Of a DNA stretch of 64,000 nucleotides, positions 1 through 64,000 are shown piece by piece (within the stretch, counting starts at the first letter, position 1; each line of letters starts with the position of its first letter). The stretch comes from Gluconacetobacter tumulisoli. GTDB taxonomy: Bacteria > Pseudomonadota > Alphaproteobacteria > Acetobacterales > Acetobacteraceae. The position numbers were made by a program, and so were the translations under genes. Below the pieces are notes generated by a model, which was given only the letters and a program-made list of their open reading frames with translations, was not told where the DNA came from and ran no database searches. The DNA is taken from contig NZ_JABEQM010000016.1 in NCBI RefSeq assembly GCF_014174155.1, forward strand, positions 1-64,000, written 5' to 3'.

Positions 1-322
1 CCAACCGGGCCAAAGACATTAGCAAACCCAACCCCACCAGGCAAGTGCCTTTCGGCCCCGCCCCTGCGGTGAACAGCGATCTACACCCCACCCACACCAC
101 CGTCAACTGCGCGAAGACATAAAAACCAAAAAAAGCGACCGTCGCCGACCGGACCCCAGGAAAACCGCCATCTTCCCCGCCGTCGACAGAATGTCTCGGC
201 GGCGAGGTCCGACCCGACACGCCGAACAGGTCTGGACATTCGGGGCATCTTTCATGTTTCCACCCCCAGGCACCATATGATGTGCCTCCCCCCGGGCACC
301 GTCAGGACAGGTTTCTCGCTCA
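1..322. other. Left-edge stretch without a recognisable gene
   Basis: I find no convincing coding region, RNA gene or repeat here. A minus-strand open frame over 103-483 overlaps the flippase gene and has no family resemblance, so I treat it as a shadow. The only structure I noticed is a short dyad at 269-286, with arms GGCAC and GTGCC around a CATATG core. It lies about 40 bases before the flippase start and could be a regulatory site. The promoter of the downstream operon probably lies here or further left, outside the window. Confidence 0.4.
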
Positions 323-1759
323 TTGTCTGCTTTCACACCCCCTCCCCTCCCCCAAGCGACGCCAGCCCCCGGATCGCCGGATGCTTCTGCCGCGGACGGG
401 GCGCCCCCGTTCGCCGGGGGCAGACATGGCCTGCGGCGGATCTTCCGCAATCTGGGTGTCCTGCTGGGGGGACGGGCGATCAATGCACCGCTCAGCCTGC
501 TTCACGCCTCGCTCGCCATCCGGCTGCTGGGCGGATATGATTTCGGTCTTGTGGTCATGCTTTATGCGTTCGCACGCACGATCGGCGACCTGGTGGATTT
601 CCAATCCTGGCAGACCTTGCTGCAATACGGCTTTCGCCCGCTGGCCGATGGCGACCTGCGGCAGTTCCATCGCGTACTCCGCTTCAGCCTCGCCCTCGAC
701 CTGATCGGCGGAGTTGCCGGCGTGACCATCGCCCTGGTCGCCAGCCTGACCTTGGGATCGACATTGGGCTGGCCGCCAGCTCTCCACCCGATCGGCTCGA
801 TCTACTGCCTTTCGACTATCTTCATGGCTGCGGCCACACCCACCGGTGTCCTGCGGATCCTGAACCGCTTCGACCTTCTGGCAGTGCAGGGCACCGCCGC
901 GACGACCGTACGACTGGTGGGGACACTCGTCCTGCCTCTGGTCGGTGCCAGCTTCACCCACCTGGCCATCGCCTGGATGCTGGCCGAAGCTATATCCTGC
1001 GTCCTGCTGTTCGGGCTGGCATGGCGCGAATTGCGCAAGAAGGGTCTGACCCGCGATTTCTGGCGAACCACCCCCGACATACTCCCCGACCTGCTCCGCC
1101 GGAGAATCGGGCAGGATTTTCCCGGCATCTGGCGCTTCGCCTTCGTCACCAACGCCAATGCCACCCTATCCCTGGTGTTCAGCCACGCCACGACCCTGAT
1201 CGTCGGCAGCCGCTTGGGTCCCACCAGCGCGGGCTATTACCGGATCGCCAGCCAGATGGCGGCGGGCATCGCCAAGCCCGGCACATTGATGCAGCAGACG
1301 CTTTACCCCGAGATGGCGGCCCTGTGGCGAGACCGGGCGATCGGACGGATGTATCGCCTGGCCCTGCATACCAGCCTGGCGGCAGGCGGGATCGGGTGCC
1401 TGCTGATCGCTCTGGCCTACTGGCTGGGCGCTCCTCTTCTGGCCCTGGTCATCGGCACCCACGATCGGGCCGCGGTGACGATCATGCTCTGGCTGCTGGG
1501 GGCCGAGGTCATCGCGATCTGCGGCCTGCCGCTGGAACCCCTGCTGATGACGACGCGGCGGGCCGGCGCGGTGATGATCTCGCGCTGCGTCGACATGGTC
1601 TTCTTCCTGCCGACCTTGCTGATTTTCATCCGCCTGTATGGCCTGAACGGGGTAGGCCCGGCGACAGTCGGCGGGATGCTGCTGCTGATCCTGCTGCAAC
1701 TGGGGTTGGTGTTTCGCGCCCATGCCGCCATGACCCCGCCCGCCCCTGCCGAATCATAA
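323..1759 (+). CDS. Polysaccharide/lipid flippase, Wzx/MATE-like membrane protein
   Basis: The 478-residue product is a polytopic inner-membrane protein of the oligosaccharide-flippase (MOP superfamily) type. After a Pro/Ala-rich N-terminal tail of about 40 residues it has around twelve hydrophobic segments separated by short loops. Members of the family move lipid-linked saccharides across the inner membrane. The frame opens with TTG at 323, and no ATG occurs in frame until well inside the membrane domain. A weak AGGACAGG lies upstream, so the exact start is uncertain. It is followed after 6 bases by a CDP-glycerol-transferase-like gene and then lipid-activation genes, which suggests a role in moving or decorating an envelope glycolipid. 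The substrate cannot be read from the sequence. Confidence 0.75.
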   Translation: MSAFTPPPLPQATPAPGSPDASAADGAPPFAGGRHGLRRIFRNLGVLLGGRAINAPLSLLHASLAIRLLGGYDFGLVVMLYAFARTIGDLVDFQSWQTLLQYGFRPLADGDLRQFHRVLRFSLALDLIGGVAGVTIALVASLTLGSTLGWPPALHPIGSIYCLSTIFMAAATPTGVLRILNRFDLLAVQGTAATTVRLVGTLVLPLVGASFTHLAIAWMLAEAISCVLLFGLAWRELRKKGLTRDFWRTTPDILPDLLRRRIGQDFPGIWRFAFVTNANATLSLVFSHATTLIVGSRLGPTSAGYYRIASQMAAGIAKPGTLMQQTLYPEMAALWRDRAIGRMYRLALHTSLAAGGIGCLLIALAYWLGAPLLALVIGTHDRAAVTIMLWLLGAEVIAICGLPLEPLLMTTRRAGAVMISRCVDMVFFLPTLLIFIRLYGLNGVGPATVGGMLLLILLQLGLVFRAHAAMTPPAPAES

Positions 1760-1765
1760 GAACCG

Positions 1766-2899
1766 ATGCGTATCGTCTTCCCCTATATCGCCCAGCCCCA
1801 TCAGACCCTGCATTCGCTTCCGATCGCGCTGGAAATCGCCCGCCGCCATCCGGGCATCGCGGTGCATGTCGCCTGCCTGTCCCAGGAGCATGAGGATTAT
1901 GCCCGGCACCTGGCGAGCTTCTATCCGGATTCATCGGTGACATTCGACCGGCTGCACCTGCCCACCTTGCTGCGCCACCATATGGACCGACGGGGACAGG
2001 ACGTTCTGGTCAAAATGGGTGCGCTCTTTTATAACAAAAATTATTTCGCTGAATTTCAGGCCATTGTCGTACCTGAACGCACGTCGCTCTATCTTCGCAA
2101 GATGGGCGTACGCGCGCCGCGCCTGATCTGGACCCGCCACGGCGCCGGGGACAGGGCGATCGGCTTCGCGCAAGACGTACGGAATTTCGACTTCATCCTT
2201 ATGGCGGGACGAAAATTGGAAAACCGCCTCCTGGCGCAGGGGGCCTTGCGCCCCGGCCATTACGTCGCCGGAATTTACGCCAAGTTCGACATGGTCCGCC
2301 TCCTGCACCAGCAGGCTCCGCCCCTGTTCCCGAATGGACGACCAACAGTTCTGTATAATCCGCATTTCAGCCCGAAGCTGTCCTCGTGGCATACGTTCGG
2401 GTTAAAGGTGTTGGATTACTTTGCCTCCCAGGATCAGTATAATCTTGTTTTCGCCCCGCACTACAGACTGTTCGACGCAAGGCGCGCCGAGGCTGCGGAA
2501 CTCGTCCGCGCCTATGCGGGCGTACCCCATATGCGGATCGACCCCGGCAGTCCCCGGAGCATCGACATGACCTATACGATGGGGGCCGACCTCTATCTGG
2601 GTGACGTCAGCAGCCAGGTCGCCGAATTCCTGGTCACCCCCCGGCCATGCCTGTTCCTGGATGCGCACGCCACAGACTGGCGCGACAATCCGGACTACCG
2701 GTTCTGGACGCTGGGCAACGTCGTCACATCCACCACTTCACTCGGACAGTCCATCGACAGGGCATACACCATGCAGGCAGGTTTCCTTGAACGGCAAAAA
2801 TCGTATATACGCGACACGTTCGGCCTCTCGGATGCCGGCCCCACCGCGCCTGTCGGCGCGGACGCCATCGTAGAATTTCTCCGGAAGGCCGGTCCATGA
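1766..2899 (+). CDS. CDP-glycerol glycerophosphotransferase-like GT-B protein
   Basis: This 377-residue soluble protein resembles the CDP-glycerol:poly(glycerophosphate) glycerophosphotransferase group. The N-terminal half has a Rossmann-like opening (MRIVFPYIAQPH), and the C-terminal half carries a nucleotide-binding-type segment, GDVSSQVAEFL near residues 275-285, matching the TDxSS region of that family. Enzymes of this group transfer glycerol-phosphate or related phospho-alcohol groups. It has no signal peptide, so a cytoplasmic site is expected. Its stop overlaps the start of the downstream acyl-AMP ligase (ATGA), which implies coupled translation. In this context it could add a polar head group to a lipid, which is inference; other GT-B glycosyltransferase roles are possible. 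Confidence 0.6.
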   Translation: MRIVFPYIAQPHQTLHSLPIALEIARRHPGIAVHVACLSQEHEDYARHLASFYPDSSVTFDRLHLPTLLRHHMDRRGQDVLVKMGALFYNKNYFAEFQAIVVPERTSLYLRKMGVRAPRLIWTRHGAGDRAIGFAQDVRNFDFILMAGRKLENRLLAQGALRPGHYVAGIYAKFDMVRLLHQQAPPLFPNGRPTVLYNPHFSPKLSSWHTFGLKVLDYFASQDQYNLVFAPHYRLFDARRAEAAELVRAYAGVPHMRIDPGSPRSIDMTYTMGADLYLGDVSSQVAEFLVTPRPCLFLDAHATDWRDNPDYRFWTLGNVVTSTTSLGQSIDRAYTMQAGFLERQKSYIRDTFGLSDAGPTAPVGADAIVEFLRKAGP

Positions 2900-4686
2900 C
2901 CGTCTTTCCCGCAATCGACACGCTCCAGGTGGAAGATTCGTTACCGGACATGACATGTCATCCGTCTCCGACAGATTCTGGCCAGGCGCGACGCCTGGGC
3001 GATTTTGCAACGTTTCCGGACGCGCTGGACTACGCCGCCCTTGGTGACGCCGGGTTCAACATCTACTCGGGACGCGGCCAATTGCTGGAGGCCCTGCCTT
3101 ACCGTACGTTGCGCGCGCAGGCGCACGACGTCGCGCGTCGCCTGCTGGCCCGCGGCCTGCAGCCGGGTGATCGGGTCGCCATTGTCGCGGAAAGCGACGG
3201 CGACTTCGCCCGCACGTTCTTCGGCTGCCAGTATGCCGGACTGGTGCCGGCCCCCCTGCCCCTTCCGGTCGCATTCGGCGGGCGCGAGGGATATGTCGCC
3301 ACCTTGCGTGGCATGATCGAGAGCGCCGGGGCCACGGCCGTCGTCATTCCCGACATCATCGCATCATGGACCGGCGACATCGTCGCGGGATTTGACCTGC
3401 GCTTCGCCGGCAGCCCGGCCGATCTGCTGGGCCTGCCGATCGGCGAGGCCGAACTGCCCGTCGTGTCGCCCGACGACCTGTCCTATCTCCAGTTTTCATC
3501 CGGCAGCACCCGCTTCCCGATGGGGGTTGCCGTCACCCAGAAATCCGGCATGGCCAATGCCCGCGCCATTGCCCGGGACGGGCTGAAAGTCCGCGAGACC
3601 GGCGATCGCTGCGTATCGTGGCTGCCGCTCTATCACGACATGGGGCTGGTGGGTTTCTTCCTGACGCCGGTGACCTGCCAGTTGACCGTGGACATGCTGC
3701 CTACCCGGGAATTCGCCCGGCGCCCACATGTCTGGCTGGACCTGATCAGCCGCAATCGTGGCACGATTTCCTACAGCCCCTCCTTCGGCTACGAACTATG
3801 CGCCCGGCGGGCCTCCTCCATTTCGCTCGACCTGTCCAGCTGGCGTGTCGCGGGTATCGGCGGCGACATGATCCGCCATCACATCCTGGAAGAATTCGCC
3901 GAGCGTTTCGCCGCCTCCGGCTTCGACAGCCATGCGTTCACCGCCAGCTACGGCATGGCGGAGGCCACTCTGGCCATCAGTTTCGTCCCGCTGGGCTCCG
4001 GCATCCAGACCGATACGGTCGATTTGCGGTTTCTCGAAACCCAGGGCATCGCACGGCCGTCGAACGACCCGTCCCATGCCCTGCGGACATTCGTCCGATG
4101 CGGGCAGGTCCTCGCAGAGCATGATCTGGAGGTCCGCGACCCGTCGGGACACCCGCTTCCCGACCGCAAGGTGGGTACGATCTTCGTACGCGGCCCCAGC
4201 CTGATGCGCGGCTATTTCAACCAGCCGCAGGACACCCTGCGCGTCCTGGACCGGGACGGATGGTTGAATACCGGCGACCTGGGCTACATGCTCGACGGAC
4301 AGGTGGTCGTGACCGGGCGCGCCAAGGACCTGATCATCATCAACGGCCGCAATATCTGGCCGCAGGACCTGGAATGGTCGGCGGAGACCGAGATCGGCGC
4401 CCTGCGCAGCCGCGACGTCGCCGTCTTCTCGGTCGACCAGGAAAAGGGCGAGAAGGTCGTGGCGCTGATCCAGTGCCGGGCTTCGTCGCCCGAGGCGCGG
4501 GAACTGCTGCGCAACGAGGCCGCGAACCTGTTCCGCCGGCAGCACGGGGTGGACGTCTCGGTCATCCTGGTGCCGCCGCACACATTGCCCCAGACGTCGT
4601 CCGGCAAGCTGACGCGCGCACGGGCCAAGGCGATGCTGCTGTCGGGGGCATTCGACACCCTTACCGAGACCGCCTCGGTCGCCTGA
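2896..4686 (+). CDS. Fatty-acyl-AMP ligase / acyl-ACP synthetase
   Basis: This 596-residue member of the adenylate-forming superfamily has the features of fatty-acyl-AMP ligases. The ATP-binding A3 motif is LQFSSGSTRFPMG (about residues 198-210), the segment WLPLYHDMGLVGF follows, an acceptor-type GDLGYM motif lies in the second half, and the C-terminal catalytic lysine is K571 in SSGKLTR. It probably activates a fatty acid to the adenylate and passes it to the carrier protein encoded just downstream. The start overlaps the previous stop and has GGAAGG 7 bases upstream. Bacterial ceramide pathways pair such a ligase with a dedicated ACP and serine palmitoyltransferase, as here. Acyl-CoA formation cannot be excluded from sequence alone. 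Confidence 0.85.
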   Translation: MTVFPAIDTLQVEDSLPDMTCHPSPTDSGQARRLGDFATFPDALDYAALGDAGFNIYSGRGQLLEALPYRTLRAQAHDVARRLLARGLQPGDRVAIVAESDGDFARTFFGCQYAGLVPAPLPLPVAFGGREGYVATLRGMIESAGATAVVIPDIIASWTGDIVAGFDLRFAGSPADLLGLPIGEAELPVVSPDDLSYLQFSSGSTRFPMGVAVTQKSGMANARAIARDGLKVRETGDRCVSWLPLYHDMGLVGFFLTPVTCQLTVDMLPTREFARRPHVWLDLISRNRGTISYSPSFGYELCARRASSISLDLSSWRVAGIGGDMIRHHILEEFAERFAASGFDSHAFTASYGMAEATLAISFVPLGSGIQTDTVDLRFLETQGIARPSNDPSHALRTFVRCGQVLAEHDLEVRDPSGHPLPDRKVGTIFVRGPSLMRGYFNQPQDTLRVLDRDGWLNTGDLGYMLDGQVVVTGRAKDLIIINGRNIWPQDLEWSAETEIGALRSRDVAVFSVDQEKGEKVVALIQCRASSPEARELLRNEAANLFRRQHGVDVSVILVPPHTLPQTSSGKLTRARAKAMLLSGAFDTLTETASVA

Positions 4687-4816
4687 CCGGGTGGCCCCGG
4701 CGCACGCGATCCATACTGGTCAACGGACCGGATTTCGATCATAAGGGCGTCCTTCTTCCCAGGACAGGCGACGATGCGCTGCCTGCGCCGGGAATTGAGG
4801 CCGCCAGTTGTGACAT

Positions 4817-4855
4817 GCGGGTCGCCCCGGGCCTTGCCATCGGGGAACGACCCGC
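4817..4855 (+). promoter_or_regulatory. RNA hairpin abutting the ACP ribosome-binding site
   Basis: GCGGGTCG (4817-4824) pairs exactly with CGACCCGC (4848-4855), and CCCCG (4825-4829) pairs with CGGGG (4841-4845). Two A residues bulge on the 3' side and the loop is 11 bases. The stem ends directly against AGAAGGA (4856-4862), the Shine-Dalgarno of the ACP gene. There is no T tract, so it does not look like an intrinsic terminator. It may set translation or mRNA stability of the ACP-spt half of the operon. Confidence 0.5.
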
Positions 4856-4872
4856 AGAAGGATGCAAATACA

Positions 4873-5124
4873 ATGAGTGAAACGGTTGCAGACGTCTCTG
4901 CCCTGATCGTCCAGACGCTGCTGGCGAACCCCAAGGTTCCCCGCGACATCAACGGCAGCAGCAAGATCGTCGAGGACCTGGCCTTCGATTCACTCGCCGT
5001 GATGAATTTCGTCATGGAAATCGAGGATTCGCTCGACGTATCCGTCCCCCTCGACCGTCTTGCCGATATCCGGACCATCGACGACCTGGCCGCCTGCATC
5101 GTGTCCCTGAAGCAGGCCTCCTGA
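4873..5124 (+). CDS. Acyl carrier protein dedicated to the spt module
   Basis: This 83-residue acyl carrier protein carries the phosphopantetheine site FDSLAVMN with Ser40, in the expected helix after a short N-terminal domain. The ATG at 4873 has AGAAGGA 10 bases upstream and gives a normal ACP length. An in-frame ATG at 4774 would add 33 basic, Cys-containing residues not seen in ACPs, so I rejected it. It lies between the acyl-AMP ligase and serine palmitoyltransferase genes, 3 bases before the latter. It is distinct from the housekeeping acpP at 19189-19428. It probably carries the fatty acyl group used for long-chain-base formation. Confidence 0.88.
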   Translation: MSETVADVSALIVQTLLANPKVPRDINGSSKIVEDLAFDSLAVMNFVMEIEDSLDVSVPLDRLADIRTIDDLAACIVSLKQAS

Positions 5125-5127
5125 CCC

Positions 5128-6342
5128 ATGTCGATCTTCAGCAAATACGACGGCCTGGCCCAATCGCTGGCCGCCGTGACGGCGGATGGCGGCCGCAATC
5201 CGTTCGCCGTCGTCATCGACCGTCCGCTCTCCTCGACCGTCGGCCTGATCGAGGGGCGCGAGACGCTGCTGTTCGGCACCAACAACTATCTGGGCCTCAG
5301 CCAGTCCGAAGCGGCGATCGAGGCTGCGATCGCCGCCGCGCGGACCCACGGCGTCGGCACCACCGGATCTCGGATCGCCAACGGCACGCAGGGTCTGCAC
5401 CGCCAGTTGGAGGAGCGGATCGCCGCCTATTTCCAGCGCCGCCACTGCATGGTGTTCTCCACGGGATACCAGGCCAATCTGGGCATGATCTCGGCGCTGG
5501 CCGGCAAGGACGACTACCTGCTGCTGGACGCCGACAGCCACGCCAGCATCTATGACGGCAGCCGCCTGGGCCACGCGCAGGTCATCCGTTTCCGCCACAA
5601 CGACCCCGAGGACCTGCGCAAGCGCCTGCGCCGCCTGGAGGGCACGCCCGGGGCCAAGCTGATCGTCGTCGAAGGCATCTATTCGATGATGGGCGACGTC
5701 GTCCCCATGGCTGAATTCGCCGCCGTGAAGCGGGAAGCCGGCGCCTGGCTGCTGGCGGACGAGGCCCATTCCTTCGGCGTGATGGGCGCGCACGGACGCG
5801 GCGTGGCCGAGGCCGACGGCGTCGAAGGCGATGTCGATTTCGTGGTCGGCACGTTCTCCAAGAGCCTCGGTACGGTGGGCGGATACTGCGTGTCCGACCA
5901 TGACGGGCTGGACCTGATCCGGCTATGTTCGCGCCCCTACATGTTCACGGCGTCGCTGCCGCCCGAAATCATCGCGGCGACGATGGCGGCGCTGGATGAG
6001 ATGGGGCGCCGTCCCGAACTGCGGCATACCCTGATGGACAATGCGCGTCGCCTGTATGCGGGATTGAATGCGGCCGGCCTGCGTACCGGCCCGCAGGCCA
6101 GCCCCGTCGTCTCGGTCATCCTGGACGAGGTGGATCAGGCCGTGCGTTTCTGGAACCGGCTTCTGGACCTGGGCGTCTACGTCAATCTCAGCCTGCCGCC
6201 CGCGACACCGGACCAGCATCCGCTGCTGCGAACCTCGGTCATGGCGACGCACACCCCGGCCCAGATCGACCGCGCGGTCGACATCTTCGCCACCGTGGCC
6301 CGCGAGTTCGACCTTATGCGCCCGGCGGCCGCGACCGCCTGA
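5128..6342 (+). CDS. spt: Serine palmitoyltransferase
   Basis: This 404-residue member of the alpha-oxoamine synthase family (PLP-dependent, fold type I) condenses an acyl thioester with L-serine to 3-ketosphinganine, the first step of sphingolipid synthesis. The PLP lysine is K245 in GTFSKSLGTVGGY. The following RPYMFTASLPP is typical of bacterial serine palmitoyltransferases and less so of BioF. Further family segments are FGTNNYLGL near the N-terminus and DEAHSFGVMG before the lysine. The location, 3 bases after a dedicated ACP gene and behind an acyl-AMP ligase, matches the bacterial ceramide gene set. Its 3' end overlaps the convergent nucleotidyltransferase-like gene by 29 bases. The alternative, 8-amino-7-oxononanoate synthase, is less likely given motif and context. 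Confidence 0.9.
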   Translation: MSIFSKYDGLAQSLAAVTADGGRNPFAVVIDRPLSSTVGLIEGRETLLFGTNNYLGLSQSEAAIEAAIAAARTHGVGTTGSRIANGTQGLHRQLEERIAAYFQRRHCMVFSTGYQANLGMISALAGKDDYLLLDADSHASIYDGSRLGHAQVIRFRHNDPEDLRKRLRRLEGTPGAKLIVVEGIYSMMGDVVPMAEFAAVKREAGAWLLADEAHSFGVMGAHGRGVAEADGVEGDVDFVVGTFSKSLGTVGGYCVSDHDGLDLIRLCSRPYMFTASLPPEIIAATMAALDEMGRRPELRHTLMDNARRLYAGLNAAGLRTGPQASPVVSVILDEVDQAVRFWNRLLDLGVYVNLSLPPATPDQHPLLRTSVMATHTPAQIDRAVDIFATVAREFDLMRPAAATA

Positions 6343-7291
6343 ACACGCCGGCCCGCCGCAGGGTCAGCAGCAGCCACGGCAGGCAGATCAGGGGATGGCG
6401 CTCGGCAAAGGGCGTCAACGCAAGGTCGATCCCCGTGTGGCGCCTGATCTTCCACGCCACGTAACGTGCCCCGCCCGCGAACGTGAAAGCGGCCTTGGCC
6501 AGCCGGACGATGTTCAGGGGGCGCCCCAACGTATCGCGCAGGCGCCAACGCCGGAGCGCCCGGGCACGGACGCCGGTACGGACTTCGGGACGCAGGATGG
6601 TTCCCCGCTGGCTGAAGGACAGGCCCGACGCCGTCCAGGCCGCGATCAGCAGGTCCCGGTAGCGATCCCCCTGCCCCCCCAGCAGGCTGCGGGCGCGCCC
6701 CCTGGACTCGACCCGCAATTCGGCGCCGTAGGTCCGTCTGAGAAGCGCCTCCCAGTAGGTTTCGGCGGTTCCTTCCACCGGCCCCAGGCACGCCGCCCAC
6801 CAGGCGGCCACCGCGACCGCACGCACCAGGCAGCGCAGGATGTCGTCGGCGGCAACGGAATCACGCACCCAGACCAGGCGGACCGGCTGGCAGAACCGGG
6901 CCCACAACGTGGTATCGACGGTGCGCTGTCCGGTCATGGCGCGAAACTGCGCGATGGTCACGATCGCGACCTTCGCCCGGATGGTCGCGCCATCGATGAC
7001 CTGTTCGTGATATTCGACGTTCGGCGGCAGCAGGGCGTTCGCGACCTGCGCGGTCCGCCCGCGCGGCCAGTCGGACTGGCGTTCCACCACGACGTAGAAA
7101 TCCAGGATCCCCTCGGGATCCGCCTGCCGGAGGGCGGACCCGTAGAACAGCACCCCCATGACCCGGGCCTGTCCGACCAGACGCGCGGCGAAGGCGGCGA
7201 CGGATGGGCTGACCGGCTGGACCAGTTCGCCGGTCAGCAGGTGGGCCACCCGTCCAGCGGCCGCATCCTGGAACCGGACCGGCGTGTTCAT
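6314..7291 (-). CDS. Nucleotidyltransferase-like protein of the lipid locus
   Basis: This 325-residue protein has a segment LFYGSALRQADPEGILDFYV (residues 48-67) that resembles the GS...D motif of Pol-beta-type nucleotidyltransferases. The second acidic residue of the usual DxD is not evident (D64-F-Y), so catalytic competence is uncertain. The rest is basic and alpha-helical with a hydrophobic stretch near the C-terminus, suggesting membrane association. It overlaps the upstream lipid-kinase gene by 4 bases (ATGA), so the two are translationally coupled. A role in building a phospho-headgroup on the product of the flanking sphingolipid genes is inference. I do not recognise a named orthologue. 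Confidence 0.6.
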   Translation of the reverse strand: MNTPVRFQDAAAGRVAHLLTGELVQPVSPSVAAFAARLVGQARVMGVLFYGSALRQADPEGILDFYVVVERQSDWPRGRTAQVANALLPPNVEYHEQVIDGATIRAKVAIVTIAQFRAMTGQRTVDTTLWARFCQPVRLVWVRDSVAADDILRCLVRAVAVAAWWAACLGPVEGTAETYWEALLRRTYGAELRVESRGRARSLLGGQGDRYRDLLIAAWTASGLSFSQRGTILRPEVRTGVRARALRRWRLRDTLGRPLNIVRLAKAAFTFAGGARYVAWKIRRHTGIDLALTPFAERHPLICLPWLLLTLRRAGVFRRSRPPGA

Positions 7292-8262
7292 GCCGTCCCC
7301 CGGATGAAATCGAAGGCCGGCCCGGCCGACAGGAATGTCTGCCCGTCGGGACCGGAATCGAAGATTTCGCCATCCAGCACGAAATCCTCGCCGATCCTGA
7401 GCGCCAGCCTGTCGGTCTGGCCGCGTTCATAGGCCGGACAGTCGTCCAGCCAGTCCGGCGACCGACCACGCAGGAGGCTCCAGGTCGCGGCAGCCAGGCG
7501 GGGCGGAAAGGCCGCGACATTCAGATAGGACATTCCCTCCGCCGCCGTCCGGGGGGCGAACGGCCACATCCGGCGTGGAAGACAATGCAGGGTGGTGGCA
7601 AGAAACAGGAAACAATCCTGCGTCCGCGCGGCCTCGTTTCCGACCGCCAGCGTGATCCTGTTGCCGCCCAGCCATTTCCGGCGCGTGGAGCGGAACGCCA
7701 GGCGCCCGATCGACGACGCGATCGCCACCCCGACCGCGATGTCATGGGAAAACCGGTCGATGGCGGGACGATGCGCAATGCCGACGCCCCGCGTGAAGGC
7801 CGCCGCCCCATGGAACATTCCCAGGGCCGCGGGGCGATCCGGATCGGACCAGCGGACCGCCAGCACCTCGCGCCGGACCGTGGCGCGCCGCAACCCGTCA
7901 TCGCGGGCCAGGGCGCCCAGCCGGTCGAGCGCAGCCATCCCGCGCAGTCCAAAGCCGACATCGCTTGCGATCAGGTTGGTGTTGCCGGACGGCAGGACCG
8001 CCAGGGCAGGCAGCGCGTCGGCGGGGTAGTGACGATATATGGCGGACATGACTTCGCTGACGGTACCGTCCCCACCGTCGATCGCGATCGTCCGGACCTC
8101 ACGCCGGGCCAGCTCCGCCACGGCATCCAGCACATGCTCGCGACCCGAAGGACGCACGAACAGCGGGCCAAGAAGCCGGGCCGCACTATTGCGGAACGTC
8201 CCGTCATCCTTGCCATTCCGCCGGCTGCGCGGATTGTGAATCAAGGCAAAACGTTCGGTCAC
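7288..8262 (-). CDS. Diacylglycerol-kinase-family lipid kinase
   Basis: This 324-residue protein has the diacylglycerol/sphingosine kinase catalytic domain. The ATP-binding motif IDGGDGTVSEVM is at residues 61-72 and the domain starts IHNPRSRRNG. A later region, VGNEAARTQ, matches the second half of the fold. Such enzymes phosphorylate diacylglycerol, sphingoid bases or ceramide at the inner face of the membrane. A bacterial ceramide kinase of distant relationship is known from the Caulobacter ceramide-phosphoglycerate pathway. Position beside spt makes a ceramide or sphingoid-base substrate plausible, but this is not proven. It is the first gene of a two-gene minus-strand unit and is divergent from the phosphoesterase-LptFG operon across 195 bases. 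Confidence 0.8.
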   Translation of the reverse strand: MTERFALIHNPRSRRNGKDDGTFRNSAARLLGPLFVRPSGREHVLDAVAELARREVRTIAIDGGDGTVSEVMSAIYRHYPADALPALAVLPSGNTNLIASDVGFGLRGMAALDRLGALARDDGLRRATVRREVLAVRWSDPDRPAALGMFHGAAAFTRGVGIAHRPAIDRFSHDIAVGVAIASSIGRLAFRSTRRKWLGGNRITLAVGNEAARTQDCFLFLATTLHCLPRRMWPFAPRTAAEGMSYLNVAAFPPRLAAATWSLLRGRSPDWLDDCPAYERGQTDRLALRIGEDFVLDGEIFDSGPDGQTFLSAGPAFDFIRGTA

Positions 8263-8457
8263 GCGGTAGCGGTCCTTTTCCGGTTGTCATCCACTCGTCC
8301 GGCCATAAGCCGCGTTCCGAATGGTATTGCAAGGCAGGAAAACCGGGCCCTTCCCCTCGACAGAGCCGGTGGAAGGCGGCATGTCCGGACCCGGGCGACG
8401 GGACCCTGTACGCCACGGTCCGCCGTCCGCCCGGACCGCCACCCCGCGGAGGCCACC

Positions 8458-9363
8458 GTGACCGAGATCATACTCGCCCATCTGTCGGACCCGCACATTT
8501 CACATGACAAATTGTGTCTGCCGCCGGCGGCCCTGCTGAACAAGCGGGCGTTGAGCCACCTGTCATGGCGACGCAAACGCCGCTTCCTCCATGTCGGCGC
8601 GATGCTGGACAGGGTGGTGGCGGACCTGCGCGCCGCCGCCCCGGACGTTGTGGCCCTGACCGGCGACCTGACCAATCTGGGCCTGCCCGAGGAATGCCGG
8701 CAGGCGGCAGACTGGCTGCAGCGGAACATGCCCGCGCGAACGATCGTGATTCCCGGCAACCATGACATGCTTGTGTCCGAACGCTGGTCGGACACGCTCG
8801 GGCTATGGGCGCCGTGGATGGTCCCGGCCCCGGACGATTTTCCCTTCGTGCGGCGGATCGGGCCGCTGGCGCTGATCGGCGTGAATTCCGCGCGGCCAAT
8901 GCCCTGGTTTTCCGCGGCGGGACGGATCGGACGCCCCCAGGCCGACCGCCTGGCCGCCATTCTGCGCGACACCGGCCGGGAGGGCCTGTGCCGCATCGTC
9001 CTGATCCATCACCCGCCCGTGGCGGGCATCGTGCCCCGCCGGAAGGCCCTGCTGGATCGTGCGCTGTTCGGCGACGCCATCGCCCGCGCGGGGGCGGAGC
9101 TGGTGCTGCACGGGCACTCCCATTTTTCGGGACTGTCTTCGCTGCCCGGCCCCCTGGCGCCCGTACCGGTCCTGGGGGTGGCATCGGCATCAATGCGGTC
9201 CGACCGGGCGGCGCGCGCGGCAGCATGGCAGCGGATCCGGATCACGACGACGGAACGCGATTTTCATATCGAAATCCGGCGGCGGATCTTCCGTCCCGAC
9301 ATCCCCATGCAGGAGCTTCCGCCGACGCTCTTCACCGCCTATCGCATCCGACCGCCGATTTGA
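8458..9363 (+). CDS. Calcineurin-like metallophosphoesterase
   Basis: This 301-residue protein has the five blocks of the calcineurin-like fold: LSDPH (residues 9-13), TGDLTN (68-73), PGNHD (99-103), LIHHPP (182-187) and HGHSHFSG (218-225). These supply the two-metal site. I chose the GTG at 8458 because GGAGG (8448-8452) stands 5 bases before it and the protein then starts right at the first beta-strand, as is usual. The open frame extends much further upstream but has no family match there. It is the first gene of a plus-strand operon with LptF/LptG-like permeases and a lipid hydroxylase. It may dephosphorylate a lipid intermediate, or may be a CpdA-type nucleotide phosphodiesterase. Confidence 0.8.
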   Translation: MTEIILAHLSDPHISHDKLCLPPAALLNKRALSHLSWRRKRRFLHVGAMLDRVVADLRAAAPDVVALTGDLTNLGLPEECRQAADWLQRNMPARTIVIPGNHDMLVSERWSDTLGLWAPWMVPAPDDFPFVRRIGPLALIGVNSARPMPWFSAAGRIGRPQADRLAAILRDTGREGLCRIVLIHHPPVAGIVPRRKALLDRALFGDAIARAGAELVLHGHSHFSGLSSLPGPLAPVPVLGVASASMRSDRAARAAAWQRIRITTTERDFHIEIRRRIFRPDIPMQELPPTLFTAYRIRPPI

Positions 9364-9379
9364 GTATGTGTGGGCCGAC

Positions 9380-10600
9380 ATGACGCGCGCACCTTCTCTT
9401 CCGTCGTTCGTCCGGAAACTCGCCGCGGGGACGCTGGACCACTATCTGATCGCGCAGACCCTGCCCCCGTTCGCCCTGGCACTCGGCGTCGTGATGACGG
9501 CGCTGCTGCTGGAACGGCTGCTGGTCCTGTTCAACGTACTGGCGGCGGATGGCGGCACGCTGCGAACCTTCTTCGGCCTGCTGGCGGACCTGGTGCCGCA
9601 TTATCTCGGCCTGGCGCTTCCGGCGGCGATCTGCGTCAGCGTGTTCTCGGTGGTCCGCAGGATGAGCCAGAACAACGAAATCGACGCCCTGATGGCCAGC
9701 GGCGTGTCCCTGTCGCGGATAGCGCGGCCGTTTGTCGCAATGGGGGTCATGCTCGGCCTGCTCAGCTTCCTGCTGTACGGGTTCATTCAACCATATGCCC
9801 GCTACAATTTCCGACATGGCCTATACTTGGCCAGCCATGCGGGCTGGGCGCCGCATCTGCAGGGGCGGATGTTCGCGACACCGTCCGGCGCCCTGATGCT
9901 GACCGCCGACCGGGTCGAGGGGGCGGGAACGCTGCTGTTCCATGTCTTCATCCGCGACAGGACCGGCGAACTGGAACGCGACATCACCGCCGATAGCGGG
10001 ACGCTGCAGATGACGGACGACCGGTCGTCCGTCCGACTGGACCTCGCACATGGCGTGATCGTCACCGACCGCCATGACGACCGCCCCACCCTGACGACGT
10101 TCGACACGACGACCCGCATCCTCCAAAGCGATCATCACGGCGGCACCTTCCGCCATCGGGGAAACGACGAACGCGAACTGACGGTGCCGGAACTGCGCCA
10201 GGCCATCCGTCATCATGACCCGGCGATCCGCCGGTCCCATCTGGTGGCGGAACTGCATTTCCGCCTGGCCCGGGCCATGGCCATTCCGTTCATTCCGGTC
10301 CTGGCCTGCGCCCTGGCGGGCATGGCCAAGCGGCAGCGGCGGAACCTGGGCCTGCCGATCGCGGCCATCAGCCTTGTGGGCTTCGACCATGCGCTCCAGC
10401 TGGGCCTCAGCCTGGTCGCCAGCCGCGGCATGTCGCCCTGGCTGGTGATCTGGGGGCCGTTCGTCATCTTCTGCGGCGCCTGCGTATGGCTGCTCGTCCG
10501 GCGAAGCGGGACAGCCGGCGCGGGATGGTGGTCCCTGATGCGACGCTTCGCACGACGCGGACAGGCCGTGGCCGGTCCGGCGACGGACACCAGCCGATGA
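9380..10600 (+). CDS. LptF-like permease (YjgP/YjgQ family)
   Basis: This 406-residue protein has the LptF/LptG architecture: three N-terminal transmembrane segments (about 30-130), a periplasmic beta-jellyroll-type domain (about 140-290) and three C-terminal segments. The family segment SQNNEIDALMASGVS lies after TM2-3, where the coupling helix to LptB is. LptF and LptG form the inner-membrane part of the machine that extracts LPS. The start ATG at 9380 is 16 bases after the phosphoesterase stop. The gene overlaps the LptG-like gene by 4 bases. It sits among sphingolipid genes with no lptA, lptB, lptC or lptD nearby, so a paralogue devoted to another glycolipid is possible. Confidence 0.85.
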   Translation: MTRAPSLPSFVRKLAAGTLDHYLIAQTLPPFALALGVVMTALLLERLLVLFNVLAADGGTLRTFFGLLADLVPHYLGLALPAAICVSVFSVVRRMSQNNEIDALMASGVSLSRIARPFVAMGVMLGLLSFLLYGFIQPYARYNFRHGLYLASHAGWAPHLQGRMFATPSGALMLTADRVEGAGTLLFHVFIRDRTGELERDITADSGTLQMTDDRSSVRLDLAHGVIVTDRHDDRPTLTTFDTTTRILQSDHHGGTFRHRGNDERELTVPELRQAIRHHDPAIRRSHLVAELHFRLARAMAIPFIPVLACALAGMAKRQRRNLGLPIAAISLVGFDHALQLGLSLVASRGMSPWLVIWGPFVIFCGACVWLLVRRSGTAGAGWWSLMRRFARRGQAVAGPATDTSR

Positions 10601-11709
10601 CCCCTCCCCCTCTGCCGATCGGATCGAGTCGCGGGGTGCTGCTGCGCTACCTGTCGCGTGAACTGGTGTCGCGCGTGCTGGCGACCGGCCTGATCCTGGT
10701 CGCACTGATGGAGATCCTGGCGCTGCTGGAGCAGCTGACACCGATCCTGGACCGTCACCTGGGCGTCGGGGGCGTACTGTATTTCCTGGTGCTGCGCAGC
10801 CCCCTGCTGCTGGGCAGCGTCTTTCCGCTGGCGGTCCTGATCGGGGCACTGATCATGCTGGTGCAAATGACAACGGCGAACGAAATCGCGATCCTGCGCG
10901 CGGCCGGACTGTCGACCCACGCCCTGGTCCGGCTTCTCCTGCCCGGCGTCGTCGGGCTGGGCCTGGTCAGCGCCGTCATCGACGACCAGGTGACCCCCCG
11001 TGCCGAACTGGCGCTGGCACGCTGGTGGAACGCCACCGACCCGCATCCCGAATCCGGACGCGCGTTCTGGTTTCGGGCCGGCACGACGCTGATCGACGTC
11101 GGATACATCGCGGGGGGCGGCCGGATCGCCGGCAAGCTGGACCTGTATCGGCGCGATCCATCGGGACGGCTGACCAGCATCGTCCATATCGGGGACGCCC
11201 GTTTCGTCGACGGCGCATGGACGGGGGGCGACGGGCGGCAACTGACGATATCGCAGGCGACGGTGGACCCGGGCGCCTTCACCGCCCCGCCCGCCGAGGC
11301 CGGATGGCCGTCCGGGCTGCGTCCGGCGGACCTCGTGCGGCTGTCCATGGACAGCCCGCCGCTCGCCGCCTCGACGATGATCTCGATCCTGATGGACCGC
11401 GCGCCCTCCAGCCAGCCCCCCAGCTATTTTCGCACCGCATTGCTGGAACGCGCGCTGTTACCGCTGACATTCATCGTCATGCTATTATTGGCGGTGCCGG
11501 TGGTTTATATCCCGCCTCGTACCGGCGCGCGAAGCTGGCTTCCGGTCTGGTGTCTGGGCGCGGGCCTGCTGTTTATCGTCTTCCAGGGATTGATGCGGGC
11601 CCTGGGCAATGCCGGCACCCTGCCGGCCCTGGCCGCGACCCTTCCGGGCATCGCGATTTTCGCATTCGCAATCGGTGCCCTGATGTTGAGGATAGAAGAA
11701 AAATCATGA
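10597..11709 (+). CDS. LptG-like permease (YjgP/YjgQ family)
   Basis: This 370-residue partner of the preceding permease has the same layout: an N-terminal membrane bundle (about 15-130), a periplasmic domain (about 140-265) and three C-terminal membrane helices. The family segment TTANEIAILRAAGLS corresponds to the coupling-helix region. I set the start at the ATG overlapping the previous stop (ATGA at 10597), not the upstream in-frame ATG at 10486 inside the neighbour. Its own stop overlaps the hydroxylase start. LptF and LptG normally act as a heterodimer with an LptB ATPase, which is not encoded in this window. The likely cargo is LPS or, by context, a sphingolipid. Confidence 0.85.
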   Translation: MTPPPLPIGSSRGVLLRYLSRELVSRVLATGLILVALMEILALLEQLTPILDRHLGVGGVLYFLVLRSPLLLGSVFPLAVLIGALIMLVQMTTANEIAILRAAGLSTHALVRLLLPGVVGLGLVSAVIDDQVTPRAELALARWWNATDPHPESGRAFWFRAGTTLIDVGYIAGGGRIAGKLDLYRRDPSGRLTSIVHIGDARFVDGAWTGGDGRQLTISQATVDPGAFTAPPAEAGWPSGLRPADLVRLSMDSPPLAASTMISILMDRAPSSQPPSYFRTALLERALLPLTFIVMLLLAVPVVYIPPRTGARSWLPVWCLGAGLLFIVFQGLMRALGNAGTLPALAATLPGIAIFAFAIGALMLRIEEKS

Positions 11710-12485
11710 GCGGTACCCTGCGCAACGCGAATCTCCGGACGGGACGCAGCTTCGACCTGGGGAAAATGAACCTCCGGCAGCTCTGGATCGCCTACCTGAC
11801 CTATCCGACCATCATCCTCTACATCGTCCTCGCCATCGCCAGCTTCGCGTTCCTGGTCCGGCATTTCCCCGGAATCGGACAGACACTCGTGGCCGCCGCC
11901 GCGGTCGTCGCGGTCTATCCCCTGGCATGGTACGCAATACACCGCTTCATCCTGCACGGGCGTTTCCTGTATCGGATGAAATGGACGGCCGGGCTGTGGA
12001 AGCGCATCCATTTCGATCATCATCAGGATCCGCATCTGCTGGACGTCCTGTTCGGCTCGCCGCTGAACACGATCCCGACGATTGCGATCATCACGATCCC
12101 CGTCGGCTACCTGATCGGCCATCTGGGGGGGGCCGCAGCGGCCTTCGGAACGGGGCTTGCGATCACCTGCATCTATGAATTCTTCCATTGCATCCAGCAC
12201 CTGAACTACAAGCCCAGGATGCGCTGGATCCAGAAGATGAAGCAGCGGCATGTCCTGCATCATTTCCATGACGAGGACGGCAATTACGGCATCACCAGCT
12301 TCGTCGTCGACCGGATCTTCGGCAGTTATTACGTCGATGCGCGCGCCCGGCCCCGCAGCCCCAGCGTCTTCAACCTGGGGTATGACGTGGCGGAGGCCAA
12401 CCGCTATCCCTGGGTGATGGACCTGACCGGCACCCCCCCGCGCGACCGGCCCGACGGCGCGTCGTCGAACAGGAACGCCGCGTGA
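11706..12485 (+). CDS. Fatty acid/ceramide hydroxylase (sterol-desaturase superfamily)
   Basis: This 259-residue integral membrane protein carries the histidine clusters of the di-iron fatty acid hydroxylase superfamily: H79-x4-H84, H102-xx-HH(105,106) with H110 in HFDHHQDPH, H161-xxx-H165, and H182-xx-HH(185,186) with H188. The spacing resembles fatty acid 2-hydroxylases, which act on ceramide or its acyl chain at the membrane. Free ceramides of acetic acid bacteria are known to carry 2-hydroxy fatty acids, which fits this gene lying in an spt locus. It overlaps the LptG-like gene (ATGA) and the NTP-transferase gene (GTGA). The true start at 11706 replaces a much longer upstream open frame that is only LptG shadow. 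Confidence 0.82.
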   Translation: MSGTLRNANLRTGRSFDLGKMNLRQLWIAYLTYPTIILYIVLAIASFAFLVRHFPGIGQTLVAAAAVVAVYPLAWYAIHRFILHGRFLYRMKWTAGLWKRIHFDHHQDPHLLDVLFGSPLNTIPTIAIITIPVGYLIGHLGGAAAAFGTGLAITCIYEFFHCIQHLNYKPRMRWIQKMKQRHVLHHFHDEDGNYGITSFVVDRIFGSYYVDARARPRSPSVFNLGYDVAEANRYPWVMDLTGTPPRDRPDGASSNRNAA

Positions 12486-13249
12486 CGTCCGGCGGCACGC
12501 TGAACGTCCTGATCCTGGCGGGCACGCGCGCAGGGACACGCGACCCGATGGCCCAGGCCGCCGGCGTCTCGCACAAGGCGATCCTGCCCGTCGCCGGCCG
12601 GCCGATGATCGCCCGGGTCGTCGACGCGCTGTCGGCCGTCCCACGGATCGGCCGCATCGCGGTCAGCATCGAGGATCCGGACATCCTGACCGGCCTTCTG
12701 GATCGCCCTGTTACGATCCTGCCGCCGGCCCAGGGCCCCAGCGGCAGCGTAATGGAGGCGATCGGCACATTGGGCACGCCCCTGCTGGTCACGACGGCCG
12801 ACCATGCGCTGCTGCGTCCGGAATGGATCGAATCGTTCCTGTCCGCCGCCGGCGACACCTGCGACGTCGCGGCCGGCATCGCGATGGAACGGGACATCCG
12901 CCGCGATGTCCCCGGCACGAAACGCACGATGATCCGCCTGGCCGACGGGGCGTTTTCAGGTTGCAACCTGTTCCTGTTCCGCACCCCGGCAGCGATCGGC
13001 GTCGTCCGGCTCTGGCAACGCCTGGAACAGGAGCGCAAGCGACCCGTCCGCATGGCCCGCCTGCTGGGGCCGGGGATCCTGCTGCGCTACCTGGTGGGAC
13101 GCCTGACGCGCCAGGCCCTGTGTGCGCGGATCGAACGGCTGGCCGGCGCGTCCGCTCGCCTGGTCCCCTTGCCCGACGGACGCGCCGCCGTGGACGTGGA
13201 CAAGCCGGCCGACCTCGATCTGGTACAATCGATCCTCGCGGCCGCCTGA
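12482..13249 (+). CDS. MobA-like NTP transferase
   Basis: This 255-residue protein of the nucleotidyl/sugar-1-phosphate transferase fold begins at a GTG overlapping the hydroxylase stop. The N-terminal nucleotide-binding loop is LILAGTRAGTRDPMA (about 10-24), followed by HKAILPVAGRPMI (31-43). A metal-binding segment, TTADHALL (about 101-108), takes the place of the usual DxD. Family members activate sugars, sugar acids or alcohols as CDP, GDP or UDP derivatives. Its place between a lipid hydroxylase and a glycosyltransferase suggests that it makes an activated headgroup precursor. The substrate is not evident. Confidence 0.7.
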   Translation: MTSGGTLNVLILAGTRAGTRDPMAQAAGVSHKAILPVAGRPMIARVVDALSAVPRIGRIAVSIEDPDILTGLLDRPVTILPPAQGPSGSVMEAIGTLGTPLLVTTADHALLRPEWIESFLSAAGDTCDVAAGIAMERDIRRDVPGTKRTMIRLADGAFSGCNLFLFRTPAAIGVVRLWQRLEQERKRPVRMARLLGPGILLRYLVGRLTRQALCARIERLAGASARLVPLPDGRAAVDVDKPADLDLVQSILAAA

Positions 13250-13257
13250 CCTGAACC

Positions 13258-14367
13258 ATGCGTATCGCCTATGTCATCAACTCGCTGGAAGGGGGCGGCG
13301 CCGCCTTCCCTGTGCCTGACATTACCCGGGTGATGCGGCAGGAGGGGCATGAGGTCGAACTGTTCGCGCTGCTCCGCGGCGACGGACGCGCCCTGTCGGC
13401 CATCGAACGGACAGGTCTGAAGGTCCATATCCGCGACGGGGACAAAAGGGACCATGTCGCCGCCCTGCGCTGGCTGGACCGCCAGATGGGGGCCTATCGC
13501 CCCGACCTGCTGTGGACGTCGCTGACCCGCGCCACGGCGATGGGACAACTTGTCGGGTTGAAGCGGCGGATTTCCGTCGTCAGCTGGCAGCATAATGCAG
13601 GACTGAGCGAGGCCAATATCCGGCTTCTGCGGACGTTGCGGGGGCTGACGCGGCTGTGGGTCGCCGATTCGGGCTGCGTGCTGGATTTCGCCCGCCGCAG
13701 GCTGGGAATACCCGAGGATCGCCTCGCCTCCTGGCCGATTTTTCGAGCCAATCCCGAATTTCCGGTGGCCCGCCCCTGGCAGTCCGGCGACATCGTGCGA
13801 ATCGGATCGCTGGGCCGCCTGCACCGGGCCAAGGGCTACGATGTCCTGTGCGCCGCCCTGGCGATCCTGAAGACCCACGGCACGCTCGCGCCGTTCGAGA
13901 TCACCGTCTCGGGCGAAGGGGCGATGCGGCCGCAGCTGGAATCCCTGATCCGCGACAACCGCCTGACGACGCTTCGTCTGCCGGGGTTCAACGAACGCGT
14001 GCCGGACTTCCTGGCGGGGCAGCACCTGTACGTGCAGCCGTCGCGACGCGAAGGCCTGTGCATCGCCATGCATGAGGCCATGCAGGCCGGCCTGGGCGTC
14101 GTGGCATCGTCGGTCGGCGAAATGCCCTACACGATCGAGGAGGGTATCTCCGGCCATGTCGTGCCCCCCCAGGACCCGACGGCCCTGGCGCAGGCCCTGG
14201 CGGCGGTCCTGCACCATCCGGAGCGTCTCGCCGGCCTGGGACAGGCCGCCCGCACGCGGGTACTGACACGATTCGACCCGGCACGCTTCGACGCGGCGGG
14301 GCAGGCCATCCTCCAACGCATCGGCCGCCAGGTCACGTTCCCTCCCGCAGACTATTCCGCGGGATGA
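13258..14367 (+). CDS. GT4-type glycosyltransferase
   Basis: This 369-residue retaining GT-B glycosyltransferase has the N-terminal acceptor-domain start MRIAYVINSLEGGGAA, a mid-protein IGSLGRLHRAKGYD at the domain junction, and the donor-site EX7E motif in REGLCIAMHEAMQAG. It lies 8 bases after the NTP transferase gene and closes the lipid operon. It probably adds a sugar to the lipid product before or after flipping. No signal peptide or membrane helix is seen, so it should act at the cytoplasmic face. Donor and acceptor are unknown. Confidence 0.78.
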   Translation: MRIAYVINSLEGGGAAFPVPDITRVMRQEGHEVELFALLRGDGRALSAIERTGLKVHIRDGDKRDHVAALRWLDRQMGAYRPDLLWTSLTRATAMGQLVGLKRRISVVSWQHNAGLSEANIRLLRTLRGLTRLWVADSGCVLDFARRRLGIPEDRLASWPIFRANPEFPVARPWQSGDIVRIGSLGRLHRAKGYDVLCAALAILKTHGTLAPFEITVSGEGAMRPQLESLIRDNRLTTLRLPGFNERVPDFLAGQHLYVQPSRREGLCIAMHEAMQAGLGVVASSVGEMPYTIEEGISGHVVPPQDPTALAQALAAVLHHPERLAGLGQAARTRVLTRFDPARFDAAGQAILQRIGRQVTFPPADYSAG

Positions 14368-14413
14368 GGAACTGCGCCATGACGCGCAGGCCGGATCATG
14401 GCACGATCGGGAC

Positions 14414-14911
14414 ATGCCGTCCGACCTCGCGGAAAACCAGATCGTCATCCGACGCGCCATCCTGCATCTCTGCGGCCAGATGGGGTGGTCATCCCTGAAC
14501 GAACTACCGCTGCCGGATGGACGGCGGGCGGATATCATGGCGTTGCGCCCGGACAACGGATTCGTCTGCATCGAGATCAAGTCCGGCCCGCGGGATTTCC
14601 TGACCGATGCCAAATGGCCCTGCTACCGCGAGTGGTGCGACCAGCTTTTCTTCGCCGTGGACCGGGATTTTCCGGTCGCCCTGCTACCCGACAGCGTCGG
14701 CCTGATGATCGTCGCCACCGATATGCGCCCCGCCGGATACGGGATCATCGCCGAATCGGCCATCATGCGGGAGGCGCCCGCATGTCCCCTGCCCTCCGCC
14801 CGGCGTCGAAAGCTGACCCATCTGTTCGCGATGCAGGCCGCCGGGCGGCTGGGCCGGCTGGACGATCCGGCCATCACCGCATCCCTGCGCGCCGCCCGGC
14901 GTATCGAGTAG
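14414..14911 (+). CDS. mmcB: MmcB family DNA repair protein
   Basis: This 165-residue protein matches the MmcB family (Pfam DUF1052-type, restriction-endonuclease-like fold). Family residues include RRADIMAL (about 36-43), FVCIEIKSGPRDFL (52-65) and the strongly conserved DAKWPCYREWCDQLFFAV block (67-84). The D-ExK arrangement (D40, E56, K58) is that of PD-(D/E)XK nucleases. Caulobacter MmcB contributes to mitomycin C tolerance and is DNA-damage regulated. The short 46-base gap after the glycosyltransferase suggests it could be co-transcribed with the lipid operon, but the functions appear unrelated. Confidence 0.85.
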   Translation: MPSDLAENQIVIRRAILHLCGQMGWSSLNELPLPDGRRADIMALRPDNGFVCIEIKSGPRDFLTDAKWPCYREWCDQLFFAVDRDFPVALLPDSVGLMIVATDMRPAGYGIIAESAIMREAPACPLPSARRRKLTHLFAMQAAGRLGRLDDPAITASLRAARRIE

Positions 14912-15017
14912 ACCAGCCAGGGCACATCGATCGCCGCCGCGCCGCATCACATGACATGGGGCGCGATGTACGCCATTCACCGATCGACAGTGCCAGCCAT
15001 CCAGAAAAGGCCCCCCG

Positions 15018-15806
15018 ATGTCAGACGCCATCCTGTGCCGGTTCGAAGCCGCCCGTTCCATCGTCCGGGACGCCGCCGACCTCGCCATGTCCATGCGTCC
15101 CGCCTCCGGCGGCCCCTCCGGTACCCAGAAGAGCGCCCAGGACTGGCTGACCGAGGCCGACGGGGCGGTGGAGGCCCTGATTTCCACCCGAATCGGCGCC
15201 TTGTTCCCCGAGGACGGTTTCCAGGGCGAGGAAGGGGGCCGGACCCGCACCGGCCGCCTGCGCTGGATCGTGGACCCGATCGACGGCACGTCGAATTTCG
15301 CGCGCGGGCGCAACCGCTGGTGCGTATCGCTCGGCCTTCTGGAAGATGACCTGCCCGTCGCGGGGATCATCCAGGCCCCGGCCCTGAACGAGACCTATAC
15401 GGCGGTGCGCGGCCGGGGCGCATTCCTCAACGGCCGGCCGATCCATGCCTCGCCAGTCGACGACACGCGTTCTGCAATGATCGAGATGGGATGGAGCAGC
15501 CGCGTCCCCGCGGGCGTGTTCGAGGACAAGGTCGCGACGATTCTGCGGCTGGGCGCGATGCCCCGGTCCGGCGGGTCGGGCGCCCTCGCGCTGGCCGACG
15601 TAGCCTGCGGTCGCCTGGACGGTTACCTGGAAATGGTCATCAACATCTGGGACGTCGCGGCGGCCCTGGTCATCCTGGACGAGGCCGGGGCCCGGACCTC
15701 GCCATTCGTGCGTGACGGCGGGCTGGAACGCGGAATCACCATCCTTGCCGCCGCGCCGCGAATCGCGGACGATCTGGCGGCGGCGCTCGACGTTCCGCTC
15801 GGCTGA
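15018..15806 (+). CDS. Inositol-monophosphatase-family phosphatase
   Basis: This 262-residue phosphatase has the lithium-sensitive phosphatase motifs: TEAD (45-48), GEEGG (70-74), the signature DPIDGTSNF (86-94) and INIWDVAA in the C-terminal half, which supplies the last metal ligand. Family members hydrolyse inositol phosphate, histidinol phosphate, fructose-1,6-bisphosphate or 3'(2')-phosphoadenosine phosphates. Sequence alone does not separate these. Histidine auxotrophy rescue (HisN type) or a SuhB-like role are both possible. It is flanked by gaps of 106 and 144 bases, so it is probably transcribed separately. Confidence 0.85.
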   Translation: MSDAILCRFEAARSIVRDAADLAMSMRPASGGPSGTQKSAQDWLTEADGAVEALISTRIGALFPEDGFQGEEGGRTRTGRLRWIVDPIDGTSNFARGRNRWCVSLGLLEDDLPVAGIIQAPALNETYTAVRGRGAFLNGRPIHASPVDDTRSAMIEMGWSSRVPAGVFEDKVATILRLGAMPRSGGSGALALADVACGRLDGYLEMVINIWDVAAALVILDEAGARTSPFVRDGGLERGITILAAAPRIADDLAAALDVPLG

Positions 15807-15856
15807 CCCGCGGCCATCGTTACGACACAAAATTTCACCAGCATTCCCGCTCTGAA

Positions 15857-15870
15857 ATCCATGCATGGAT
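15857..15870. promoter_or_regulatory. 14-bp perfect palindrome upstream of the SYLF gene
   Basis: ATCCATGCATGGAT is a perfect palindrome about 80 bases before the SYLF gene, inside a 144-base intergenic gap. It has the size of a dimeric regulator site. No other copy was noticed in the window. Confidence 0.3.
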
Positions 15871-15950
15871 CGCGGAACAGGGATACGAAAGACGATCGCC
15901 CGGATCCATCGCGATGCGGGCTGCTGTCCCAGGCCAGGAGATAAGGGAGC

Positions 15951-16793
15951 ATGCTTTTGCGAGACGGCCGATTCCAGTTGAAGCCGGCGGTGCTGGCGGC
16001 AGCCCTGCTGCTGCCCGCGGCCCCGGCCCTTGCCGCCGGCGAAAAGCAGCAGGCGCTGGTGGACCGCGCCACCCTGACCGTGCGCGACATGTTTTCGGGC
16101 GCGCGCTCGGACAGCAACATCACCCGCTACATGGCGCAGGCCCGCGCCGTGATGGTCTGCCCATCTATTTTCCGCATGTCGATCGGCTTTGGCGGATCCG
16201 GCGGAGGATGCGTCCTGCTGTCGCGCGACGCGCGGGGATCATGGTCCGACCCGGCATTCTTCAGCCTCAGTTCCGCCAATGTCGGCATCCAGCTGGGCAT
16301 GCAGGATTCCCAGGTGATGTTCTTCGTCATGACCGACCGCGGCCTGCAGGCGCTGCTGGACAACCAGTTCCAGCTCGGCGCCGACGCGGCGGCGTCGTTC
16401 GCGACCATGGGATCGGGCATCGAAAGCGGTACGACCGGCCAGCGCAATACCGACATCATGGCCATCCAGAAATCGAAGGGCCTGTTCGCCGGCGCGGCGC
16501 TCGGGGGCTCGAAACTGTCGGTCAATAGCGGCGCCAACCGGTCCTATTACAACCAGATCGTCGGGCCGGAAGACATCGTGATTTCGATGCGGGTCAACAA
16601 CCCGGGCGCCGACCCGCTGCGCAGCGCCCTGAGCGAAGTGCAGGCCCGGGCGGCGGCAGCCGGTCCCGCCTACAACGCGCCCGCCGCGCCGGCCTACGCG
16701 CAGCCTGGCTATCAGGACGGCGAGCCCGCGCAGGTCACCTCGGCGCCCGCCTCCGGCGCCATCAGCAGCCAGCCGCTCGCCCCGCCGCATTAG
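15951..16793 (+). CDS. SYLF-domain (Ysc84-like) exported protein
   Basis: The 280-residue product has an N-terminal signal peptide (hydrophobic core LAAALLLPAAPALAAG, cleavage near residue 29) followed by a SYLF domain of about 180 residues. Family features include the ARAVMVCPSIFRMSIGFGGSGG opening, read in two overlapping segments, and the glycine-rich SGIESGTTGQ region. SYLF domains bind phosphoinositides in eukaryotes; the bacterial role is unclear. The last 60 residues are rich in Ala, Pro and Gln and look disordered. The likely site is the periplasm. GGAG occurs upstream of the ATG at 15951. Confidence 0.8.
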   Translation: MLLRDGRFQLKPAVLAAALLLPAAPALAAGEKQQALVDRATLTVRDMFSGARSDSNITRYMAQARAVMVCPSIFRMSIGFGGSGGGCVLLSRDARGSWSDPAFFSLSSANVGIQLGMQDSQVMFFVMTDRGLQALLDNQFQLGADAAASFATMGSGIESGTTGQRNTDIMAIQKSKGLFAGAALGGSKLSVNSGANRSYYNQIVGPEDIVISMRVNNPGADPLRSALSEVQARAAAAGPAYNAPAAPAYAQPGYQDGEPAQVTSAPASGAISSQPLAPPH

Positions 16794-16856
16794 CGGCGGG
16801 CTGCCGGCGAGCGCCCCTTGCGGGCGGGGGCACGGCCAGCGCCCTGCCCGGGGCAT

Positions 16857-17837
16857 TTACGGGGTCCGCTGGCTCCGATAGGCGCCCACGTTGCGATTAT
16901 GCTCCGCCAGGCTGGCCGCAAACAGATGGCCGCCGGCACCATTCGCCACGAAATACAGCGCGTCGCCCGATGCGGGATGGGCTACCGCCTCCAGCGCCGC
17001 CCGACCTGGCGCGCAGATTGGACCCGCCGGCAGGCCAGGCAGAATATAGGTATTGTAGGGGGTCGGGGTTTCCAGGTCCGTGCGGGTCAGGGCGTGGCCA
17101 AGCGGGCCCGCCCCCTGGTTGAGTCCGTAGACCACCGTCGGATCGGATTGCAGCCGCATGCCGCGTTGCAGCCGGTTGATGAAGACCCGTGCCACCATTG
17201 GCCGCTCTGACGCAATGGCGGTCTCGTGCTCCACCATCGATGCCAGGATCAGCAGCGTGCGCCGATCGCGAATTTCGGGTACCGGGTCACGCTGGCGCCA
17301 GACCGCGTCCAGCGTCGCCGTCATCGCCGCCTGCATTCGTGACAGCAGCACCGCACGCGGCGTGCCCCATTCGTAATCGTAGGTCTGCGGCAGGACGTCG
17401 CCTTCCGGCGGCGCGGCAACGGACCCGGTCAGGACCGGCGCCCGGTCGATGATGTCCGCGACCTGGATCGCCGACAGGCCTTCGGGCACCGTGATCCGGT
17501 GCAGCACCGGCCGGCCATGGCGCAGGACGAACAGCGCGTCGCGGATCGATCCATGGGCCGGGAATTCCAGTTCCGCCGCGTGCAGGACCCCGTCCTTGCG
17601 CGTCAGGCGAACCGCCACGCGGAAGACCAGGGCCACGATGTCCCCGCTCTCCACGACCCCTGCATGCTGAAGGGTGGAAATGGTGCCGCCCAGGCTCCCG
17701 CGCGGCACGACCACCGCACGGACAGTCGGCAACGGGCCGGGGGCACGATAGAGCCACCATCCCCAACCCGTCAGGCCACCCGCCGCCACGCCCAGAAACA
17801 CCAGCAGGGCCGCAAACGATTTCAGCAGCCTGCCCAT
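16857..17837 (-). CDS. mltG: Endolytic murein transglycosylase MltG
   Basis: This 326-residue protein has one N-terminal membrane anchor (about 8-30), a LysM-like region and the YceG/MltG catalytic domain. The catalytic glutamate is E203 in ILASMVEHET. The downstream segments RGMRLQSDPTVVYG and TPYNTYILPGLPAGPI are hallmarks of the family. MltG cleaves nascent glycan strands next to the inner membrane and sets glycan length. It follows fabF by 15 bases on the same strand, the common fabF-mltG linkage. Length is typical. The start ATG at 17837 directly precedes the anchor. Confidence 0.92.
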   Translation of the reverse strand: MGRLLKSFAALLVFLGVAAGGLTGWGWWLYRAPGPLPTVRAVVVPRGSLGGTISTLQHAGVVESGDIVALVFRVAVRLTRKDGVLHAAELEFPAHGSIRDALFVLRHGRPVLHRITVPEGLSAIQVADIIDRAPVLTGSVAAPPEGDVLPQTYDYEWGTPRAVLLSRMQAAMTATLDAVWRQRDPVPEIRDRRTLLILASMVEHETAIASERPMVARVFINRLQRGMRLQSDPTVVYGLNQGAGPLGHALTRTDLETPTPYNTYILPGLPAGPICAPGRAALEAVAHPASGDALYFVANGAGGHLFAASLAEHNRNVGAYRSQRTP

Positions 17838-17852
17838 CTAACGGATGGCTGG

Positions 17853-19160
17853 TCAGACGCGACGCAGGATGATGCTGGCGTTGGTCCCGCCAAAACCGAA
17901 GCTGTTCGACAGGGCGACGTCGATCTTGCGACGTTGCGCCTCATGCGCCACGCGGTCGATCGCGCTTTCGCGGGACGGATTGTCCAAATTCAGCGTCGGC
18001 GGCGCAACATTGTCGCGGATGGCGAGAATCGAGAAGATCGCCTCCACCGCGCCCGCCGCGCCCAGAAGATGTCCGATGGCGGACTTGGTCGAGGACATGG
18101 CCACCGCGCCGGCGGCGTCGCCGAACAGGCGCTCCACGGCTTCCAGTTCCAGGTCATCGGCCATGGTCGAGGTGCCGTGGGCGTTGACATAGCCGATGTC
18201 GGTGACATCGATGCCGGCGCTGCGAACCGCCGCCTGCATTGCCCGATAGGCACCCTCGTGCCCCTCGGCGGGGGCGGTAATGTGATAGGCGTCGCCGGAC
18301 ATGCCGTACCCGACGACCTCGCCGTAGATCTTGGCGCCGCGCGCCTTGGCGTGCTCGTATTCCTCGAGCACGACGATCCCGGCCCCCTCGCCCATGACGA
18401 AGCCGTCACGGTCACGGTCCCAGGGACGGGACGCCTTTTCCGGGGTGTCATTGAAGGCGGTGGACAGCGCACGCGCCGAACTGAACCCCGCGATACCCAG
18501 CGGGCAGACTGCGGCCTCGGCGCCGCCGGCGACCATCACGTCGGCATCACCCAGCATGATCAGGCGCGAGGCATCGCCGATCGCATGCACGCCGGTGGCG
18601 CAGGCGGTCACGACCGAATGATTCGGCCCCTTGAATCCGTATTTGATCGAGACGTGGCCGGAGACCAGGTTGATCAGCGCCGACGGAATGAAGAACGGCG
18701 ACAGGCGGCGCGCACGCCCCTCGTGCACCGTGATCGACGCGTCATAGATCGTCTGCAGGCCACCGATGCCCGATCCGATCATGACGCCGGTCCGGCAACG
18801 TTCTTCCTCGGTTTCCGGCTTCCAGCCGGAATCCTCGACCGCCTCGGTCGCCGCCACCAGGCCCAGATGGATGAAGCGATCCATCTTCTTCTGGTCCTTG
18901 ACCGGCACCCAGTCGGACAGGGTCAGGCCGCCGGTGCCTGTCGGCCCGGCGGGAACCTCGCCCGCGACATGCGCGGGCAGGTCGGACGGATCGAACGAGG
19001 AAATCCGGCCGAAGCCGTTTTCCCCGGCCACGAGACGCGACCAGTTATGTTCGAGCCCGAGCCCGAGCGGGCTGACAATGCCCATACCGGTGACAACAAC
19101 GCGTCGACGTTCCGACGCCACTCCGGCAGACTGTATCAACCCGCTCCGCTCCCTGATCAC
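17853..19160 (-). CDS. fabF: Beta-ketoacyl-ACP synthase II
   Basis: This 435-residue condensing enzyme elongates acyl-ACP with malonyl-ACP in type II fatty acid synthesis. The catalytic triad is visible as C187 (VTACATGVHAIG), H328 (YVNAHGTST) and H364 (SAIGHLLGAAG). Numbering uses the GTG at 19160. That start adds about 17 residues before the conserved RRVVVTGMG, and a TTG at 19139 or GTG at 19121 would fit the family length equally well, so the start is unsettled. It lies 28 bases after acpP and is followed by mltG, in the order fabD, fabG, acpP, fabF. Confidence 0.95.
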   Translation of the reverse strand: MIRERSGLIQSAGVASERRRVVVTGMGIVSPLGLGLEHNWSRLVAGENGFGRISSFDPSDLPAHVAGEVPAGPTGTGGLTLSDWVPVKDQKKMDRFIHLGLVAATEAVEDSGWKPETEEERCRTGVMIGSGIGGLQTIYDASITVHEGRARRLSPFFIPSALINLVSGHVSIKYGFKGPNHSVVTACATGVHAIGDASRLIMLGDADVMVAGGAEAAVCPLGIAGFSSARALSTAFNDTPEKASRPWDRDRDGFVMGEGAGIVVLEEYEHAKARGAKIYGEVVGYGMSGDAYHITAPAEGHEGAYRAMQAAVRSAGIDVTDIGYVNAHGTSTMADDLELEAVERLFGDAAGAVAMSSTKSAIGHLLGAAGAVEAIFSILAIRDNVAPPTLNLDNPSRESAIDRVAHEAQRRKIDVALSNSFGFGGTNASIILRRV

Positions 19161-19188
19161 GAAAATCGTTTTTTCGGCAAGACCGACT

Positions 19189-19428
19189 TCAGGCGGCCTT
19201 CTGCTTCTCGATATAGTCGATCGCGTCCTTCACGGTGGCGATCTTTTCGGCCGCGTCTTCCGGGATCTCGACGCTGAACGCCTCTTCGAACGCCATCACC
19301 AGCTCGACCGTGTCCAGGCTGTCCGCCCCGAGATCGTCGATGAAGGAGGCTTCCGGCGTGACCTTGCTTTCCTCGACACCGAGGTGTTCGACCACGATCT
19401 TCTTAACCTTGTCGGCGATTTCGCTCAT
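19189..19428 (-). CDS. acpP: Acyl carrier protein, housekeeping
   Basis: This 79-residue acidic protein is the fatty acid synthesis acyl carrier protein. The phosphopantetheine serine is S37 in [12 protein letters not shown], and the length and the acidic helix II are typical. It differs clearly from the ACP at 4873-5124, which belongs to the spt module. It stands between fabG and fabF, with a 266-base upstream gap that probably carries its own strong promoter, as expected for an abundant protein. Confidence 0.97.
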
Positions 19429-19525
19429 CTGTCTTCGCTTCCTGTGTGCCCCAAAGAAACGGGCGGTTCGAAATTCATTCGTCCTGTCTGACGTCCCGCA
19501 AACCGGAACCGCCGGAACACGTCCA

Positions 19526-19550
19526 GCCCGCTTCGGACGAAGCAGCGGGC
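19526..19550 (-). other. Hairpin between fabG and acpP
   Basis: On the minus strand GCCCGCT (from 19550) pairs with AGCGGGC (to 19526), with an alternative inner stem GCTTC/GAAGC. It has no T tract. It lies 145 bases after the fabG stop and about 100 bases before acpP, so it may end fabG messages inefficiently or lie in the acpP leader. Confidence 0.4.
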
Positions 19551-19579
19551 GATTAGCATGGTTTTCAGGTCATCGCCAA
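19551..19579 (-). promoter_or_regulatory. Candidate sigma-70-type promoter for acpP
   Basis: On the minus strand TTGGCG (19579-19574) and CTAATC (19556-19551) are spaced by exactly 17 bases, roughly 120 bases before the acpP start. The match to the alphaproteobacterial consensus is partial. No experiment or scan supports it. Confidence 0.25.
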
Positions 19580-19694
19580 GGCAGGGATCGCATTTCCGAC
19601 ATAATCCGTTGCCCCGACCCTGGATGAAGCCGGAAAAATCGCATCGTTTTCGGCCATATCCCCGCGGGCGTCCAGAGGATTCGATACCCGGCCG

Positions 19695-20444
19695 TCAGGG
19701 CATCGCCATTCCGCCGTTGACGTTCAGGGTCGTGCCGGTGATCCACCCCGCCTCGTTGGAGACAAGATAGGCCACGGCGGCGGCAATGTCGTCCGGCTGA
19801 CCCATACGACCCAGCGGGATGCCGGCCAGCAGCTTTTCGCGCTGCGCCTCGGCCAGGACGTCGGTCATGGCCGTCTGGACAAAGCCCGGCGCCACGACAT
19901 TGACCGTCACCCCGCGCGCGCCGGCTTCCTGCGCCAGGGACTTGCTCATGCCGATCATGCCGGCCTTGGCCGCTGAATAATTGGCCTGGCCGGCATTGCC
20001 GGTGATCCCCACGATCGACGCGATGCTGACGATGCGGCCGGCGCGACGGCGCAGCATGCCCTTCAGCGCGGCGCGGCACAGGCGGAAGGGGGCCGCAAGA
20101 TCGACCTCCATCACGCGGTTCCAGTCCTCATCCTTCATGCGGATCGCCAGCCCGTCACGCGTCAGCCCGGCATTGTTGACCAGGATATCCAGCGGGGCGC
20201 CGGCCGCGGCCTCGGCCGCGGCGACCAGCGCGTCGGCGGCGGCCGGGTCCGACAGGTCGGCCGGGCAGACGTGCGCCCGCGCCCCGTCCGGCGCGATCTG
20301 TGCCGCCACGCTGTCCAGCACCGCCTGGCGCGTCCCGGACAGGATCACGGTCGCCCCCTGCCCGTGCAGGGTCCGCGCGATCGCGGCACCGATTCCCCCC
20401 GACGCGCCGGTAACCAGCGCGATCTTGCCATCCAACCTGAACAT
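19695..20444 (-). CDS. fabG: 3-oxoacyl-ACP reductase
   Basis: This 249-residue short-chain dehydrogenase performs the NADPH-dependent keto reduction of fatty acid elongation. Motifs are the cofactor loop GASGGIG (13-19), NNAG (90-93), the catalytic S143 and the Y156-xxx-K160 pair in ANYSAAK. The C-terminal NVNGGMAMP is typical of FabG. I prefer the ATG at 20444, which has AAGGA nearby. An ATG at 20465 would add 7 residues and lacks a clear ribosome site. It follows fabD by 29 bases. Confidence 0.95.
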   Translation of the reverse strand: MFRLDGKIALVTGASGGIGAAIARTLHGQGATVILSGTRQAVLDSVAAQIAPDGARAHVCPADLSDPAAADALVAAAEAAAGAPLDILVNNAGLTRDGLAIRMKDEDWNRVMEVDLAAPFRLCRAALKGMLRRRAGRIVSIASIVGITGNAGQANYSAAKAGMIGMSKSLAQEAGARGVTVNVVAPGFVQTAMTDVLAEAQREKLLAGIPLGRMGQPDDIAAAVAYLVSNEAGWITGTTLNVNGGMAMP

Positions 20445-20473
20445 CAGCCCGTCCTTGTTCGTCATAACGTCTG

Positions 20474-21445
20474 TCACAGCGCGGCCAGGAACGCCTCGAT
20501 GTCGGCTGGCGTGCCGACCGACCGCGTCGCGACGGTGCCGTCGATCCGCCGGACCAGCCCGGACAGGACCTTGCCGGCCCCCAGTTCGACGAAGCTGTCC
20601 ACCCCCATCGCCACCATCGCCTCGACGCTCTCGCGCCAGCGCACGGTACCAGTTACCTGCCGTACCAGAAGGTCGCGAATTGCCTGCGGGTCGGTCACTT
20701 TCGCGGCGGAGACATTCGCCACCACCGGCACCACCGGCGCCGCGATCCCGGCACGGTCCAGCGCCTCGGCCATCGCGTCGGCGGCCGGCGCCATCAGCGA
20801 ACAATGGAACGGCGCCGACACCGGCAGCAGGACCGCACGCTTCACGCCCCGCCCCCTGGCGATGCCGATCGCGCGTTCCACCGCCGCGATCCGGCCGGAA
20901 ATCACGATCTGGCCACCGCCATTGTCGTTGGCGACCTCGATCGTCTCCGTCCGCTCCGGCTGGCCCTCGACCCGCAGGATCGCGGCCTCGGCGCAAATGT
21001 CGCGGGCCTGGTCCAGATCGACGCCGATCAGTGCCGCCATACCGCCTTCGCCGGCAGGGACTGCCTTCTGCATCGCCTCGCCGCGCACGCGCAGCAGGCG
21101 CGCGGTCTGGGCGACACCCATCGCCCCCGCCGCCGCCAGCGCGGAATATTCGCCCAGCGAATGGCCGGCAACCAGCGCCGCGGTCCGCTTCAGGTCGATG
21201 CCGCCTTCCTTTTCCAACACCCGCAGCACCGCCAGCGAGACCGCCATCAGGGCCGGCTGCGTGTTCTCGGTCCGCGTCAGTTCGTCCATCGGCCCATCGA
21301 ACATCAGCGTCGACAGGCGCTGGCCCAGCGCGTCGTCCACCTCCTCGAACACTTCGCGCGCCGGGGCGAAGGCTTCCGCGAGCTCACGTCCCATCCCGAC
21401 GGACTGGCTTCCCTGACCGGGGAATATGAAGGCGTGAACAGACAT
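20474..21445 (-). CDS. fabD: Malonyl-CoA:ACP transacylase
   Basis: This 323-residue transacylase loads malonyl groups onto ACP. It begins with the characteristic IFPGQGSQ (7-14), has the nucleophile S96 in GHSLGEY, and the histidine-containing APFHCSLM in the second half. The start ATG at 21445 has GAGGA a few bases upstream; a longer open frame upstream is Cys/Arg-rich and not conserved. It is the first gene of the fabD-fabG pair. Confidence 0.95.
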   Translation of the reverse strand: MSVHAFIFPGQGSQSVGMGRELAEAFAPAREVFEEVDDALGQRLSTLMFDGPMDELTRTENTQPALMAVSLAVLRVLEKEGGIDLKRTAALVAGHSLGEYSALAAAGAMGVAQTARLLRVRGEAMQKAVPAGEGGMAALIGVDLDQARDICAEAAILRVEGQPERTETIEVANDNGGGQIVISGRIAAVERAIGIARGRGVKRAVLLPVSAPFHCSLMAPAADAMAEALDRAGIAAPVVPVVANVSAAKVTDPQAIRDLLVRQVTGTVRWRESVEAMVAMGVDSFVELGAGKVLSGLVRRIDGTVATRSVGTPADIEAFLAAL

Positions 21446-21512
21446 GGCGTCCTCGTGCTCCGGATGTTTCGTCTTCTGGTTTGGGGGACATGGCGGCAGG
21501 AGGCCGGACCTG

Positions 21513-22082
21513 TCAATCGCCCTGGTCACCCGGCCGCGCCGCGACCCGCGCCGACACCCGCTGCCGCAGCAGCAGCATCGCATCCCACGGCACCGCCGGG
21601 ATCTCGCGCAGGCGCCAGAACCAGCGGCGGGACCAGCGGCGCGCAGCGGGCACGCGCGGCGGAGGCACCCGCGCCACCCGCCACCCCGCCAGACGCATCA
21701 GGACCAGGCAACGCGGCAGGTGATAGGCGCTGCTGGCCACCGCGACGGGACCGCGATACCCACGCCCCCGCAGCAGGGCAGAACAGGCCAGGACCGAATC
21801 CAGCGTGTCCAGCGCCGTATCCTCGGCCAGGATCGACGCATCGGGGATACCGGCCTCGCGCAGCAGGCGGACCATGATCGCGGCCTCGGCGGGCCGGCCA
21901 TCCGGGCTGCCGCCGGTGGGAATGAACAGCGCCGATGGGATGGAGCGCGCATAGGCAATCGCGGCCTCGACCCGCCGGCGCAGGGTCGCGGTCGGCGTGC
22001 CGTCAGGGCGGACACGCGCCCCGAAGATCACGATCGGTTGCAGGCCGGACGGCTGCAAATCGGGCGGTCGCAGGCCGGGCAT
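21513..22082 (-). CDS. YdcF family (DUF218) protein
   Basis: This 189-residue protein matches the DUF218/YdcF fold: an N-terminal VIFGARVRPDGTP, the central TGGSPDGRPAEAAIM and EDTALDTLDSV, and SAYHLPRCLVLMRLAGW before a basic C-terminus. Some relatives act in envelope or vancomycin-related functions, but no reaction is established for most. No clear membrane anchor is seen, though the Arg/Trp-rich tail could touch the membrane. Its start overlaps the stop of the upstream methyltransferase gene (TGATG), so the two are coupled. Confidence 0.75.
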   Translation of the reverse strand: MPGLRPPDLQPSGLQPIVIFGARVRPDGTPTATLRRRVEAAIAYARSIPSALFIPTGGSPDGRPAEAAIMVRLLREAGIPDASILAEDTALDTLDSVLACSALLRGRGYRGPVAVASSAYHLPRCLVLMRLAGWRVARVPPPRVPAARRWSRRWFWRLREIPAVPWDAMLLLRQRVSARVAARPGDQGD

Positions 22083-23332
22083 CAGGCCGGCGCGCGCAGC
22101 AATACCCGGTTCAGCCCCGACAGCGTGGTGAACATCGTCCGCCAGATCGTCGCGAACCGTTCGGCCGAGACACCCCGCCCATCCATGATCGTCGCCAGGT
22201 CGCCCACCGTGCGCTCGCCATCGATCAGGGGCAGCAGGCCCCGGGTCTGCGGGGGGACGGGTACCGCGACGGACAGCGTCCCGAATGCGAAGGGCAAGCG
22301 GTCGTCGGGCTGCATCTGCCGCGCCAACTCGACGCCCGGAATTTCACGCATCACCGGGACCGATCGCGGATCCATCGGATCGGCGACCTGCACGTCGTCG
22401 CTCATCCGGCGCACATAGGCCACATGCGTCGCCATGTTACCCGCCAGCGCCTCGGCCACCGCCGCACGCTCGCGCTCCGGCAGGGCGGCGATACGCGCCC
22501 GCAGCCTGGGGTCGGGCAACAGCAGCGCGGGATCGTAGCGCATCGGCTCCATCAGGCAGGTGGCCCGCAGGCCGGCCCTGTCCAGCAGCCCGAACAGCCC
22601 CGCGACGTCATAGGCCCGGTCGCGCGGATTCAGCAGCAGGTCGTACAGCCCCGCATCGCCGCCCGTCAGGTGATCGCCGAAATTTCCATTCTGCCGCAGC
22701 CATGCCGTCTGCGGCAGATGACGCATCACCCGCCGCGCCACATCCAGCCGTTCCGGCGGCGACTCGTCGTACGGGGCCAGCCGGGCCAGCGCCTCCTGCA
22801 GCATGTAGACGCCGGTACGGCCGTACGGCGCATAGACCATCAGGCCCATTCCCCCGTCGGGGGCCAGCGCCTCCACCAGACCCGCCAGCGCCGCGTCCGG
22901 ATCGGGCAGATGATGCAGCACGCCGCAGCAATCGATGTAATCGAACGGCCCGGGGGCGAGGTCGCGCAGGTCGTCGAGCGATCCCGGCACGAACCGCATG
23001 TTGTCCAGCCCCCGCACCGCCGCCCGCGCCCGGGCAATGGCCAGCGCGCGTTCCGAACGATCCAGGCAGACGACCTCGCCGGGCCGGCCCGCGCGCGACA
23101 GGTGGGTGGCCAGCATGATGGCCCCATCGCCGGTACCGCACCCCGCCACCAGCGCACGCAGGGGCCGCGACCGTGGACGGGTGGCGCCGAACACCCAATA
23201 ATCGATTTCCCGCAGATGGCTGGGACTGCCGATCAGCAGCCGCCGCGTCTCGTCCGCCGGATCCCGCCCGGGATAGGGAAAATATTCATATTGCGCGGCC
23301 AGTCCGGCATCGCGGCTATCATACCCGGCCAT
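22082..23332 (-). CDS. Class I SAM-dependent methyltransferase, unknown substrate
   Basis: This 416-residue protein opens with GLAAQYEYFPYPGRDP, a segment typical of a methyltransferase group in Alphaproteobacteria. The SAM-binding motif is ALVAGCGTGDGA (about 59-70), followed by an acidic VCLDRSERAL and the post-motif DYIDCCGVLHHLPDP. The last 150 residues form a separate region of unknown function. I chose the ATG at 23332; a GTG one codon upstream is possible, and longer frames to 23572 run through an inverted repeat and are unlikely. The target could be a small molecule or a protein. Confidence 0.7.
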   Translation of the reverse strand: MAGYDSRDAGLAAQYEYFPYPGRDPADETRRLLIGSPSHLREIDYWVFGATRPRSRPLRALVAGCGTGDGAIMLATHLSRAGRPGEVVCLDRSERALAIARARAAVRGLDNMRFVPGSLDDLRDLAPGPFDYIDCCGVLHHLPDPDAALAGLVEALAPDGGMGLMVYAPYGRTGVYMLQEALARLAPYDESPPERLDVARRVMRHLPQTAWLRQNGNFGDHLTGGDAGLYDLLLNPRDRAYDVAGLFGLLDRAGLRATCLMEPMRYDPALLLPDPRLRARIAALPERERAAVAEALAGNMATHVAYVRRMSDDVQVADPMDPRSVPVMREIPGVELARQMQPDDRLPFAFGTLSVAVPVPPQTRGLLPLIDGERTVGDLATIMDGRGVSAERFATIWRTMFTTLSGLNRVLLRAPA

Positions 23333-23387
23333 CACGCCAATCCCGCCCCATGGATTCGCCCATAACACGCCTCGCCATTCCCCGAAT

Positions 23388-23518
23388 GGCCGGTTTGAAA
23401 CCCGCCCTGTCGCGCGAGAGCGCCGCACAACGGTACGCCCGGCATGTGGTTCCGCGCATCCGCGCAGAGCACGGGAAACGCGCGCCGGATCGCCGACAGG
23501 GCGAATTTCAAACCAGCC
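23388..23518. repeat. Imperfect inverted repeat, 26-bp arms
   Basis: The left arm (23388-23413) and the reverse complement of the right arm (23492-23518) both read GGyyGGTTTGAAAnnCGCCC followed by TGTCG. About 22 of 25 positions agree, across a 78-base spacer. The right arm ends two bases before the stop codon of the OpuAC-like gene. The left arm itself contains the small dyad GGTTTgAAACC. It could be a remnant mobile element, a long hairpin in the transcript or a paired regulator site. Confidence 0.55.
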
Positions 23519-23519
23519 T

Positions 23520-24278
23520 CTAGCGGGGCAGCAGCTTGCCGCGCTGCCAGGCCTCGGCAGCCTCGTCCGCACTCATGCCCTCGCACCGCATGGCGTAATC
23601 CAGCGCGCTGACGACCTTGTTACCAAGCGTCAGTTCATCCAGTTCGTCCAGCAGATCGGAATCCAGTTCGTCCCGCGCCCCCGGCCGCAACAGCAGTCGG
23701 GCCTGCTGGTCGCTGCCCAACCCCGCCTTGGGGTCGTCCAGCAGGCGCAGCCGCCCGCCATGATGCAGGAAATGGGGCTGCCACAACGGCAGGATCGCGG
23801 CCTCATCCGCCTCGATCGCGTGGGCGGCGTGCAGGAAGGCCTCCTCGTCGGGACGCGCCTCGATCGTGAAACCGCATTCCGTCAGCCCGTAGGTCGCCAC
23901 GCAGTGCCGCACCCGCTCCAGCACCGAGGCCGGAGTCACGATATTGCGACCGACCGCGCCCTCGTCCCCCGCCAAGTCGGCGATCGACGTGATGTGCCCG
24001 GCGGCCCCGGCCGGCAGCGCCCAGCCGAAGGACGGCTTGTACAGCAGGCCGAAAACCTCCATCCCCAGCGTGGCGGCGTTCCAGTCGGCGTCGACGTCCG
24101 GCAGCCATGCCGATACGAACAGATCGATCGCGCCGGCCGTCATCCGGGCGGACAGCTCCTCCCGGCTTCCGGTGACATATTCGACCTCCAGTTCGTAGGC
24201 TTCCAGCACGCGAACCACGGCGGCCGCCGCGGCTTCGTGCAGGATGGAATCCGGATGGCCCAGCGTCACCGTCGTCAT
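23520..24278 (-). CDS. OpuAC-type substrate-binding protein without signal peptide
   Basis: This 252-residue protein resembles the substrate-binding component of glycine betaine/choline ABC transporters (OpuAC). Examples are VTLGHPDSILHEAAAAAV at the start, AIDLFVSAWLPDVDADW (about 51-67) and a C-terminal AWQRG tail. There is no signal peptide or lipobox, and no permease or ATPase gene is adjacent. It may therefore be a cytoplasmic ligand-binding protein or a diverged relative. Aromatic residues that usually cage quaternary amines (several Trp) are present, but I cannot assign the ligand. Confidence 0.7.
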   Translation of the reverse strand: MTTVTLGHPDSILHEAAAAAVVRVLEAYELEVEYVTGSREELSARMTAGAIDLFVSAWLPDVDADWNAATLGMEVFGLLYKPSFGWALPAGAAGHITSIADLAGDEGAVGRNIVTPASVLERVRHCVATYGLTECGFTIEARPDEEAFLHAAHAIEADEAAILPLWQPHFLHHGGRLRLLDDPKAGLGSDQQARLLLRPGARDELDSDLLDELDELTLGNKVVSALDYAMRCEGMSADEAAEAWQRGKLLPR

Positions 24279-24416
24279 GTCACCTCTCCCCCACTCTCGG
24301 GAGCGTTCCAGCAGCTAGGACCCGTTTGCGCAAGGGCCGGCACGGCAAAAAGGCCGACCGGCATACCCCCTGTCCGCTGGACGCGATTCCGCTCGTGGCA
24401 GGATCCTGGCCGGATC

Positions 24417-26519
24417 CTACCAGATCTTCACCCGGTCTTCCGGCTTCAGGTAGAGCGTGTCGCCCGGATGAACGTTCCACGCCCGGTACCAGGCGTCGAT
24501 ATTGTGCATCGGCATGTTCACCCGTGCCTGCGGCGGCGAATGCGGATCGGTCAGGATGCGCTGGCGCACGCTGTCGTCGCGCAGTTTCTGCCGCCAGACC
24601 TGCGCCCACCCCAGGAACACGCGCTGGTCCCCGGTCAGGCCGTCGAGCACGGGCGACGGTTTGCCGTGCAGCGAGGCATGATAGGCGTCCAGAGCCAGCG
24701 TCAGGCCGCCAAGATCGGCGATATTCTCGCCCATCGTCAGCTTGCCGTTCACATGTACGCCCGGCAGCACCTGGAACGCGTCGTACTGCGCGCCGAAACG
24801 GGCGGACAATTTCACGAAGCGGGCTTCGTCATCCTTGGTCCACCAGTCCTTCAGGCGGCCGAGATAATCGAATTTCCGCCCCTCGTCGTCGAAGGAATGG
24901 GTCATCTCGTGACCGATCACGCCGCCGATGGCACCGTAATTGATCGCCGGATCGGCCTTCGGGTTGAAGAACGGCGGCTGCAGGATCGCGGCGGGAAACA
25001 CGACCTCGTTGAACAGGGGGTTATTGTAGGCGTTGACCATCTGGGGCGTCATGTCCCACTCGTCGCGGTCCACCGGCTGGCCCAGATGGCCCAGCCAGTA
25101 GCGCCATTCGAACGCCACCGCCCGTTCCGCATTGCCGTAGGCGTCCCCCTGACGGATCTCCAGCCCCGAATAATCGCGCCAGCGGTTGGGATAGCCGATC
25201 TGGATGGTGAAATGATCCAGCTTCTGCACCGCCGCGGCGCGGGTCTGCGGCCCCATCCATTCGTTGTGCTGCAGACGGACGCGGAAGGCGGCCTTCAGCT
25301 CCTCTGTCAGGGTATGCATCGTGTCGCGATAGGCGGGCGGGAAATAGCGCGCGACATAGACCCGGCCCAGCGCCATGCCCATCGCGCTGCCGGTCGCGGA
25401 CGCCCCGCGCTTCCACCGGACGGGAAGCTGCGGCTGGCCGCCCAGGATCCGGTCGTTGAAATCGAACGACGCATCGACGAAGGCACGGGGCAGATAGCGC
25501 GCGGCGTTGTCCACCAGATGGAAGGCCAGCCAGGCGCGCAGGGTTTCCAGGTCGGTCTCGGATGCGATCCGGGCCTCGCCGGCGATGGCGTCGGGTTCGC
25601 CGACGATCAGCGTGCCCGTGCGGGTGATCTCATCGGGCAGTTCGGCGGCGGCCAGATAGGCCGTCCAGTCGAACCCCGGCGCGCGCTTCTGCAGGTCCGG
25701 CACGGCGATCGGGTTATAGACCTTGTCCGGATCGCGCATGTCCGCCCGTGGCCAGTGGACGCCGGCCAGCCTGGTTTCGAACGCCACGATCGCGGGCGCC
25801 ATGCGCGCCGCGTCGGGCCAGTGGATCATGTCCAGGACCTTGGACACATAGGCCTGGTAGGCGGTCTTCTTCGCCGCCATCGCGGGCTTCAGGTAGTAAT
25901 CGCGATCCGGCATGCCGATCCCGCCCTGATCCAGGGTCAGGGCGTAGCGTGTCGGATCCTTGGCGTCCGGCTGGATCCCGAAGCCGAACAGCGAATACTG
26001 GAATCCCGTCTGCGCCCGGCCCAGAAGGGCCGCGAAGCCGGTGCGGTCCTTCACCGCCCGCACGGCGTCCAGGCCGGCGGCCAGCGGCCCCTGTCCCAGG
26101 GCCTCGATGGCGCTTTCATCCATGAAGGTGGCGTAGAACGTGCCCAGCTTCTGCTCGGTCGTCGTGGGCTGGGCGACGGGATGCGCGGCCAGGTCCTGCA
26201 GGATGGTCTGCACCCGCTTGCGCGACAACTCGCTCAGGGCATTGAACGGCCCGTAGGACGTCATGTCCGGAGGAATCACGATATCGTGAACAGCACGGCC
26301 ATCGGCATAGCCGAAGAAATCGTTGCCCGGCCGAATCGCCATGTCGCGTCCGGCGGTATCGAATCCCCACGTCCCGAAGGTGGGCGCATCATCGGCCGCC
26401 CGCGCCGCCGTCAGTCCGCAGGCCGCGCCCGACGCCAGCATCGCCGCACCGCACAACCACGCCGCGCGGGTCCGGTTCCCGCGCCGGCGCGGCCGGCTTC
26501 CCTTGAATTCCGCCATCAT
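24417..26519 (-). CDS. M13 family zinc metallopeptidase
   Basis: This 700-residue protein has a signal or anchor segment (about 16-42), the M13 N-terminal helical domain and the neprilysin-type catalytic domain. The zinc motif is H537-E-M-T-H541 in GHEMTHSFDDEGR, preceded by NAYNNPLFNEVVFPAA and followed by ENIADLGGL, which supplies the third ligand. The C-terminus VKIW is typical. The start is one of two adjacent ATG codons (26519 or 26516) after AAAGGGAG. It probably degrades peptides in the periplasm. The transcription unit seems independent. Confidence 0.92.
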   Translation of the reverse strand: MMAEFKGSRPRRRGNRTRAAWLCGAAMLASGAACGLTAARAADDAPTFGTWGFDTAGRDMAIRPGNDFFGYADGRAVHDIVIPPDMTSYGPFNALSELSRKRVQTILQDLAAHPVAQPTTTEQKLGTFYATFMDESAIEALGQGPLAAGLDAVRAVKDRTGFAALLGRAQTGFQYSLFGFGIQPDAKDPTRYALTLDQGGIGMPDRDYYLKPAMAAKKTAYQAYVSKVLDMIHWPDAARMAPAIVAFETRLAGVHWPRADMRDPDKVYNPIAVPDLQKRAPGFDWTAYLAAAELPDEITRTGTLIVGEPDAIAGEARIASETDLETLRAWLAFHLVDNAARYLPRAFVDASFDFNDRILGGQPQLPVRWKRGASATGSAMGMALGRVYVARYFPPAYRDTMHTLTEELKAAFRVRLQHNEWMGPQTRAAAVQKLDHFTIQIGYPNRWRDYSGLEIRQGDAYGNAERAVAFEWRYWLGHLGQPVDRDEWDMTPQMVNAYNNPLFNEVVFPAAILQPPFFNPKADPAINYGAIGGVIGHEMTHSFDDEGRKFDYLGRLKDWWTKDDEARFVKLSARFGAQYDAFQVLPGVHVNGKLTMGENIADLGGLTLALDAYHASLHGKPSPVLDGLTGDQRVFLGWAQVWRQKLRDDSVRQRILTDPHSPPQARVNMPMHNIDAWYRAWNVHPGDTLYLKPEDRVKIW

Positions 26520-26562
26520 GCTCCCTTTACGTTCGGCCGGCCGACGCATGCGCGCCGCCGGC

Positions 26563-27195
26563 TCATTTCCGGTGACCGGCCTTGCCCTTCGGGGCACCGG
26601 CCGCGGACGGCGGCGCAACCTCTGCGGCAACCCGGTAGTCGAACACCATCGTCCCCGCGAGATAAGGCGCCGCGAATGCCTTGAAGGCGTCATGCGCGGG
26701 GTCGAACAGCCCCGGCTGGTTCACCACCGGACGTCCGACATAATAGTTACGATCCCCTTCCGAACGGAAGGTCACCAGGAACCCGATTTCATATCCCTCG
26801 TCCTGTCCCTCGCCGCTGTCCTGCGCCCCGGTTTCGATCGACACCACCAGCGGCTGGCCATCCGGACGACGCGAGTCGACCGCCAGTTCCAGGAACCGCC
26901 GCACGACCTCGGCCCTCTGGAACGGGGTGGCGGATTTCAGGAAGCGGAACAGCACCACATGCCGGACCAGACCCGGACGAAAATCCGGGGCGGTGAAGGT
27001 CGCCGCGCCGACCTGCGCCATCACCTGCTGGACCGCGACCGCCGCGGCGTCGGGCGGGGCGACCCCAGGGGGGGAGCTTGCGATCGGCAGGGAATAGGGA
27101 TCGGCCAGAGCCGGCGCGACCGTAGCGGCGCCAGCCGCGGCAAGGAACCCGAATCCGGCCGCAGCCGTCCAAATCCGATCGGTCATCGTGATCAT
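26563..27195 (-). CDS. Exported Dabb-domain (stress-response A/B barrel) protein
   Basis: This 210-residue protein has a signal peptide (about residues 1-31, ending AALADP-like) and a Dabb domain beginning VRHVVLFRFLKSATPFQ and ending DPAHDAFKAFAAPYLAGT. The ferredoxin-like A/B barrel is often dimeric, and its bacterial functions are poorly known. The C-terminal 25 residues are Ala, Pro and Lys rich. The ATG at 27195 has AAGGAAGGA upstream. It lies just upstream of the M13 peptidase on the same strand with a 43-base gap, so they could be co-transcribed. Confidence 0.75.
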   Translation of the reverse strand: MITMTDRIWTAAAGFGFLAAAGAATVAPALADPYSLPIASSPPGVAPPDAAAVAVQQVMAQVGAATFTAPDFRPGLVRHVVLFRFLKSATPFQRAEVVRRFLELAVDSRRPDGQPLVVSIETGAQDSGEGQDEGYEIGFLVTFRSEGDRNYYVGRPVVNQPGLFDPAHDAFKAFAAPYLAGTMVFDYRVAAEVAPPSAAGAPKGKAGHRK

Positions 27196-27260
27196 CGTGA
27201 TGTCCTTCCTTTACCTGTCCCCGGCGTGGAACGCTCACCCCGCCGGGCATGGCGATGGCG

Positions 27261-28085
27261 TCAGGCGACGGCCGCCTGGCGCACGAACTTCTTCCGCCGC
27301 TGCCGGATCAGCATGTAAACGACCCTGGCGATCAGCGCGTGGACCCAGCCATGCGGCGCGACGCCGATCGTCTTGAGGATCATGCCCGTCACCCGCACGG
27401 TATGTTTCGGCCGGTAGACCCCCATCGCCCGCGACATGTAGGCGGCGATGCAACGCCCATGGTCATATGGCACCCCGACCGGATCGTTGGTCGTGTGGTA
27501 CGCGGACGCCAGTTCGTCATCCTCGCTCTCGGTGACGCGCCCCAGCGCGATGCGGGTGCGTTGCCACACCCCCAGGCGCTCCCGCTTCAGGTACCGGTGC
27601 ATGTGATCGTAGAACAGCTTGAAATGCCGATATTCATCGGCGGCGATCTGCTTGCAGATCGCCTTCAGCAACGGTTCGTCCGTCGCGTCCGCCAGCGCGG
27701 TATAGAATGACGAGGTTCCGGTCTCGACCATGCAGCGCGCGATCAGTTCGCCGGTGCGCGACCCGCGGACCGAACTGTCGACCTCCAGGTCCAGGCTGTA
27801 GGCCGCGCGATAGCGTTCGAAGGCCTCGGGATAGTTCCAGGAAGGATCCGCCAGCATCGCCCAGCGCCCCAGCGCGTCGCCGTGCTGCACTTCTTCCACC
27901 GCCCAATTGTCGGCGGCCGCGCGGAAGGCCGGATCGTCCGAGAACACATTGTTCAGGTAGACGGCATAGTCGACGCCATTTCGTTCGACGACCGAAGCCG
28001 CCTTGACCACCGGTATGATCTCGGGATCCACGCGCGAGGGGTCGAAACTGTCCCAATCCATCTGTTCAATGCGCCAGTGCTTCAT
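27261..28085 (-). CDS. Ferritin-like di-iron protein
   Basis: This 274-residue alpha-helical protein has carboxylate and histidine pairs of a ferritin-like four-helix bundle: [24 protein letters not shown] and [14 protein letters not shown]. Together these give two ExxH-type ligand sets. The C-terminal third is basic with an amphipathic or membrane-facing stretch ([13 protein letters not shown]). Function may be iron storage, oxidation or an oxygenase reaction. I chose the ATG at 28085 with GGGGA upstream; a GTG at 28118 would add 11 residues. It is divergent from sucC across 225 bases. Confidence 0.72.
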
Positions 28086-28310
28086 CGTCCCCGGTTCTCT
28101 TGCGTCCGTTGCGGTCACAGGCGGCCGGATATCCTGCGTTCCCGGCCCGGATCAGGCATCGCCGCCGTATATGCGAACCCTGCACAAATCCTTTTCAGCA
28201 TCCGAGATGGCATAAACGGCCGCATTATGCCATGCAGACAAAGCCCGGACGGACACGCACGCCCATGGCGGCCCCCGCGGCATAACAATGACAAACGCGG
28301 ACCAAACCGT

Positions 28311-30394
<2,084 letters not shown>

Positions 30395-30401
30395 CGGACG
30401 T

Positions 30402-30445
30402 CCGGTGCCTCTTCCGTCCCGGGACGGGGACGGAAGAGGCACCGG
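30402..30445 (+). terminator. Perfect 19-bp hairpin after sucD
   Basis: Bases 30402-30420 and 30427-30445 are exact reverse complements (19 pairs) around a 6-base loop, GGGACG, starting 8 bases after the sucD stop. The stem is very stable, but no T run follows on either strand. It may block exonuclease decay of sucCD mRNA, act as a factor-assisted terminator, or be a repetitive extragenic element. No second copy was noticed here. Confidence 0.6.
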
Positions 30446-30523
30446 CCGACAACGGGTGACATCCTGCCCCGTTCTGTGGCACAGCCATGTCTCCCTATCG
30501 CCGAGTTCGAGGAAATCTGCCCG

Positions 30524-31534
30524 ATGCCCGATGGTGTCATCCCGGCCACATCGCCGTATCTCGCCGCCGCGTCCCTGCCCCCGGTGCGCACCGACTGGAC
30601 GCGCGACGAGGTCGCGGCCCTGATCGCCCTGCCCTTCCCCGAACTGATGTTCCAGGCGCAGAGCGTGCATCGCGCCCGCTTCGACCCGACCGAAATCCAG
30701 ATTTCCACCCTGCTGTCGATCAAGACCGGCGGCTGTCCCGAGGATTGCGCCTACTGCCCGCAGAGCGCGATGCACGAGGATGGTGGCGTGAAGGCCAGCC
30801 GCCTGATGGCGGTCGAGGCCGTGCTGAAGGAAGCCCGCGCCGCGCGCGACGCGGGCGCCGCGCGCTTCTGCATGGGGGCCGCCTGGCGGTCGCCCAAGGA
30901 CCATGACCTGGAAACGGTCTGCGCCATGATCGAGGGCGTGAAGGGCCTGGGCATGGAAACCTGCGTGACGCTGGGGATGCTGGACGACCGGCAGGCCGGA
31001 CGCCTGCGCGACGCGGGGCTGGATTACTACAACCACAATCTCGATACCTCGCCCGAGCATTACGGCGCCATCATCTCCACCCGCACCTACCAGGACCGTC
31101 TGGACACGCTGGCGCATGTGCGCGACGCGGGGATCAATGTCTGCTGCGGCGGCATCGTCGGCATGGGCGAGGACGACAGCGACCGCGCCGGCCTGATCGC
31201 CAGCCTGGCCAGCCTGCCCAAACATCCCGAAAGCGTGCCGATCAACCTGCTGGTCCGCGTCGCAGGAACGCCGCTGGCCAAGGCCGAGCCGGTCGACCCG
31301 ATCGATTTCGTCCGCATCATCGCCGCCGCCCGCATCACCATGCCCGCCAGCCGCGTGCGCCTGGCCGCGGGGCGCGAGGACATGACCGACGAGGCCCAGA
31401 CGCTGTGCTTCCTGGCCGGCGCGAACTCGATCTTCTATGGCGAGAAGCTGCTGACCACTCCCAACCCCGAGGCCACGCGCGATGCGCGCCTGCTGGCCCG
31501 GCTGGGCATGCACACAAGCCTCAGCCAGCACTAG
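30524..31534 (+). CDS. bioB: Biotin synthase
   Basis: This 336-residue radical SAM enzyme inserts sulfur into dethiobiotin. The [4Fe-4S] cysteines are C71, C75 and C78 in [29 protein letters not shown] and [17 protein letters not shown] are classical BioB segments. I prefer the ATG at 30524 with GAGGAA upstream; a GTG at 30476 would add 16 residues. No other bio genes are in the window. It is followed by queE after 73 bases on the same strand. Confidence 0.95.
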
Positions 31535-31607
31535 GCAGGGACACCGACCGCCCGGCGCGACCATTTAGGGCTTGCGTCCGGCCGCGCTCTGCCCGAAATC
31601 ACCCTTC

Positions 31608-32243
31608 ATGTCGTATGCGATCAAGGAGATGTTCGCGACCCTCCAGGGTGAGGGCGCGCATGCCGGCCGTACAGCCGTGTTCTGCCGCTTTGCCGGATGC
31701 AATCTCTGGTCGGGGCGGGAGGCTGATCGCACGACCGCGGCCTGTCGTTTCTGCGATACGGATTTCGTCGGCACCGACGGCGAGGGCGGCGGCCGCTTCG
31801 CCGATGCCGCTTCGCTGGCCGACGCCATCGCCGCCACCTGGCCGGCACCCGACCGGACGCGCGCCTTCGTCGTCTTCACCGGCGGCGAGCCGCTGCTGCA
31901 ACTGGACAACGCCCTGATCGACGCCGTGCATGCAAACGGGTTCGAGATCGCGATCGAGACCAACGGCACCCTGCCGGCGCCCGACGGCGTCGACTGGATC
32001 TGCGTCAGCCCCAAGGCCGGCGCGCCGCTGGTCCAGCGTGCGGGGCATGAACTGAAACTGGTCTATCCCCAGCCGGGCCTGCCGCCCGAAGACATGGCCG
32101 GGCTGGATTTCGCGCAGTTCTGGCTGCAACCGATGGACGGGCCGGACCGGGTCGCGAACACGGCCGCCGCCGTGGCCTATTGCCGCACGCACCCGCGCTG
32201 GCGCCTGTCGCTGCAGACCCACAAGCTGATCGGGATTCCCTGA
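31608..32243 (+). CDS. queE: 7-carboxy-7-deazaguanine synthase
   Basis: This 211-residue radical SAM enzyme converts 6-carboxytetrahydropterin to 7-carboxy-7-deazaguanine for queuosine synthesis. It starts [16 protein letters not shown]. The cluster-binding cysteines are C31, C46 and C49, so the motif is C-x14-C-x2-C and not C-x3-C-x2-C. This variant is known in some QueE proteins. FTGGEPLLQ and ETNGTLP follow as usual. The downstream queC starts 2 bases after its stop. Confidence 0.93.
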
Positions 32244-32245
32244 CA

Positions 32246-33010
32246 ATGACCGCGTCGCCTGGCATGGCCACCTCGCTGACACCGGCCGACCCGCTGCGCG
32301 AGACGGCCATCGTCCTGTTTTCCGGCGGGCAGGATTCCGCCACATGCCTGGCCTGGGCGCTGTCGCGCTTCGGCCGGGTGGAAACGCTGGGCTTCGATTA
32401 CGGCCAGCGCCATGCCGTCGAACTGACCTGCCGGGCAAGGCTGCGCGACGGCATGGCGGCGCTCAATCCGCTGTGGGCCGAACGGCTGGGCGAGGACCAC
32501 ACGCTGGCGCTGGATGCGCTGGGCGCGGTGTCGGACACCGCGCTGACGCGCGACGCCGCGATCACGATGAACGAAAACGGCCTGCCCAGCACCTTCGTTC
32601 CGGGTCGCAACCTGATCTTCCTGACCTTCGCCGCCGCCCTGGCCGCCCGGCGCGGCGCGCGCCACATCATCGGCGGCATGTGCGAAACCGATTATTCCGG
32701 CTACCCCGACTGCCGCGACGACACGATCAAGGCGCTCCAGGTCGCGCTGAATCTCGGCATGGCCAGCCGCTATGTGCTGCATACGCCGCTGATGTGGATC
32801 GACAAGGCCGACACCTGGCGCATGGCCGAAGGGCTGGGCGGCGCCGGGCTGGTCGAACTGATCAACCGCGAAAGCCACACCTGCTATCTGGGCACGCGCG
32901 ACACGGCCCATCCATGGGGCCACGGCTGCGGCGCATGCCCGGCCTGCGACCTGCGCCGCGCGGGCTGGGAACGCTATATCCGGGATGGCGGGGCAACGGA
33001 CCATGCTTGA
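32246..33010 (+). CDS. queC: 7-cyano-7-deazaguanine synthase
   Basis: This 254-residue N-type ATP pyrophosphatase converts 7-carboxy-7-deazaguanine to preQ0. The PP-loop is [12 protein letters not shown] (about 25-36) and the C-terminal zinc site is [26 protein letters not shown] and [10 protein letters not shown] are further family segments. The start ATG at 32246 follows queE by 2 bases; an ATG at 32264 is an alternative. It overlaps queD by 8 bases. Confidence 0.94.
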
Positions 33011-33530
33011 CCTGGTCTTCACCCGTCGGTTCTCGATGGGCCACCGGCTGATCCACGGGGCAAGCGAAAGCTGCGCCCTGCCCCATGGCCACAACGAATT
33101 CGTCACCGTCCGGCTGCGCCCCACCGCTCCGCGCACCCTGGACGGCGTGGGCAACATGGTCGTCTCGTTCCAGCGCGCGAAAGGCCGGTGGCACCGGTTC
33201 GTCGACGACCGCCTGGACCATGCGCTGCAACTGGCGGAAGACGACCCCCTGCTGGCCTGGTTCCGCGCGCACGAACCCGAACGCGCGCGCCGCATCATCG
33301 TCACCCCTGGCGACCCCACCACGGAATTGATGGCCTGCCTGATGATGGCCAAGCTGAACGCGCTGCTGGACGACGATGGCGGCGTACTGCGCTGTGCCGA
33401 GATCACGTTGCAGGAAACGCCGACCAATACCGTCCAGTATGCCGGCGACCCGCTGGGCGTACTGCCCGCGCCCCGGCCGCCGGAACGCTGCTGGTGGCGA
33501 CGCGCGGACGACAGCATCTCGGATTCCTGA
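33003..33530 (+). CDS. queD: 6-carboxytetrahydropterin synthase (QueD-like)
   Basis: This 175-residue member of the PTPS/QueD family makes 6-carboxytetrahydropterin from dihydroneopterin triphosphate. Zinc ligands are H14 in FSMGHRL and H28/H30 in LPHGHNEF, with the catalytic C24 just before. LDHALQL and TPTNTVQYA are family segments. The length is above the compact E. coli form (about 120) because of internal and C-terminal additions. It completes a queE-queC-queD operon; queF and folE are not seen here. Confidence 0.88.
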
Positions 33531-33582
33531 CCGGGGTCACGGCCCCGCCCACACGACGTCCCGCCTGACACAAGGACCCCGC

Positions 33583-35052
33583 ATGACCGGCCTTGCCCGC
33601 TACCGGACCGAATGGTTCGGCAACGTGACCCGCGACATCCTGGCCGGCATGGTCGGCACCTTCGCCCTGATCCCGGAAGTCATCGCCTTTTCCTTCGTCG
33701 CGGGCGTCGACCCCGAGGTCGGGCTGTATGCCTCGTTCGTCATCAGCGTCGTCATCGCCTTTGCCGGCGGGCGCCCGGGCATGATCTCGGGGGCTGCGGG
33801 GTCGGTGGCACTGGTGGCGGCAGCCCTGGTCCGGGCGCACGGCGTGCAGTACCTGCTGGCCGCCACCCTGCTGGCCGGGGCCTTGCAGATGCTGGCCGGG
33901 GCGCTGCGGCTGCATCTGCTGATGCGCTACGTCTCGCGCTCGGTCCGGACGGGGTTCGTCAATGCGCTGGCGATCCTGATCTTCTCGGCGCAGCTGCCGC
34001 ACATGATGCACGTCACCTGGCATACCTACGCCGCGATCGCGCTGGGCCTTGCGATCATCTACGGCGTGCCGCGCTTGTTCAGCGCCATTCCCTCGCCGCT
34101 GATCTGCATCGTGGTCCTGACCGTCGTGGCGTCGCTCTGGCCGATGCCGCTGCACACCGTCGCCGACCTCGGGCGCCTGCCCGACAGCTTGCCGCATCTG
34201 GTCTGGCCCCAGGTTCCGCCATCGCTTGCGACCCTGGACATCATCCTGCCCTACGCGGCGGCCATGGCGATGGTCGGCCTGCTGGAATCCATGATGACCG
34301 CCAGCGTCGTCGATGACATGACCGAAACCCACAGCAGCAAGCGCACGGAATGCCTGGGGCTGGGCGTCGCCAACATCGCCGTCGGCCTGTTCGGCGGAAT
34401 CGCCGGGTGCGGCATGATCGGCCAGACGGTCGGCAACCTGCGCTATGGCGGGCGGGGACGGCTGTCGACCTTCGTCGCCGGGGCGTTCCTGCTGCTGCTG
34501 ATGGTGGCGTTGCGGCCATGGGTGGCGCGGGTGCCGGTCGCCGCTCTGGTGGCCATCATGATCATGGTGTCGGCCAGCACGTTCTCATGGTCGTCGCTGC
34601 GCGACCTGCGCATCCATCCCCCGACCTCCAGCTTCGTCATGCTGGCAACGGTGGCGGTCGTGGTCGCGACCCACGACCTGGCGGCCGGCGTGCTGGTCGG
34701 TGTGCTGCTCAGCGGCCTGTTCTTCGCGTTCAAGGTGTCGCGGATGGTCACGGTCGACAGCACGTACGACGCGGCCCGGGACATGCGCACCTATCGGGTA
34801 TCGGGGCAGATCTTCTTCGCCTCGTCCGACCTGTTCATCGACCAGTTCGATACCCGCGACGTCGCCCGTCATGTGCGGATCGACCTGCGGCAGGCGCATT
34901 TCTGGGACATCACCGCCGTCGGCGCGCTGGAAGACGTCGTCGCGCGCCTGGAACGGCACGGGATCGCGGTCGAACTGATCGGCCTGAACACCGCCAGCGC
35001 CACGTTGATCGACCGCCATTCGGCGCTGGAGGTCCCGGCGAGCACGTCATAG
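33583..35052 (+). CDS. SulP family anion transporter with STAS domain
   Basis: This 489-residue transporter has a SulP membrane domain of about 380 residues ([20 protein letters not shown] at the start, [17 protein letters not shown] at the second signature) followed by a STAS domain (about 400-489). Members move sulfate, bicarbonate, chloride or dicarboxylates. Its compact size is close to short bacterial SulP proteins. AAGGA precedes the ATG at 33583. It stands alone between queD and a convergent lipoprotein gene, so substrate inference from context is not possible. Confidence 0.88.
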
Positions 35053-35085
35053 CGGACACGTCGCCGACCCGTCCTGCCAATGGCG

Positions 35086-35934
35086 TCAGTTGGCATCCGG
35101 CGCCGGCTCGGCGAACGGATCCAGCCCCGCCCCCGGCAGGGCGCCGGCCGTCGCCGCAGTACCCGACGCCCGCGCGCTCTGCGTAGCCCGAAGCGACAGG
35201 GCCGCTGCGCTGCCCGCATCCCCCGCCTGCCCGGCCGCCCGCGCCGCAACCGTCAGCGCCCGTGCCATGCCGCGATAGTCCACGATCTGCCGCCGCAGGT
35301 CGGCTGCGTGCTCCGCCAGGCGACGGGCTTGTCCGGGGTCGGACGGCAGCAGCAGGCGGGCGCGCAATTCGTCCTCGTCGGCCTGCCATTTGGCCGGGAC
35401 CGGGTGCGTATGCGTCAGATGCCCGGCAGCGGTGGACAAGCCCGCGCGATCCCCCCGCCCATCGGCGATCAGGCCGGTCAGCAGGCTGGCCTGCTCGGCG
35501 ATTCCCGGGCTCGCGGCATCCATCGCGCCGGCCGCCAGGGGCGCGGCCTCGGCATCGCGCGACAGGCGATGCAGCGCCGCCGCCTGCACCAGGTCCAGTT
35601 CCGCATCGCCGCCATCCCGCCCCCGGACCGCCAGTGCCGCGCGCGTAGCCGCCACGGTGGACAGCACGTCGGCCGGCCGGTCCTGCGCCAGCTGCACCAC
35701 GGACAGATTATATCCGGCATCCCCGATCGCGCCCGCATCGTCGCGCGCCAGCGCGCGGATCCCGGCCTGCCGGTACTGGGCCTCGGCCACCGGCAGCCGG
35801 TCCAGGTCGGCGGCTTGCCGGGCCGTATCCATCGACTGGTCCAGGGCCTCGTCCCGGGGCGCGGTGACACCGCTGCCGCCACATCCCGTCAGGGCCACGG
35901 ACAACGCCGCGATCGTCAGGCACGCCGCCCTCAT
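35086..35934 (-). CDS. Helical (TPR-like) lipoprotein of the MCE transporter operon
   Basis: This 282-residue protein has a lipoprotein signal peptide with lipobox LTGC (C18). The remainder is Ala-rich and almost entirely helical, with repeating AExxYRQAGIRAL-type units suggestive of tetratricopeptide-like repeats. It ends with a Pro/Ala tail. It overlaps the MCE gene by 4 bases, so it belongs to the same operon and may be a periplasmic partner of the transporter. It is not similar to PqiC or MlaC by eye, so the function is open. Confidence 0.65.
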   Translation of the reverse strand: MRAACLTIAALSVALTGCGGSGVTAPRDEALDQSMDTARQAADLDRLPVAEAQYRQAGIRALARDDAGAIGDAGYNLSVVQLAQDRPADVLSTVAATRAALAVRGRDGGDAELDLVQAAALHRLSRDAEAAPLAAGAMDAASPGIAEQASLLTGLIADGRGDRAGLSTAAGHLTHTHPVPAKWQADEDELRARLLLPSDPGQARRLAEHAADLRRQIVDYRGMARALTVAARAAGQAGDAGSAAALSLRATQSARASGTAATAGALPGAGLDPFAEPAPDAN

Positions 35935-36887
35935 GGCTGGATCCTTCCCGCAGGCAGGCGTCGGGACGTGGCCGCCGAACCGCTCCCCCCGCCCAGCAGC
36001 CACAGGCCGCGCAACTGGTCGGTCAGTTTCTGCAGGCTGGCCGCCGTCACCTGCGCCTGCGTCAGCAGCACCGGCAGTTCCGCCGACGTTTCCTGCAAAT
36101 TGCGGGTGATCGCCGGCAAGCGCGGGCTGGCCTTGCGCAGATCGCCGGTCGCCGCCCGGACATTGGCCATGCTGGCATTGGCCGTCGCCATCACCGCCGA
36201 CATCTGGCGTTCCACCGGCGTCAGCTGGGCGATGGCGTCGTTCAGCGCCGCGACCGTCTTTTCCGCCTGGCGGATCAGGTCGTCGTTGGTCATCAGGCGC
36301 CCCACCGTCCCCTTGCCGGCATGCAGGTCGGTGATCGTGCTGTCCAGTTGCGACATCATGTGCTGCGCGTTGTCCAGCACCGGCAGCATCCGGCTGCGGA
36401 TATCGGCGAAGGTCTGCGTGATCATATCCGCCGGATTGGGCGCGTTGTGCGCGGTGACGACGGCGTAATGCCAGTCCATCTCCTGCCCGGTGCCACGGCT
36501 GATATCGATGTAATTCGCACCGGCCACGACGAAACGCTTGCGGATGATGGCGGTGCTGTCACGGCGGATATAGGTCTCGATCTCCGGATCGATTTCGGCC
36601 ACCGCGTACATGCCGCCCGATGGGTTGATCCGGATGCGGCGGATATTGCCGGCATGAATGCCCAGCACCTCGATATCGTCGCCGATGGACAGGCCGCTGA
36701 CCCCGACGTCGGGCAGGACGATCCGCAACCGTCCCGCCGGCGTCAGCCAGCTCTGCAGGACGCCCGCCTCGATGATCGCGGCAAAGCAGATCACCAACGA
36801 CAGCAGCACAAGCACCCCGACCCATTCGTCGGCATAGCGCACCCGTACGAGCTGCCGTGCCAGGTCGGTTTTCTGATCCTGGGCCAT
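35931..36887 (-). CDS. MCE (MlaD-like) periplasmic substrate-binding protein
   Basis: The 318-residue protein has one membrane anchor (about 22-42) and a single MCE domain (about 53-130: RIVLPDVGVSGLSIGDDIEV, then GIHAGNIRRIRI). A long helical region of about 180 residues follows, with many hydrophobic heptads as in Mce proteins that build a tunnel or needle. MCE proteins bind and pass lipids across the periplasm as hexamers. It is coupled to the upstream ATPase-like gene by a one-base overlap (TGATG) and to the lipoprotein gene by 4 bases. Confidence 0.85.
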   Translation of the reverse strand: MAQDQKTDLARQLVRVRYADEWVGVLVLLSLVICFAAIIEAGVLQSWLTPAGRLRIVLPDVGVSGLSIGDDIEVLGIHAGNIRRIRINPSGGMYAVAEIDPEIETYIRRDSTAIIRKRFVVAGANYIDISRGTGQEMDWHYAVVTAHNAPNPADMITQTFADIRSRMLPVLDNAQHMMSQLDSTITDLHAGKGTVGRLMTNDDLIRQAEKTVAALNDAIAQLTPVERQMSAVMATANASMANVRAATGDLRKASPRLPAITRNLQETSAELPVLLTQAQVTAASLQKLTDQLRGLWLLGGGSGSAATSRRLPAGRIQP

Positions 36888-37582
36888 CACACTCCCCGCA
36901 TGACGAAAAGGCCTTCGTCGAGAAGGCGCAGGTGGACGTTCACCGCCTTGCGGTATTCGTACCAGATCGATGCCTTCCGCGCGAACCACAGCACCGCCGC
37001 GCCCCGGTCCCGCGCGGCCGTCACGGCCTCCAGGAACGGCAGCATCGCATCGGCCGGCAGGGCGTCGGATACGTCTTCCAGCAGCAGCAGGTCCGGCCGG
37101 CCGAGGAAGGCCCGGACGCAGGCGGCGCGCGCCAGGTCGGCGGCGGACAGGCGCCCCGGGACCGAGACCGGCAGGCCGGGAAAACCGAAGGCTTGGCCCA
37201 GCGTCATGGCGGCATCGATCACTTCGTCGGTCGGGCGCGTGGTGTGATGCAGTTGCGGCAGCATGATGTTGAGATGCGTGCCGAACAGGTCCACCCATGT
37301 GCCCTGCCGGGCAAGCCGTCCGATCCGTCCCCGCAGGGCGTTCAGCTGCCGGTCCCCCAGATCCTGCCAGTCCAGCCCCATGAAGCGCACCGATCCGGCG
37401 GCCAGCGGCACCATGCCGCAGCACAGGTCGGCAAACAGCGTCGCCCGGTGCGGGTCGCGGCATTCGACGACGGCGCAATCGCCCGGCATCAATCGCAGGT
37501 CGAAGGGCACCGGCGCCAGGCCGCTCTCGTCAAACGACGGCAATGCCGCGCGAAGCTCCAGCATCGGGCCGCTCGTCGCCAT
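36887..37582 (-). CDS. ABC ATPase-like protein with degenerate nucleotide site
   Basis: This 231-residue protein aligns by position with MlaF-type ABC ATPases but lacks their catalytic motifs. The Walker A slot reads ECRDPHRATL (40-49) in place of GxxGxGK(S/T)T. The signature is LSAADLARA (145-153) in place of LSGGQ. The Walker B end reads LLLLED (165-170) instead of hhhhDE. The switch histidine position falls in LWFARKA. A Q-loop-like Q93 remains. No internal stop or frameshift is present and the gene keeps coupled overlaps, so it looks selected. It may be a structural pseudo-ATPase, or the real ATPase may be encoded elsewhere. Confidence 0.75.
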   Translation of the reverse strand: MATSGPMLELRAALPSFDESGLAPVPFDLRLMPGDCAVVECRDPHRATLFADLCCGMVPLAAGSVRFMGLDWQDLGDRQLNALRGRIGRLARQGTWVDLFGTHLNIMLPQLHHTTRPTDEVIDAAMTLGQAFGFPGLPVSVPGRLSAADLARAACVRAFLGRPDLLLLEDVSDALPADAMLPFLEAVTAARDRGAAVLWFARKASIWYEYRKAVNVHLRLLDEGLFVMRGV

Positions 37583-37585
37583 CGC

Positions 37586-38476
37586 TCAGAACTCCAGGCT
37601 GAAGAGGATATTCACGATCATCACCAGCACGATCCCCCGCGCGAAGCCGCGTGGCATGAGGGTGGCGACGGTGTCATCCTGGCTGACCAACAGTCCGGTC
37701 ATGCACGATCCCAGCCCGACGAAGAATCCGACCAGGATGAATTTCAGGGGAATGACTAGGAAATCCCATGCCGACATCGCCGTCACGACGTCGGAAAAGA
37801 ACGTCCAGACGGACATGTTCATCACCCCGGTCGCGTGCGTCACGATGAAGCCCATCAGCAGGGAAATCACGGCGAAGATGATCCCCAGCGTGAAACCACC
37901 GACCGTGAAGGCGAAGGTTCGCGGCATCACCAGGACCAGGAACGGATCGATGCCCTGCGCCTGCATGGCACGGACCTGCCCGCCCAGGGTCAGCAGGCCG
38001 ATTTCCGTCAGCGACAGCATACCGCTGCGGCCCAGCAGGATGATGCCGACCAGGACAGGCGCGATTTCACGCACCAGCAGCGACACCAGGATCGACCCCG
38101 TCATCTGCGCCATGCCCGCGAAGCCCAGCCAGTAGGCGGCCTGCGACACCACCGTCAGCCCGGCCAGCGTCGCGGTGAAGACGGTGCTGAGAAACCCGCC
38201 GGCCACCACCTGTCGCAGACTGAGTCGGAATTCATAGCGGACGGTCCGACGCCATGAATTGGGACGCAGGCTTTCACGCAGCACACCCCATCCGGCACCG
38301 ATCAGGACCAGCGCGAAACGGACCTGATGGCGCGTGATGCGCCCGATCCACGCCAAAGGCGGGCGCGCGCGGGCGCGCCACGCCAGGACGCGGCGCCGGA
38401 TCGGGCCGCACGGCGTTCCATCTGGTGCCCCGTCCGGCGCATCCTGTCCCGGCTGCGTGGCGGCCCCATCCGTCAT
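37586..38476 (-). CDS. MlaE-like ABC transporter permease
   Basis: This 296-residue protein has the MlaE/YrbE permease core: about five membrane helices from residue 90 on, with the coupling-type segment GGQVRAMQAQGIDPF, the VMPRTFAF motif and MTGLLVSQDDTVA. The N-terminal 80 residues are Arg/Pro rich and cytoplasmic. It overlaps the cyclase-like gene by one base and is followed after 3 bases by the ATPase-like gene. MlaE moves lipids between membranes together with an MCE protein. The glutamate often seen before the coupling helix is present (TEIGLLTLGG). Confidence 0.87.
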   Translation of the reverse strand: MTDGAATQPGQDAPDGAPDGTPCGPIRRRVLAWRARARPPLAWIGRITRHQVRFALVLIGAGWGVLRESLRPNSWRRTVRYEFRLSLRQVVAGGFLSTVFTATLAGLTVVSQAAYWLGFAGMAQMTGSILVSLLVREIAPVLVGIILLGRSGMLSLTEIGLLTLGGQVRAMQAQGIDPFLVLVMPRTFAFTVGGFTLGIIFAVISLLMGFIVTHATGVMNMSVWTFFSDVVTAMSAWDFLVIPLKFILVGFFVGLGSCMTGLLVSQDDTVATLMPRGFARGIVLVMIVNILFSLEF

Positions 38477-40797
38477 CACCGCCGTCCTGCCAGGATATAG
38501 GTGCGCGTCGTCCCGGCCTGCGGCACGAAGAACCGCCCCCGTTCGCGGAACAGGAAACGCTGCCGCAAGGTCAGGTAGACCTCCTCGGTCACCTGGATGG
38601 TGCCGACGTCCGGCGCACCCTGCGCCATCATCTCGGCCATGCCGATCGCATCGCCCCACAGATTGAAGACCTGCGGATCCCGGCCCAGCAATCCGCCGAA
38701 CACCGGCCCCACATCGATTCCCATACGGAAAACCGGGTCCAGGTCTGCCTTGGCCAGGATCGACAGCGACGCCTCGCGCATCGCCAGTGCGGCATTGGCC
38801 ATGCGCTCGGCCGCGCCGGGATCGGGGGTGCGGGAACATCCCGCGACGCAGACCAGCCGGTGCCCCAGCATCTTGATCGAATACAGGCCGCATTGATGCG
38901 CCACGCCCTGCAACTGCGCCGCCAGGCCTTCCACCAGCGCCAGCACGGTTGCCGTGTCCCTGTGCGGCGACGTGATCATGTCCGAGAACGTGATGACCAT
39001 GACGGCCACCGCGGGGAACAGCCCGTCCGGCACGGCGCCTGCCGTCCCGTCCAGCGAGCCAGGCGGGACCAGGAACCCGTCCCCGAACGCGTGGTTCGCT
39101 TCCTCCGGCGGGGGTTCACTCGCCAGTTCCTCGGCCGCCGCCGCCACCGCGCTGTCATGCTGGGCGACAAAGCGCGCGGCCACCACACCCGCCATCATCG
39201 TCACGAAATGCGGTACCAGTCCCACGCGCGATGCGTCCTCCAGCGTGATCACGCCGACCGGCCCCGACGCCCCCACGACCGGGGCCAGGTAGAGGGCGCG
39301 GCTGCCGAACGTCCGCATGAACAGGCGGTAGAAATTAGCCGTGCGCGGGTCGTTCCCGGCATCGTCCACGTTGATGGCGTCCCCGTGCGCCACGGCATCG
39401 AAAAAGGCATTCAGGTCGTTGCGCGACAATTCAAACCCGCCTGAATGGGCGTCGTGGTGCGAATCGTAGGTATCGACGCACAGCAGGGTCGCACCGTCAT
39501 GCATGATCCGCCAGATCCCGGCCCGCCGTGCGGACGCCATGTCGGCCAGGCTGCGCGTCAGGATCAGCGCCTCGTCCGTCGGGTTGAAGAGGTCGGGATA
39601 GGCCGCGACCTTCTGGAGGACCTGGCTTTCATATCCGGAAATCGCCTGGAAACGTTCCAGTTGCCGCGTCACATGCTCGGTCCGCCGACCCTGGCGGAAC
39701 AGCAGCACGCCCAGCAACGTCGCCAGCAGCACGATCAGCAGCGAGAACAGCAGGTTCTGCCGGCCGTCCACCATCGCGAAACCGGCGAAATCGCTTTCGG
39801 GCGCGACCAGCAGCAACACCCATTTCTGCGCCGTCGCCGGCAGCGCGGCAGCGATCGTGACGAAATTGCGGTTGCGGTTCCTGACCGTATGCGGACCATA
39901 ACCTTCGACCCGATAGGCATCGAAGGCCCCTGCCAGAACCGGATAGGTCTTCGGATCGATGGTCATCTTGGCCGGGTCCCACCCCGCCTGCTTCGCCACG
40001 TCGGCCATGCGGCGGCCGGCCAGCAGGTGCCCGTCCTGGTCCACGATCAGGGCATGGCCGTTCTGCCCGATCTTCAGCGAATCCAGGAAACTGGTCAGCT
40101 CGTTCATCGACAAATTGATGGCGAAGACATATTTCCGACCATTCAGCCCCTGGCAGGAGATCGAGGCCGTAATGATCATCTGCCCGGTCTGCGCGATCAG
40201 GTAGGGCGCGGTCCAGAACAGCTGGCCCGACTGCGTCGCCCCGGTATACCAGGGTCGCGTGCGCGGGTCGTAGTTCGCGGCCGGATTGCTCTCGGTCCGC
40301 AGCGGCTTGCTCTGCGCGTCGAAGAACTGGTGCGCGAACTGCGCCCCGGCTCCCAGTCCGCTCAGCTCGGTGGTTTCCAGCCCCTTTCCCGCGGGGTCGC
40401 GTTCGATCAGGTTGAAATGGCCGTCATTGTCCGCGAGATAGAAGGAATGGATCTGCGGCACATGCCGCAGCATGCTCCCGCCATAGGAATTGAAGATCTT
40501 CTGGACCGCGGCCTCGGGTCCGTGCTCCAGCATGTCCCGCGCGATGACCGTCCCGGCCGACGCGGGGCCCAGATAGTCCCCGACCTCCTGCGCGATGTAA
40601 TTCTGCTGGCTGGTCAGCAGGTCATGCGTCAGGCCCAGCGCCCCGTTGCGAATCATGCGATAGGAATGAAGGCCGATCCCCACGATGACCGCGATGACCA
40701 GGACGACGCCCAGGACGGGCACTCCGACATGGAGCAGGAAACGCCTGACCTGATCCGAACGCGCGGCGGCAGGATCCACAATCTCGTCAGTGGCCAA
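38476..40797 (-). CDS. dCache receptor with degenerate class III cyclase domain
   Basis: The 773-residue product has a first membrane helix (24-44), a periplasmic dCache-like domain (about 55-340, with DPRTRPWYTGA), a second helix (345-366), a GAF-like region (about 395-545) and a C-terminal class III nucleotide-cyclase fold (about 595-770). In the cyclase domain D606 (TFSDMIT) and K642 remain. The second metal Asp is replaced by H646 (KMLGHRL), and the transition-state Asn and Arg appear as G719 and M723 (WGDAIGMAEMM). Activity is therefore doubtful. The start is assigned to TTG 40797 because no ATG lies in frame before the first helix outside dnaQ. Confidence 0.75.
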   Translation of the reverse strand: MATDEIVDPAAARSDQVRRFLLHVGVPVLGVVLVIAVIVGIGLHSYRMIRNGALGLTHDLLTSQQNYIAQEVGDYLGPASAGTVIARDMLEHGPEAAVQKIFNSYGGSMLRHVPQIHSFYLADNDGHFNLIERDPAGKGLETTELSGLGAGAQFAHQFFDAQSKPLRTESNPAANYDPRTRPWYTGATQSGQLFWTAPYLIAQTGQMIITASISCQGLNGRKYVFAINLSMNELTSFLDSLKIGQNGHALIVDQDGHLLAGRRMADVAKQAGWDPAKMTIDPKTYPVLAGAFDAYRVEGYGPHTVRNRNRNFVTIAAALPATAQKWVLLLVAPESDFAGFAMVDGRQNLLFSLLIVLLATLLGVLLFRQGRRTEHVTRQLERFQAISGYESQVLQKVAAYPDLFNPTDEALILTRSLADMASARRAGIWRIMHDGATLLCVDTYDSHHDAHSGGFELSRNDLNAFFDAVAHGDAINVDDAGNDPRTANFYRLFMRTFGSRALYLAPVVGASGPVGVITLEDASRVGLVPHFVTMMAGVVAARFVAQHDSAVAAAAEELASEPPPEEANHAFGDGFLVPPGSLDGTAGAVPDGLFPAVAVMVITFSDMITSPHRDTATVLALVEGLAAQLQGVAHQCGLYSIKMLGHRLVCVAGCSRTPDPGAAERMANAALAMREASLSILAKADLDPVFRMGIDVGPVFGGLLGRDPQVFNLWGDAIGMAEMMAQGAPDVGTIQVTEEVYLTLRQRFLFRERGRFFVPQAGTTRTYILAGRR

Positions 40798-40873
40798 TGA
40801 TATCTTCCCGGTCTGGTGGGCCTCACGGCAGATACCCCTCCACCATAGGCGCCCCCTGTCCCGGGTGCCAACC

Positions 40874-41554
40874 TCAGGTTGTCCAGATCGGATCCTTGAT
40901 CTTGTCCAGAAAGCGGGTGTGCGCCGCCAGTTCGCCGGATGTCGGCACCACCAGATGCTGCGTGCGCCGGGCGGCGCAATCGTAGGCATAGGACACCTGG
41001 ACCGCGCCGCCGTCCTGAACCGACAGGCCCAGGCCGCGCTGGCGACCCCCCATCAGTTCCAGATAGACCTCGGCCAGCAGGCGGCAATCCAGCAGGGCAT
41101 TGTGGGTGGTGCGCGCGGACAGGTCGATCGAGAAGCGCCGGCACAGCGCGTCGAGACTGTTCGGCAGGCCCGGATAGCGGTCACGCGCGATGTCCAGCGT
41201 ATCGACCATGCGGTCCAGCGACAGGATCGGCCGCTGAGCGCGTTTGAGTTCGGCATTCAGGAAGCCGAAATCGAACCGCGCATTATGGGCGATCAGTTCG
41301 TCGTCCCCGATGAAGGCCAGGAAGGCGTCGGCGATCTCCGCGAATTTCGGCTTGCCCTCCAGGTCCGACAGCAGGATGCCGTGAACCCGCGACGCTTCTT
41401 CGGGGATGTCGCGCTCGGGGTGGATCAGCACGTGATAATGCTGTCCGGTTGGCAGATCCCCCACCAGTTCCAGGGCTGCGATCTCGATCACCCGGTCGCC
41501 CCTGGCGGGATCCAGGCCGGTGGTTTCCGTATCGAACAGGATCGACCGCTTCAT
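40874..41554 (-). CDS. dnaQ: DNA polymerase III epsilon subunit (proofreading exonuclease)
   Basis: This 226-residue DEDDh exonuclease is the proofreading subunit of the replicative polymerase. Exo I is LFDTETTGLDP (6-16), Exo II is IAHNARFDFGFL, and Exo III is THNALLDCRLLAEVY with the general-base His. The C-terminal QVSYAYDCAARRTQH probably contacts the alpha subunit. It overlaps coaE by 4 bases in the order aroE, coaE, dnaQ, a typical alphaproteobacterial cluster. The start ATG at 41554 gives the normal length. Confidence 0.93.
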   Translation of the reverse strand: MKRSILFDTETTGLDPARGDRVIEIAALELVGDLPTGQHYHVLIHPERDIPEEASRVHGILLSDLEGKPKFAEIADAFLAFIGDDELIAHNARFDFGFLNAELKRAQRPILSLDRMVDTLDIARDRYPGLPNSLDALCRRFSIDLSARTTHNALLDCRLLAEVYLELMGGRQRGLGLSVQDGGAVQVSYAYDCAARRTQHLVVPTSGELAAHTRFLDKIKDPIWTT

Positions 41555-42180
41555 GCTTCCCCTCCCTTGCCTTCGTTCGTCCCGCCCTCGTTCGCCCCGC
41601 GCAACCGGGCGATCAGGCGCCTGACCTGCCGGGTGGTGTCGCCGCGCGACAGGCCAGTCAGGATCACGTCGTCGGCGCGCCGCCGCTTCTCGCGGTCCGG
41701 CATCTGCCGTGCGATGACCGCCTTGATCTGCTCGGCCGCCATGTGGCGCCGGCGGCGGACACGATGGATCTGGACGTCCACGGGCGCGGAGACGACGACC
41801 ACCCGGTCGCAGGCGCGATCACCGCCGGTTTCGAACAGCAGCGGCACGTCCAGCACTGCCCAGCGATGGCCCGCCCGCCGCGCCTGTTCCAGGAAACGCG
41901 TGCGTTCCTGCCAGACCAGCGGATGGATGATCCGCTCCAGCCCCGCCATCAGGGCAGGATCGCCGATCACCGCCCGGCGCAGGGCCGCCCGATCCAGCAC
42001 GCCATTCCTGACGGATCCGGGCACCAGCCGGGCAATGGCCGGCAGGGCCCGCCCGCCCGGCGCCTGCATCGCATGGACAGCGGCATCAGCGTCGAAAACC
42101 GGAAACCCGGCCCCCCGCAGCAGGCGCGCCACGGTCGATTTTCCCATCCCGATCCCGCCGGTCAGGCCCAGGACCCGCAT
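41551..42180 (-). CDS. coaE: Dephospho-CoA kinase
   Basis: This 209-residue P-loop kinase catalyses the last step of coenzyme A synthesis. The P-loop is GLTGGIGMGKSTVA (5-18), the acceptor region is DADAAVHAM, and VLDVPLLFETGGD and the basic RRRRHMAAEQI are family segments. The ATG at 42180 lies one base after the aroE stop. It overlaps dnaQ by 4 bases, so the three genes are coupled. Confidence 0.93.
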   Translation of the reverse strand: MRVLGLTGGIGMGKSTVARLLRGAGFPVFDADAAVHAMQAPGGRALPAIARLVPGSVRNGVLDRAALRRAVIGDPALMAGLERIIHPLVWQERTRFLEQARRAGHRWAVLDVPLLFETGGDRACDRVVVVSAPVDVQIHRVRRRRHMAAEQIKAVIARQMPDREKRRRADDVILTGLSRGDTTRQVRRLIARLRGANEGGTNEGKGGEA

Positions 42181-42181
42181 G

Positions 42182-43036
42182 TCAGTCCGCCAAGTCGGCG
42201 TCGAGCAGCGCCTGCAATTCGGCATCCACCACCGGATCGACGCCGAACCATTCCCGAAAGCCCAGGCGCGCCTGATGCAGCAGCATGCCCAACCCGTCCA
42301 CCGTCGGCAGTCCCCGCGCCCGGGCCGCACGCAGCAGCGGCGTCATCCGGGGGACATAGACGATGTCGCAGACGGCCATGCCGTCCGGCGCCCGTGCCAG
42401 GCTGGGCGCGAACAGATCGTCCGGGCCGCCATGCATGCCCAGCGAGGTCGTGTTCACCAGCACCGCATGGCCCGGCAGGCTGTCCTCCCACCGTGCCCAA
42501 TCGATGATCGTGATCCCTTCCAGCATGCTGGCCAACGTCTCGGCCCGGGCGCGGGTGCGATTGGCGACGGCAACCGGCACCCCGCGGTCCAGCAGACTGG
42601 CGGCGATGGCCCGCGCGGCCCCCCCGGCCCCCAGCAGCAGGGCGGGACCGCGCGCGATGTCGACTCCATGCGCCTCCAGATTGGCGACGAACCCGTCGCC
42701 ATCGGTCGAATGCGCCTCGATCCGTCCGTCGGGGGCGAACACCAGCGTGTTGACCGAACCCGACCGCACGGCCGAACGATGCAGGGTGTCGGCGATGGCG
42801 AATGCCGCCTCCTTGTGCGGGATGGTCACGTTGGCGCCCCGGAATCCCGCGGCCTGGAGACCCCGGACGGCGGTCTCGAACTGTCCGGGCCGGACCGGAA
42901 GGGGGACGTACGCCCCGTCGATGCCATGCCGCGCCAGCCAGAAATTATGCAGCAGGGGCGAACGGGAATGTCCGACCGGCCAGCCGATGACGCCGGCCAG
43001 CATCGTACGGCCCGTCAAGGTGGAACGGGCGCTCAT
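42182..43036 (-). CDS. aroE: Shikimate dehydrogenase
   Basis: This 284-residue enzyme reduces 3-dehydroshikimate with NADPH in aromatic amino acid synthesis. Motifs include GWPVGHSRSPLLHNFW (substrate site), NVTIPHKEAA with the catalytic lysine, and the nucleotide-binding LLLGAGGAARAI. NTTSLGMHG is also typical. The ATG at 43036 overlaps the previous stop by 4 bases (ATGA); a longer open frame upstream is rejected for this reason. Confidence 0.93.
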   Translation of the reverse strand: MSARSTLTGRTMLAGVIGWPVGHSRSPLLHNFWLARHGIDGAYVPLPVRPGQFETAVRGLQAAGFRGANVTIPHKEAAFAIADTLHRSAVRSGSVNTLVFAPDGRIEAHSTDGDGFVANLEAHGVDIARGPALLLGAGGAARAIAASLLDRGVPVAVANRTRARAETLASMLEGITIIDWARWEDSLPGHAVLVNTTSLGMHGGPDDLFAPSLARAPDGMAVCDIVYVPRMTPLLRAARARGLPTVDGLGMLLHQARLGFREWFGVDPVVDAELQALLDADLAD

Positions 43037-43830
43037 GCGCCGTGGAGCGCCCAGGCGCGGGGCAGCACGCGGGCCAGGCGGTCCGCCCATTCCCGTTGAC
43101 CGGACGCATCCGCCACCAGATCCTGCCGGATTTCCAGTTCCACATATGCAAGGTCGTTGCGCTCGGCATGGACGGGAATCGTGTAGTCGCTGCCGTCGGT
43201 CAGGGCATAAGGCTCATTGTCCCCGACCAGCAGGCCGTCCTCCTCCAGCAGCGACCTGACGATCAGGCCGAAGCGCGGCGCGCGGTTGTGCAGGACCCCG
43301 GCATGCCACGGCCGCGCCTCGCCGTTCATTTCCGGCGTGAAGCTGTGCAGCGCGACGACCACCGTCGGCCGTCCCTGCCGCGCCGCCAGTTCGTCCGCGA
43401 TGCGTGCGTGATAGGGACGAAAGATTTCGTCCACGCGTTGGGCGGCGGCGTCCGCATCGAGACCGAGATTGGCGGGCACGGCCGTCCCGTCGCTGACGGG
43501 CACGATGGAGGTCGGATGACCCGGCGCCCGGTTGCAATCGATCACCAGCCGTGAATAGACCTGTTCGATCAGGATCGTGTCGAGCCGCTCGGCCAGCAGG
43601 CGACCCACCCCCGCCATGCCGATGTCCCAGGCGATATGCCGGTCCCAGTCGGGCCCCGGTATCCCCAGACCCCCCAGGCACGACGGCACCGCGCGGCCCG
43701 CATGGTCGCTGAGCAGCAGAAACGGCGACACCCCGGATCGCCCATGAACACCGACCGGCCCCGGGTCGCGGGGGCCCAGCAGCGCCCCCGACGGCAGGCC
43801 GCCCTGGCGTGGCGGATCATCCTGTCGCAT
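43033..43830 (-). CDS. N-formylglutamate amidohydrolase family protein (copy 1)
   Basis: The 265-residue protein belongs to the N-formylglutamate amidohydrolase (HutG/FGase) family, whose zinc enzymes deformylate N-formylglutamate at the end of histidine degradation. Visible segments are LLSDHAGRAVP, DRHIAWDIG, IDCNRAPG and VALHSFTPEMNG. No other histidine-degradation genes are present. The ATG at 43830 has GAGGAA upstream; ATGs at 43851 and 43869 would lengthen it. It overlaps aroE by 4 bases, so it is transcribed with aroE-coaE-dnaQ. The true substrate may differ. Confidence 0.82.
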   Translation of the reverse strand: MRQDDPPRQGGLPSGALLGPRDPGPVGVHGRSGVSPFLLLSDHAGRAVPSCLGGLGIPGPDWDRHIAWDIGMAGVGRLLAERLDTILIEQVYSRLVIDCNRAPGHPTSIVPVSDGTAVPANLGLDADAAAQRVDEIFRPYHARIADELAARQGRPTVVVALHSFTPEMNGEARPWHAGVLHNRAPRFGLIVRSLLEEDGLLVGDNEPYALTDGSDYTIPVHAERNDLAYVELEIRQDLVADASGQREWADRLARVLPRAWALHGA

Positions 43831-43922
43831 CGCTTCATTCCTCACGTGCATTCCATCCCGTGCAGACATGTCAGAGGCTTTAACCCGCCTGCCAACCGGG
43901 GGAAAGCCGCCTGCGGACCTAT

Positions 43923-44516
43923 CTATGCGCCGCCCAGCCGGCGGATCAGGTCCACGGCGCCGCCCTCGTCCCAGCGGACAGGCCCCACGATGCGCAGCAC
44001 CTCCCGTCCCTGGCGATCGATCAGCAGGCTCAGCGGTACCCCCTCCTCACGCAGGGCAGTGGGGATCTGCATCTGGGGGTCGTTCAGGACCGGAAGTCCC
44101 ACGATGGCGCGCGCCTTGTAGAACCGGCGTACCGCCGCCGCACCGCCCCGATCGACGGACACCGGCAGGACGGCGATGTCGCCTTGCGCCGGCAATTGCG
44201 CGGCCAGGCGCGACAGGGCCGGCATTTCGGCCACGCAGGGCTGGCACCAGGTGGCCCAGAGGTTCAGGATCACGATCCGCCCGTGCCAGTCGGCCAGATG
44301 CCGCACCGCACCGCCTTCGTCCGTGAAGTCGATGGCCGGAAGCGGGGTCGGTGCATGCCCGCGCAGGGCCGACATCGAGACGGGCGCCAGATCGTCCGCC
44401 GCACGCGCGCACGACGGCGCGAGGATGGAATTGCACCCGAGCCATGCGGCCAGTAGGGTGCCGCCGTTCGCAAGCAGGGCGCGGCGATCAATGGGTGTCG
44501 ACAGGGTCTGGGGCAT
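43923..44516 (-). CDS. TlpA-like thiol:disulfide oxidoreductase
   Basis: This 197-residue exported thioredoxin-fold protein has the active-site WATWCQPC (C91, C94) and the cis-Pro region [12 protein letters not shown]. The N-terminus carries [10 protein letters not shown] followed by a hydrophobic core and SCARA, which could be a Tat- or Sec-type signal with cleavage near residue 39. TlpA proteins reduce periplasmic thiols, for example in cytochrome c or oxidase maturation. Its start lies only 3 bases from the divergent argH start, and no ribosome site is evident, so a downstream start is possible. The long open frame beyond it is argH antisense. Confidence 0.85.
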
Positions 44517-44519
44517 GGA

Positions 44520-45950
44520 ATGTCTGTGAACGAAGAAAACAACGCGGGCAAGGACGCAGCGCAGGCCAATGCCCAGTGGGGCGGACGGTTCGCGGGGGGA
44601 CCGTCGGCGATCATGCAGGAAATCAATGCCTCGATCGGGTTCGACAAGGCATTGTGGCGGCAGGATATCGCCGGATCGCTGGCCCACGCCGCCATGCTGG
44701 CCCGGACCGGCATCATCACGGCGGAGGATGAGGCCGCGATCCGCCATGGCCTGACCGATATCGGGCAGGAGATCGAGGCCGGGCGTTTCGTCTTCAGCAC
44801 CGCGCTGGAAGACATCCACATGAATATCGAGGCGCGCCTGTCCGAGCGGATCGGCGAGGCCGGCAAGCGCCTGCATACCGCCCGGTCGCGCAACGACCAA
44901 GTGGCGACCGATTTCCGCCTGTGGGTCCGCGACGCCATCGACGGGCTGGACGCGCAGGTCGTCGCCCTGATGCGCGCGCTGTGCCGCCGCGCGCAGGAGC
45001 ATGCCGCCGATCCCATGCCCGGCTTCACGCACCTGCAGACCGCCCAGCCCGTGACCTTCGGCCACCATCTGATGGCCTATGTGGAAATGCTGGCCCGCGA
45101 TCGCGGGCGCCTGGCCGACACCCGCCGCCGCCTGAACGAATGCCCCCTCGGGTCGGCAGCGCTGGCGGGCACGTCCTTCCCGATCGACCGGCGCATGACG
45201 GCCTCGACCCTGGGGTTCGACCGGCCGACCGCCAATTCGCTGGACGCGGTGTCCGATCGCGATTTCGCCCTGGAATATCTGTCGGCACTGTCGATCATGG
45301 GCATGCACCTCTCGCGCCTGTCCGAGGAAATCGTGATCTGGTGCTCGGCCCCGTTTGCCTTCGTCCGCCTGTCCGACGCCTTCACCACCGGGTCGTCGAT
45401 CATGCCGCAGAAGCGCAACCCCGACGCCGCCGAACTGGTCCGCGCCAAGATCGGCCGCGTCAGCGGCGCGCTGGTCGGGCTGCTGACCGTCATGAAGGGC
45501 CTGCCGCTGGCCTATGCCAAAGACATGCAGGAAGACAAGGAACCGGTCTTCGCCGCGACTGATGCCGCCGCCCTGTCCCTGGCGGCCTGCGACGGCATGA
45601 TCCGCGACCTCGCGGTCAATACCGATCGGATGCGCGCCTATGCCGGGTCGGGCTATTCGACGGCGACCGACCTGGCGGACTGGCTGGTGCGCATCCTGAA
45701 ACTGCCGTTCCGCACCGCCCATCACGTGACCGGTCGGCTGGTCGGCCTGGCCGAAAGCCGGGGCGTCGATCTGGCACAGCTCTCGCTCGCGGACATGCAG
45801 GCCGAGGAATCGGGCATCACCCAGGACATCTTCTCCGTCCTGACGGTCGAGGCCTCGATCGCATCCCGCACCAGCGAAGGCGGTACCGCGCCCGACAATG
45901 TCCGCGCGCAGGCAGCCGGCTGGCTGGCGAAACTGGAGGATGCGGCATGA
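44520..45950 (+). CDS. argH: Argininosuccinate lyase
   Basis: This 476-residue member of the fumarase/aspartase superfamily cleaves argininosuccinate to arginine and fumarate. The signature is [15 protein letters not shown], with the catalytic serine at S292 or S293. The N-terminal [27 protein letters not shown] (TARSRND block) and [12 protein letters not shown] are also characteristic. The start ATG at 44520 leaves 3 bases to the divergent tlpA-like start. Its stop overlaps the lptM start by 4 bases. Confidence 0.96.
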
Positions 45951-46102
45951 CCCTGATCCGCGCCAGGAACGGGCTCGGCGCCCTGCTGCTGCTGGCGGCC
46001 CTCGCAACCGGCCTTGCCGCCTGCGGCAAGAAAGGCGCGCCCGAGGCCCCCGGCCCGACCACGAAAATGACCTTCCCCCGCACCTACCCAGCGCCGGACT
46101 GA
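45947..46102 (+). CDS. lptM: LptM (YifL)-type small lipoprotein
   Basis: This 51-residue lipoprotein has a signal peptide ending in lipobox LAAC (C26), directly followed by [11 protein letters not shown], the hallmark of the YifL/LptM family. In E. coli LptM assists assembly of the LPS translocon protein LptD. It overlaps argH by 4 bases. In many Alphaproteobacteria the order is argH-lptM-lysA, whereas here lysA lies on the opposite strand beyond a convergent gene. Confidence 0.88.
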
Positions 46103-46214
46103 CACTCGCCCGGATCGGCCCCGGAAGGCACGCGGCCGCCCCCAGGCGGCACGCGTGAGGGCCGTGCGACGTGACTATCCGGGAGTCCGTCGGAAACGCG
46201 TCTGCTGAGCGAGA

Positions 46215-46244
46215 GTGCCGCAACGGCACGCCCCGCGCGTTTTT
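46215..46244 (+). terminator. Probable intrinsic terminator of argH-lptM
   Basis: GTGCCG (46215-46220) pairs with CGGCAC (46224-46229) around CAA. A T5 run stands at 46240-46244, ten bases after the stem, and GC-rich sequence lies between. The position in a convergent gap supports a terminator, but the spacing is longer than standard. Confidence 0.45.
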
Positions 46245-46290
46245 CGAGCCTCGGAGCGGCGCGGCCTTGGGGCCACGCGCACCGAAGCAT

Positions 46291-46331
46291 AAAAAACTGC
46301 GTCGGATCGCCGGCAAACCGCGTTTCCGGCG
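46291..46331 (-). terminator. Probable terminator of lysA-DUF4175
   Basis: On the minus strand a stem of CGCCGG/CCGGCG plus AAAC/GTTT (46308-46331, one bulged base, 3-base loop) begins 5 bases after the DUF4175 stop. A T6 run corresponding to 46291-46296 follows after about 11 bases. Confidence 0.45.
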
Positions 46332-46336
46332 GATTC

Positions 46337-49111
46337 TCAGAATGGTTTCAGCAGGCGATCCAGATACTCCAGTTCCTCGCGCGGACGGGTCCGGTCGGAA
46401 TCGCGGCGACGCAGTTCCTGTTCGATCTCGCGCGCCCGCTCGCGCGAGATCGTATCCGGCACATGGGTGTCGGCATCCAGGCCATCCTTGCCCTCGCCGG
46501 TCTTGCGGCCCAGCGGATCCTGATCGCCCTTCGCGGCATCCTCGGCAGCAGCGTCGTCATCCGGCGTTCCCGCCCCTCCAGACTCCGATCCGCTCGCGAA
46601 ACCGGGGAAGAAACTGCCGGCTCCGCCGCCCGACCCCTTCATGGCCTGGCGCATCTGCTGGCCGGTCTTCTGCAAATCGGCCAGTGCCTTGCGCTGCGCG
46701 TCGGCGGCCGCGGCGTCATGGCCGCCCGTCAGGGCGGTGCGCGCATCCTTCATCGCGCCTTCGGCGTCGGTGAAGCCCGACGGCGGCTCCTTGCCCGTCA
46801 GCCCCTTGAACTCCTGTTGCAATTCCGTCAGCGCGCGTCCCAGCGCATGCTGCACCGCGCGGTCGGCGCGCTGGCCTTCCCCGTCTTCCGGTCCCGACGG
46901 GGCTTCTGCCTGTCCGGCATCGGTCGACGGCGTATCCTGCCCGCCGGATGCCGCGGACCCGTCCCCCGCATCCGGCGGCTTCAGGCCAAGCTGGCGCAGC
47001 AGTTCCGCCGTCGGCATCGTCGACAGATCGCCATCCGCCCCTTCGCCCCGCGCCGCCCGGCGCGCCGCGTCCTGCTGTTCCTGCAGGCGCCGGACACGGT
47101 CCAGGCGCGACTGGCTGCGATCCAGCAGGCCGGATTGCCGCCGGATCAGGTCCTGCAACGCGTCCCCCTGTTCCCTGGCCTGCTGCCGTGCCTGCATCTG
47201 CTGCACCAGACTGGCCATGTCCTGCGGCGTCGCATTGCGCATCCGCTCCAGCATGTCCTCCATCTGCTGCAGTTTCTGCATGGCATCGGCGGAACGGCCG
47301 TTCCGGGCATCGTCCTGCATCTGCTGCATCATGCGCGACAGGGCGCGGTCGCCGTCCTGGGTCAGGCCCGGCAGATTGGGGATGGCGGTATGCGCCCGCA
47401 ACGCCTGCTGCGCCAGCGCCTGCATCCGGCGCATGATGGCCTGGCGCAACGTCTCCATCCGCCGCTGCAATTCGGCCTGCTCACCCGCGGACTGCCCCTG
47501 CGCGCCCAGTTGCCGCATATGGTCCAGTTGCGCGGCCACGGCCTCCTGCGCCGCGCGCACATCCAGCGACGCCTGCGCGCCGGCACGGTCGCCCTTCCGA
47601 TTATCCTCGATATCGAGGGCAAGGTACCACAGCTGCGCCACTGCCCCGTCCACCGCATCCCGGTCCGGTACGTCGTGACTGTCCAGCAGCGCAGCCGCGC
47701 TGGCCAGGTTCAGCACCATGCCGGCATTCGTCCGCAAAGGCCCCGGCGTCTCGCCCAGCGCCGTCAGGTCGGCCGCTCCCTCGAACCGGTTTTCCCGACC
47801 CGTCGCGACGCGCCTGCGCACATCGAGGACCGCCTTGGCCACCGGGCTGCGGAACAGCCGCGCGCCCAGGCGGAACCGCGCCTCGGGGCTCTCGCCCATA
47901 CGCCCGCTGGCGCTGGTCGCCACCAGTCGCCCGACGACCTCCTCGCCCGCCCAGGGATCGGACGACAAATCGGGCGTCGCCGTGCCGGTGACCTCCTTCG
48001 GGCGGCCGTCGACGGGAATCGGCACGCTCAGGGTCCGAATCGGGACACCGCCGCCGCCATGAGCCAACCGCAGTTCCGCCCGCAGCGACGCGATGCCATA
48101 GGCCTGCCGGGCGGCATACGGCAGCCGCGTCCGCCATTCGCCCCTGGCACCGCCTGCCCCGGCCCCCCAGGCCACGGTGGGGGCGGCATCCGGAAGGACC
48201 GTCACGGTCCAGCGACTGAGCGACCGTCCCCGGCCGCGCAACGTCAGCGACGCGCTGCCCAGCAGCGGCACGTCCGCCGACCAGCTCGACGTCCCCAGCG
48301 GCCGGAACCTGTCCGGCCCGACGGCCGGCCCACTCCCTACGGCGGACACGCGAAGGCCCGGTCGGCTGCGCAGGTCCGTCACATTGATGCTCAGGACCGC
48401 ACCCTGCGGCACCGTCGCCTGCCCCGCCCGTTCGTCGAGGAAGACCGGCGCGCCCGGCGCGTAGGCCGGCAGGGTGATCCATGCCTGGATATGCGGCCGG
48501 GGCGTCGCGGCGTCGTCCAGGCCCGGCCAGAACGCGGAGGCCAGCCGGCCGGGTGCGTCCCCGCCCGCCCACAGCAGCGCCAGCAGCAATGCCGGGGCCA
48601 GCACGAATCCGATTCGCAGCGGGTCGTGTGCCTTCACCGAAAGGCGGGGCCACCCGGTACGGAGCGTCCCGATTCCATCCCCGGTGCGCTGGACATGCAG
48701 GCGCCACAGGGCCTGCTGCCCGGCATTGTCCTCCGCCGGCCGGTCCCCCAGGGTCTGGAGGGGACGATGCGCCAGACCCGACGCATATTCGATCCGCCGG
48801 TCGACCCCGCCCGCCGTCGGCGCCGGCACCCGCCGCCCCCGCCACCAGATCCAGCCGCCGCCCCCGCCAGCCAGCATGGCCAGCAGCACGGCATGGACGA
48901 TGTCGGGAAGACCCTGCGGCAGACGCAGCAGGCCGGCAATCATGTAGGCGGCCAGCAGGGCGAATACGGGCAGGACGACCGGCCACGCCCCTTCGATCCA
49001 CAGCACGTTGCGCGCGCGATGCCGTGCGGCCGCCAGGCGGACCGGAAACGCGGTCAGCGCCGTCCCGGACGGCGCCGGCACATCCTGCGGATGAGCGGTC
49101 CCGCCCTCCAT
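46337..49111 (-). CDS. DUF4175 (TIGR02302) membrane protein
   Basis: This 924-residue protein fits the alphaproteobacterial DUF4175/TIGR02302 family. It has two or three N-terminal membrane helices (about 35-95), another near 155-175, a large presumably periplasmic beta-rich region, then a Gln/Met/Arg-rich coiled-coil region (QQMQDDARNGRSADAMQKLQ type) and an acidic Gly-rich tail ending REELEYLDRLLKPF. The function is unknown. It starts 7 bases after the lysA stop on the same strand, the usual neighbour. Length is within the family range as I know it. Confidence 0.82.
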   Translation of the reverse strand: MEGGTAHPQDVPAPSGTALTAFPVRLAAARHRARNVLWIEGAWPVVLPVFALLAAYMIAGLLRLPQGLPDIVHAVLLAMLAGGGGGWIWWRGRRVPAPTAGGVDRRIEYASGLAHRPLQTLGDRPAEDNAGQQALWRLHVQRTGDGIGTLRTGWPRLSVKAHDPLRIGFVLAPALLLALLWAGGDAPGRLASAFWPGLDDAATPRPHIQAWITLPAYAPGAPVFLDERAGQATVPQGAVLSINVTDLRSRPGLRVSAVGSGPAVGPDRFRPLGTSSWSADVPLLGSASLTLRGRGRSLSRWTVTVLPDAAPTVAWGAGAGGARGEWRTRLPYAARQAYGIASLRAELRLAHGGGGVPIRTLSVPIPVDGRPKEVTGTATPDLSSDPWAGEEVVGRLVATSASGRMGESPEARFRLGARLFRSPVAKAVLDVRRRVATGRENRFEGAADLTALGETPGPLRTNAGMVLNLASAAALLDSHDVPDRDAVDGAVAQLWYLALDIEDNRKGDRAGAQASLDVRAAQEAVAAQLDHMRQLGAQGQSAGEQAELQRRMETLRQAIMRRMQALAQQALRAHTAIPNLPGLTQDGDRALSRMMQQMQDDARNGRSADAMQKLQQMEDMLERMRNATPQDMASLVQQMQARQQAREQGDALQDLIRRQSGLLDRSQSRLDRVRRLQEQQDAARRAARGEGADGDLSTMPTAELLRQLGLKPPDAGDGSAASGGQDTPSTDAGQAEAPSGPEDGEGQRADRAVQHALGRALTELQQEFKGLTGKEPPSGFTDAEGAMKDARTALTGGHDAAAADAQRKALADLQKTGQQMRQAMKGSGGGAGSFFPGFASGSESGGAGTPDDDAAAEDAAKGDQDPLGRKTGEGKDGLDADTHVPDTISRERAREIEQELRRRDSDRTRPREELEYLDRLLKPF

Positions 49112-49118
49112 GGATCGA

Positions 49119-50477
49119 TCAGTCGCCGGCCCGGACGGGACCGACCCAGTCGGGAACCCGATCCGCCGCCCACAGGGCCTCGACCGGCTGCCGGTCACGG
49201 ATAACGGTCCAGCGGTTCCCATCCACCAGAACCTGCGCCGCCAGCGGACGCGCGTTGTAGGTCGAACTCATGACCATGCCGTACGCCCCGGTATCCAGAA
49301 GAGCCACCCGGGCCCCGTCTTCCAGATATGGCAGGCTCCGTCCCTGGCCGAACGAATCCGCGCTTTCGCAGACGGGTCCCACGACATTCACGCTTTCGAC
49401 CGGCTGCACGGCGTCACGGGCGGACAGCGGCAGGATGCCGTGCCAGGCGTCGTACAGGCTGGGCCGCATCAAATCGTTCATCGCCGCGTCCAGGATCAGG
49501 AAGGGCGGCCGGCCGTCGGCCCCCGCCTTGCGCAGGATCACGCGCGACAGCAGGACGCCGGTCGGCCCCACCAGCCAGCGCCCCGGCTCGATCGCGAGGC
49601 GGACGTCCAGGTCCCCCAGTTCCGCGCGGATCGCCCCGGCCAGGGCCGCCGGCGCGCCCTCGATCTCGTCGCGCTGGCAGATGCCAAGGCCCCCTCCGCA
49701 ATCCACCAGTTCGACCGGCAGGCCACGCGCCCGCACCGCCCGGACCAGCCCGGCGACCCGGGCGAAGGCAGCGCGATAGGGCGCCATGGCGACGATCTGG
49801 CTGCCGATATGCAACGAGAAGCCCAACGGCAGCAGGCCGGGCAGATCCACCGCCCGGGCGTACAGGTCTGCCGCATGGGCATAGGGAATACCGAACTTGT
49901 TGGTCGACAGGCCGGTCGTGATCTTTTCGTGCGTGCCGGCATCGACGTCGGGATTGACCCGCAGGGTGATCCGTGCGGTCCGCCTCGCCGACACCGCCAG
50001 TGCGGACAGGATGTTCAGTTCCTCGGCGCTTTCGACCGCGATATGGGCGATGTCCTCGGCCAGGGCCAGGCGCAGTTCGTCATGCGTCTTGCCGACGCCG
50101 GAAAAGACGATGCGTGACGCCGGGATCCCGGCCGCGCGCGCGCGACGCAATTCCCCGCCGCTGACCACGTCGGCACCGGCCCCTTCGGCGGCCAGGATCC
50201 GCAGGACCGCCAGATGATCGTTCGCCTTCACGGCAAAATAGATGGACGGGGCCAGGCCGGCATCGCGCATGGCACCCGCCAGGCGACGGAAGCGCGCACG
50301 CAAGGTCCCCGCCCCCATCACCCACGTCGGCGTGCCGACGGCATCCGCAATGGCATTGAGGGGAACGTCCTCGAGCACCAGTCCGTCGATCGCATGCATC
50401 GACAGATGGGGACGGGCGGCCAGCAGGTCTCCGACGGTCGGATCCGGCCCCGCGAGCGGAGAAGAGAGGTCAGCCAT
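49119..50477 (-). CDS. lysA: Diaminopimelate decarboxylase
   Basis: This 452-residue PLP enzyme of the alanine-racemase fold converts meso-diaminopimelate to lysine. The PLP lysine is K84 in YFAVKAND. VDCGGGLGI, the phosphate-site RLAIEPGRWLV and GPVCESADSFGQGR with the active-site Cys are typical. The N-terminal extension of about 25 residues before HAIDGLVLEDV is common in Alphaproteobacteria. It is divergent from cdd over 149 bases and convergent with argH-lptM. Confidence 0.95.
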   Translation of the reverse strand: MADLSSPLAGPDPTVGDLLAARPHLSMHAIDGLVLEDVPLNAIADAVGTPTWVMGAGTLRARFRRLAGAMRDAGLAPSIYFAVKANDHLAVLRILAAEGAGADVVSGGELRRARAAGIPASRIVFSGVGKTHDELRLALAEDIAHIAVESAEELNILSALAVSARRTARITLRVNPDVDAGTHEKITTGLSTNKFGIPYAHAADLYARAVDLPGLLPLGFSLHIGSQIVAMAPYRAAFARVAGLVRAVRARGLPVELVDCGGGLGICQRDEIEGAPAALAGAIRAELGDLDVRLAIEPGRWLVGPTGVLLSRVILRKAGADGRPPFLILDAAMNDLMRPSLYDAWHGILPLSARDAVQPVESVNVVGPVCESADSFGQGRSLPYLEDGARVALLDTGAYGMVMSSTYNARPLAAQVLVDGNRWTVIRDRQPVEALWAADRVPDWVGPVRAGD

Positions 50478-50626
50478 CCAGTCAGGATACCGGCTCGCGA
50501 CCCCGCTTCCAAGGTCTTAGAATCCGACCTCCGAGGCATCGTCCCCGGCACCTTCTATTCTGCCGGTATCTGTCATTCCATCCGCCCGTCCGGTACATCT
50601 GGGCGCCCAGGACAGGAGAGACGACA

Positions 50627-51025
50627 ATGACCGACGACCCGTTGATCGACGCCGCGGTAGCGGTCCGCGCCAATGCCTATGCCCCCTATTCCCGCTTTCA
50701 CGTGGGTGCCGCGCTCCGCAGCGCGGACGGACGCATCTTCGCCGGCTGCAATGCCGAGAACGCAGCCTATCCCGAAGGCATCTGCGCCGAGGGCGGTGCG
50801 ATCTCGGCCATGATCGCGGCCGGACAACGCCGGATCGCGGACATCGTCATCAGCGGCGGCGGGGAAAAGCCCTGCGCCCCCTGCGGCGGCTGCCGCCAGA
50901 AGATCCGCGAATTCGGCGCCCCCGACCTGCGGGTCCGCATGGTGGGCGCCGCCGGAGAGGTCCTTCTTGTGCGTACATTGTCGGAATTGCTGCCTGACGC
51001 ATTCGGCCCCGACGACCTGGCATGA
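50627..51025 (+). CDS. cdd: Cytidine deaminase
   Basis: This 132-residue homotetramer-type cytidine deaminase has the zinc site C53-A-E55 in EGICAEGGAI and PCGGC (C86, C89) in the second half, with NAYAPYSRFHVGAAL at the N-terminus for nucleoside binding. It salvages cytidine and deoxycytidine to uridine forms. GGAGAG precedes the ATG at 50627. It is a single gene between divergent lysA and the convergent O-antigen-ligase-like gene. Confidence 0.94.
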   Translation: MTDDPLIDAAVAVRANAYAPYSRFHVGAALRSADGRIFAGCNAENAAYPEGICAEGGAISAMIAAGQRRIADIVISGGGEKPCAPCGGCRQKIREFGAPDLRVRMVGAAGEVLLVRTLSELLPDAFGPDDLA

Positions 51026-51062
51026 TCGCGCGGGGTCGCGCCTGATCGGGCGTCCCGTCGCG

Positions 51063-52361
51063 CTAGACGAGGAACGGCCGGCGAATGCGGCGCTCGCCGT
51101 CGACATCACGTGACGCCGCCAGTCCCCAGCCCACCATCAGGAACACCCACCCCGCCGTCCGCACGGTGAACAACGCGCTGCTGGAGGCAATGGGCCACAG
51201 CAGGATGCAGCAGGTTACGAACAGCATGGCCTGCTGCGGCGCATCCGCCGGTGCCAGTGCCCGCACCATGCGCCACACCCACATCGCGACCATGACGACG
51301 AAACAGGCCAGACCGCCCAGTCCCGCGGTCGTCGCGACCTCCAGATAGAAATTATGCGGATGGATATTGCATCCCAGGGCGGCATTCCGGGCGGCCAGCC
51401 GCCAGCCGAACGGGGCCAGGCCGTGGACATAGGCCGGATCGGCGCAGAAATCGCGAAACCCGTCGAACCCCAGGCCCAGCCATGGATGATGCCGGACCAT
51501 GACCGCCGCCCGCAGGTAGATCTGGCCATAGGCGCTGTCCGGAAAATCCCGGATCTGCGCCAGGAAGCGCACCACCAGCTTCGCATAGGCCGGCGGCGAG
51601 AGGATTGGCAGCAGACATAGCCCCACCGCCCCTGCCAGCGCGGCCGCGAAGACCGGCCACCTCGTCCACCGGATGATCAATGCCATGATGACCAGCCCCA
51701 GGCCGAACAGCAGGCTGGGCATCCTCTGCCCGATCAGGATCATCGTCAGGACGAGAAACGCGATGGCGGCGGCACCCGACAGCTTCCGTCGCCACCCCGG
51801 GGCCTCCAGCCGCCGGACGACATAGGGCATGAGGCCGGGAAAGATGATCATCAGCAGCGCGATACCGGCCCGGGGCTTGTAGAACGGGCCGGTCAGGGCC
51901 CCGTCCGTCCAGCGCGGATAGCCCCAGATGTTGCGACCCAGCAGATATTGCTGCCAGCATTCGACGACGACCCACACCGCCGCGATACCGACCGCCACCC
52001 CCAGCCAGCGCCGGGAACGGGCGTCGCGCAGCACCCAATGTTCCAGCGCGGCGCAGAATAGAAAAAATCTTCCAATAACAATCGATTCCGAAACGGAATG
52101 AGCAGATCCATTCAGCAGCGACGACAACACCGCCAGCACCCAGAACAGCATTGCGGCGGGAAACCAGCTCCGGCGCCACCAGCCTCCGTCCCGGACCATC
52201 GCACAATGCGCCAGGAACAGGGCCGCGATCACCGAAATGATGCCATCGGAAATCGCGCGTCCGCGCAACTGAAAGAACGGCAGGGTCATGGTCATCGCCA
52301 GCGCCAGCCAGCCGGCGGCCCGATCGACCATCATGCCCCGCAAATTCGCCTTCCCCACCAT
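51063..52361 (-). CDS. O-antigen ligase family (WaaL/Wzy-like) membrane protein
   Basis: This 432-residue polytopic protein has around eleven hydrophobic segments and a large periplasmic loop. The segment NIHPHNFYLEVATTAGLGG is the H-x-H-N motif of the O-antigen ligase/polymerase (Wzy_C) superfamily, and GFDGFRD precedes it. Family members link polysaccharide to lipid A core or polymerise repeat units in the periplasm. The ATG at 52361 has a GTG one codon upstream, and the ribosome site is weak. No other polysaccharide genes adjoin it, so the substrate is not predictable. Confidence 0.8.
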   Translation of the reverse strand: MVGKANLRGMMVDRAAGWLALAMTMTLPFFQLRGRAISDGIISVIAALFLAHCAMVRDGGWWRRSWFPAAMLFWVLAVLSSLLNGSAHSVSESIVIGRFFLFCAALEHWVLRDARSRRWLGVAVGIAAVWVVVECWQQYLLGRNIWGYPRWTDGALTGPFYKPRAGIALLMIIFPGLMPYVVRRLEAPGWRRKLSGAAAIAFLVLTMILIGQRMPSLLFGLGLVIMALIIRWTRWPVFAAALAGAVGLCLLPILSPPAYAKLVVRFLAQIRDFPDSAYGQIYLRAAVMVRHHPWLGLGFDGFRDFCADPAYVHGLAPFGWRLAARNAALGCNIHPHNFYLEVATTAGLGGLACFVVMVAMWVWRMVRALAPADAPQQAMLFVTCCILLWPIASSSALFTVRTAGWVFLMVGWGLAASRDVDGERRIRRPFLV

Positions 52362-52509
52362 CACCCCACAGACACGACCCGTTCCAGCCGGTCGGCCACC
52401 CATAAACGGGCGCTTCCGCCCTAACGACCCGAGGCCGGACAAGCCTGCGGTACGATCTGGACGACATACGAACACAAGAACGTCATTGGAACCCGACCCG
52501 GATTATATC

Positions 52510-52524
52510 GTTACGTATCGTAAC
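52510..52524. promoter_or_regulatory. Operator-like dyad GTTACG-N3-CGTAAC
   Basis: Perfect 6-bp arms flank a TAT spacer in an AT-rich intergenic stretch, about 150 bases upstream of the O-antigen-ligase-like start and 20 bases before a tiny plus-strand open frame. The geometry suits a small dimeric repressor. No second copy was found in the window. Confidence 0.35.
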
Positions 52525-52692
52525 AATTATCACGCGAGCACATCATGGGACGTCTGCTGATTGCCATCATCGGTGCCATTCGCATGAACCGCCTTCGCTA
52601 TGGCGCCTGAACTGCCCACGACCCAAGTCTAAGCACGTCCATCAAGAATTAAAGGCGAATATTTTCAGCAATTTAAGTCCGAAATATGGCAA

Positions 52693-52740
52693 GCCCGGGG
52701 TTCCCGTCGGGCGGCATGGCACCATATGGCGGTACATGCC
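52693..52740 (-). terminator. Tandem hairpins downstream of tRNA-Ser
   Basis: GGCATG (52713-52718) pairs with CATGCC (52735-52740), with an inner ACC/GGT, and GCCCG (52693-52697) pairs with CGGGC (52708-52712). On the tRNA strand they follow the tRNA 3' end by about 60 bases. Only a weak T-containing tail follows, so a terminator role is tentative. Confidence 0.3.
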
Positions 52741-52801
52741 AGTGGCCGGCGGACAGGATCTGTCGCCGGTTCAGCCGGATAATCTGTCGTTCGGAAGCAA
52801 G

Positions 52802-52895
52802 CTGGCGGAGGGGATGGGATTCGAACCCACGGTACGGCTTGACACCGTACAACGGTTTAGCAAACCGCCGCCTTCAGCCACTCGGCCACCCCTCC
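52802..52895 (-). tRNA. tRNA-Ser (GCU anticodon)
   Basis: On the minus strand the acceptor GGAGGGG pairs with CCCCTCC, the D-arm contains GCCGAGTGGC, the anticodon loop reads TGCTAAA with anticodon GCT, a long class II variable arm follows, and the T-arm has GGTTCGAATCCC. The discriminator is G and CCA is encoded (52804-52802). The long variable arm and the anticodon identify tRNA-Ser decoding AGC/AGU. Confidence 0.95.
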
Positions 52896-52989
52896 GCCGA
52901 AGAGCGTGTTTTTCACACGGCGTTTGCAGCGCTGCTTGTAGACTGTCACCACAGCGCCGTCAAACCCGAAACCCGCCCCGGCCGGCCGG

Positions 52990-54438
52990 TTACAGAACTT
53001 TCTTCAAGGCCTCGTTCACCAGCGCCGGGTTCCCCTTGCCAGCCATGGCCTTCATGACCTGACCGACGAAAAATCCGAACAATTTGTCCTTGCCGGCCCG
53101 GTATTCGGCCAGCTTGTCCTGGTTTGCCGCCAGTACCGACTGGACGGCGGCGTCGATCGCACCTGTGTCGGTGACCTGCCGCAGGCCCCGGCGTTCGACG
53201 ACGGCCGCCGCCGATTCGCCGGTTTCCAGCATGTCCTCGAAAACCTCTTTGGCGATCTTGCCGTTGATCGTCCCGTCGGTGATCAGGTCCAGCATGCCAC
53301 CCAGCCCGTCGGCGGTGATGGGGCTGTCCTGGATGGTTCGGCCGGTACGGTTCAGGGCGGCAAAGAAATCGCCGATTACCCAATTGGCCGCCAGGCGCGG
53401 ATCGCGGCCCCGGGCGACCGTCTCGTAGAAATCGGCGGTCGCCTGCTCGGCCACCAGCACACCGGCGTCATAGCGGGGAATGCCATATTCCGTCTGGAAC
53501 CGCTGACGCTTGGCGTCGGGCAGTTCCGGCAGGAAGGAAGCCAGCGACTCGACCCAGGCTTCCTCGACCACCAGCGGCAGCAGGTCCGGGTCGGGGAAAT
53601 AACGATAATCGTGCGCATCTTCCTTGCTGCGCAGCGACCGGGTCTCCCCCCGGGCCGGATCGAACAGGCGGGTTTCCTGATCGACCGACCCGCCGCTCTC
53701 CCAGATCTCCACCTGGCGGGCGGCCTCGATCTCGATCGCCTGCATCACGTAGCGAATCGAGTTCACGTTCTTGATCTCGCACCGCGTGCGGAACGGCTCG
53801 CCGGCCTTGCGGACGGAGACGTTCACGTCCGCGCGCATGGAGCCTTCCTCCATATTGCCGTCGCATGTGCCCAGGTAGCGCAGGATCATGCGCAGCTTGC
53901 GCAGATAGGCCCCGGCCTCCTCCGGCGTGCGGATGTCGGGTTCGCTGACGATTTCCATCAGCGCGACGCCCGCGCGGTTCAGGTCGATGAAGGACCGCGT
54001 GGGGTCCTGGTCATGCATCGACTTGCCGGCGTCCTGTTCCAGATGCAGGCGGGTGATGCCGATGGTCCGGATCGACCCGTCGGCCAGTTCGATCTCCACC
54101 GCGCCCTCGCCGACGATCGGATGGGTGAACTGGCTGATCTGGTAGCCGGTCGGCAGGTCGGCGTAGAAATAATTCTTGCGGTCGAACCGGCTCTCGAGAT
54201 TGATCCGCGCCTCCAGCCCCAGCCCGGTGCGGATCGCCTGCGCCACGCATTCGCGGTTGATGACCGGCAGCATGCCGGGAAACCCCGCGTCCACCAGGCT
54301 GACATGCGTGTTCGGCTCGCCGCCATAGGATGCCGACGCGCCGGAAAACAGCTTGGACTGGCTGATGACCTGGGCATGGACTTCCAGCCCGACGACCAGT
54401 TCCCAGGGGCCGGTGCGCCCTTCGATCACATAGCTCAT
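52990..54438 (-). CDS. gatB: Asp-tRNA(Asn)/Glu-tRNA(Gln) amidotransferase subunit B
   Basis: This 482-residue subunit binds misacylated tRNA and activates it with ATP. Characteristic segments are [30 protein letters not shown] and [12 protein letters not shown], and the C-terminal YqeY-like region ends with [17 protein letters not shown] place the start at ATG 54438, with GGAGGT 6 bases upstream, overlapping the gatA stop by one base. A GTG one codon earlier is less likely. It completes gatC-gatA-gatB. Confidence 0.96.
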
Positions 54439-55922
54439 CACACCACCTCCGCACGGATCGCCGGACGGTGCGTGAAGGACGCCGCCCGTTCGATGGCGCT
54501 GGCGGCCGCCAGGACCGATTCCTCGTCGAACGACCGGCCGATGATCTGCAGGCCCAGCGGCAGCCCGTTGGCGCTCAGCCCCGCCGGGACCGACATGGCG
54601 GGTACGCCGGCCATGCTGGCCGGAACGGTGAATACGTCGTTCAGATACATCTGTACCGGATCGTCCATCTTTTCCCCCTGCGCGAAGGCCGGGGACGGCG
54701 CCGTCGGCGTTAGCAGGACGTCGACCTGCTGGAACGCGCGCTCGAAATCCCGCCGGATCAGGTTCCGCACCTTCTGCGCGCGCAGGTAATACGCATCGTA
54801 ATATCCAGCCGACAGGACGTAGGTTCCCATCAGGATCCGCCGGCGGACTTCCGCCCCGAATCCGGCCCGGCGGGTCGCCTCGTACTGCTCGTCCAGCGAC
54901 GGGGCCGGCACCCGGCGTCCGAAGCGCACGCCGTCATAGCGCGCCAGGTTCGACGAACATTCGGCCGGCGCCACGATATAATAGGTCGCCAGGCCGTACT
55001 TGGTGTAGGGCAGCGACACCTCGACGATCTCGCACCCCGCGTCGCGCAGCCAGGCGATGCCCTTGTCCCACGTGGCCTCGATATCCGCGGGCATGCCCGC
55101 CACGCGGTATTCGGCGGGAATGCCCACCTTCATGCCCTTCAGGTCGCGGCCGCAGGCGGCACGGTAATCGGGCACCGGGCAATCGACGCTGGTGCTGTCG
55201 CGGGGATCGAATCCCGCCATCGACTGCAGCAGGATGGCGCAATCCTCGACCGTGCGGGCCATCGGTCCCGCCTGGTCCAGGGAACTGGCGAAGGCGATGG
55301 TGCCCCAGCGGCTGCATCGCCCATAGGTCGGCTTGATGCCTGCGATTCCGCAATAGGATGCCGGCTGGCGGATCGACCCGCCGGTGTCGGTGCCCGTGGC
55401 CCCCATCACCAGGCTGGCCGCCACCGCCGCTGCCGACCCGCCGGACGAACCGCCGGGAACCAGCACGGTGTCCGCATCCCCGTCGCGCTTCCACGGATTT
55501 TCCACCGCGCCGAAGGCCGAATTGATGTTGGCCGAACCCATCGCGAACTCGTCCAGGTTCGTCTTGCCCGCGAACACCGCCCCGTCACGCAGTAGATTCG
55601 CCGTCACCGTGCTTTCGTACGGCGGCACGAAATCTTCCAGCATCCGGCTGGCGGCCGTCGTCCGCACCCCGTCGGTGCAGAACAGGTCCTTGATGCCCAG
55701 CGGAATGCCTGTCAGCGGCGCGGCCTCGCCCTTGGCCAGCACGGCGTCCGCACGACGCGCGGCGTCCATCGCCTCGTCAGCCGTGACGGTAATGAAGGCG
55801 TTCAGCCGTCCGTTCAGCCGTTCGATGGCGGCAACATGCGCGCCGACCAGTTCGACCGCCGAGAAATCGCGCCGCTTCAACCCGGCCTGGGCCGCGGCGA
55901 TCGTCAGTTCGGTCAGCATCAT
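54438..55922 (-). CDS. gatA: Asp-tRNA(Asn)/Glu-tRNA(Gln) amidotransferase subunit A
   Basis: This 494-residue amidase-signature protein releases ammonia from glutamine. The catalytic triad is visible as K78 ([10 protein letters not shown]), S159 ([12 protein letters not shown]) and S183 ([11 protein letters not shown]). The length and the [21 protein letters not shown] region, read in overlapping parts, are typical. The start is the first of two adjacent ATGs, overlapping the gatC stop by 4 bases. Confidence 0.96.
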
Positions 55923-56206
55923 TCCACCACCTTCGGCACGGTATAAAACGGCCCTGCCGCATCCGGCGCGTTGGACAGGACGGCGTCGCGCGCGTCCCCA
56001 TCCGTCACCATGTCGTCGCGCATGCGCAACGCCGCATGCCCGGTGCCCACCATGGGTTCCACACCGTCGATGTCGACCTCGTTCAATTGCTCGATCCAGC
56101 CGAGAATGCCGTTGAGTTCGCCCTGAAGAGCCTGCAGGTCGGATTCGTCGATTCCTATCCGTGCCAGTCTGGCGATACGACGGACGGTCGCGGGATCAAG
56201 CGACAT
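55919..56206 (-). CDS. gatC: Asp-tRNA(Asn)/Glu-tRNA(Gln) amidotransferase subunit C
   Basis: This 95-residue small subunit stabilises GatA and GatB. It begins [20 protein letters not shown] and has [21 protein letters not shown] and a C-terminal [17 protein letters not shown], all hallmark segments, read in parts. It is the first gene of the gatCAB operon. The start at 56206 is 75 bases from the divergent ruvX gene, so the two promoters share a short region. Confidence 0.95.
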
Positions 56207-56281
56207 GAAGCATAACTTTCCATCATGACTTGGGGGGAATAACCTGCCGGGCAGGACACCGCGCGGAACATAGACCCAGAC

Positions 56282-56746
56282 ATGCCCCTGTTCAACATGC
56301 ACCAGATCCGCGCCCAACTGGGCCGCAACCAGCGCCTGCTGGGGCTCGACCCCGGACAGAAAACGATCGGTCTGGCGCTGTCGGACGTCTCGCTGATGCT
56401 GGCGTCGCCCTATGGAACGCTGCGACGCGGCAAGCTTTCGGTGATGGCGGTGGAAATCCGCCGCATCGCGGAACGCGAGGGCGTGGGAGCCCTGGTGTCG
56501 GGCCTGCCACTGTCCCTGGACGGCAGCTTCGGGCCGGCGGCACAGGCGGCGCGCGACTGGATGATGTCCCTGTCGGACCAGACCGGCCTGCCCGCCGCGA
56601 TGTGGGACGAACGCCTGTCGTCCAGCGCCGTCAACCGGATGCTGGTGCAGGACGCCGACGTCAGCCGACGGCGCCGCGCCGAACTGGTGGACAAGCTGGC
56701 GGCGTCCTACATGCTGCAGGGCGCGCTGGATGCGACCGCGTCCTGA
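56282..56746 (+). CDS. ruvX: Holliday junction resolvase-like protein RuvX (YqgF)
   Basis: This 154-residue RNase H-fold protein begins its core with LLGLDPGQKTIGLALSD, carrying the first catalytic Asp, and has GLPLSLDGS and the late WDERLSSSAVNRML. Family members process the 5' end of pre-16S rRNA and have been proposed to act on recombination intermediates. It is divergent from gatC. The length is at the usual value. Confidence 0.92.
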   Translation: MPLFNMHQIRAQLGRNQRLLGLDPGQKTIGLALSDVSLMLASPYGTLRRGKLSVMAVEIRRIAEREGVGALVSGLPLSLDGSFGPAAQAARDWMMSLSDQTGLPAAMWDERLSSSAVNRMLVQDADVSRRRRAELVDKLAASYMLQGALDATAS

Positions 56747-56812
56747 CGTGGCCGCCGTGCGCGGGGACGACAGAATGACATGGATTGATTTTTCAGAGGA
56801 AGCGCCGAAGGA

Positions 56813-56887
56813 TGGTGGGCGCAACAGGGATTGAACCTGTGACCCCTACCATGTCAAGGTAGTGCTCTACCGCTGAGCTATGCGCCC
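56813..56887 (-). tRNA. tRNA-Val (GAC anticodon)
   Basis: On the minus strand GGGCGCA pairs with TGCGCCC, the D-arm has GCTCAGCGGTAGAGC, the anticodon loop is TTGACAT (anticodon GAC) on a CTACC/GGTAG stem, and the T-arm is CAGGTTCAATCCCTG. The discriminator is A and CCA is encoded. The 75-base length including CCA is standard for class I. Confidence 0.95.
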
Positions 56888-57009
56888 ATCCGTTCGGTGA
56901 ACAGGCTTCTAGCCGGGCTGGCGGCGTTGCGCAACCCGTCCGTGCGGAAAAAATGAAATCCCGCCCCTGTTTTCACGAATTGCCTGATAACATGAGATAA
57001 ATTCCCGAA

Positions 57010-57930
57010 ATGGCTGCAAGCCCCCCCCCCGATCGCGTCGCCTCGGCGCCCTTGCACGGCAGGGATGATACCCGGCTCGCGCCGTTTATGGTCACCGCGC
57101 CGCGTGGGGATCCGGTCCCCGTCGTGGTCGCCTCGCCCCATTCCGGTCGCGCCTATCCGCAGGCTTTCCTCACGCTGTCGCGCCTGGACCTCGCCACCCT
57201 GCGCCGCAGCGAGGATTTCCATGTCGACGATCTGGTTGCCCGCGCGCCGGACCTGGGGGCCAGCCTGATTTGCGCGACCTTCCCCCGCATCTATTGCGAC
57301 CCCAACCGCGAGGCCTGGGAACTGGACCCCACGATGTTCAGCGAACGATTGCCGGACGGGTGCAATACCGCCACGGCCCGGGTCCGCGCCGGGCTGGGGA
57401 CGATTCCCCGCCTGTCGGCTACCGGCGTGCCGATCTATCGGGGACGCATCCCGTTCGCCGAGGGACGCGAACGGATCCGGACATGCTGGGTCCCCTACCA
57501 CGACGCGCTGTCGGCGCTGATCGACCGTGTCGTCGCCGTCCATGGCGCCTGCCTGCTGGTCGACTGCCATTCCATGCCCGGCCAGATGGGACGCGACGCG
57601 CCGGATTTCATCCTGGGGGACGCATGGGGCACGTCCTGCGCGCCGGCGATCACCACCGCCGCTGAGGCCGCCCTGCGCGCGCATGGATTTCGCACATGCC
57701 GCAATACCCCCTATGCCGGGGGATACGTGACCCGCACCTACGGTCGACCTCGCAACGGGGTACACGCCCTGCAGATCGAAGTCAGCCGCGCGCTGTACAT
57801 GGACGAGGCACGGCTGGAAAAGGGCGATGGATTCGCCGCGATCCGGGCCGTGTTGACCAGCCTGCTGCACGACCTGGCGGGGGCGACGAAAGCCTTGATC
57901 CGCGACAGGGCCACCGCCCTGTCACCCTGA
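57010..57930 (+). CDS. N-formylglutamate amidohydrolase family protein (copy 2)
   Basis: This 306-residue protein belongs to the same family as the gene at 43033-43830 but is clearly diverged. Metal and substrate segments are VASPHSGRAYP, SEDFHVDDL, CDPNREAWELDP and VDCHSMPGQ. The C-terminal VHALQIEVSRALYMDE carries a conserved glutamate. The first 30 residues are variable and Pro-rich, so the start is less certain. No hut genes are adjacent. It is convergent with the YidB-like gene. Confidence 0.85.
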   Translation: MAASPPPDRVASAPLHGRDDTRLAPFMVTAPRGDPVPVVVASPHSGRAYPQAFLTLSRLDLATLRRSEDFHVDDLVARAPDLGASLICATFPRIYCDPNREAWELDPTMFSERLPDGCNTATARVRAGLGTIPRLSATGVPIYRGRIPFAEGRERIRTCWVPYHDALSALIDRVVAVHGACLLVDCHSMPGQMGRDAPDFILGDAWGTSCAPAITTAAEAALRAHGFRTCRNTPYAGGYVTRTYGRPRNGVHALQIEVSRALYMDEARLEKGDGFAAIRAVLTSLLHDLAGATKALIRDRATALSP

Positions 57931-57952
57931 TCGCGCTTTCGCGGCGCGGCGG

Positions 57953-58312
57953 TCAACCGGCGCCTGGCGCCTGGCCCGACGGCGTTTGCTTGTCGACGGC
58001 GGCGGGCAGGAATTGCGCCAGCGCCGGCAGGATCACCGATGCGGGCAAGCCTGTCCGATCGGCCATCGCCTGGACCTGCTGGCTCGACAGGATCGAACGC
58101 AACTCGTCAACCGAGATCGGCAGGTTCTGGCCGGTGCCGATCCACGAACGAACCTTGTCGCCCAGGCCAGCCTGCTCGGCCTGGGCCATCAGGGTGGAAA
58201 TCCCCTGCGCCGACGTCAGTTCGGCCAGATGCTGGTGCAGTTGGTCCGTCAGGCCGCTACTGTCCGCCAGTTCCGTCACCTTGTTGATAAGACCGTCGAA
58301 TATTCCGGGCAT
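57953..58312 (-). CDS. YidB-like (DUF937-type) protein
   Basis: This 119-residue protein resembles the YidB family. It starts MPGIFDGLINKVTELADSS and has GLGDKVRSWIGTGQNLPIS, with the W-IGTG-N-PIS motif, followed by a helical ILPALAQFLPAAVDKQTPSG end. Function is unknown. No signal peptide is present. The ATG at 58312 has AGGAAAGG upstream. Upstream on the same strand lies the candidate small RNA with its own terminator, so the gene needs its promoter between 58313 and 58384. Confidence 0.8.
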   Translation of the reverse strand: MPGIFDGLINKVTELADSSGLTDQLHQHLAELTSAQGISTLMAQAEQAGLGDKVRSWIGTGQNLPISVDELRSILSSQQVQAMADRTGLPASVILPALAQFLPAAVDKQTPSGQAPGAG

Positions 58313-58384
58313 TGTCCACTGACCTTTCCTGTCCGCGTTCCCCGTGACACAGCCATTATGGAACAGCCGGCCGGAAATCAGGAC

Positions 58385-58410
58385 AAAAAAAAGCGGTGCC
58401 AGAGCACCGC
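58385..58410 (-). terminator. Intrinsic terminator of the candidate small RNA
   Basis: On the minus strand GCGGTGC (58410-58404) and GCACCGC (58399-58393) form a perfect 7-bp stem with a TCTG loop, followed immediately by eight T residues (58392-58385). This is a textbook rho-independent terminator, with no protein gene upstream on that strand before the tRNA. Confidence 0.9.
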
Positions 58411-58465
58411 CAAGTTTAGGGAGGAAACGTCCAAGAAGCAGCTGCACATCGCAACACTGCAACGG
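58385..58465 (-). ncRNA. Candidate small RNA with CCUCCC loop
   Basis: The terminator at 58385-58410 is preceded on the minus strand by GTTT-CCTCCCT-AAAC (58428-58414), a short hairpin that would display CCUCCC, a complement of Shine-Dalgarno sequences, in its loop. A further self-complementary GCAGCTGC lies just upstream. Small regulatory RNAs with such C-rich loops and a strong terminator are common in Alphaproteobacteria and repress translation. The 5' end is a guess. TTGACA at 58499-58494 could be a -35 box, but no good -10 stands at standard spacing. It could instead be the processed end of a transcript from the tRNA. Confidence 0.55.
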
Positions 58466-58670
58466 CTGATAGGTGGCCCAAATCACATTTAAGTGTCAAG
58501 GAAATAGTACCTCCCATATTGCCCGCACGGAGCGACCGGCCGGACATGCCGAAAGGCCGCACCGGACAGACGGCAGACGCGCCAGGATCACAAAGCAGAA
58601 CGGGGGAGGAATTTTGGCTAACGAGGGATATCCCTCGGCCACGGGCCAGCAGGCCGACCTACGATCCGGA

Positions 58671-58745
58671 TGGTGGGTGCGACAGGGATTGAACCTGTGA
58701 CCCCCGCCGTGTGAAGGCGATGCTCTACCGCTGAGCTACGCACCC
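58671..58745 (-). tRNA. tRNA-Val (CAC anticodon)
   Basis: On the minus strand GGGTGCG pairs with CGCACCC, the D-arm is GCTCAGCGGTAGAGC, the anticodon loop is TTCACAC (anticodon CAC), and the T-arm CAGGTTCAATCCCTG equals that of the tRNA-Val(GAC) 1.8 kb away. The discriminator is A and CCA is encoded. It decodes GUG. Confidence 0.95.
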
Positions 58746-58818
58746 ATCCGATGTCGTTGCGGCCCTCTTAATGGATCTCCCGCACCTCCGCAAGGGCCTC
58801 GCACCCCATTCTTCGACG

Positions 58819-60702
58819 TCAGAAGCCGAACATGTGATCGAGGGAAAAGCCCCCTGCGTCGCGCATGACGCCGTGATAGCCGAACAGGCGGCACGTCGTA
58901 TCCCGGATCATGACATAGCCCCCGATTCCGGCCTGCTCGACCGCCGTCGCGCCGAACAGGCGATGCGGCCACACCATTCCGGAGCCTGAACAGGCAATGT
59001 CCAGCCGCGATTCGGCAATGGACCGCCCCGCCCGGTCGTGCAGGGTCAGGACGGTGCGCGACTGCGGCCGCCATGCGGCGGACGCCGGATAGATCAGGCA
59101 GCAGAAGGCGTTCCCCAATCCGTTCCCGCCCTTGAGGAACAGGCGCGTGGTCAGGCCCGGCGGCGGCCCGGAATAGGATTGCGGCTCGCCCCGATAGGTC
59201 ATGACGGTGTTGAAGATATGTGCGCCGAAACTGGTTTCCGCGGCATGGCCGCTATCGCGGGCCTGGAACCGCACCAGGGCGTGCAGCCATCCGTCGGCCT
59301 CGCCGCCATCGCGGAAATCATAGACCAGTTCCGCATGTCCTTCGGGGACGCCCAACTCCGCCAGGTCCAGGGCCAAGTCGTGGTCGCGCCGCAGGCGGCC
59401 CAGGAATTTTTGCCCGGTAGGCCGCCCTGCCCCATCGAAACAATCCAGACGCAACGGCAGGGTCACCTGCGATTCGGCCATCGGTACCGGCTGCACGATC
59501 GTGCGGAATCGCGCGGGGTCCAGGATCGGGAACGGCAGCAGATAGCCGCGCCCCAGCGAATCGGGCAGGTTCGCGATTCCCGGATCGGGGCGCAGGTCGG
59601 CGCGTTCGACATTCAAATGGGCGATCCGGGTGCGGCGCGCCGATATCACCTCGTACCGGGGACGGACGACATGGCGGCCGGACCGGAATTCGATCTGCGC
59701 CGGCCAGGCCAGGTCCGGCAGGCAGTCGGCAACCCGGATCGCCGCCGTCTGGTACGGTCCGATTTCGCACATGATGGGGACATGGCGATCCTCGCCCATG
59801 CGATTCAGGCTCATCGCACCAGCGGGGATCGGCACCGCGTGGCTGTTCTGCACCCACAGGACGACATCCTCCTCCGCGTCGGGGGCCGGCAGGTTGGCAT
59901 AGCGGTCGGATGGCCAGGCATTGGCGTCATGCGTGACCGACAGGCTGTCGTTGCCGTCCGTGCCGTATGTATCCAGCGCATATTTCACCACGTCATGCCC
60001 GGCGACGCCGATGGCATGGATGAACAATTGCCCCGTGAAGGCCGGCAGTCCAAATCGGGCCCGCACCGCGCGGCTGTCGATGACGATGCTGCCGCCATCG
60101 TCGGCCACGTCCTCTTCCCACGTCGCCAGCACCCGGCCGTCCGCATCGAACAGCCGCAACCACAGCCGTACCCCCCGCGCGCCATAGCGCGACCAGTAAT
60201 TCGCGCTGACCAGCCGGGTAGACAGCCTGTCCTGGTCGCGGAAGAACGCATGGTTGGTGGCGAAATTCAGCCGGTCCAGATACCTGTCGCGCACCGTCAG
60301 CATTCCGTCGGCCAGCCGGAGGGAATCCAGCGACAGGAACCGTGCGCCGGGCGGCAGCAGATGGGCGATGCGGTCATGGATCCGCGCGCCGTCGAAGCTT
60401 GCCGCCAGCACGACGGCGGCCGGCGCCGCCGCCAGGTCGGTCAGGGCCCGCGCCGGGCCACATGGGGTCGGCTGCCCGACCAGGGCGACATCATGGACAT
60501 ACAGCCCCTCGACCCTGCCAAAATCGGGCCCTAGCGCCCGTACCATGGCGAACATCCCGTCCGGATCGTAGACCGCGACGGGCCCCTGGGCGCGCAATTC
60601 CGCCGCCAGTGACGACAGGGCCTCGGCCGCCAGCGGGTGCGCCAGCGCCTTGTAGAGAACATTGCCGCCCGCCTGGGCGTCATAGGTACGGATGTCCAGC
60701 AT
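58819..60702 (-). CDS. Uncharacterised 627-residue protein
   Basis: I do not recognise this family. The first 150 residues look like an alpha/beta domain (PVAVYDPDGMFAMVRALG, PAAVVLAASFDGARI), as in a Rossmann or SAM-binding type fold but without a clear motif. The rest is beta-rich, with two successive regions of similar style (VRLWLRLFDADGRVLATWEE and LPLRLDCFDGAGRPTGQ), suggesting repeated beta-sandwich modules. No signal peptide, lipobox or membrane helix is seen. It lies 42 bases upstream of nothing on its strand except the ELM1-family gene before it, so the two may form an operon. A role in envelope glycolipid work is possible but unsupported. Confidence 0.55.
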   Translation of the reverse strand: MLDIRTYDAQAGGNVLYKALAHPLAAEALSSLAAELRAQGPVAVYDPDGMFAMVRALGPDFGRVEGLYVHDVALVGQPTPCGPARALTDLAAAPAAVVLAASFDGARIHDRIAHLLPPGARFLSLDSLRLADGMLTVRDRYLDRLNFATNHAFFRDQDRLSTRLVSANYWSRYGARGVRLWLRLFDADGRVLATWEEDVADDGGSIVIDSRAVRARFGLPAFTGQLFIHAIGVAGHDVVKYALDTYGTDGNDSLSVTHDANAWPSDRYANLPAPDAEEDVVLWVQNSHAVPIPAGAMSLNRMGEDRHVPIMCEIGPYQTAAIRVADCLPDLAWPAQIEFRSGRHVVRPRYEVISARRTRIAHLNVERADLRPDPGIANLPDSLGRGYLLPFPILDPARFRTIVQPVPMAESQVTLPLRLDCFDGAGRPTGQKFLGRLRRDHDLALDLAELGVPEGHAELVYDFRDGGEADGWLHALVRFQARDSGHAAETSFGAHIFNTVMTYRGEPQSYSGPPPGLTTRLFLKGGNGLGNAFCCLIYPASAAWRPQSRTVLTLHDRAGRSIAESRLDIACSGSGMVWPHRLFGATAVEQAGIGGYVMIRDTTCRLFGYHGVMRDAGGFSLDHMFGF

Positions 60703-60744
60703 GAAGCGTTCATACCGCAGAATGCCGCGACCAGAAATCGGGGT

Positions 60745-61755
60745 TCAGGCGATGTCCGAATACGGTGCCGGGTCCCTCTCCAGCCCCAGGCGGCGACGCA
60801 TCTCGTCGGCCACCGCCCCGGTATCGTCCAGCGGGCGCACCGGCCAGCTTTCCATCCGCCCTGCGAAGGGCCGGATACGGCCCGCGCGGGCCAGGTCGCG
60901 CAGAAACAGGCCGATCCGTCGCGACCGTCCCGGCAGGTCCGCGATCATGACCGGGACATCGCTTGCCACGGCCTCGGACACCATGGAGACACTGTCCCTG
61001 GTGACCACGATGGCGTCCGCGCAGGCCAGCAGCCCCAGATAGGGATTGTCCCCCTGCATGTCCCAGACCCACCCCCCCAGCGGGCACAGGCCCGCGCGCA
61101 CGATGGCGCACACCGCATCGCCGGTCCGCCGCGACGGGGTCACCGCGACGCCGACGCCGTCGTGGCGTATCATGTCGACCAGGTGCCCCGTCAGGGCCAC
61201 CGCCTCCGCCACATCCAGGCGGAAGCGGCCATTGGAACCGCCCAGCAGCACCGCGACCAGGGGACGCGGCAGATGGGCCAGGCGCGGCTCCCACTCCGCC
61301 CGCGCCGCGGCCAGGCGCGCCGGGGACACGCCGTGCAGCGCGGTGCGCGTCAGCAGGACGTTCGGTCCGGAGATCTCGTCGTGCCGGTTGGCGATCACCA
61401 GGTCGAAGCGGCCCAGCCGCAGGCGCGGATTCTGGATCTGCACGACACGCCGGTCCGCACGGCGCAGCGCAGCGCCGACCGCCCCGCCGGTCCCCCCGAC
61501 GCTGAAGACCAGCCCGGCCGCCCGCGGATCGACGGGCGGATTGATCGCGCGCAGGGGGGCCGGCCACCATGCGGCCGGCAGGCGCCCCCACAGGCCACGC
61601 GCCCGGACCGGACAGAAAAACGGCGCCAGTCCCGCCCGCGCCGCCAGGCCGAACGCCTGGGACCGCATGCCTGCCAGATCTTCCGCGACGACAGCCACCG
61701 GACTGTCCGTGGACGGGGCGGCAGGGCGGGAAATCGGGTCCGGAGCGTGAGTCAT
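60745..61755 (-). CDS. ELM1 / DUF1022 family protein
   Basis: The 336-residue product matches the mitochondrial-fission ELM1 family (DUF1022), a GT-B-like fold common in Alphaproteobacteria. Segments include VVAEDLAGMRSQAFGLA at the start, VQIQNPRLRLGRFDLVIANRHDE in the middle (read in parts), LLGGSNGRFRLD, and VTRDSVSMVSEAVASDVPV, a nucleotide-sugar-site-like motif. The biochemical role in bacteria is not established. The start ATG at 61755 is 115 bases from the divergent helicase gene. The 627-residue gene follows on the same strand. Confidence 0.82.
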   Translation of the reverse strand: MTHAPDPISRPAAPSTDSPVAVVAEDLAGMRSQAFGLAARAGLAPFFCPVRARGLWGRLPAAWWPAPLRAINPPVDPRAAGLVFSVGGTGGAVGAALRRADRRVVQIQNPRLRLGRFDLVIANRHDEISGPNVLLTRTALHGVSPARLAAARAEWEPRLAHLPRPLVAVLLGGSNGRFRLDVAEAVALTGHLVDMIRHDGVGVAVTPSRRTGDAVCAIVRAGLCPLGGWVWDMQGDNPYLGLLACADAIVVTRDSVSMVSEAVASDVPVMIADLPGRSRRIGLFLRDLARAGRIRPFAGRMESWPVRPLDDTGAVADEMRRRLGLERDPAPYSDIA

Positions 61756-61870
61756 GCCGCCATCTGCCGGCAGGCGCGCCGTGCCGTCAATCGGCCGGAT
61801 AAAGCGCGAGAACGGCGCCAGGACGGGAATCGCTTCGTCATCGCCGCCGGGCACGGTATCTCGGGGCACG

Positions 61871-63013
61871 ATGAATGACGCACCTTCCCCCCGTTTCGAC
61901 GACCTGAACCTCGATCCCCGTATTCTCGCCGCTCTCGAACCGGCGGGATATGCCATGCCCTCGCCGATCCAGGCGCTCGCCATCCCTCCGATTCTCGACG
62001 GCCGGGATGTCGAGGCGCTGGCCCGGACCGGAACCGGCAAGACGGCAGCCTTCGCGCTGCCGGTCATTCACCGTCTGCTGTCGCAGGATCGCCCGAAGGA
62101 TCCGGCCGGCCAGGCCCGCGCCCTGATCCTGTCGCCGACCCGTGAACTGGCCAACCAGACCGCCGGCACTGTGCGGACCTGCACCCGCCATTGCGGTCTG
62201 ACGGTCACGGTCGCCATCGGCGGGGTACCCAAGGACCGGCAGGCCCGCGCCCTTGCGGCCGGCACCGATATCCTGGTCGCGACGCCGGGACGCCTGCTGG
62301 ACCATCTGGCCGACGGAACGCTCCGCCTGGACGGCACCACGTGCCTGGTGCTGGACGAGGCCGACCAGATGCTCGACCTGGGCTTCGTCGAGGATGTGCG
62401 CGCCATCGCCGGCCGCCTGCCGGTACGCCACCAGACGCTGATGTTCTCGGCGACCATGTCCCCGGCGATTTCGGCCCTGGCGCGGCAGTTGCTGCACAAG
62501 CCTGTACGCGTCGTGCCGCCCGACGATCCGGCGACACCCACCCGCATCCGTCAGCAGGTGATCTTCGTGCCGACCGCGCGCAAGGCCGCGACCCTGGTCG
62601 CCCTCCTGCGCCGCGACCCGCAGGACCGGACGATGATCTTCACCCGCACCCGCCAGGGTGCGGACACCCTGGCCCGCGCCTTGACATCGGCGGGCGTCGC
62701 CGCCACCGCGCTGCACGGCGACCACGGCCAGGCCAAGCGCGAGCAGACGCTGAATGCGTTCCGCAAGGGCTCCCTGCGCGCCCTGGTCGCGACCGACGTC
62801 ATGGCGCGCGGCATCGATGTCGACGACGTGGCGCTGGTCGTCAATTTCGAGATCCCCGAACAGCCCGAGACCTATATCCACCGGATCGGCCGCACCGCAC
62901 GCGCCGGGCGGCGCGGCACGGCGCTGTCGCTGTGCGACCCGTCGGAACGGCTGCTGCTGCGCGATATCGAAAAGCAGACGCGCGCCCGTATAGCGGTCAT
63001 CGAATCGCCATGA
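61871..63013 (+). CDS. DEAD-box RNA helicase
   Basis: This 380-residue helicase consists of just the two RecA-like domains. Q motif YAMPSPIQALAIP (27-39), Walker A ARTGTGKTAA (51-60), PTRELA, TPGRLLDHL, the DEAD box in LVLDEADQML, SAT, ARGIDV and HRIGRTARAG are all intact. The lack of a basic C-terminal tail makes it shorter than typical RhlE. It could act in ribosome assembly or mRNA decay. The ATG at 61871 is preferred over an in-frame ATG at 61754 that would add a non-conserved 39 residues. Confidence 0.93.
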   Translation: MNDAPSPRFDDLNLDPRILAALEPAGYAMPSPIQALAIPPILDGRDVEALARTGTGKTAAFALPVIHRLLSQDRPKDPAGQARALILSPTRELANQTAGTVRTCTRHCGLTVTVAIGGVPKDRQARALAAGTDILVATPGRLLDHLADGTLRLDGTTCLVLDEADQMLDLGFVEDVRAIAGRLPVRHQTLMFSATMSPAISALARQLLHKPVRVVPPDDPATPTRIRQQVIFVPTARKAATLVALLRRDPQDRTMIFTRTRQGADTLARALTSAGVAATALHGDHGQAKREQTLNAFRKGSLRALVATDVMARGIDVDDVALVVNFEIPEQPETYIHRIGRTARAGRRGTALSLCDPSERLLLRDIEKQTRARIAVIESP

Positions 63014-63179
63014 CCGACCTGCGCTGACGTGACGGCCGTGGGGCGCCCCACGGCATTGCGGCATCGCCGCGACTCTATAAACTCCGGTTCATGGCCTGTC
63101 CGATCCATCCCGTCGCACACCACGACACCGGGAAAGACGCCCGCCTGCCGGGTCGGCTTTCCGGCGGCTCGGACACGCC

Positions 63180-64000
63180 ATGATGAGCTGCGGATCAGGC
63201 TCCCGCCCCGGCTCGTCGCCGCGCATGCGCGCGCGGCCGACCTTCCAGGACACCCTGCCCGCCCCGGCGCAGCCGCTGCCCCGCTTTTCCGTCGAAATCC
63301 CCCCCCCCGACCTGTCCCGCTGGCTGGCCGGCAATTGCGGCATCCCCGGCGTCATCCATCTGGAGGCGTCGCGCCCGGGCCCGCATGTCGTCCTGACCGC
63401 CCTGATCCATGGCAATGAATATGCCGGCGCGACGGTGCTGGACACGCTGTTGCGCGACGACGTCCGCCCGGCCCGTGGCCGGCTGTCGCTGATCTTTGCC
63501 AACCTGGATGCCTTCGCGCGGTTCGACGCATCCAATCCAGTGGCCTCGCGCTTCGTCGACGAAGACATGAACCGCCTGTGGTGCCGGCAGGTGCTCAACG
63601 GTCCGCGCCACTCGACCGAACTGGACCGCGCCCGGGCGATCCTGCCGGTGATCGAAAGCGCGGACATCCTGATGGACCTGCATTCGATGCTGTGGCCCGG
63701 TACGCCGCTGATCCTGGCCGGCGGGGCGGAGTCCGGGCGCAGGCTGTCGACGATGGTCGGCGACCCCCCGCTGATCGTGTCGGACCACGGTCACCGGGCT
63801 GGCCCCCGCCTGATCGATTTCGAGCGATTTTCGGCCCCCGGCGGACGCGCGGCCGCCTGCCTGCTGGAGGCCGGTGTCCACTGGGACGCCGGCACCGTCA
63901 CGGCAACCGAGCAGGCGGTCCACGCCCTGCTGCGCCACAGCGGCCTGCTCCCCCCGGACCGTTTGCCGCCGACATTGCCGCCGCGCCACATGATGGTGAC
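63180..64000 (+). CDS. Succinylglutamate desuccinylase/aspartoacylase family protein (partial)
   Basis: An open frame from ATG 63180 continues past the window end, giving at least 273 residues. It has the zinc carboxypeptidase-like start VVLTALIHGNEYAGA, with H77 and E80 as ligands, then NRLWCRQ and ILMDLHSMLWPG with the third ligand His, as in AstE/aspartoacylase proteins. The reaction is probably deacylation of an N-acyl amino acid. The start could also be ATG 63183 or 63225. The C-terminal end lies outside the window, so length cannot be judged. Confidence 0.8.
   Translation, partial: MMSCGSGSRPGSSPRMRARPTFQDTLPAPAQPLPRFSVEIPPPDLSRWLAGNCGIPGVIHLEASRPGPHVVLTALIHGNEYAGATVLDTLLRDDVRPARGRLSLIFANLDAFARFDASNPVASRFVDEDMNRLWCRQVLNGPRHSTELDRARAILPVIESADILMDLHSMLWPGTPLILAGGAESGRRLSTMVGDPPLIVSDHGHRAGPRLIDFERFSAPGGRAAACLLEAGVHWDAGTVTATEQAVHALLRHSGLLPPDRLPPTLPPRHMMV

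Follow-up and report, generated by a model that had tools for sequence, protein, structure and literature searches.

The locus at positions 323-14367 of the window, the 64,000-nucleotide stretch of Gluconacetobacter tumulisoli DNA analyzed here, appears from its genes to be a Caulobacter-type phosphosphingolipid cluster in variant form, and most likely builds phosphate-bearing sphingolipids and sends them to the outer membrane via a dedicated copy of the LPS exporter. A make-decorate-export system of this kind is already known from the published Caulobacter CC_1152-CC_1168 cluster.

Gene Content of the Locus

Thirteen genes were found, one more than the 12 counted in an earlier sequence-only reading of this DNA, which had placed every gene product where we find it. 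Our conclusions were built on tblastn and profile searches rather than on a gene caller, whose genes were in places missed or on the wrong strand. The minus strand carries two of the genes, at 6314-7291 and 7288-8262, and the plus strand the other 11; we therefore speak of a cluster, not of one operon, a single 12-gene operon being ruled out by the two antisense genes and by a glycosyltransferase gene (GT4) that is not co-conserved. Position 1 of the window is a contig end, and the corresponding locus of G. diazotrophicus has rRNA genes upstream.

The core comprises aasR (2896..4686), encoding a fatty acyl-AMP ligase of the AasR type (acyl-ACP synthetase; PF00501; NCBIfam NF006624, 908 bits vs a cut-off of 600), acpR (4873..5124, start inferred), encoding a dedicated acyl carrier protein with the serine in DSL (PF00550, E 1.5e-9), and spt (5128..6342). 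The spt product scores 645 bits with the NCBIfam serine palmitoyltransferase model NF047599 (cut-off 500), has serine palmitoyltransferases as its best solved relatives in a PDB search (2x8u, E 3e-123), and carries K245 in GTFSKSLG, as had been read from the DNA.

Antisense to the core lie the genes for a probable ceramide kinase (7288..8262) and a Tam41-like protein (6314..7291). The kinase has a DAGK_cat domain (PF00781, E 2e-12) and GGDGT at residue 63, and by this match and motif is a candidate for the CpgB type. The Tam41-like protein, previously described as nucleotidyltransferase-like, can be placed more closely: it has no Pfam match of its own, PF09139 included, and its profile gave one weak nucleotidyltransferase match against the PDB, but its predicted structure (AF2, pLDDT 89) is of the Tam41 CDP-lipid synthase fold, all four Foldseek PDB matches at E<0.001 being Tam41 (6ig4 and 7ecd with E 1e-7 and 2e-6, at 11-15% identity). 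The protein shares with the mitochondrial/bacterial CDP-DAG synthase Tam41 this fold and, in 2 of 18 members of its family, PF09139, and differs in its low identity and in sitting with a lipid kinase in a sphingolipid cluster. Since the gene accompanies a lipid kinase in sphingolipid clusters, the likely lipid of the enzyme is ceramide-1-phosphate.

Downstream on the plus strand follow mpe (8458..9363, GTG start inferred), encoding a metallophosphoesterase that is CC_1158-like by family (PF00149, E 1e-10); lptF2 (9380..10600) and lptG2 (10597..11709), encoding type-2, sphingolipid-linked LptF and LptG (PF03739, E 2e-57 and 3e-55); a gene for a fatty acid/ceramide hydroxylase (FA_hydroxylase, 11706..12485; PF04116, E 6e-21) with four His motifs, whose sole PDB matches at E<=0.01 are to the SCS7 ceramide hydroxylase (E 0.0014 and 0.0018); ntp (12482..13249), encoding a MobA/CofC-like NTP transferase that is CC_1153-like by position (PF12804, E 6e-15); and the GT4 gene (13258..14367; PF13692, E 7e-26). 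At the other end, also on the plus strand, are genes for a MOP/Wzx-type flippase (323..1759; PF01943, E 3e-8) and a GT-B-type protein, cdpg (1766..2899). The description of the latter as CDP-glycerol-transferase-like survives as a weak PF04464 match (E 0.048; 5 of 10 family members match at E<=1 in a profile search, best 0.0025), but the structures closest to its AF2 model (pLDDT 77.5) are UDP-GlcNAc 2-epimerases and glycosyltransferases, and its profile gave only two weak, unrelated matches in the PDB.

Conservation of the Cluster with spt

The neighborhoods of spt, the check that the earlier reading had itself put forward, largely bear out the grouping of these genes. Among 44 Acetobacteraceae loci from seven genera, aasR, acpR, spt, the Tam41-like gene, the kinase gene, mpe, lptF2, lptG2, and the hydroxylase gene are each present in all 44, an arrangement well beyond chance, while ntp is present in 43 (the one exception falls at a contig end) and cdpg in 39 (3 of 5 misses are at contig ends). 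The flippase gene, a variable member, lies upstream of cdpg in 9/9 loci that extend 1.6 kb beyond cdpg, and is missing from loci L032 and L048. The GT4 gene, in contrast, is present in 22/44 of these loci and in 0/18 loci from other alphaproteobacterial orders. The earlier proposal of one decorated-sphingolipid system is thus partly supported, for most members and not for GT4; that the members act on one lipid is presumed. The imp gene (15018-15806) was considered as a further member and dropped (22/44 and 0/18 loci).

Within 20 kb of spt in the same 18 outside loci, the Tam41-like gene and lptF2 are each present in 10, lptG2, the hydroxylase gene, and cerS each in 9, the kinase gene and mpe each in 8, ntp in 5, and the control right-hand neighbors imp, ysc84, yceG, and fabF in none. 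The hydroxylase gene adjoins cerS in 8 of these loci. The ntp gene is next to cerS in L127, L129, L132, and L134, and in the Pseudomonas locus L054. About half of the 18 have no headgroup or lptFG2 genes in the stretch examined, and neither headgroup module was seen in the corresponding stretch of 4 of 20 further family loci (L173-L176). At the genome level, the Tam41-like gene occurs in 48/56 spt-positive and 1/94 spt-negative Acetobacteraceae genomes; these are phylogenetically related, and Fisher p values for co-occurrence therefore overstate independence. The sole spt-negative genome with the gene (G294) has a cluster with a divergent SPT/BioF-type enzyme.

Comparison with Known Systems

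The closest system is the ceramide (di)phosphoglycerate cluster of Caulobacter crescentus (PMC11324152; CpgB, PMC10331486; CpgD, PMC12275187), with which the locus has in common aasR-acpR-spt, a lipid kinase, a CDP-lipid-synthase-like protein, a phosphoesterase, a second LptF/LptG, a flippase, and a CofC/MobA-like NTP transferase. In contrast to Caulobacter, the locus lacks cerR, cerS, a CpgA-type CDP-alcohol transferase, and a second NTP transferase, adds FA_hydroxylase, the GT-B protein, and GT4, and differs in gene order. CPG2 itself is not predicted because the CpgA-type gene and second NTP transferase are missing; a CpgA-type gene is present in four relatives (L178, L179, L183, and L185). 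Equivalences to Caulobacter genes rest on order, descriptions, and folds rather than on direct protein sequence comparison; on this footing the Tam41-like protein is the probable equivalent of CC_1161 (CpgC), by its modeled fold, its position beside the kinase, and the description in PMC11324152. In Caulobacter, mutation of the matching genes abolishes CPG or CPG2, except that the CC_1158 mutant makes slightly less CPG2 (PMC11324152).

In the same family, Gluconobacter oxydans has the same core (GOX2058-GOX2056); the accessible text of PMC9386255 covers its ceramide backbone genes and not the neighboring headgroup/export genes or the short-chain dehydrogenase (SDR) described below. Acetobacter malorum is named among the strains in the accessible part of PMC9246714, and a search of the literature on acetic-acid-bacterial ceramides yielded no usable lipid data.

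Candidate Ceramide Synthase and Reductase

Neither a reductase nor a ceramide synthase had been seen at the locus in the earlier reading. The absence of a ceramide synthase is rejected at the genome level in view of a cerS homologue (35%) on contig C9 of this genome (G000:C9:115608-116729), and a CerS homologue was present in 13/13 genomes searched. The absence of CerR stands: cerR is in 0/44 Acetobacteraceae loci, and this genome has no CerR match at E<=1e-40, the best with the BL21 protein as query having E 4e-15. A candidate reductase is offered instead by an SDR, also off-locus (G000:C10:31826-32584). With CerR and SDR presence called at E cut-offs of 1e-40 and 1e-42, 15 of the 56 spt-positive family genomes have CerR only, 39 SDR only, none both, and 2 neither, with at least two switches placed on the spt tree. 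The SDR gene adjoins cerS in 18 of 20 SDR-positive genomes viewed, and lies away from it in this genome and its near relative G404. By sequence the protein is a generic SDR, and the PDB matches shown include no named ketosphinganine reductase. Taken together, the SDR seems to replace CerR in this lineage, and it may be the ceramide reductase that has been missing from much of this family of food and plant bacteria.

Alternatively, the SDR may have another role beside cerS, with the reduction carried out by a distant CerR-like epimerase, either GOX1849, named as an epi homologue in Gluconobacter in the accessible text of PMC9386255, or one of the epimerase-family/HpnA proteins found here. SDRs are indeed common, and the cerS-SDR pair lies among genes common to the acetous genomes compared. 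However, CerR searches of ten Acetobacteraceae genomes gave weak best matches, at E 3e-8 to 3e-15, where three gammaproteobacterial genomes gave 1e-99 to 2e-137. Of two such matches scanned, the one at L103 scores above the HpnA cut-off, and that of this genome (L095), an epimerase-family protein, reaches none of the NCBIfam cut-offs listed; several of the matches resemble, by eye, complex-I-like proteins. These matches were accordingly rejected as CerR, and SDR-cerS pairs adjoin divergent SPT-like genes in G294, G309, and G391, so that we regard the epimerase explanation as unlikely and retain the SDR as the candidate. Genome G319 has spt, neither headgroup module nor an assignable reductase was found in it, and its SDR (L173, 40%) lies outside the SDR orthologue clade; G352 has CerR and lacks spt at the cut-off used.

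Proposed Pathway

From the gene content, folds and families, co-occurrence, SDR-CerR exclusivity, and LptFG copy number and clades observed here, we infer each of the following reactions and the cargo of the exporter, and consider the pathway as a whole probable. AasR would load a fatty acid onto AcpR, and Spt would condense it with serine to a 3-keto base, which would be N-acylated by the off-locus CerS and have its keto group reduced by the off-locus SDR in place of CerR. FA_hydroxylase would hydroxylate the ceramide and, like SCS7, most likely act on its amide-linked chain. The kinase would convert ceramide to ceramide-1-phosphate, from which the Tam41-like enzyme, with CTP, may form CDP-ceramide or a related activated species towards a phosphoglycerate-type headgroup that ntp, mpe, and cdpg may further modify. 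LptF2-LptG2, with shared or other LptB/LptC, would carry the completed lipid out of the inner membrane in the direction of the outer one.

LptF/LptG Copies and a Proposed Second Cluster

The route of sphingolipids from the inner to the outer membrane has been stated to be unknown (PMC11324152). In a quick tree without bootstrap, LptF2 and LptG2 fall into separate clades of their own (SH-aLRT 100 and 96), and LptF2 scores below the equivalog score of the NCBIfam LptF model (184.2 bits vs 230). This genome has three LptFG pairs, a canonical pair beside LptD (PF04453, E 1e-63), the pair at this locus, and a pair on another contig (G000:C2). A rule of two LptF/G copies plus two per headgroup module fits 45 of 49 hand-picked family genomes, with 2 copies in 10/12 spt-negative genomes and 4 in 20/20 genomes with only the Tam41 module.

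The pair at G000:C2 lies beside genes for an inositol-phosphate synthase (MIPS), an inositol-phosphate cytidylyltransferase-like protein, and a CDP-alcohol transferase (INO1, E 3e-126; IPCT/DIPPS, 7e-33; archaetidylinositol-P synthase, 4e-15; none of the three reaches the curated cut-off of its model), with a PDB match to 2xme at E 2e-19 and PF01658 above its cut-off. The three enzymes recall the bacterial inositol-lipid module of MIPS, NTP transferase, and CDP-alcohol phosphatidyltransferase, from which G000:C2 differs in having LptF/LptG in place of a HAD hydrolase and in its occurrence in Acetobacteraceae, with inositol genes adjoining spt in four relatives only (L177, L180, L181, and L189). 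We propose that G000:C2 is another sphingolipid cluster, of the inositol type, with a separate exporter copy and inositol phosphoceramide as predicted product, which would imply that inositol sphingolipids are made through CDP-inositol in bacteria other than Bacteroidetes.

Could the pair at the spt locus and the flippase instead serve LPS or capsule, with only spt, acpR, aasR, and the kinase devoted to sphingolipids and the remaining genes historical neighbors? LptFG are named as LPS exporters, flippases and GT4 proteins are typical of surface polysaccharides, and GT4 is in just half of the family loci; against this, a further LptFG pair adjoins LptD elsewhere in the genome, the type-2 proteins have their own clades and a copy number that tracks sphingolipid modules, and the gene content is kept in distant Alphaproteobacteria despite shuffled order, which makes this explanation distinctly unlikely. 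We think it very unlikely that the cluster makes a glycosylated rather than a phosphorylated sphingolipid, with GT4 and the flippase as the main decoration route: both genes are at the locus, and Sphingomonas and Caulobacter have glycosphingolipids, but all 44 family loci retain the kinase and Tam41-like genes and only 22 retain GT4.

Returning to phosphosphingolipid export, we give an even chance to a broader proposal, in which this bacterium has three LptFG exporters, one for LPS and two for phosphosphingolipids (a ceramide-phosphate/phosphoglycerate type and inositol phosphoceramide via CDP-inositol), each module bringing its own pair, and in which the unrelated SDR took over the CerR step. 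If true, the count of such lipids exported by a cell would follow from its number of LptFG pairs. Through the copy-number rule, which links pairs to headgroup modules, a specific exporter can be put to the test in acetic acid bacteria. The type of LptFG is not strictly tied to the headgroup, as a Pseudomonas Tam41/kinase cluster (L054) has a type-3 pair. Genomes G327 and G399 keep the Tam41 gene at loci (L186 and L187) without lptF2/lptG2, and G334 has one LptFG pair too many for the copy rule.

Organization and conservation of the spt locus

Thirteen genes occupy positions 323-14367 of the window (contig C16 of the 3.96 Mb genome of Gluconacetobacter tumulisoli), and the gene set listed there by an earlier, sequence-only reading is borne out. 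In order they encode a flippase, a GT-B-type protein weakly resembling CDP-glycerol transferases (cdpg), an acyl-AMP ligase (aasR), an ACP (acpR) and spt; a Tam41-like nucleotidyltransferase (ntlike) and a lipid kinase, both on the minus strand; and a metallophosphoesterase, LptF2, LptG2, an FA_hydroxylase, a MobA-like NTP transferase (ntp) and a GT4. Compared with Gluconacetobacter johannae, identity is 99% for spt and 86-98% for the remaining cluster genes. The window, like its contig, begins directly before the cluster, and of 44 Acetobacteraceae loci, 38 reach a contig end upstream of spt, at a distance of 2.8-5.5 kb; rRNA genes upstream of the locus in the complete G. diazotrophicus genome (L032:605-2408) would explain why assemblies often break at this point.

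Conservation was counted across these 44 loci (L008-L051), which were among the best 80 of 211 spt matches, the other 36 of the 80 being gammaproteobacterial and outside the count. Genes for aasR, acpR, spt, ntlike, the kinase, the metallophosphoesterase, LptF2, LptG2 and the hydroxylase are each present in all 44, ntp in 43 and cdpg in 39, so that the idea of one co-conserved set around spt is supported for most members; it is not supported for GT4, found in only 22. Flippase-like matches occur in 10 loci, in 9 of them upstream of cdpg, while cerR and cerS, encoding ceramide reductase and ceramide synthase, occur in none of the 44. Among 18 spt loci of other Alphaproteobacteria (up to 20 kb each, hand-chosen from 39 non-family genomes with spt), we found cerR in 16, ntlike and lptF2 in 10 each, lptG2, the hydroxylase and cerS in 9 each, the kinase and metallophosphoesterase in 8 each and ntp in 5; the right-hand neighbours of the window cluster, imp, ysc84, yceG and fabF, are found in none of the 18. 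Twenty additional family loci are mixed in module content: ten (L172, L178, L179, L182-L185, L188, L190 and L191) carry ntlike, kinase, metallophosphoesterase, lptF2 and lptG2, two (L186, L187) carry ntlike, kinase, hydroxylase and ntp without the full set from ntlike to lptG2, four (L177, L180, L181, L189) carry inositol genes beside spt, and four (L173-L176) show neither the Tam41-type set nor inositol genes within the stretch examined.

The cluster type is already known. As described in PMC11324152, the Caulobacter crescentus genes CC_1168-CC_1152 form a cluster of the same kind, the equivalences resting on position, description and fold; the window cluster differs in lacking cerR, cerS, a CpgA-type CDP-alcohol transferase and a second NTP transferase. 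The authors of that paper give the route of transport to the outer membrane as not known.

The ntlike protein of the window has no match in Pfam, and 2 of 18 family members match Tam41_Mmp37 (best E 1e-6). Its AlphaFold model (pLDDT 89) gave four PDB structure matches with E < 0.001, all to the CDP-DAG synthase Tam41, and the CDP-DAG synthase domain reported for CC_1161 in PMC11324152 supports the equivalence of the two proteins. In 150 family genomes (cut-offs E 1e-95 for spt and E 1e-25 for the ntlike profile), ntlike is present in 48 of 56 genomes with spt versus 1 of 94 without it. No paper on Tam41 as the fold of such a protein was found among the open-licence PMC papers listed.

For the FA_hydroxylase, the sole PDB relatives at E <= 0.01 are structures of the yeast ceramide hydroxylase SCS7 (E 0.0014 and 0.0018), and its gene adjoins cerS in 8 of the 18 loci from other Alphaproteobacteria as well as in 4 additional family loci. 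The enzyme likely hydroxylates ceramide, at a carbon that can only be guessed; in Caulobacter, PMC11324152 credits this step to the DesA-family protein CC_0202.

Ceramide synthase and a candidate replacement reductase

Ceramide synthase and reductase had been noted as not seen. Both are indeed missing from the cluster, but a CerS homologue is encoded elsewhere in the genome, at C9:115608-116729 (35% identity to the E. coli BL21 protein, with 369 of its 380 residues aligned), CerS homologues occur in 13 of 13 genomes tested, and a short-chain dehydrogenase (SDR) is a candidate for the CerR step. In ten Acetobacteraceae genomes a CerR query gave weak matches only; of the two that were scanned, one exceeds the HpnA cut-off, and the other, the best match in G. 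tumulisoli, belongs to the epimerase family and stays below the NCBIfam cut-offs listed.

The SDR gene adjoins cerS head-to-head, and the two are neighbours in 18 of the 20 genomes viewed that carry the SDR (G001-G009, G033, G225, G294, G301, G309, G327, G334, G391 and G411, the last on a 3.9 kb contig), the SDR lying away from cerS in G. tumulisoli and G404. Among the 56 spt-bearing family genomes (cut-offs E 1e-42 for SDR and E 1e-40 for CerR), 15 have CerR only, 39 SDR only, none both and two neither. On an spt tree of 50 rows, CerR gave way to the SDR once in the acetous clade (G386, sister to that clade, retains CerR) and a second time in G301. The SDR orthologues group together in a quick tree (one clade, SH-aLRT 97), and every row has a YxxxK motif. 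From this adjacency, mutual exclusivity, the two switches and the orthologue clade, we propose the SDR as the replacement reductase for CerR. Against this proposal, the relatives of the SDR in the PDB are of generic SDR type, neither enzyme is present in G319 or G407, and G352 has CerR and no spt at E 1e-95. The CerR homologue of G352 (50%, L195) has no spt match in the surrounding 20 kb.

The general idea that non-homologous proteins may replace CerR is raised in PMC11334938, and PMC9386255 lists GOX1849 as the Gluconobacter reductase homologue, an assignment that appears doubtful in light of the CerR and SDR distributions. No paper on an SDR substituting for CerR in Acetobacteraceae was found among the open-licence PMC papers listed.

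All four SDR-bearing genomes without spt (G294, G309, G391, G411) have the SDR beside cerS. In the first three (L169, L192, L193), which have no classical spt, an SPT/BioF-type enzyme 33-35% like spt lies beside the pair (that of G294 alone was scanned against NCBIfam); this could be a different route to sphingoid bases. G. diazotrophicus has two cerS copies (L138, L139), one SDR-linked in position and the other not; the single cerS match of G. tumulisoli is not SDR-adjacent.

LptF/LptG pairs and headgroup modules

The G. tumulisoli genome encodes six LptF/LptG proteins in three pairs: one beside LptD (L090), LptF2-LptG2 of the window locus, and one at C2:149690-151883. The last of these adjoins genes for inositol-1-phosphate synthase, a CTP:inositol-1-phosphate cytidylyltransferase-like protein, a CDP-alcohol transferase, a radical SAM protein and a GT4 (L089:6067-13774), a putative inositol phospholipid/sphingolipid module; a related set of MIPS, NTP transferase and CDP-alcohol transferase is described for Bacteroidetes in PMC9246714. 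The same inositol genes are neighbours of spt in L177, L180, L181 and L189, and in L180 and L181 the LptFG pair also adjoins acpR-spt. The CDP-alcohol transferase of this module is found in 12 of 56 family genomes with spt versus 1 of 94 without (G411), and, within the former, in 7 of 8 lacking the Tam41-like gene versus 5 of 48 carrying it. Searches of open-licence PMC listed no paper that describes an spt-linked module of type-3 LptFG and inositol genes.

LptF/LptG proteins were counted in 49 family genomes: with spt, 5 of 5 having both modules, 20 of 43 Tam41-only and 7 of 7 inositol-only; without spt, 12 of 90 lacking the SDR and the four bearing it; and G319. Four proteins are present in all 20 Tam41-only and all 7 inositol-only genomes, and two in 10 of the 12 lacking spt and SDR (G302 has one, G329 three). 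Among both-module genomes, G000 (G. tumulisoli), G337 and G445 have six, G334 eight and G327 four; G294 and G411 have four, and G309, G391 and G319 two. A rule of two proteins plus two per headgroup module fits 45 of the 49, which were hand-picked from earlier lists and include non-independent relatives, so that association p values are descriptive. The G327 locus (L186) lacks lptF2 and lptG2, and the eight proteins of G334 are one pair above the rule.

A quick tree of 125 proteins divides LptF, and likewise LptG, into canonical, type-2 and type-3 clades. The spt-linked pairs of E. coli BL21 (L088:19924-22067) and Pseudomonas (L054:2557-4700) are type 3, sharing clades with the inositol-linked pair and not with the alphaproteobacterial type 2; LptFG type is thus not strictly tied to headgroup chemistry.
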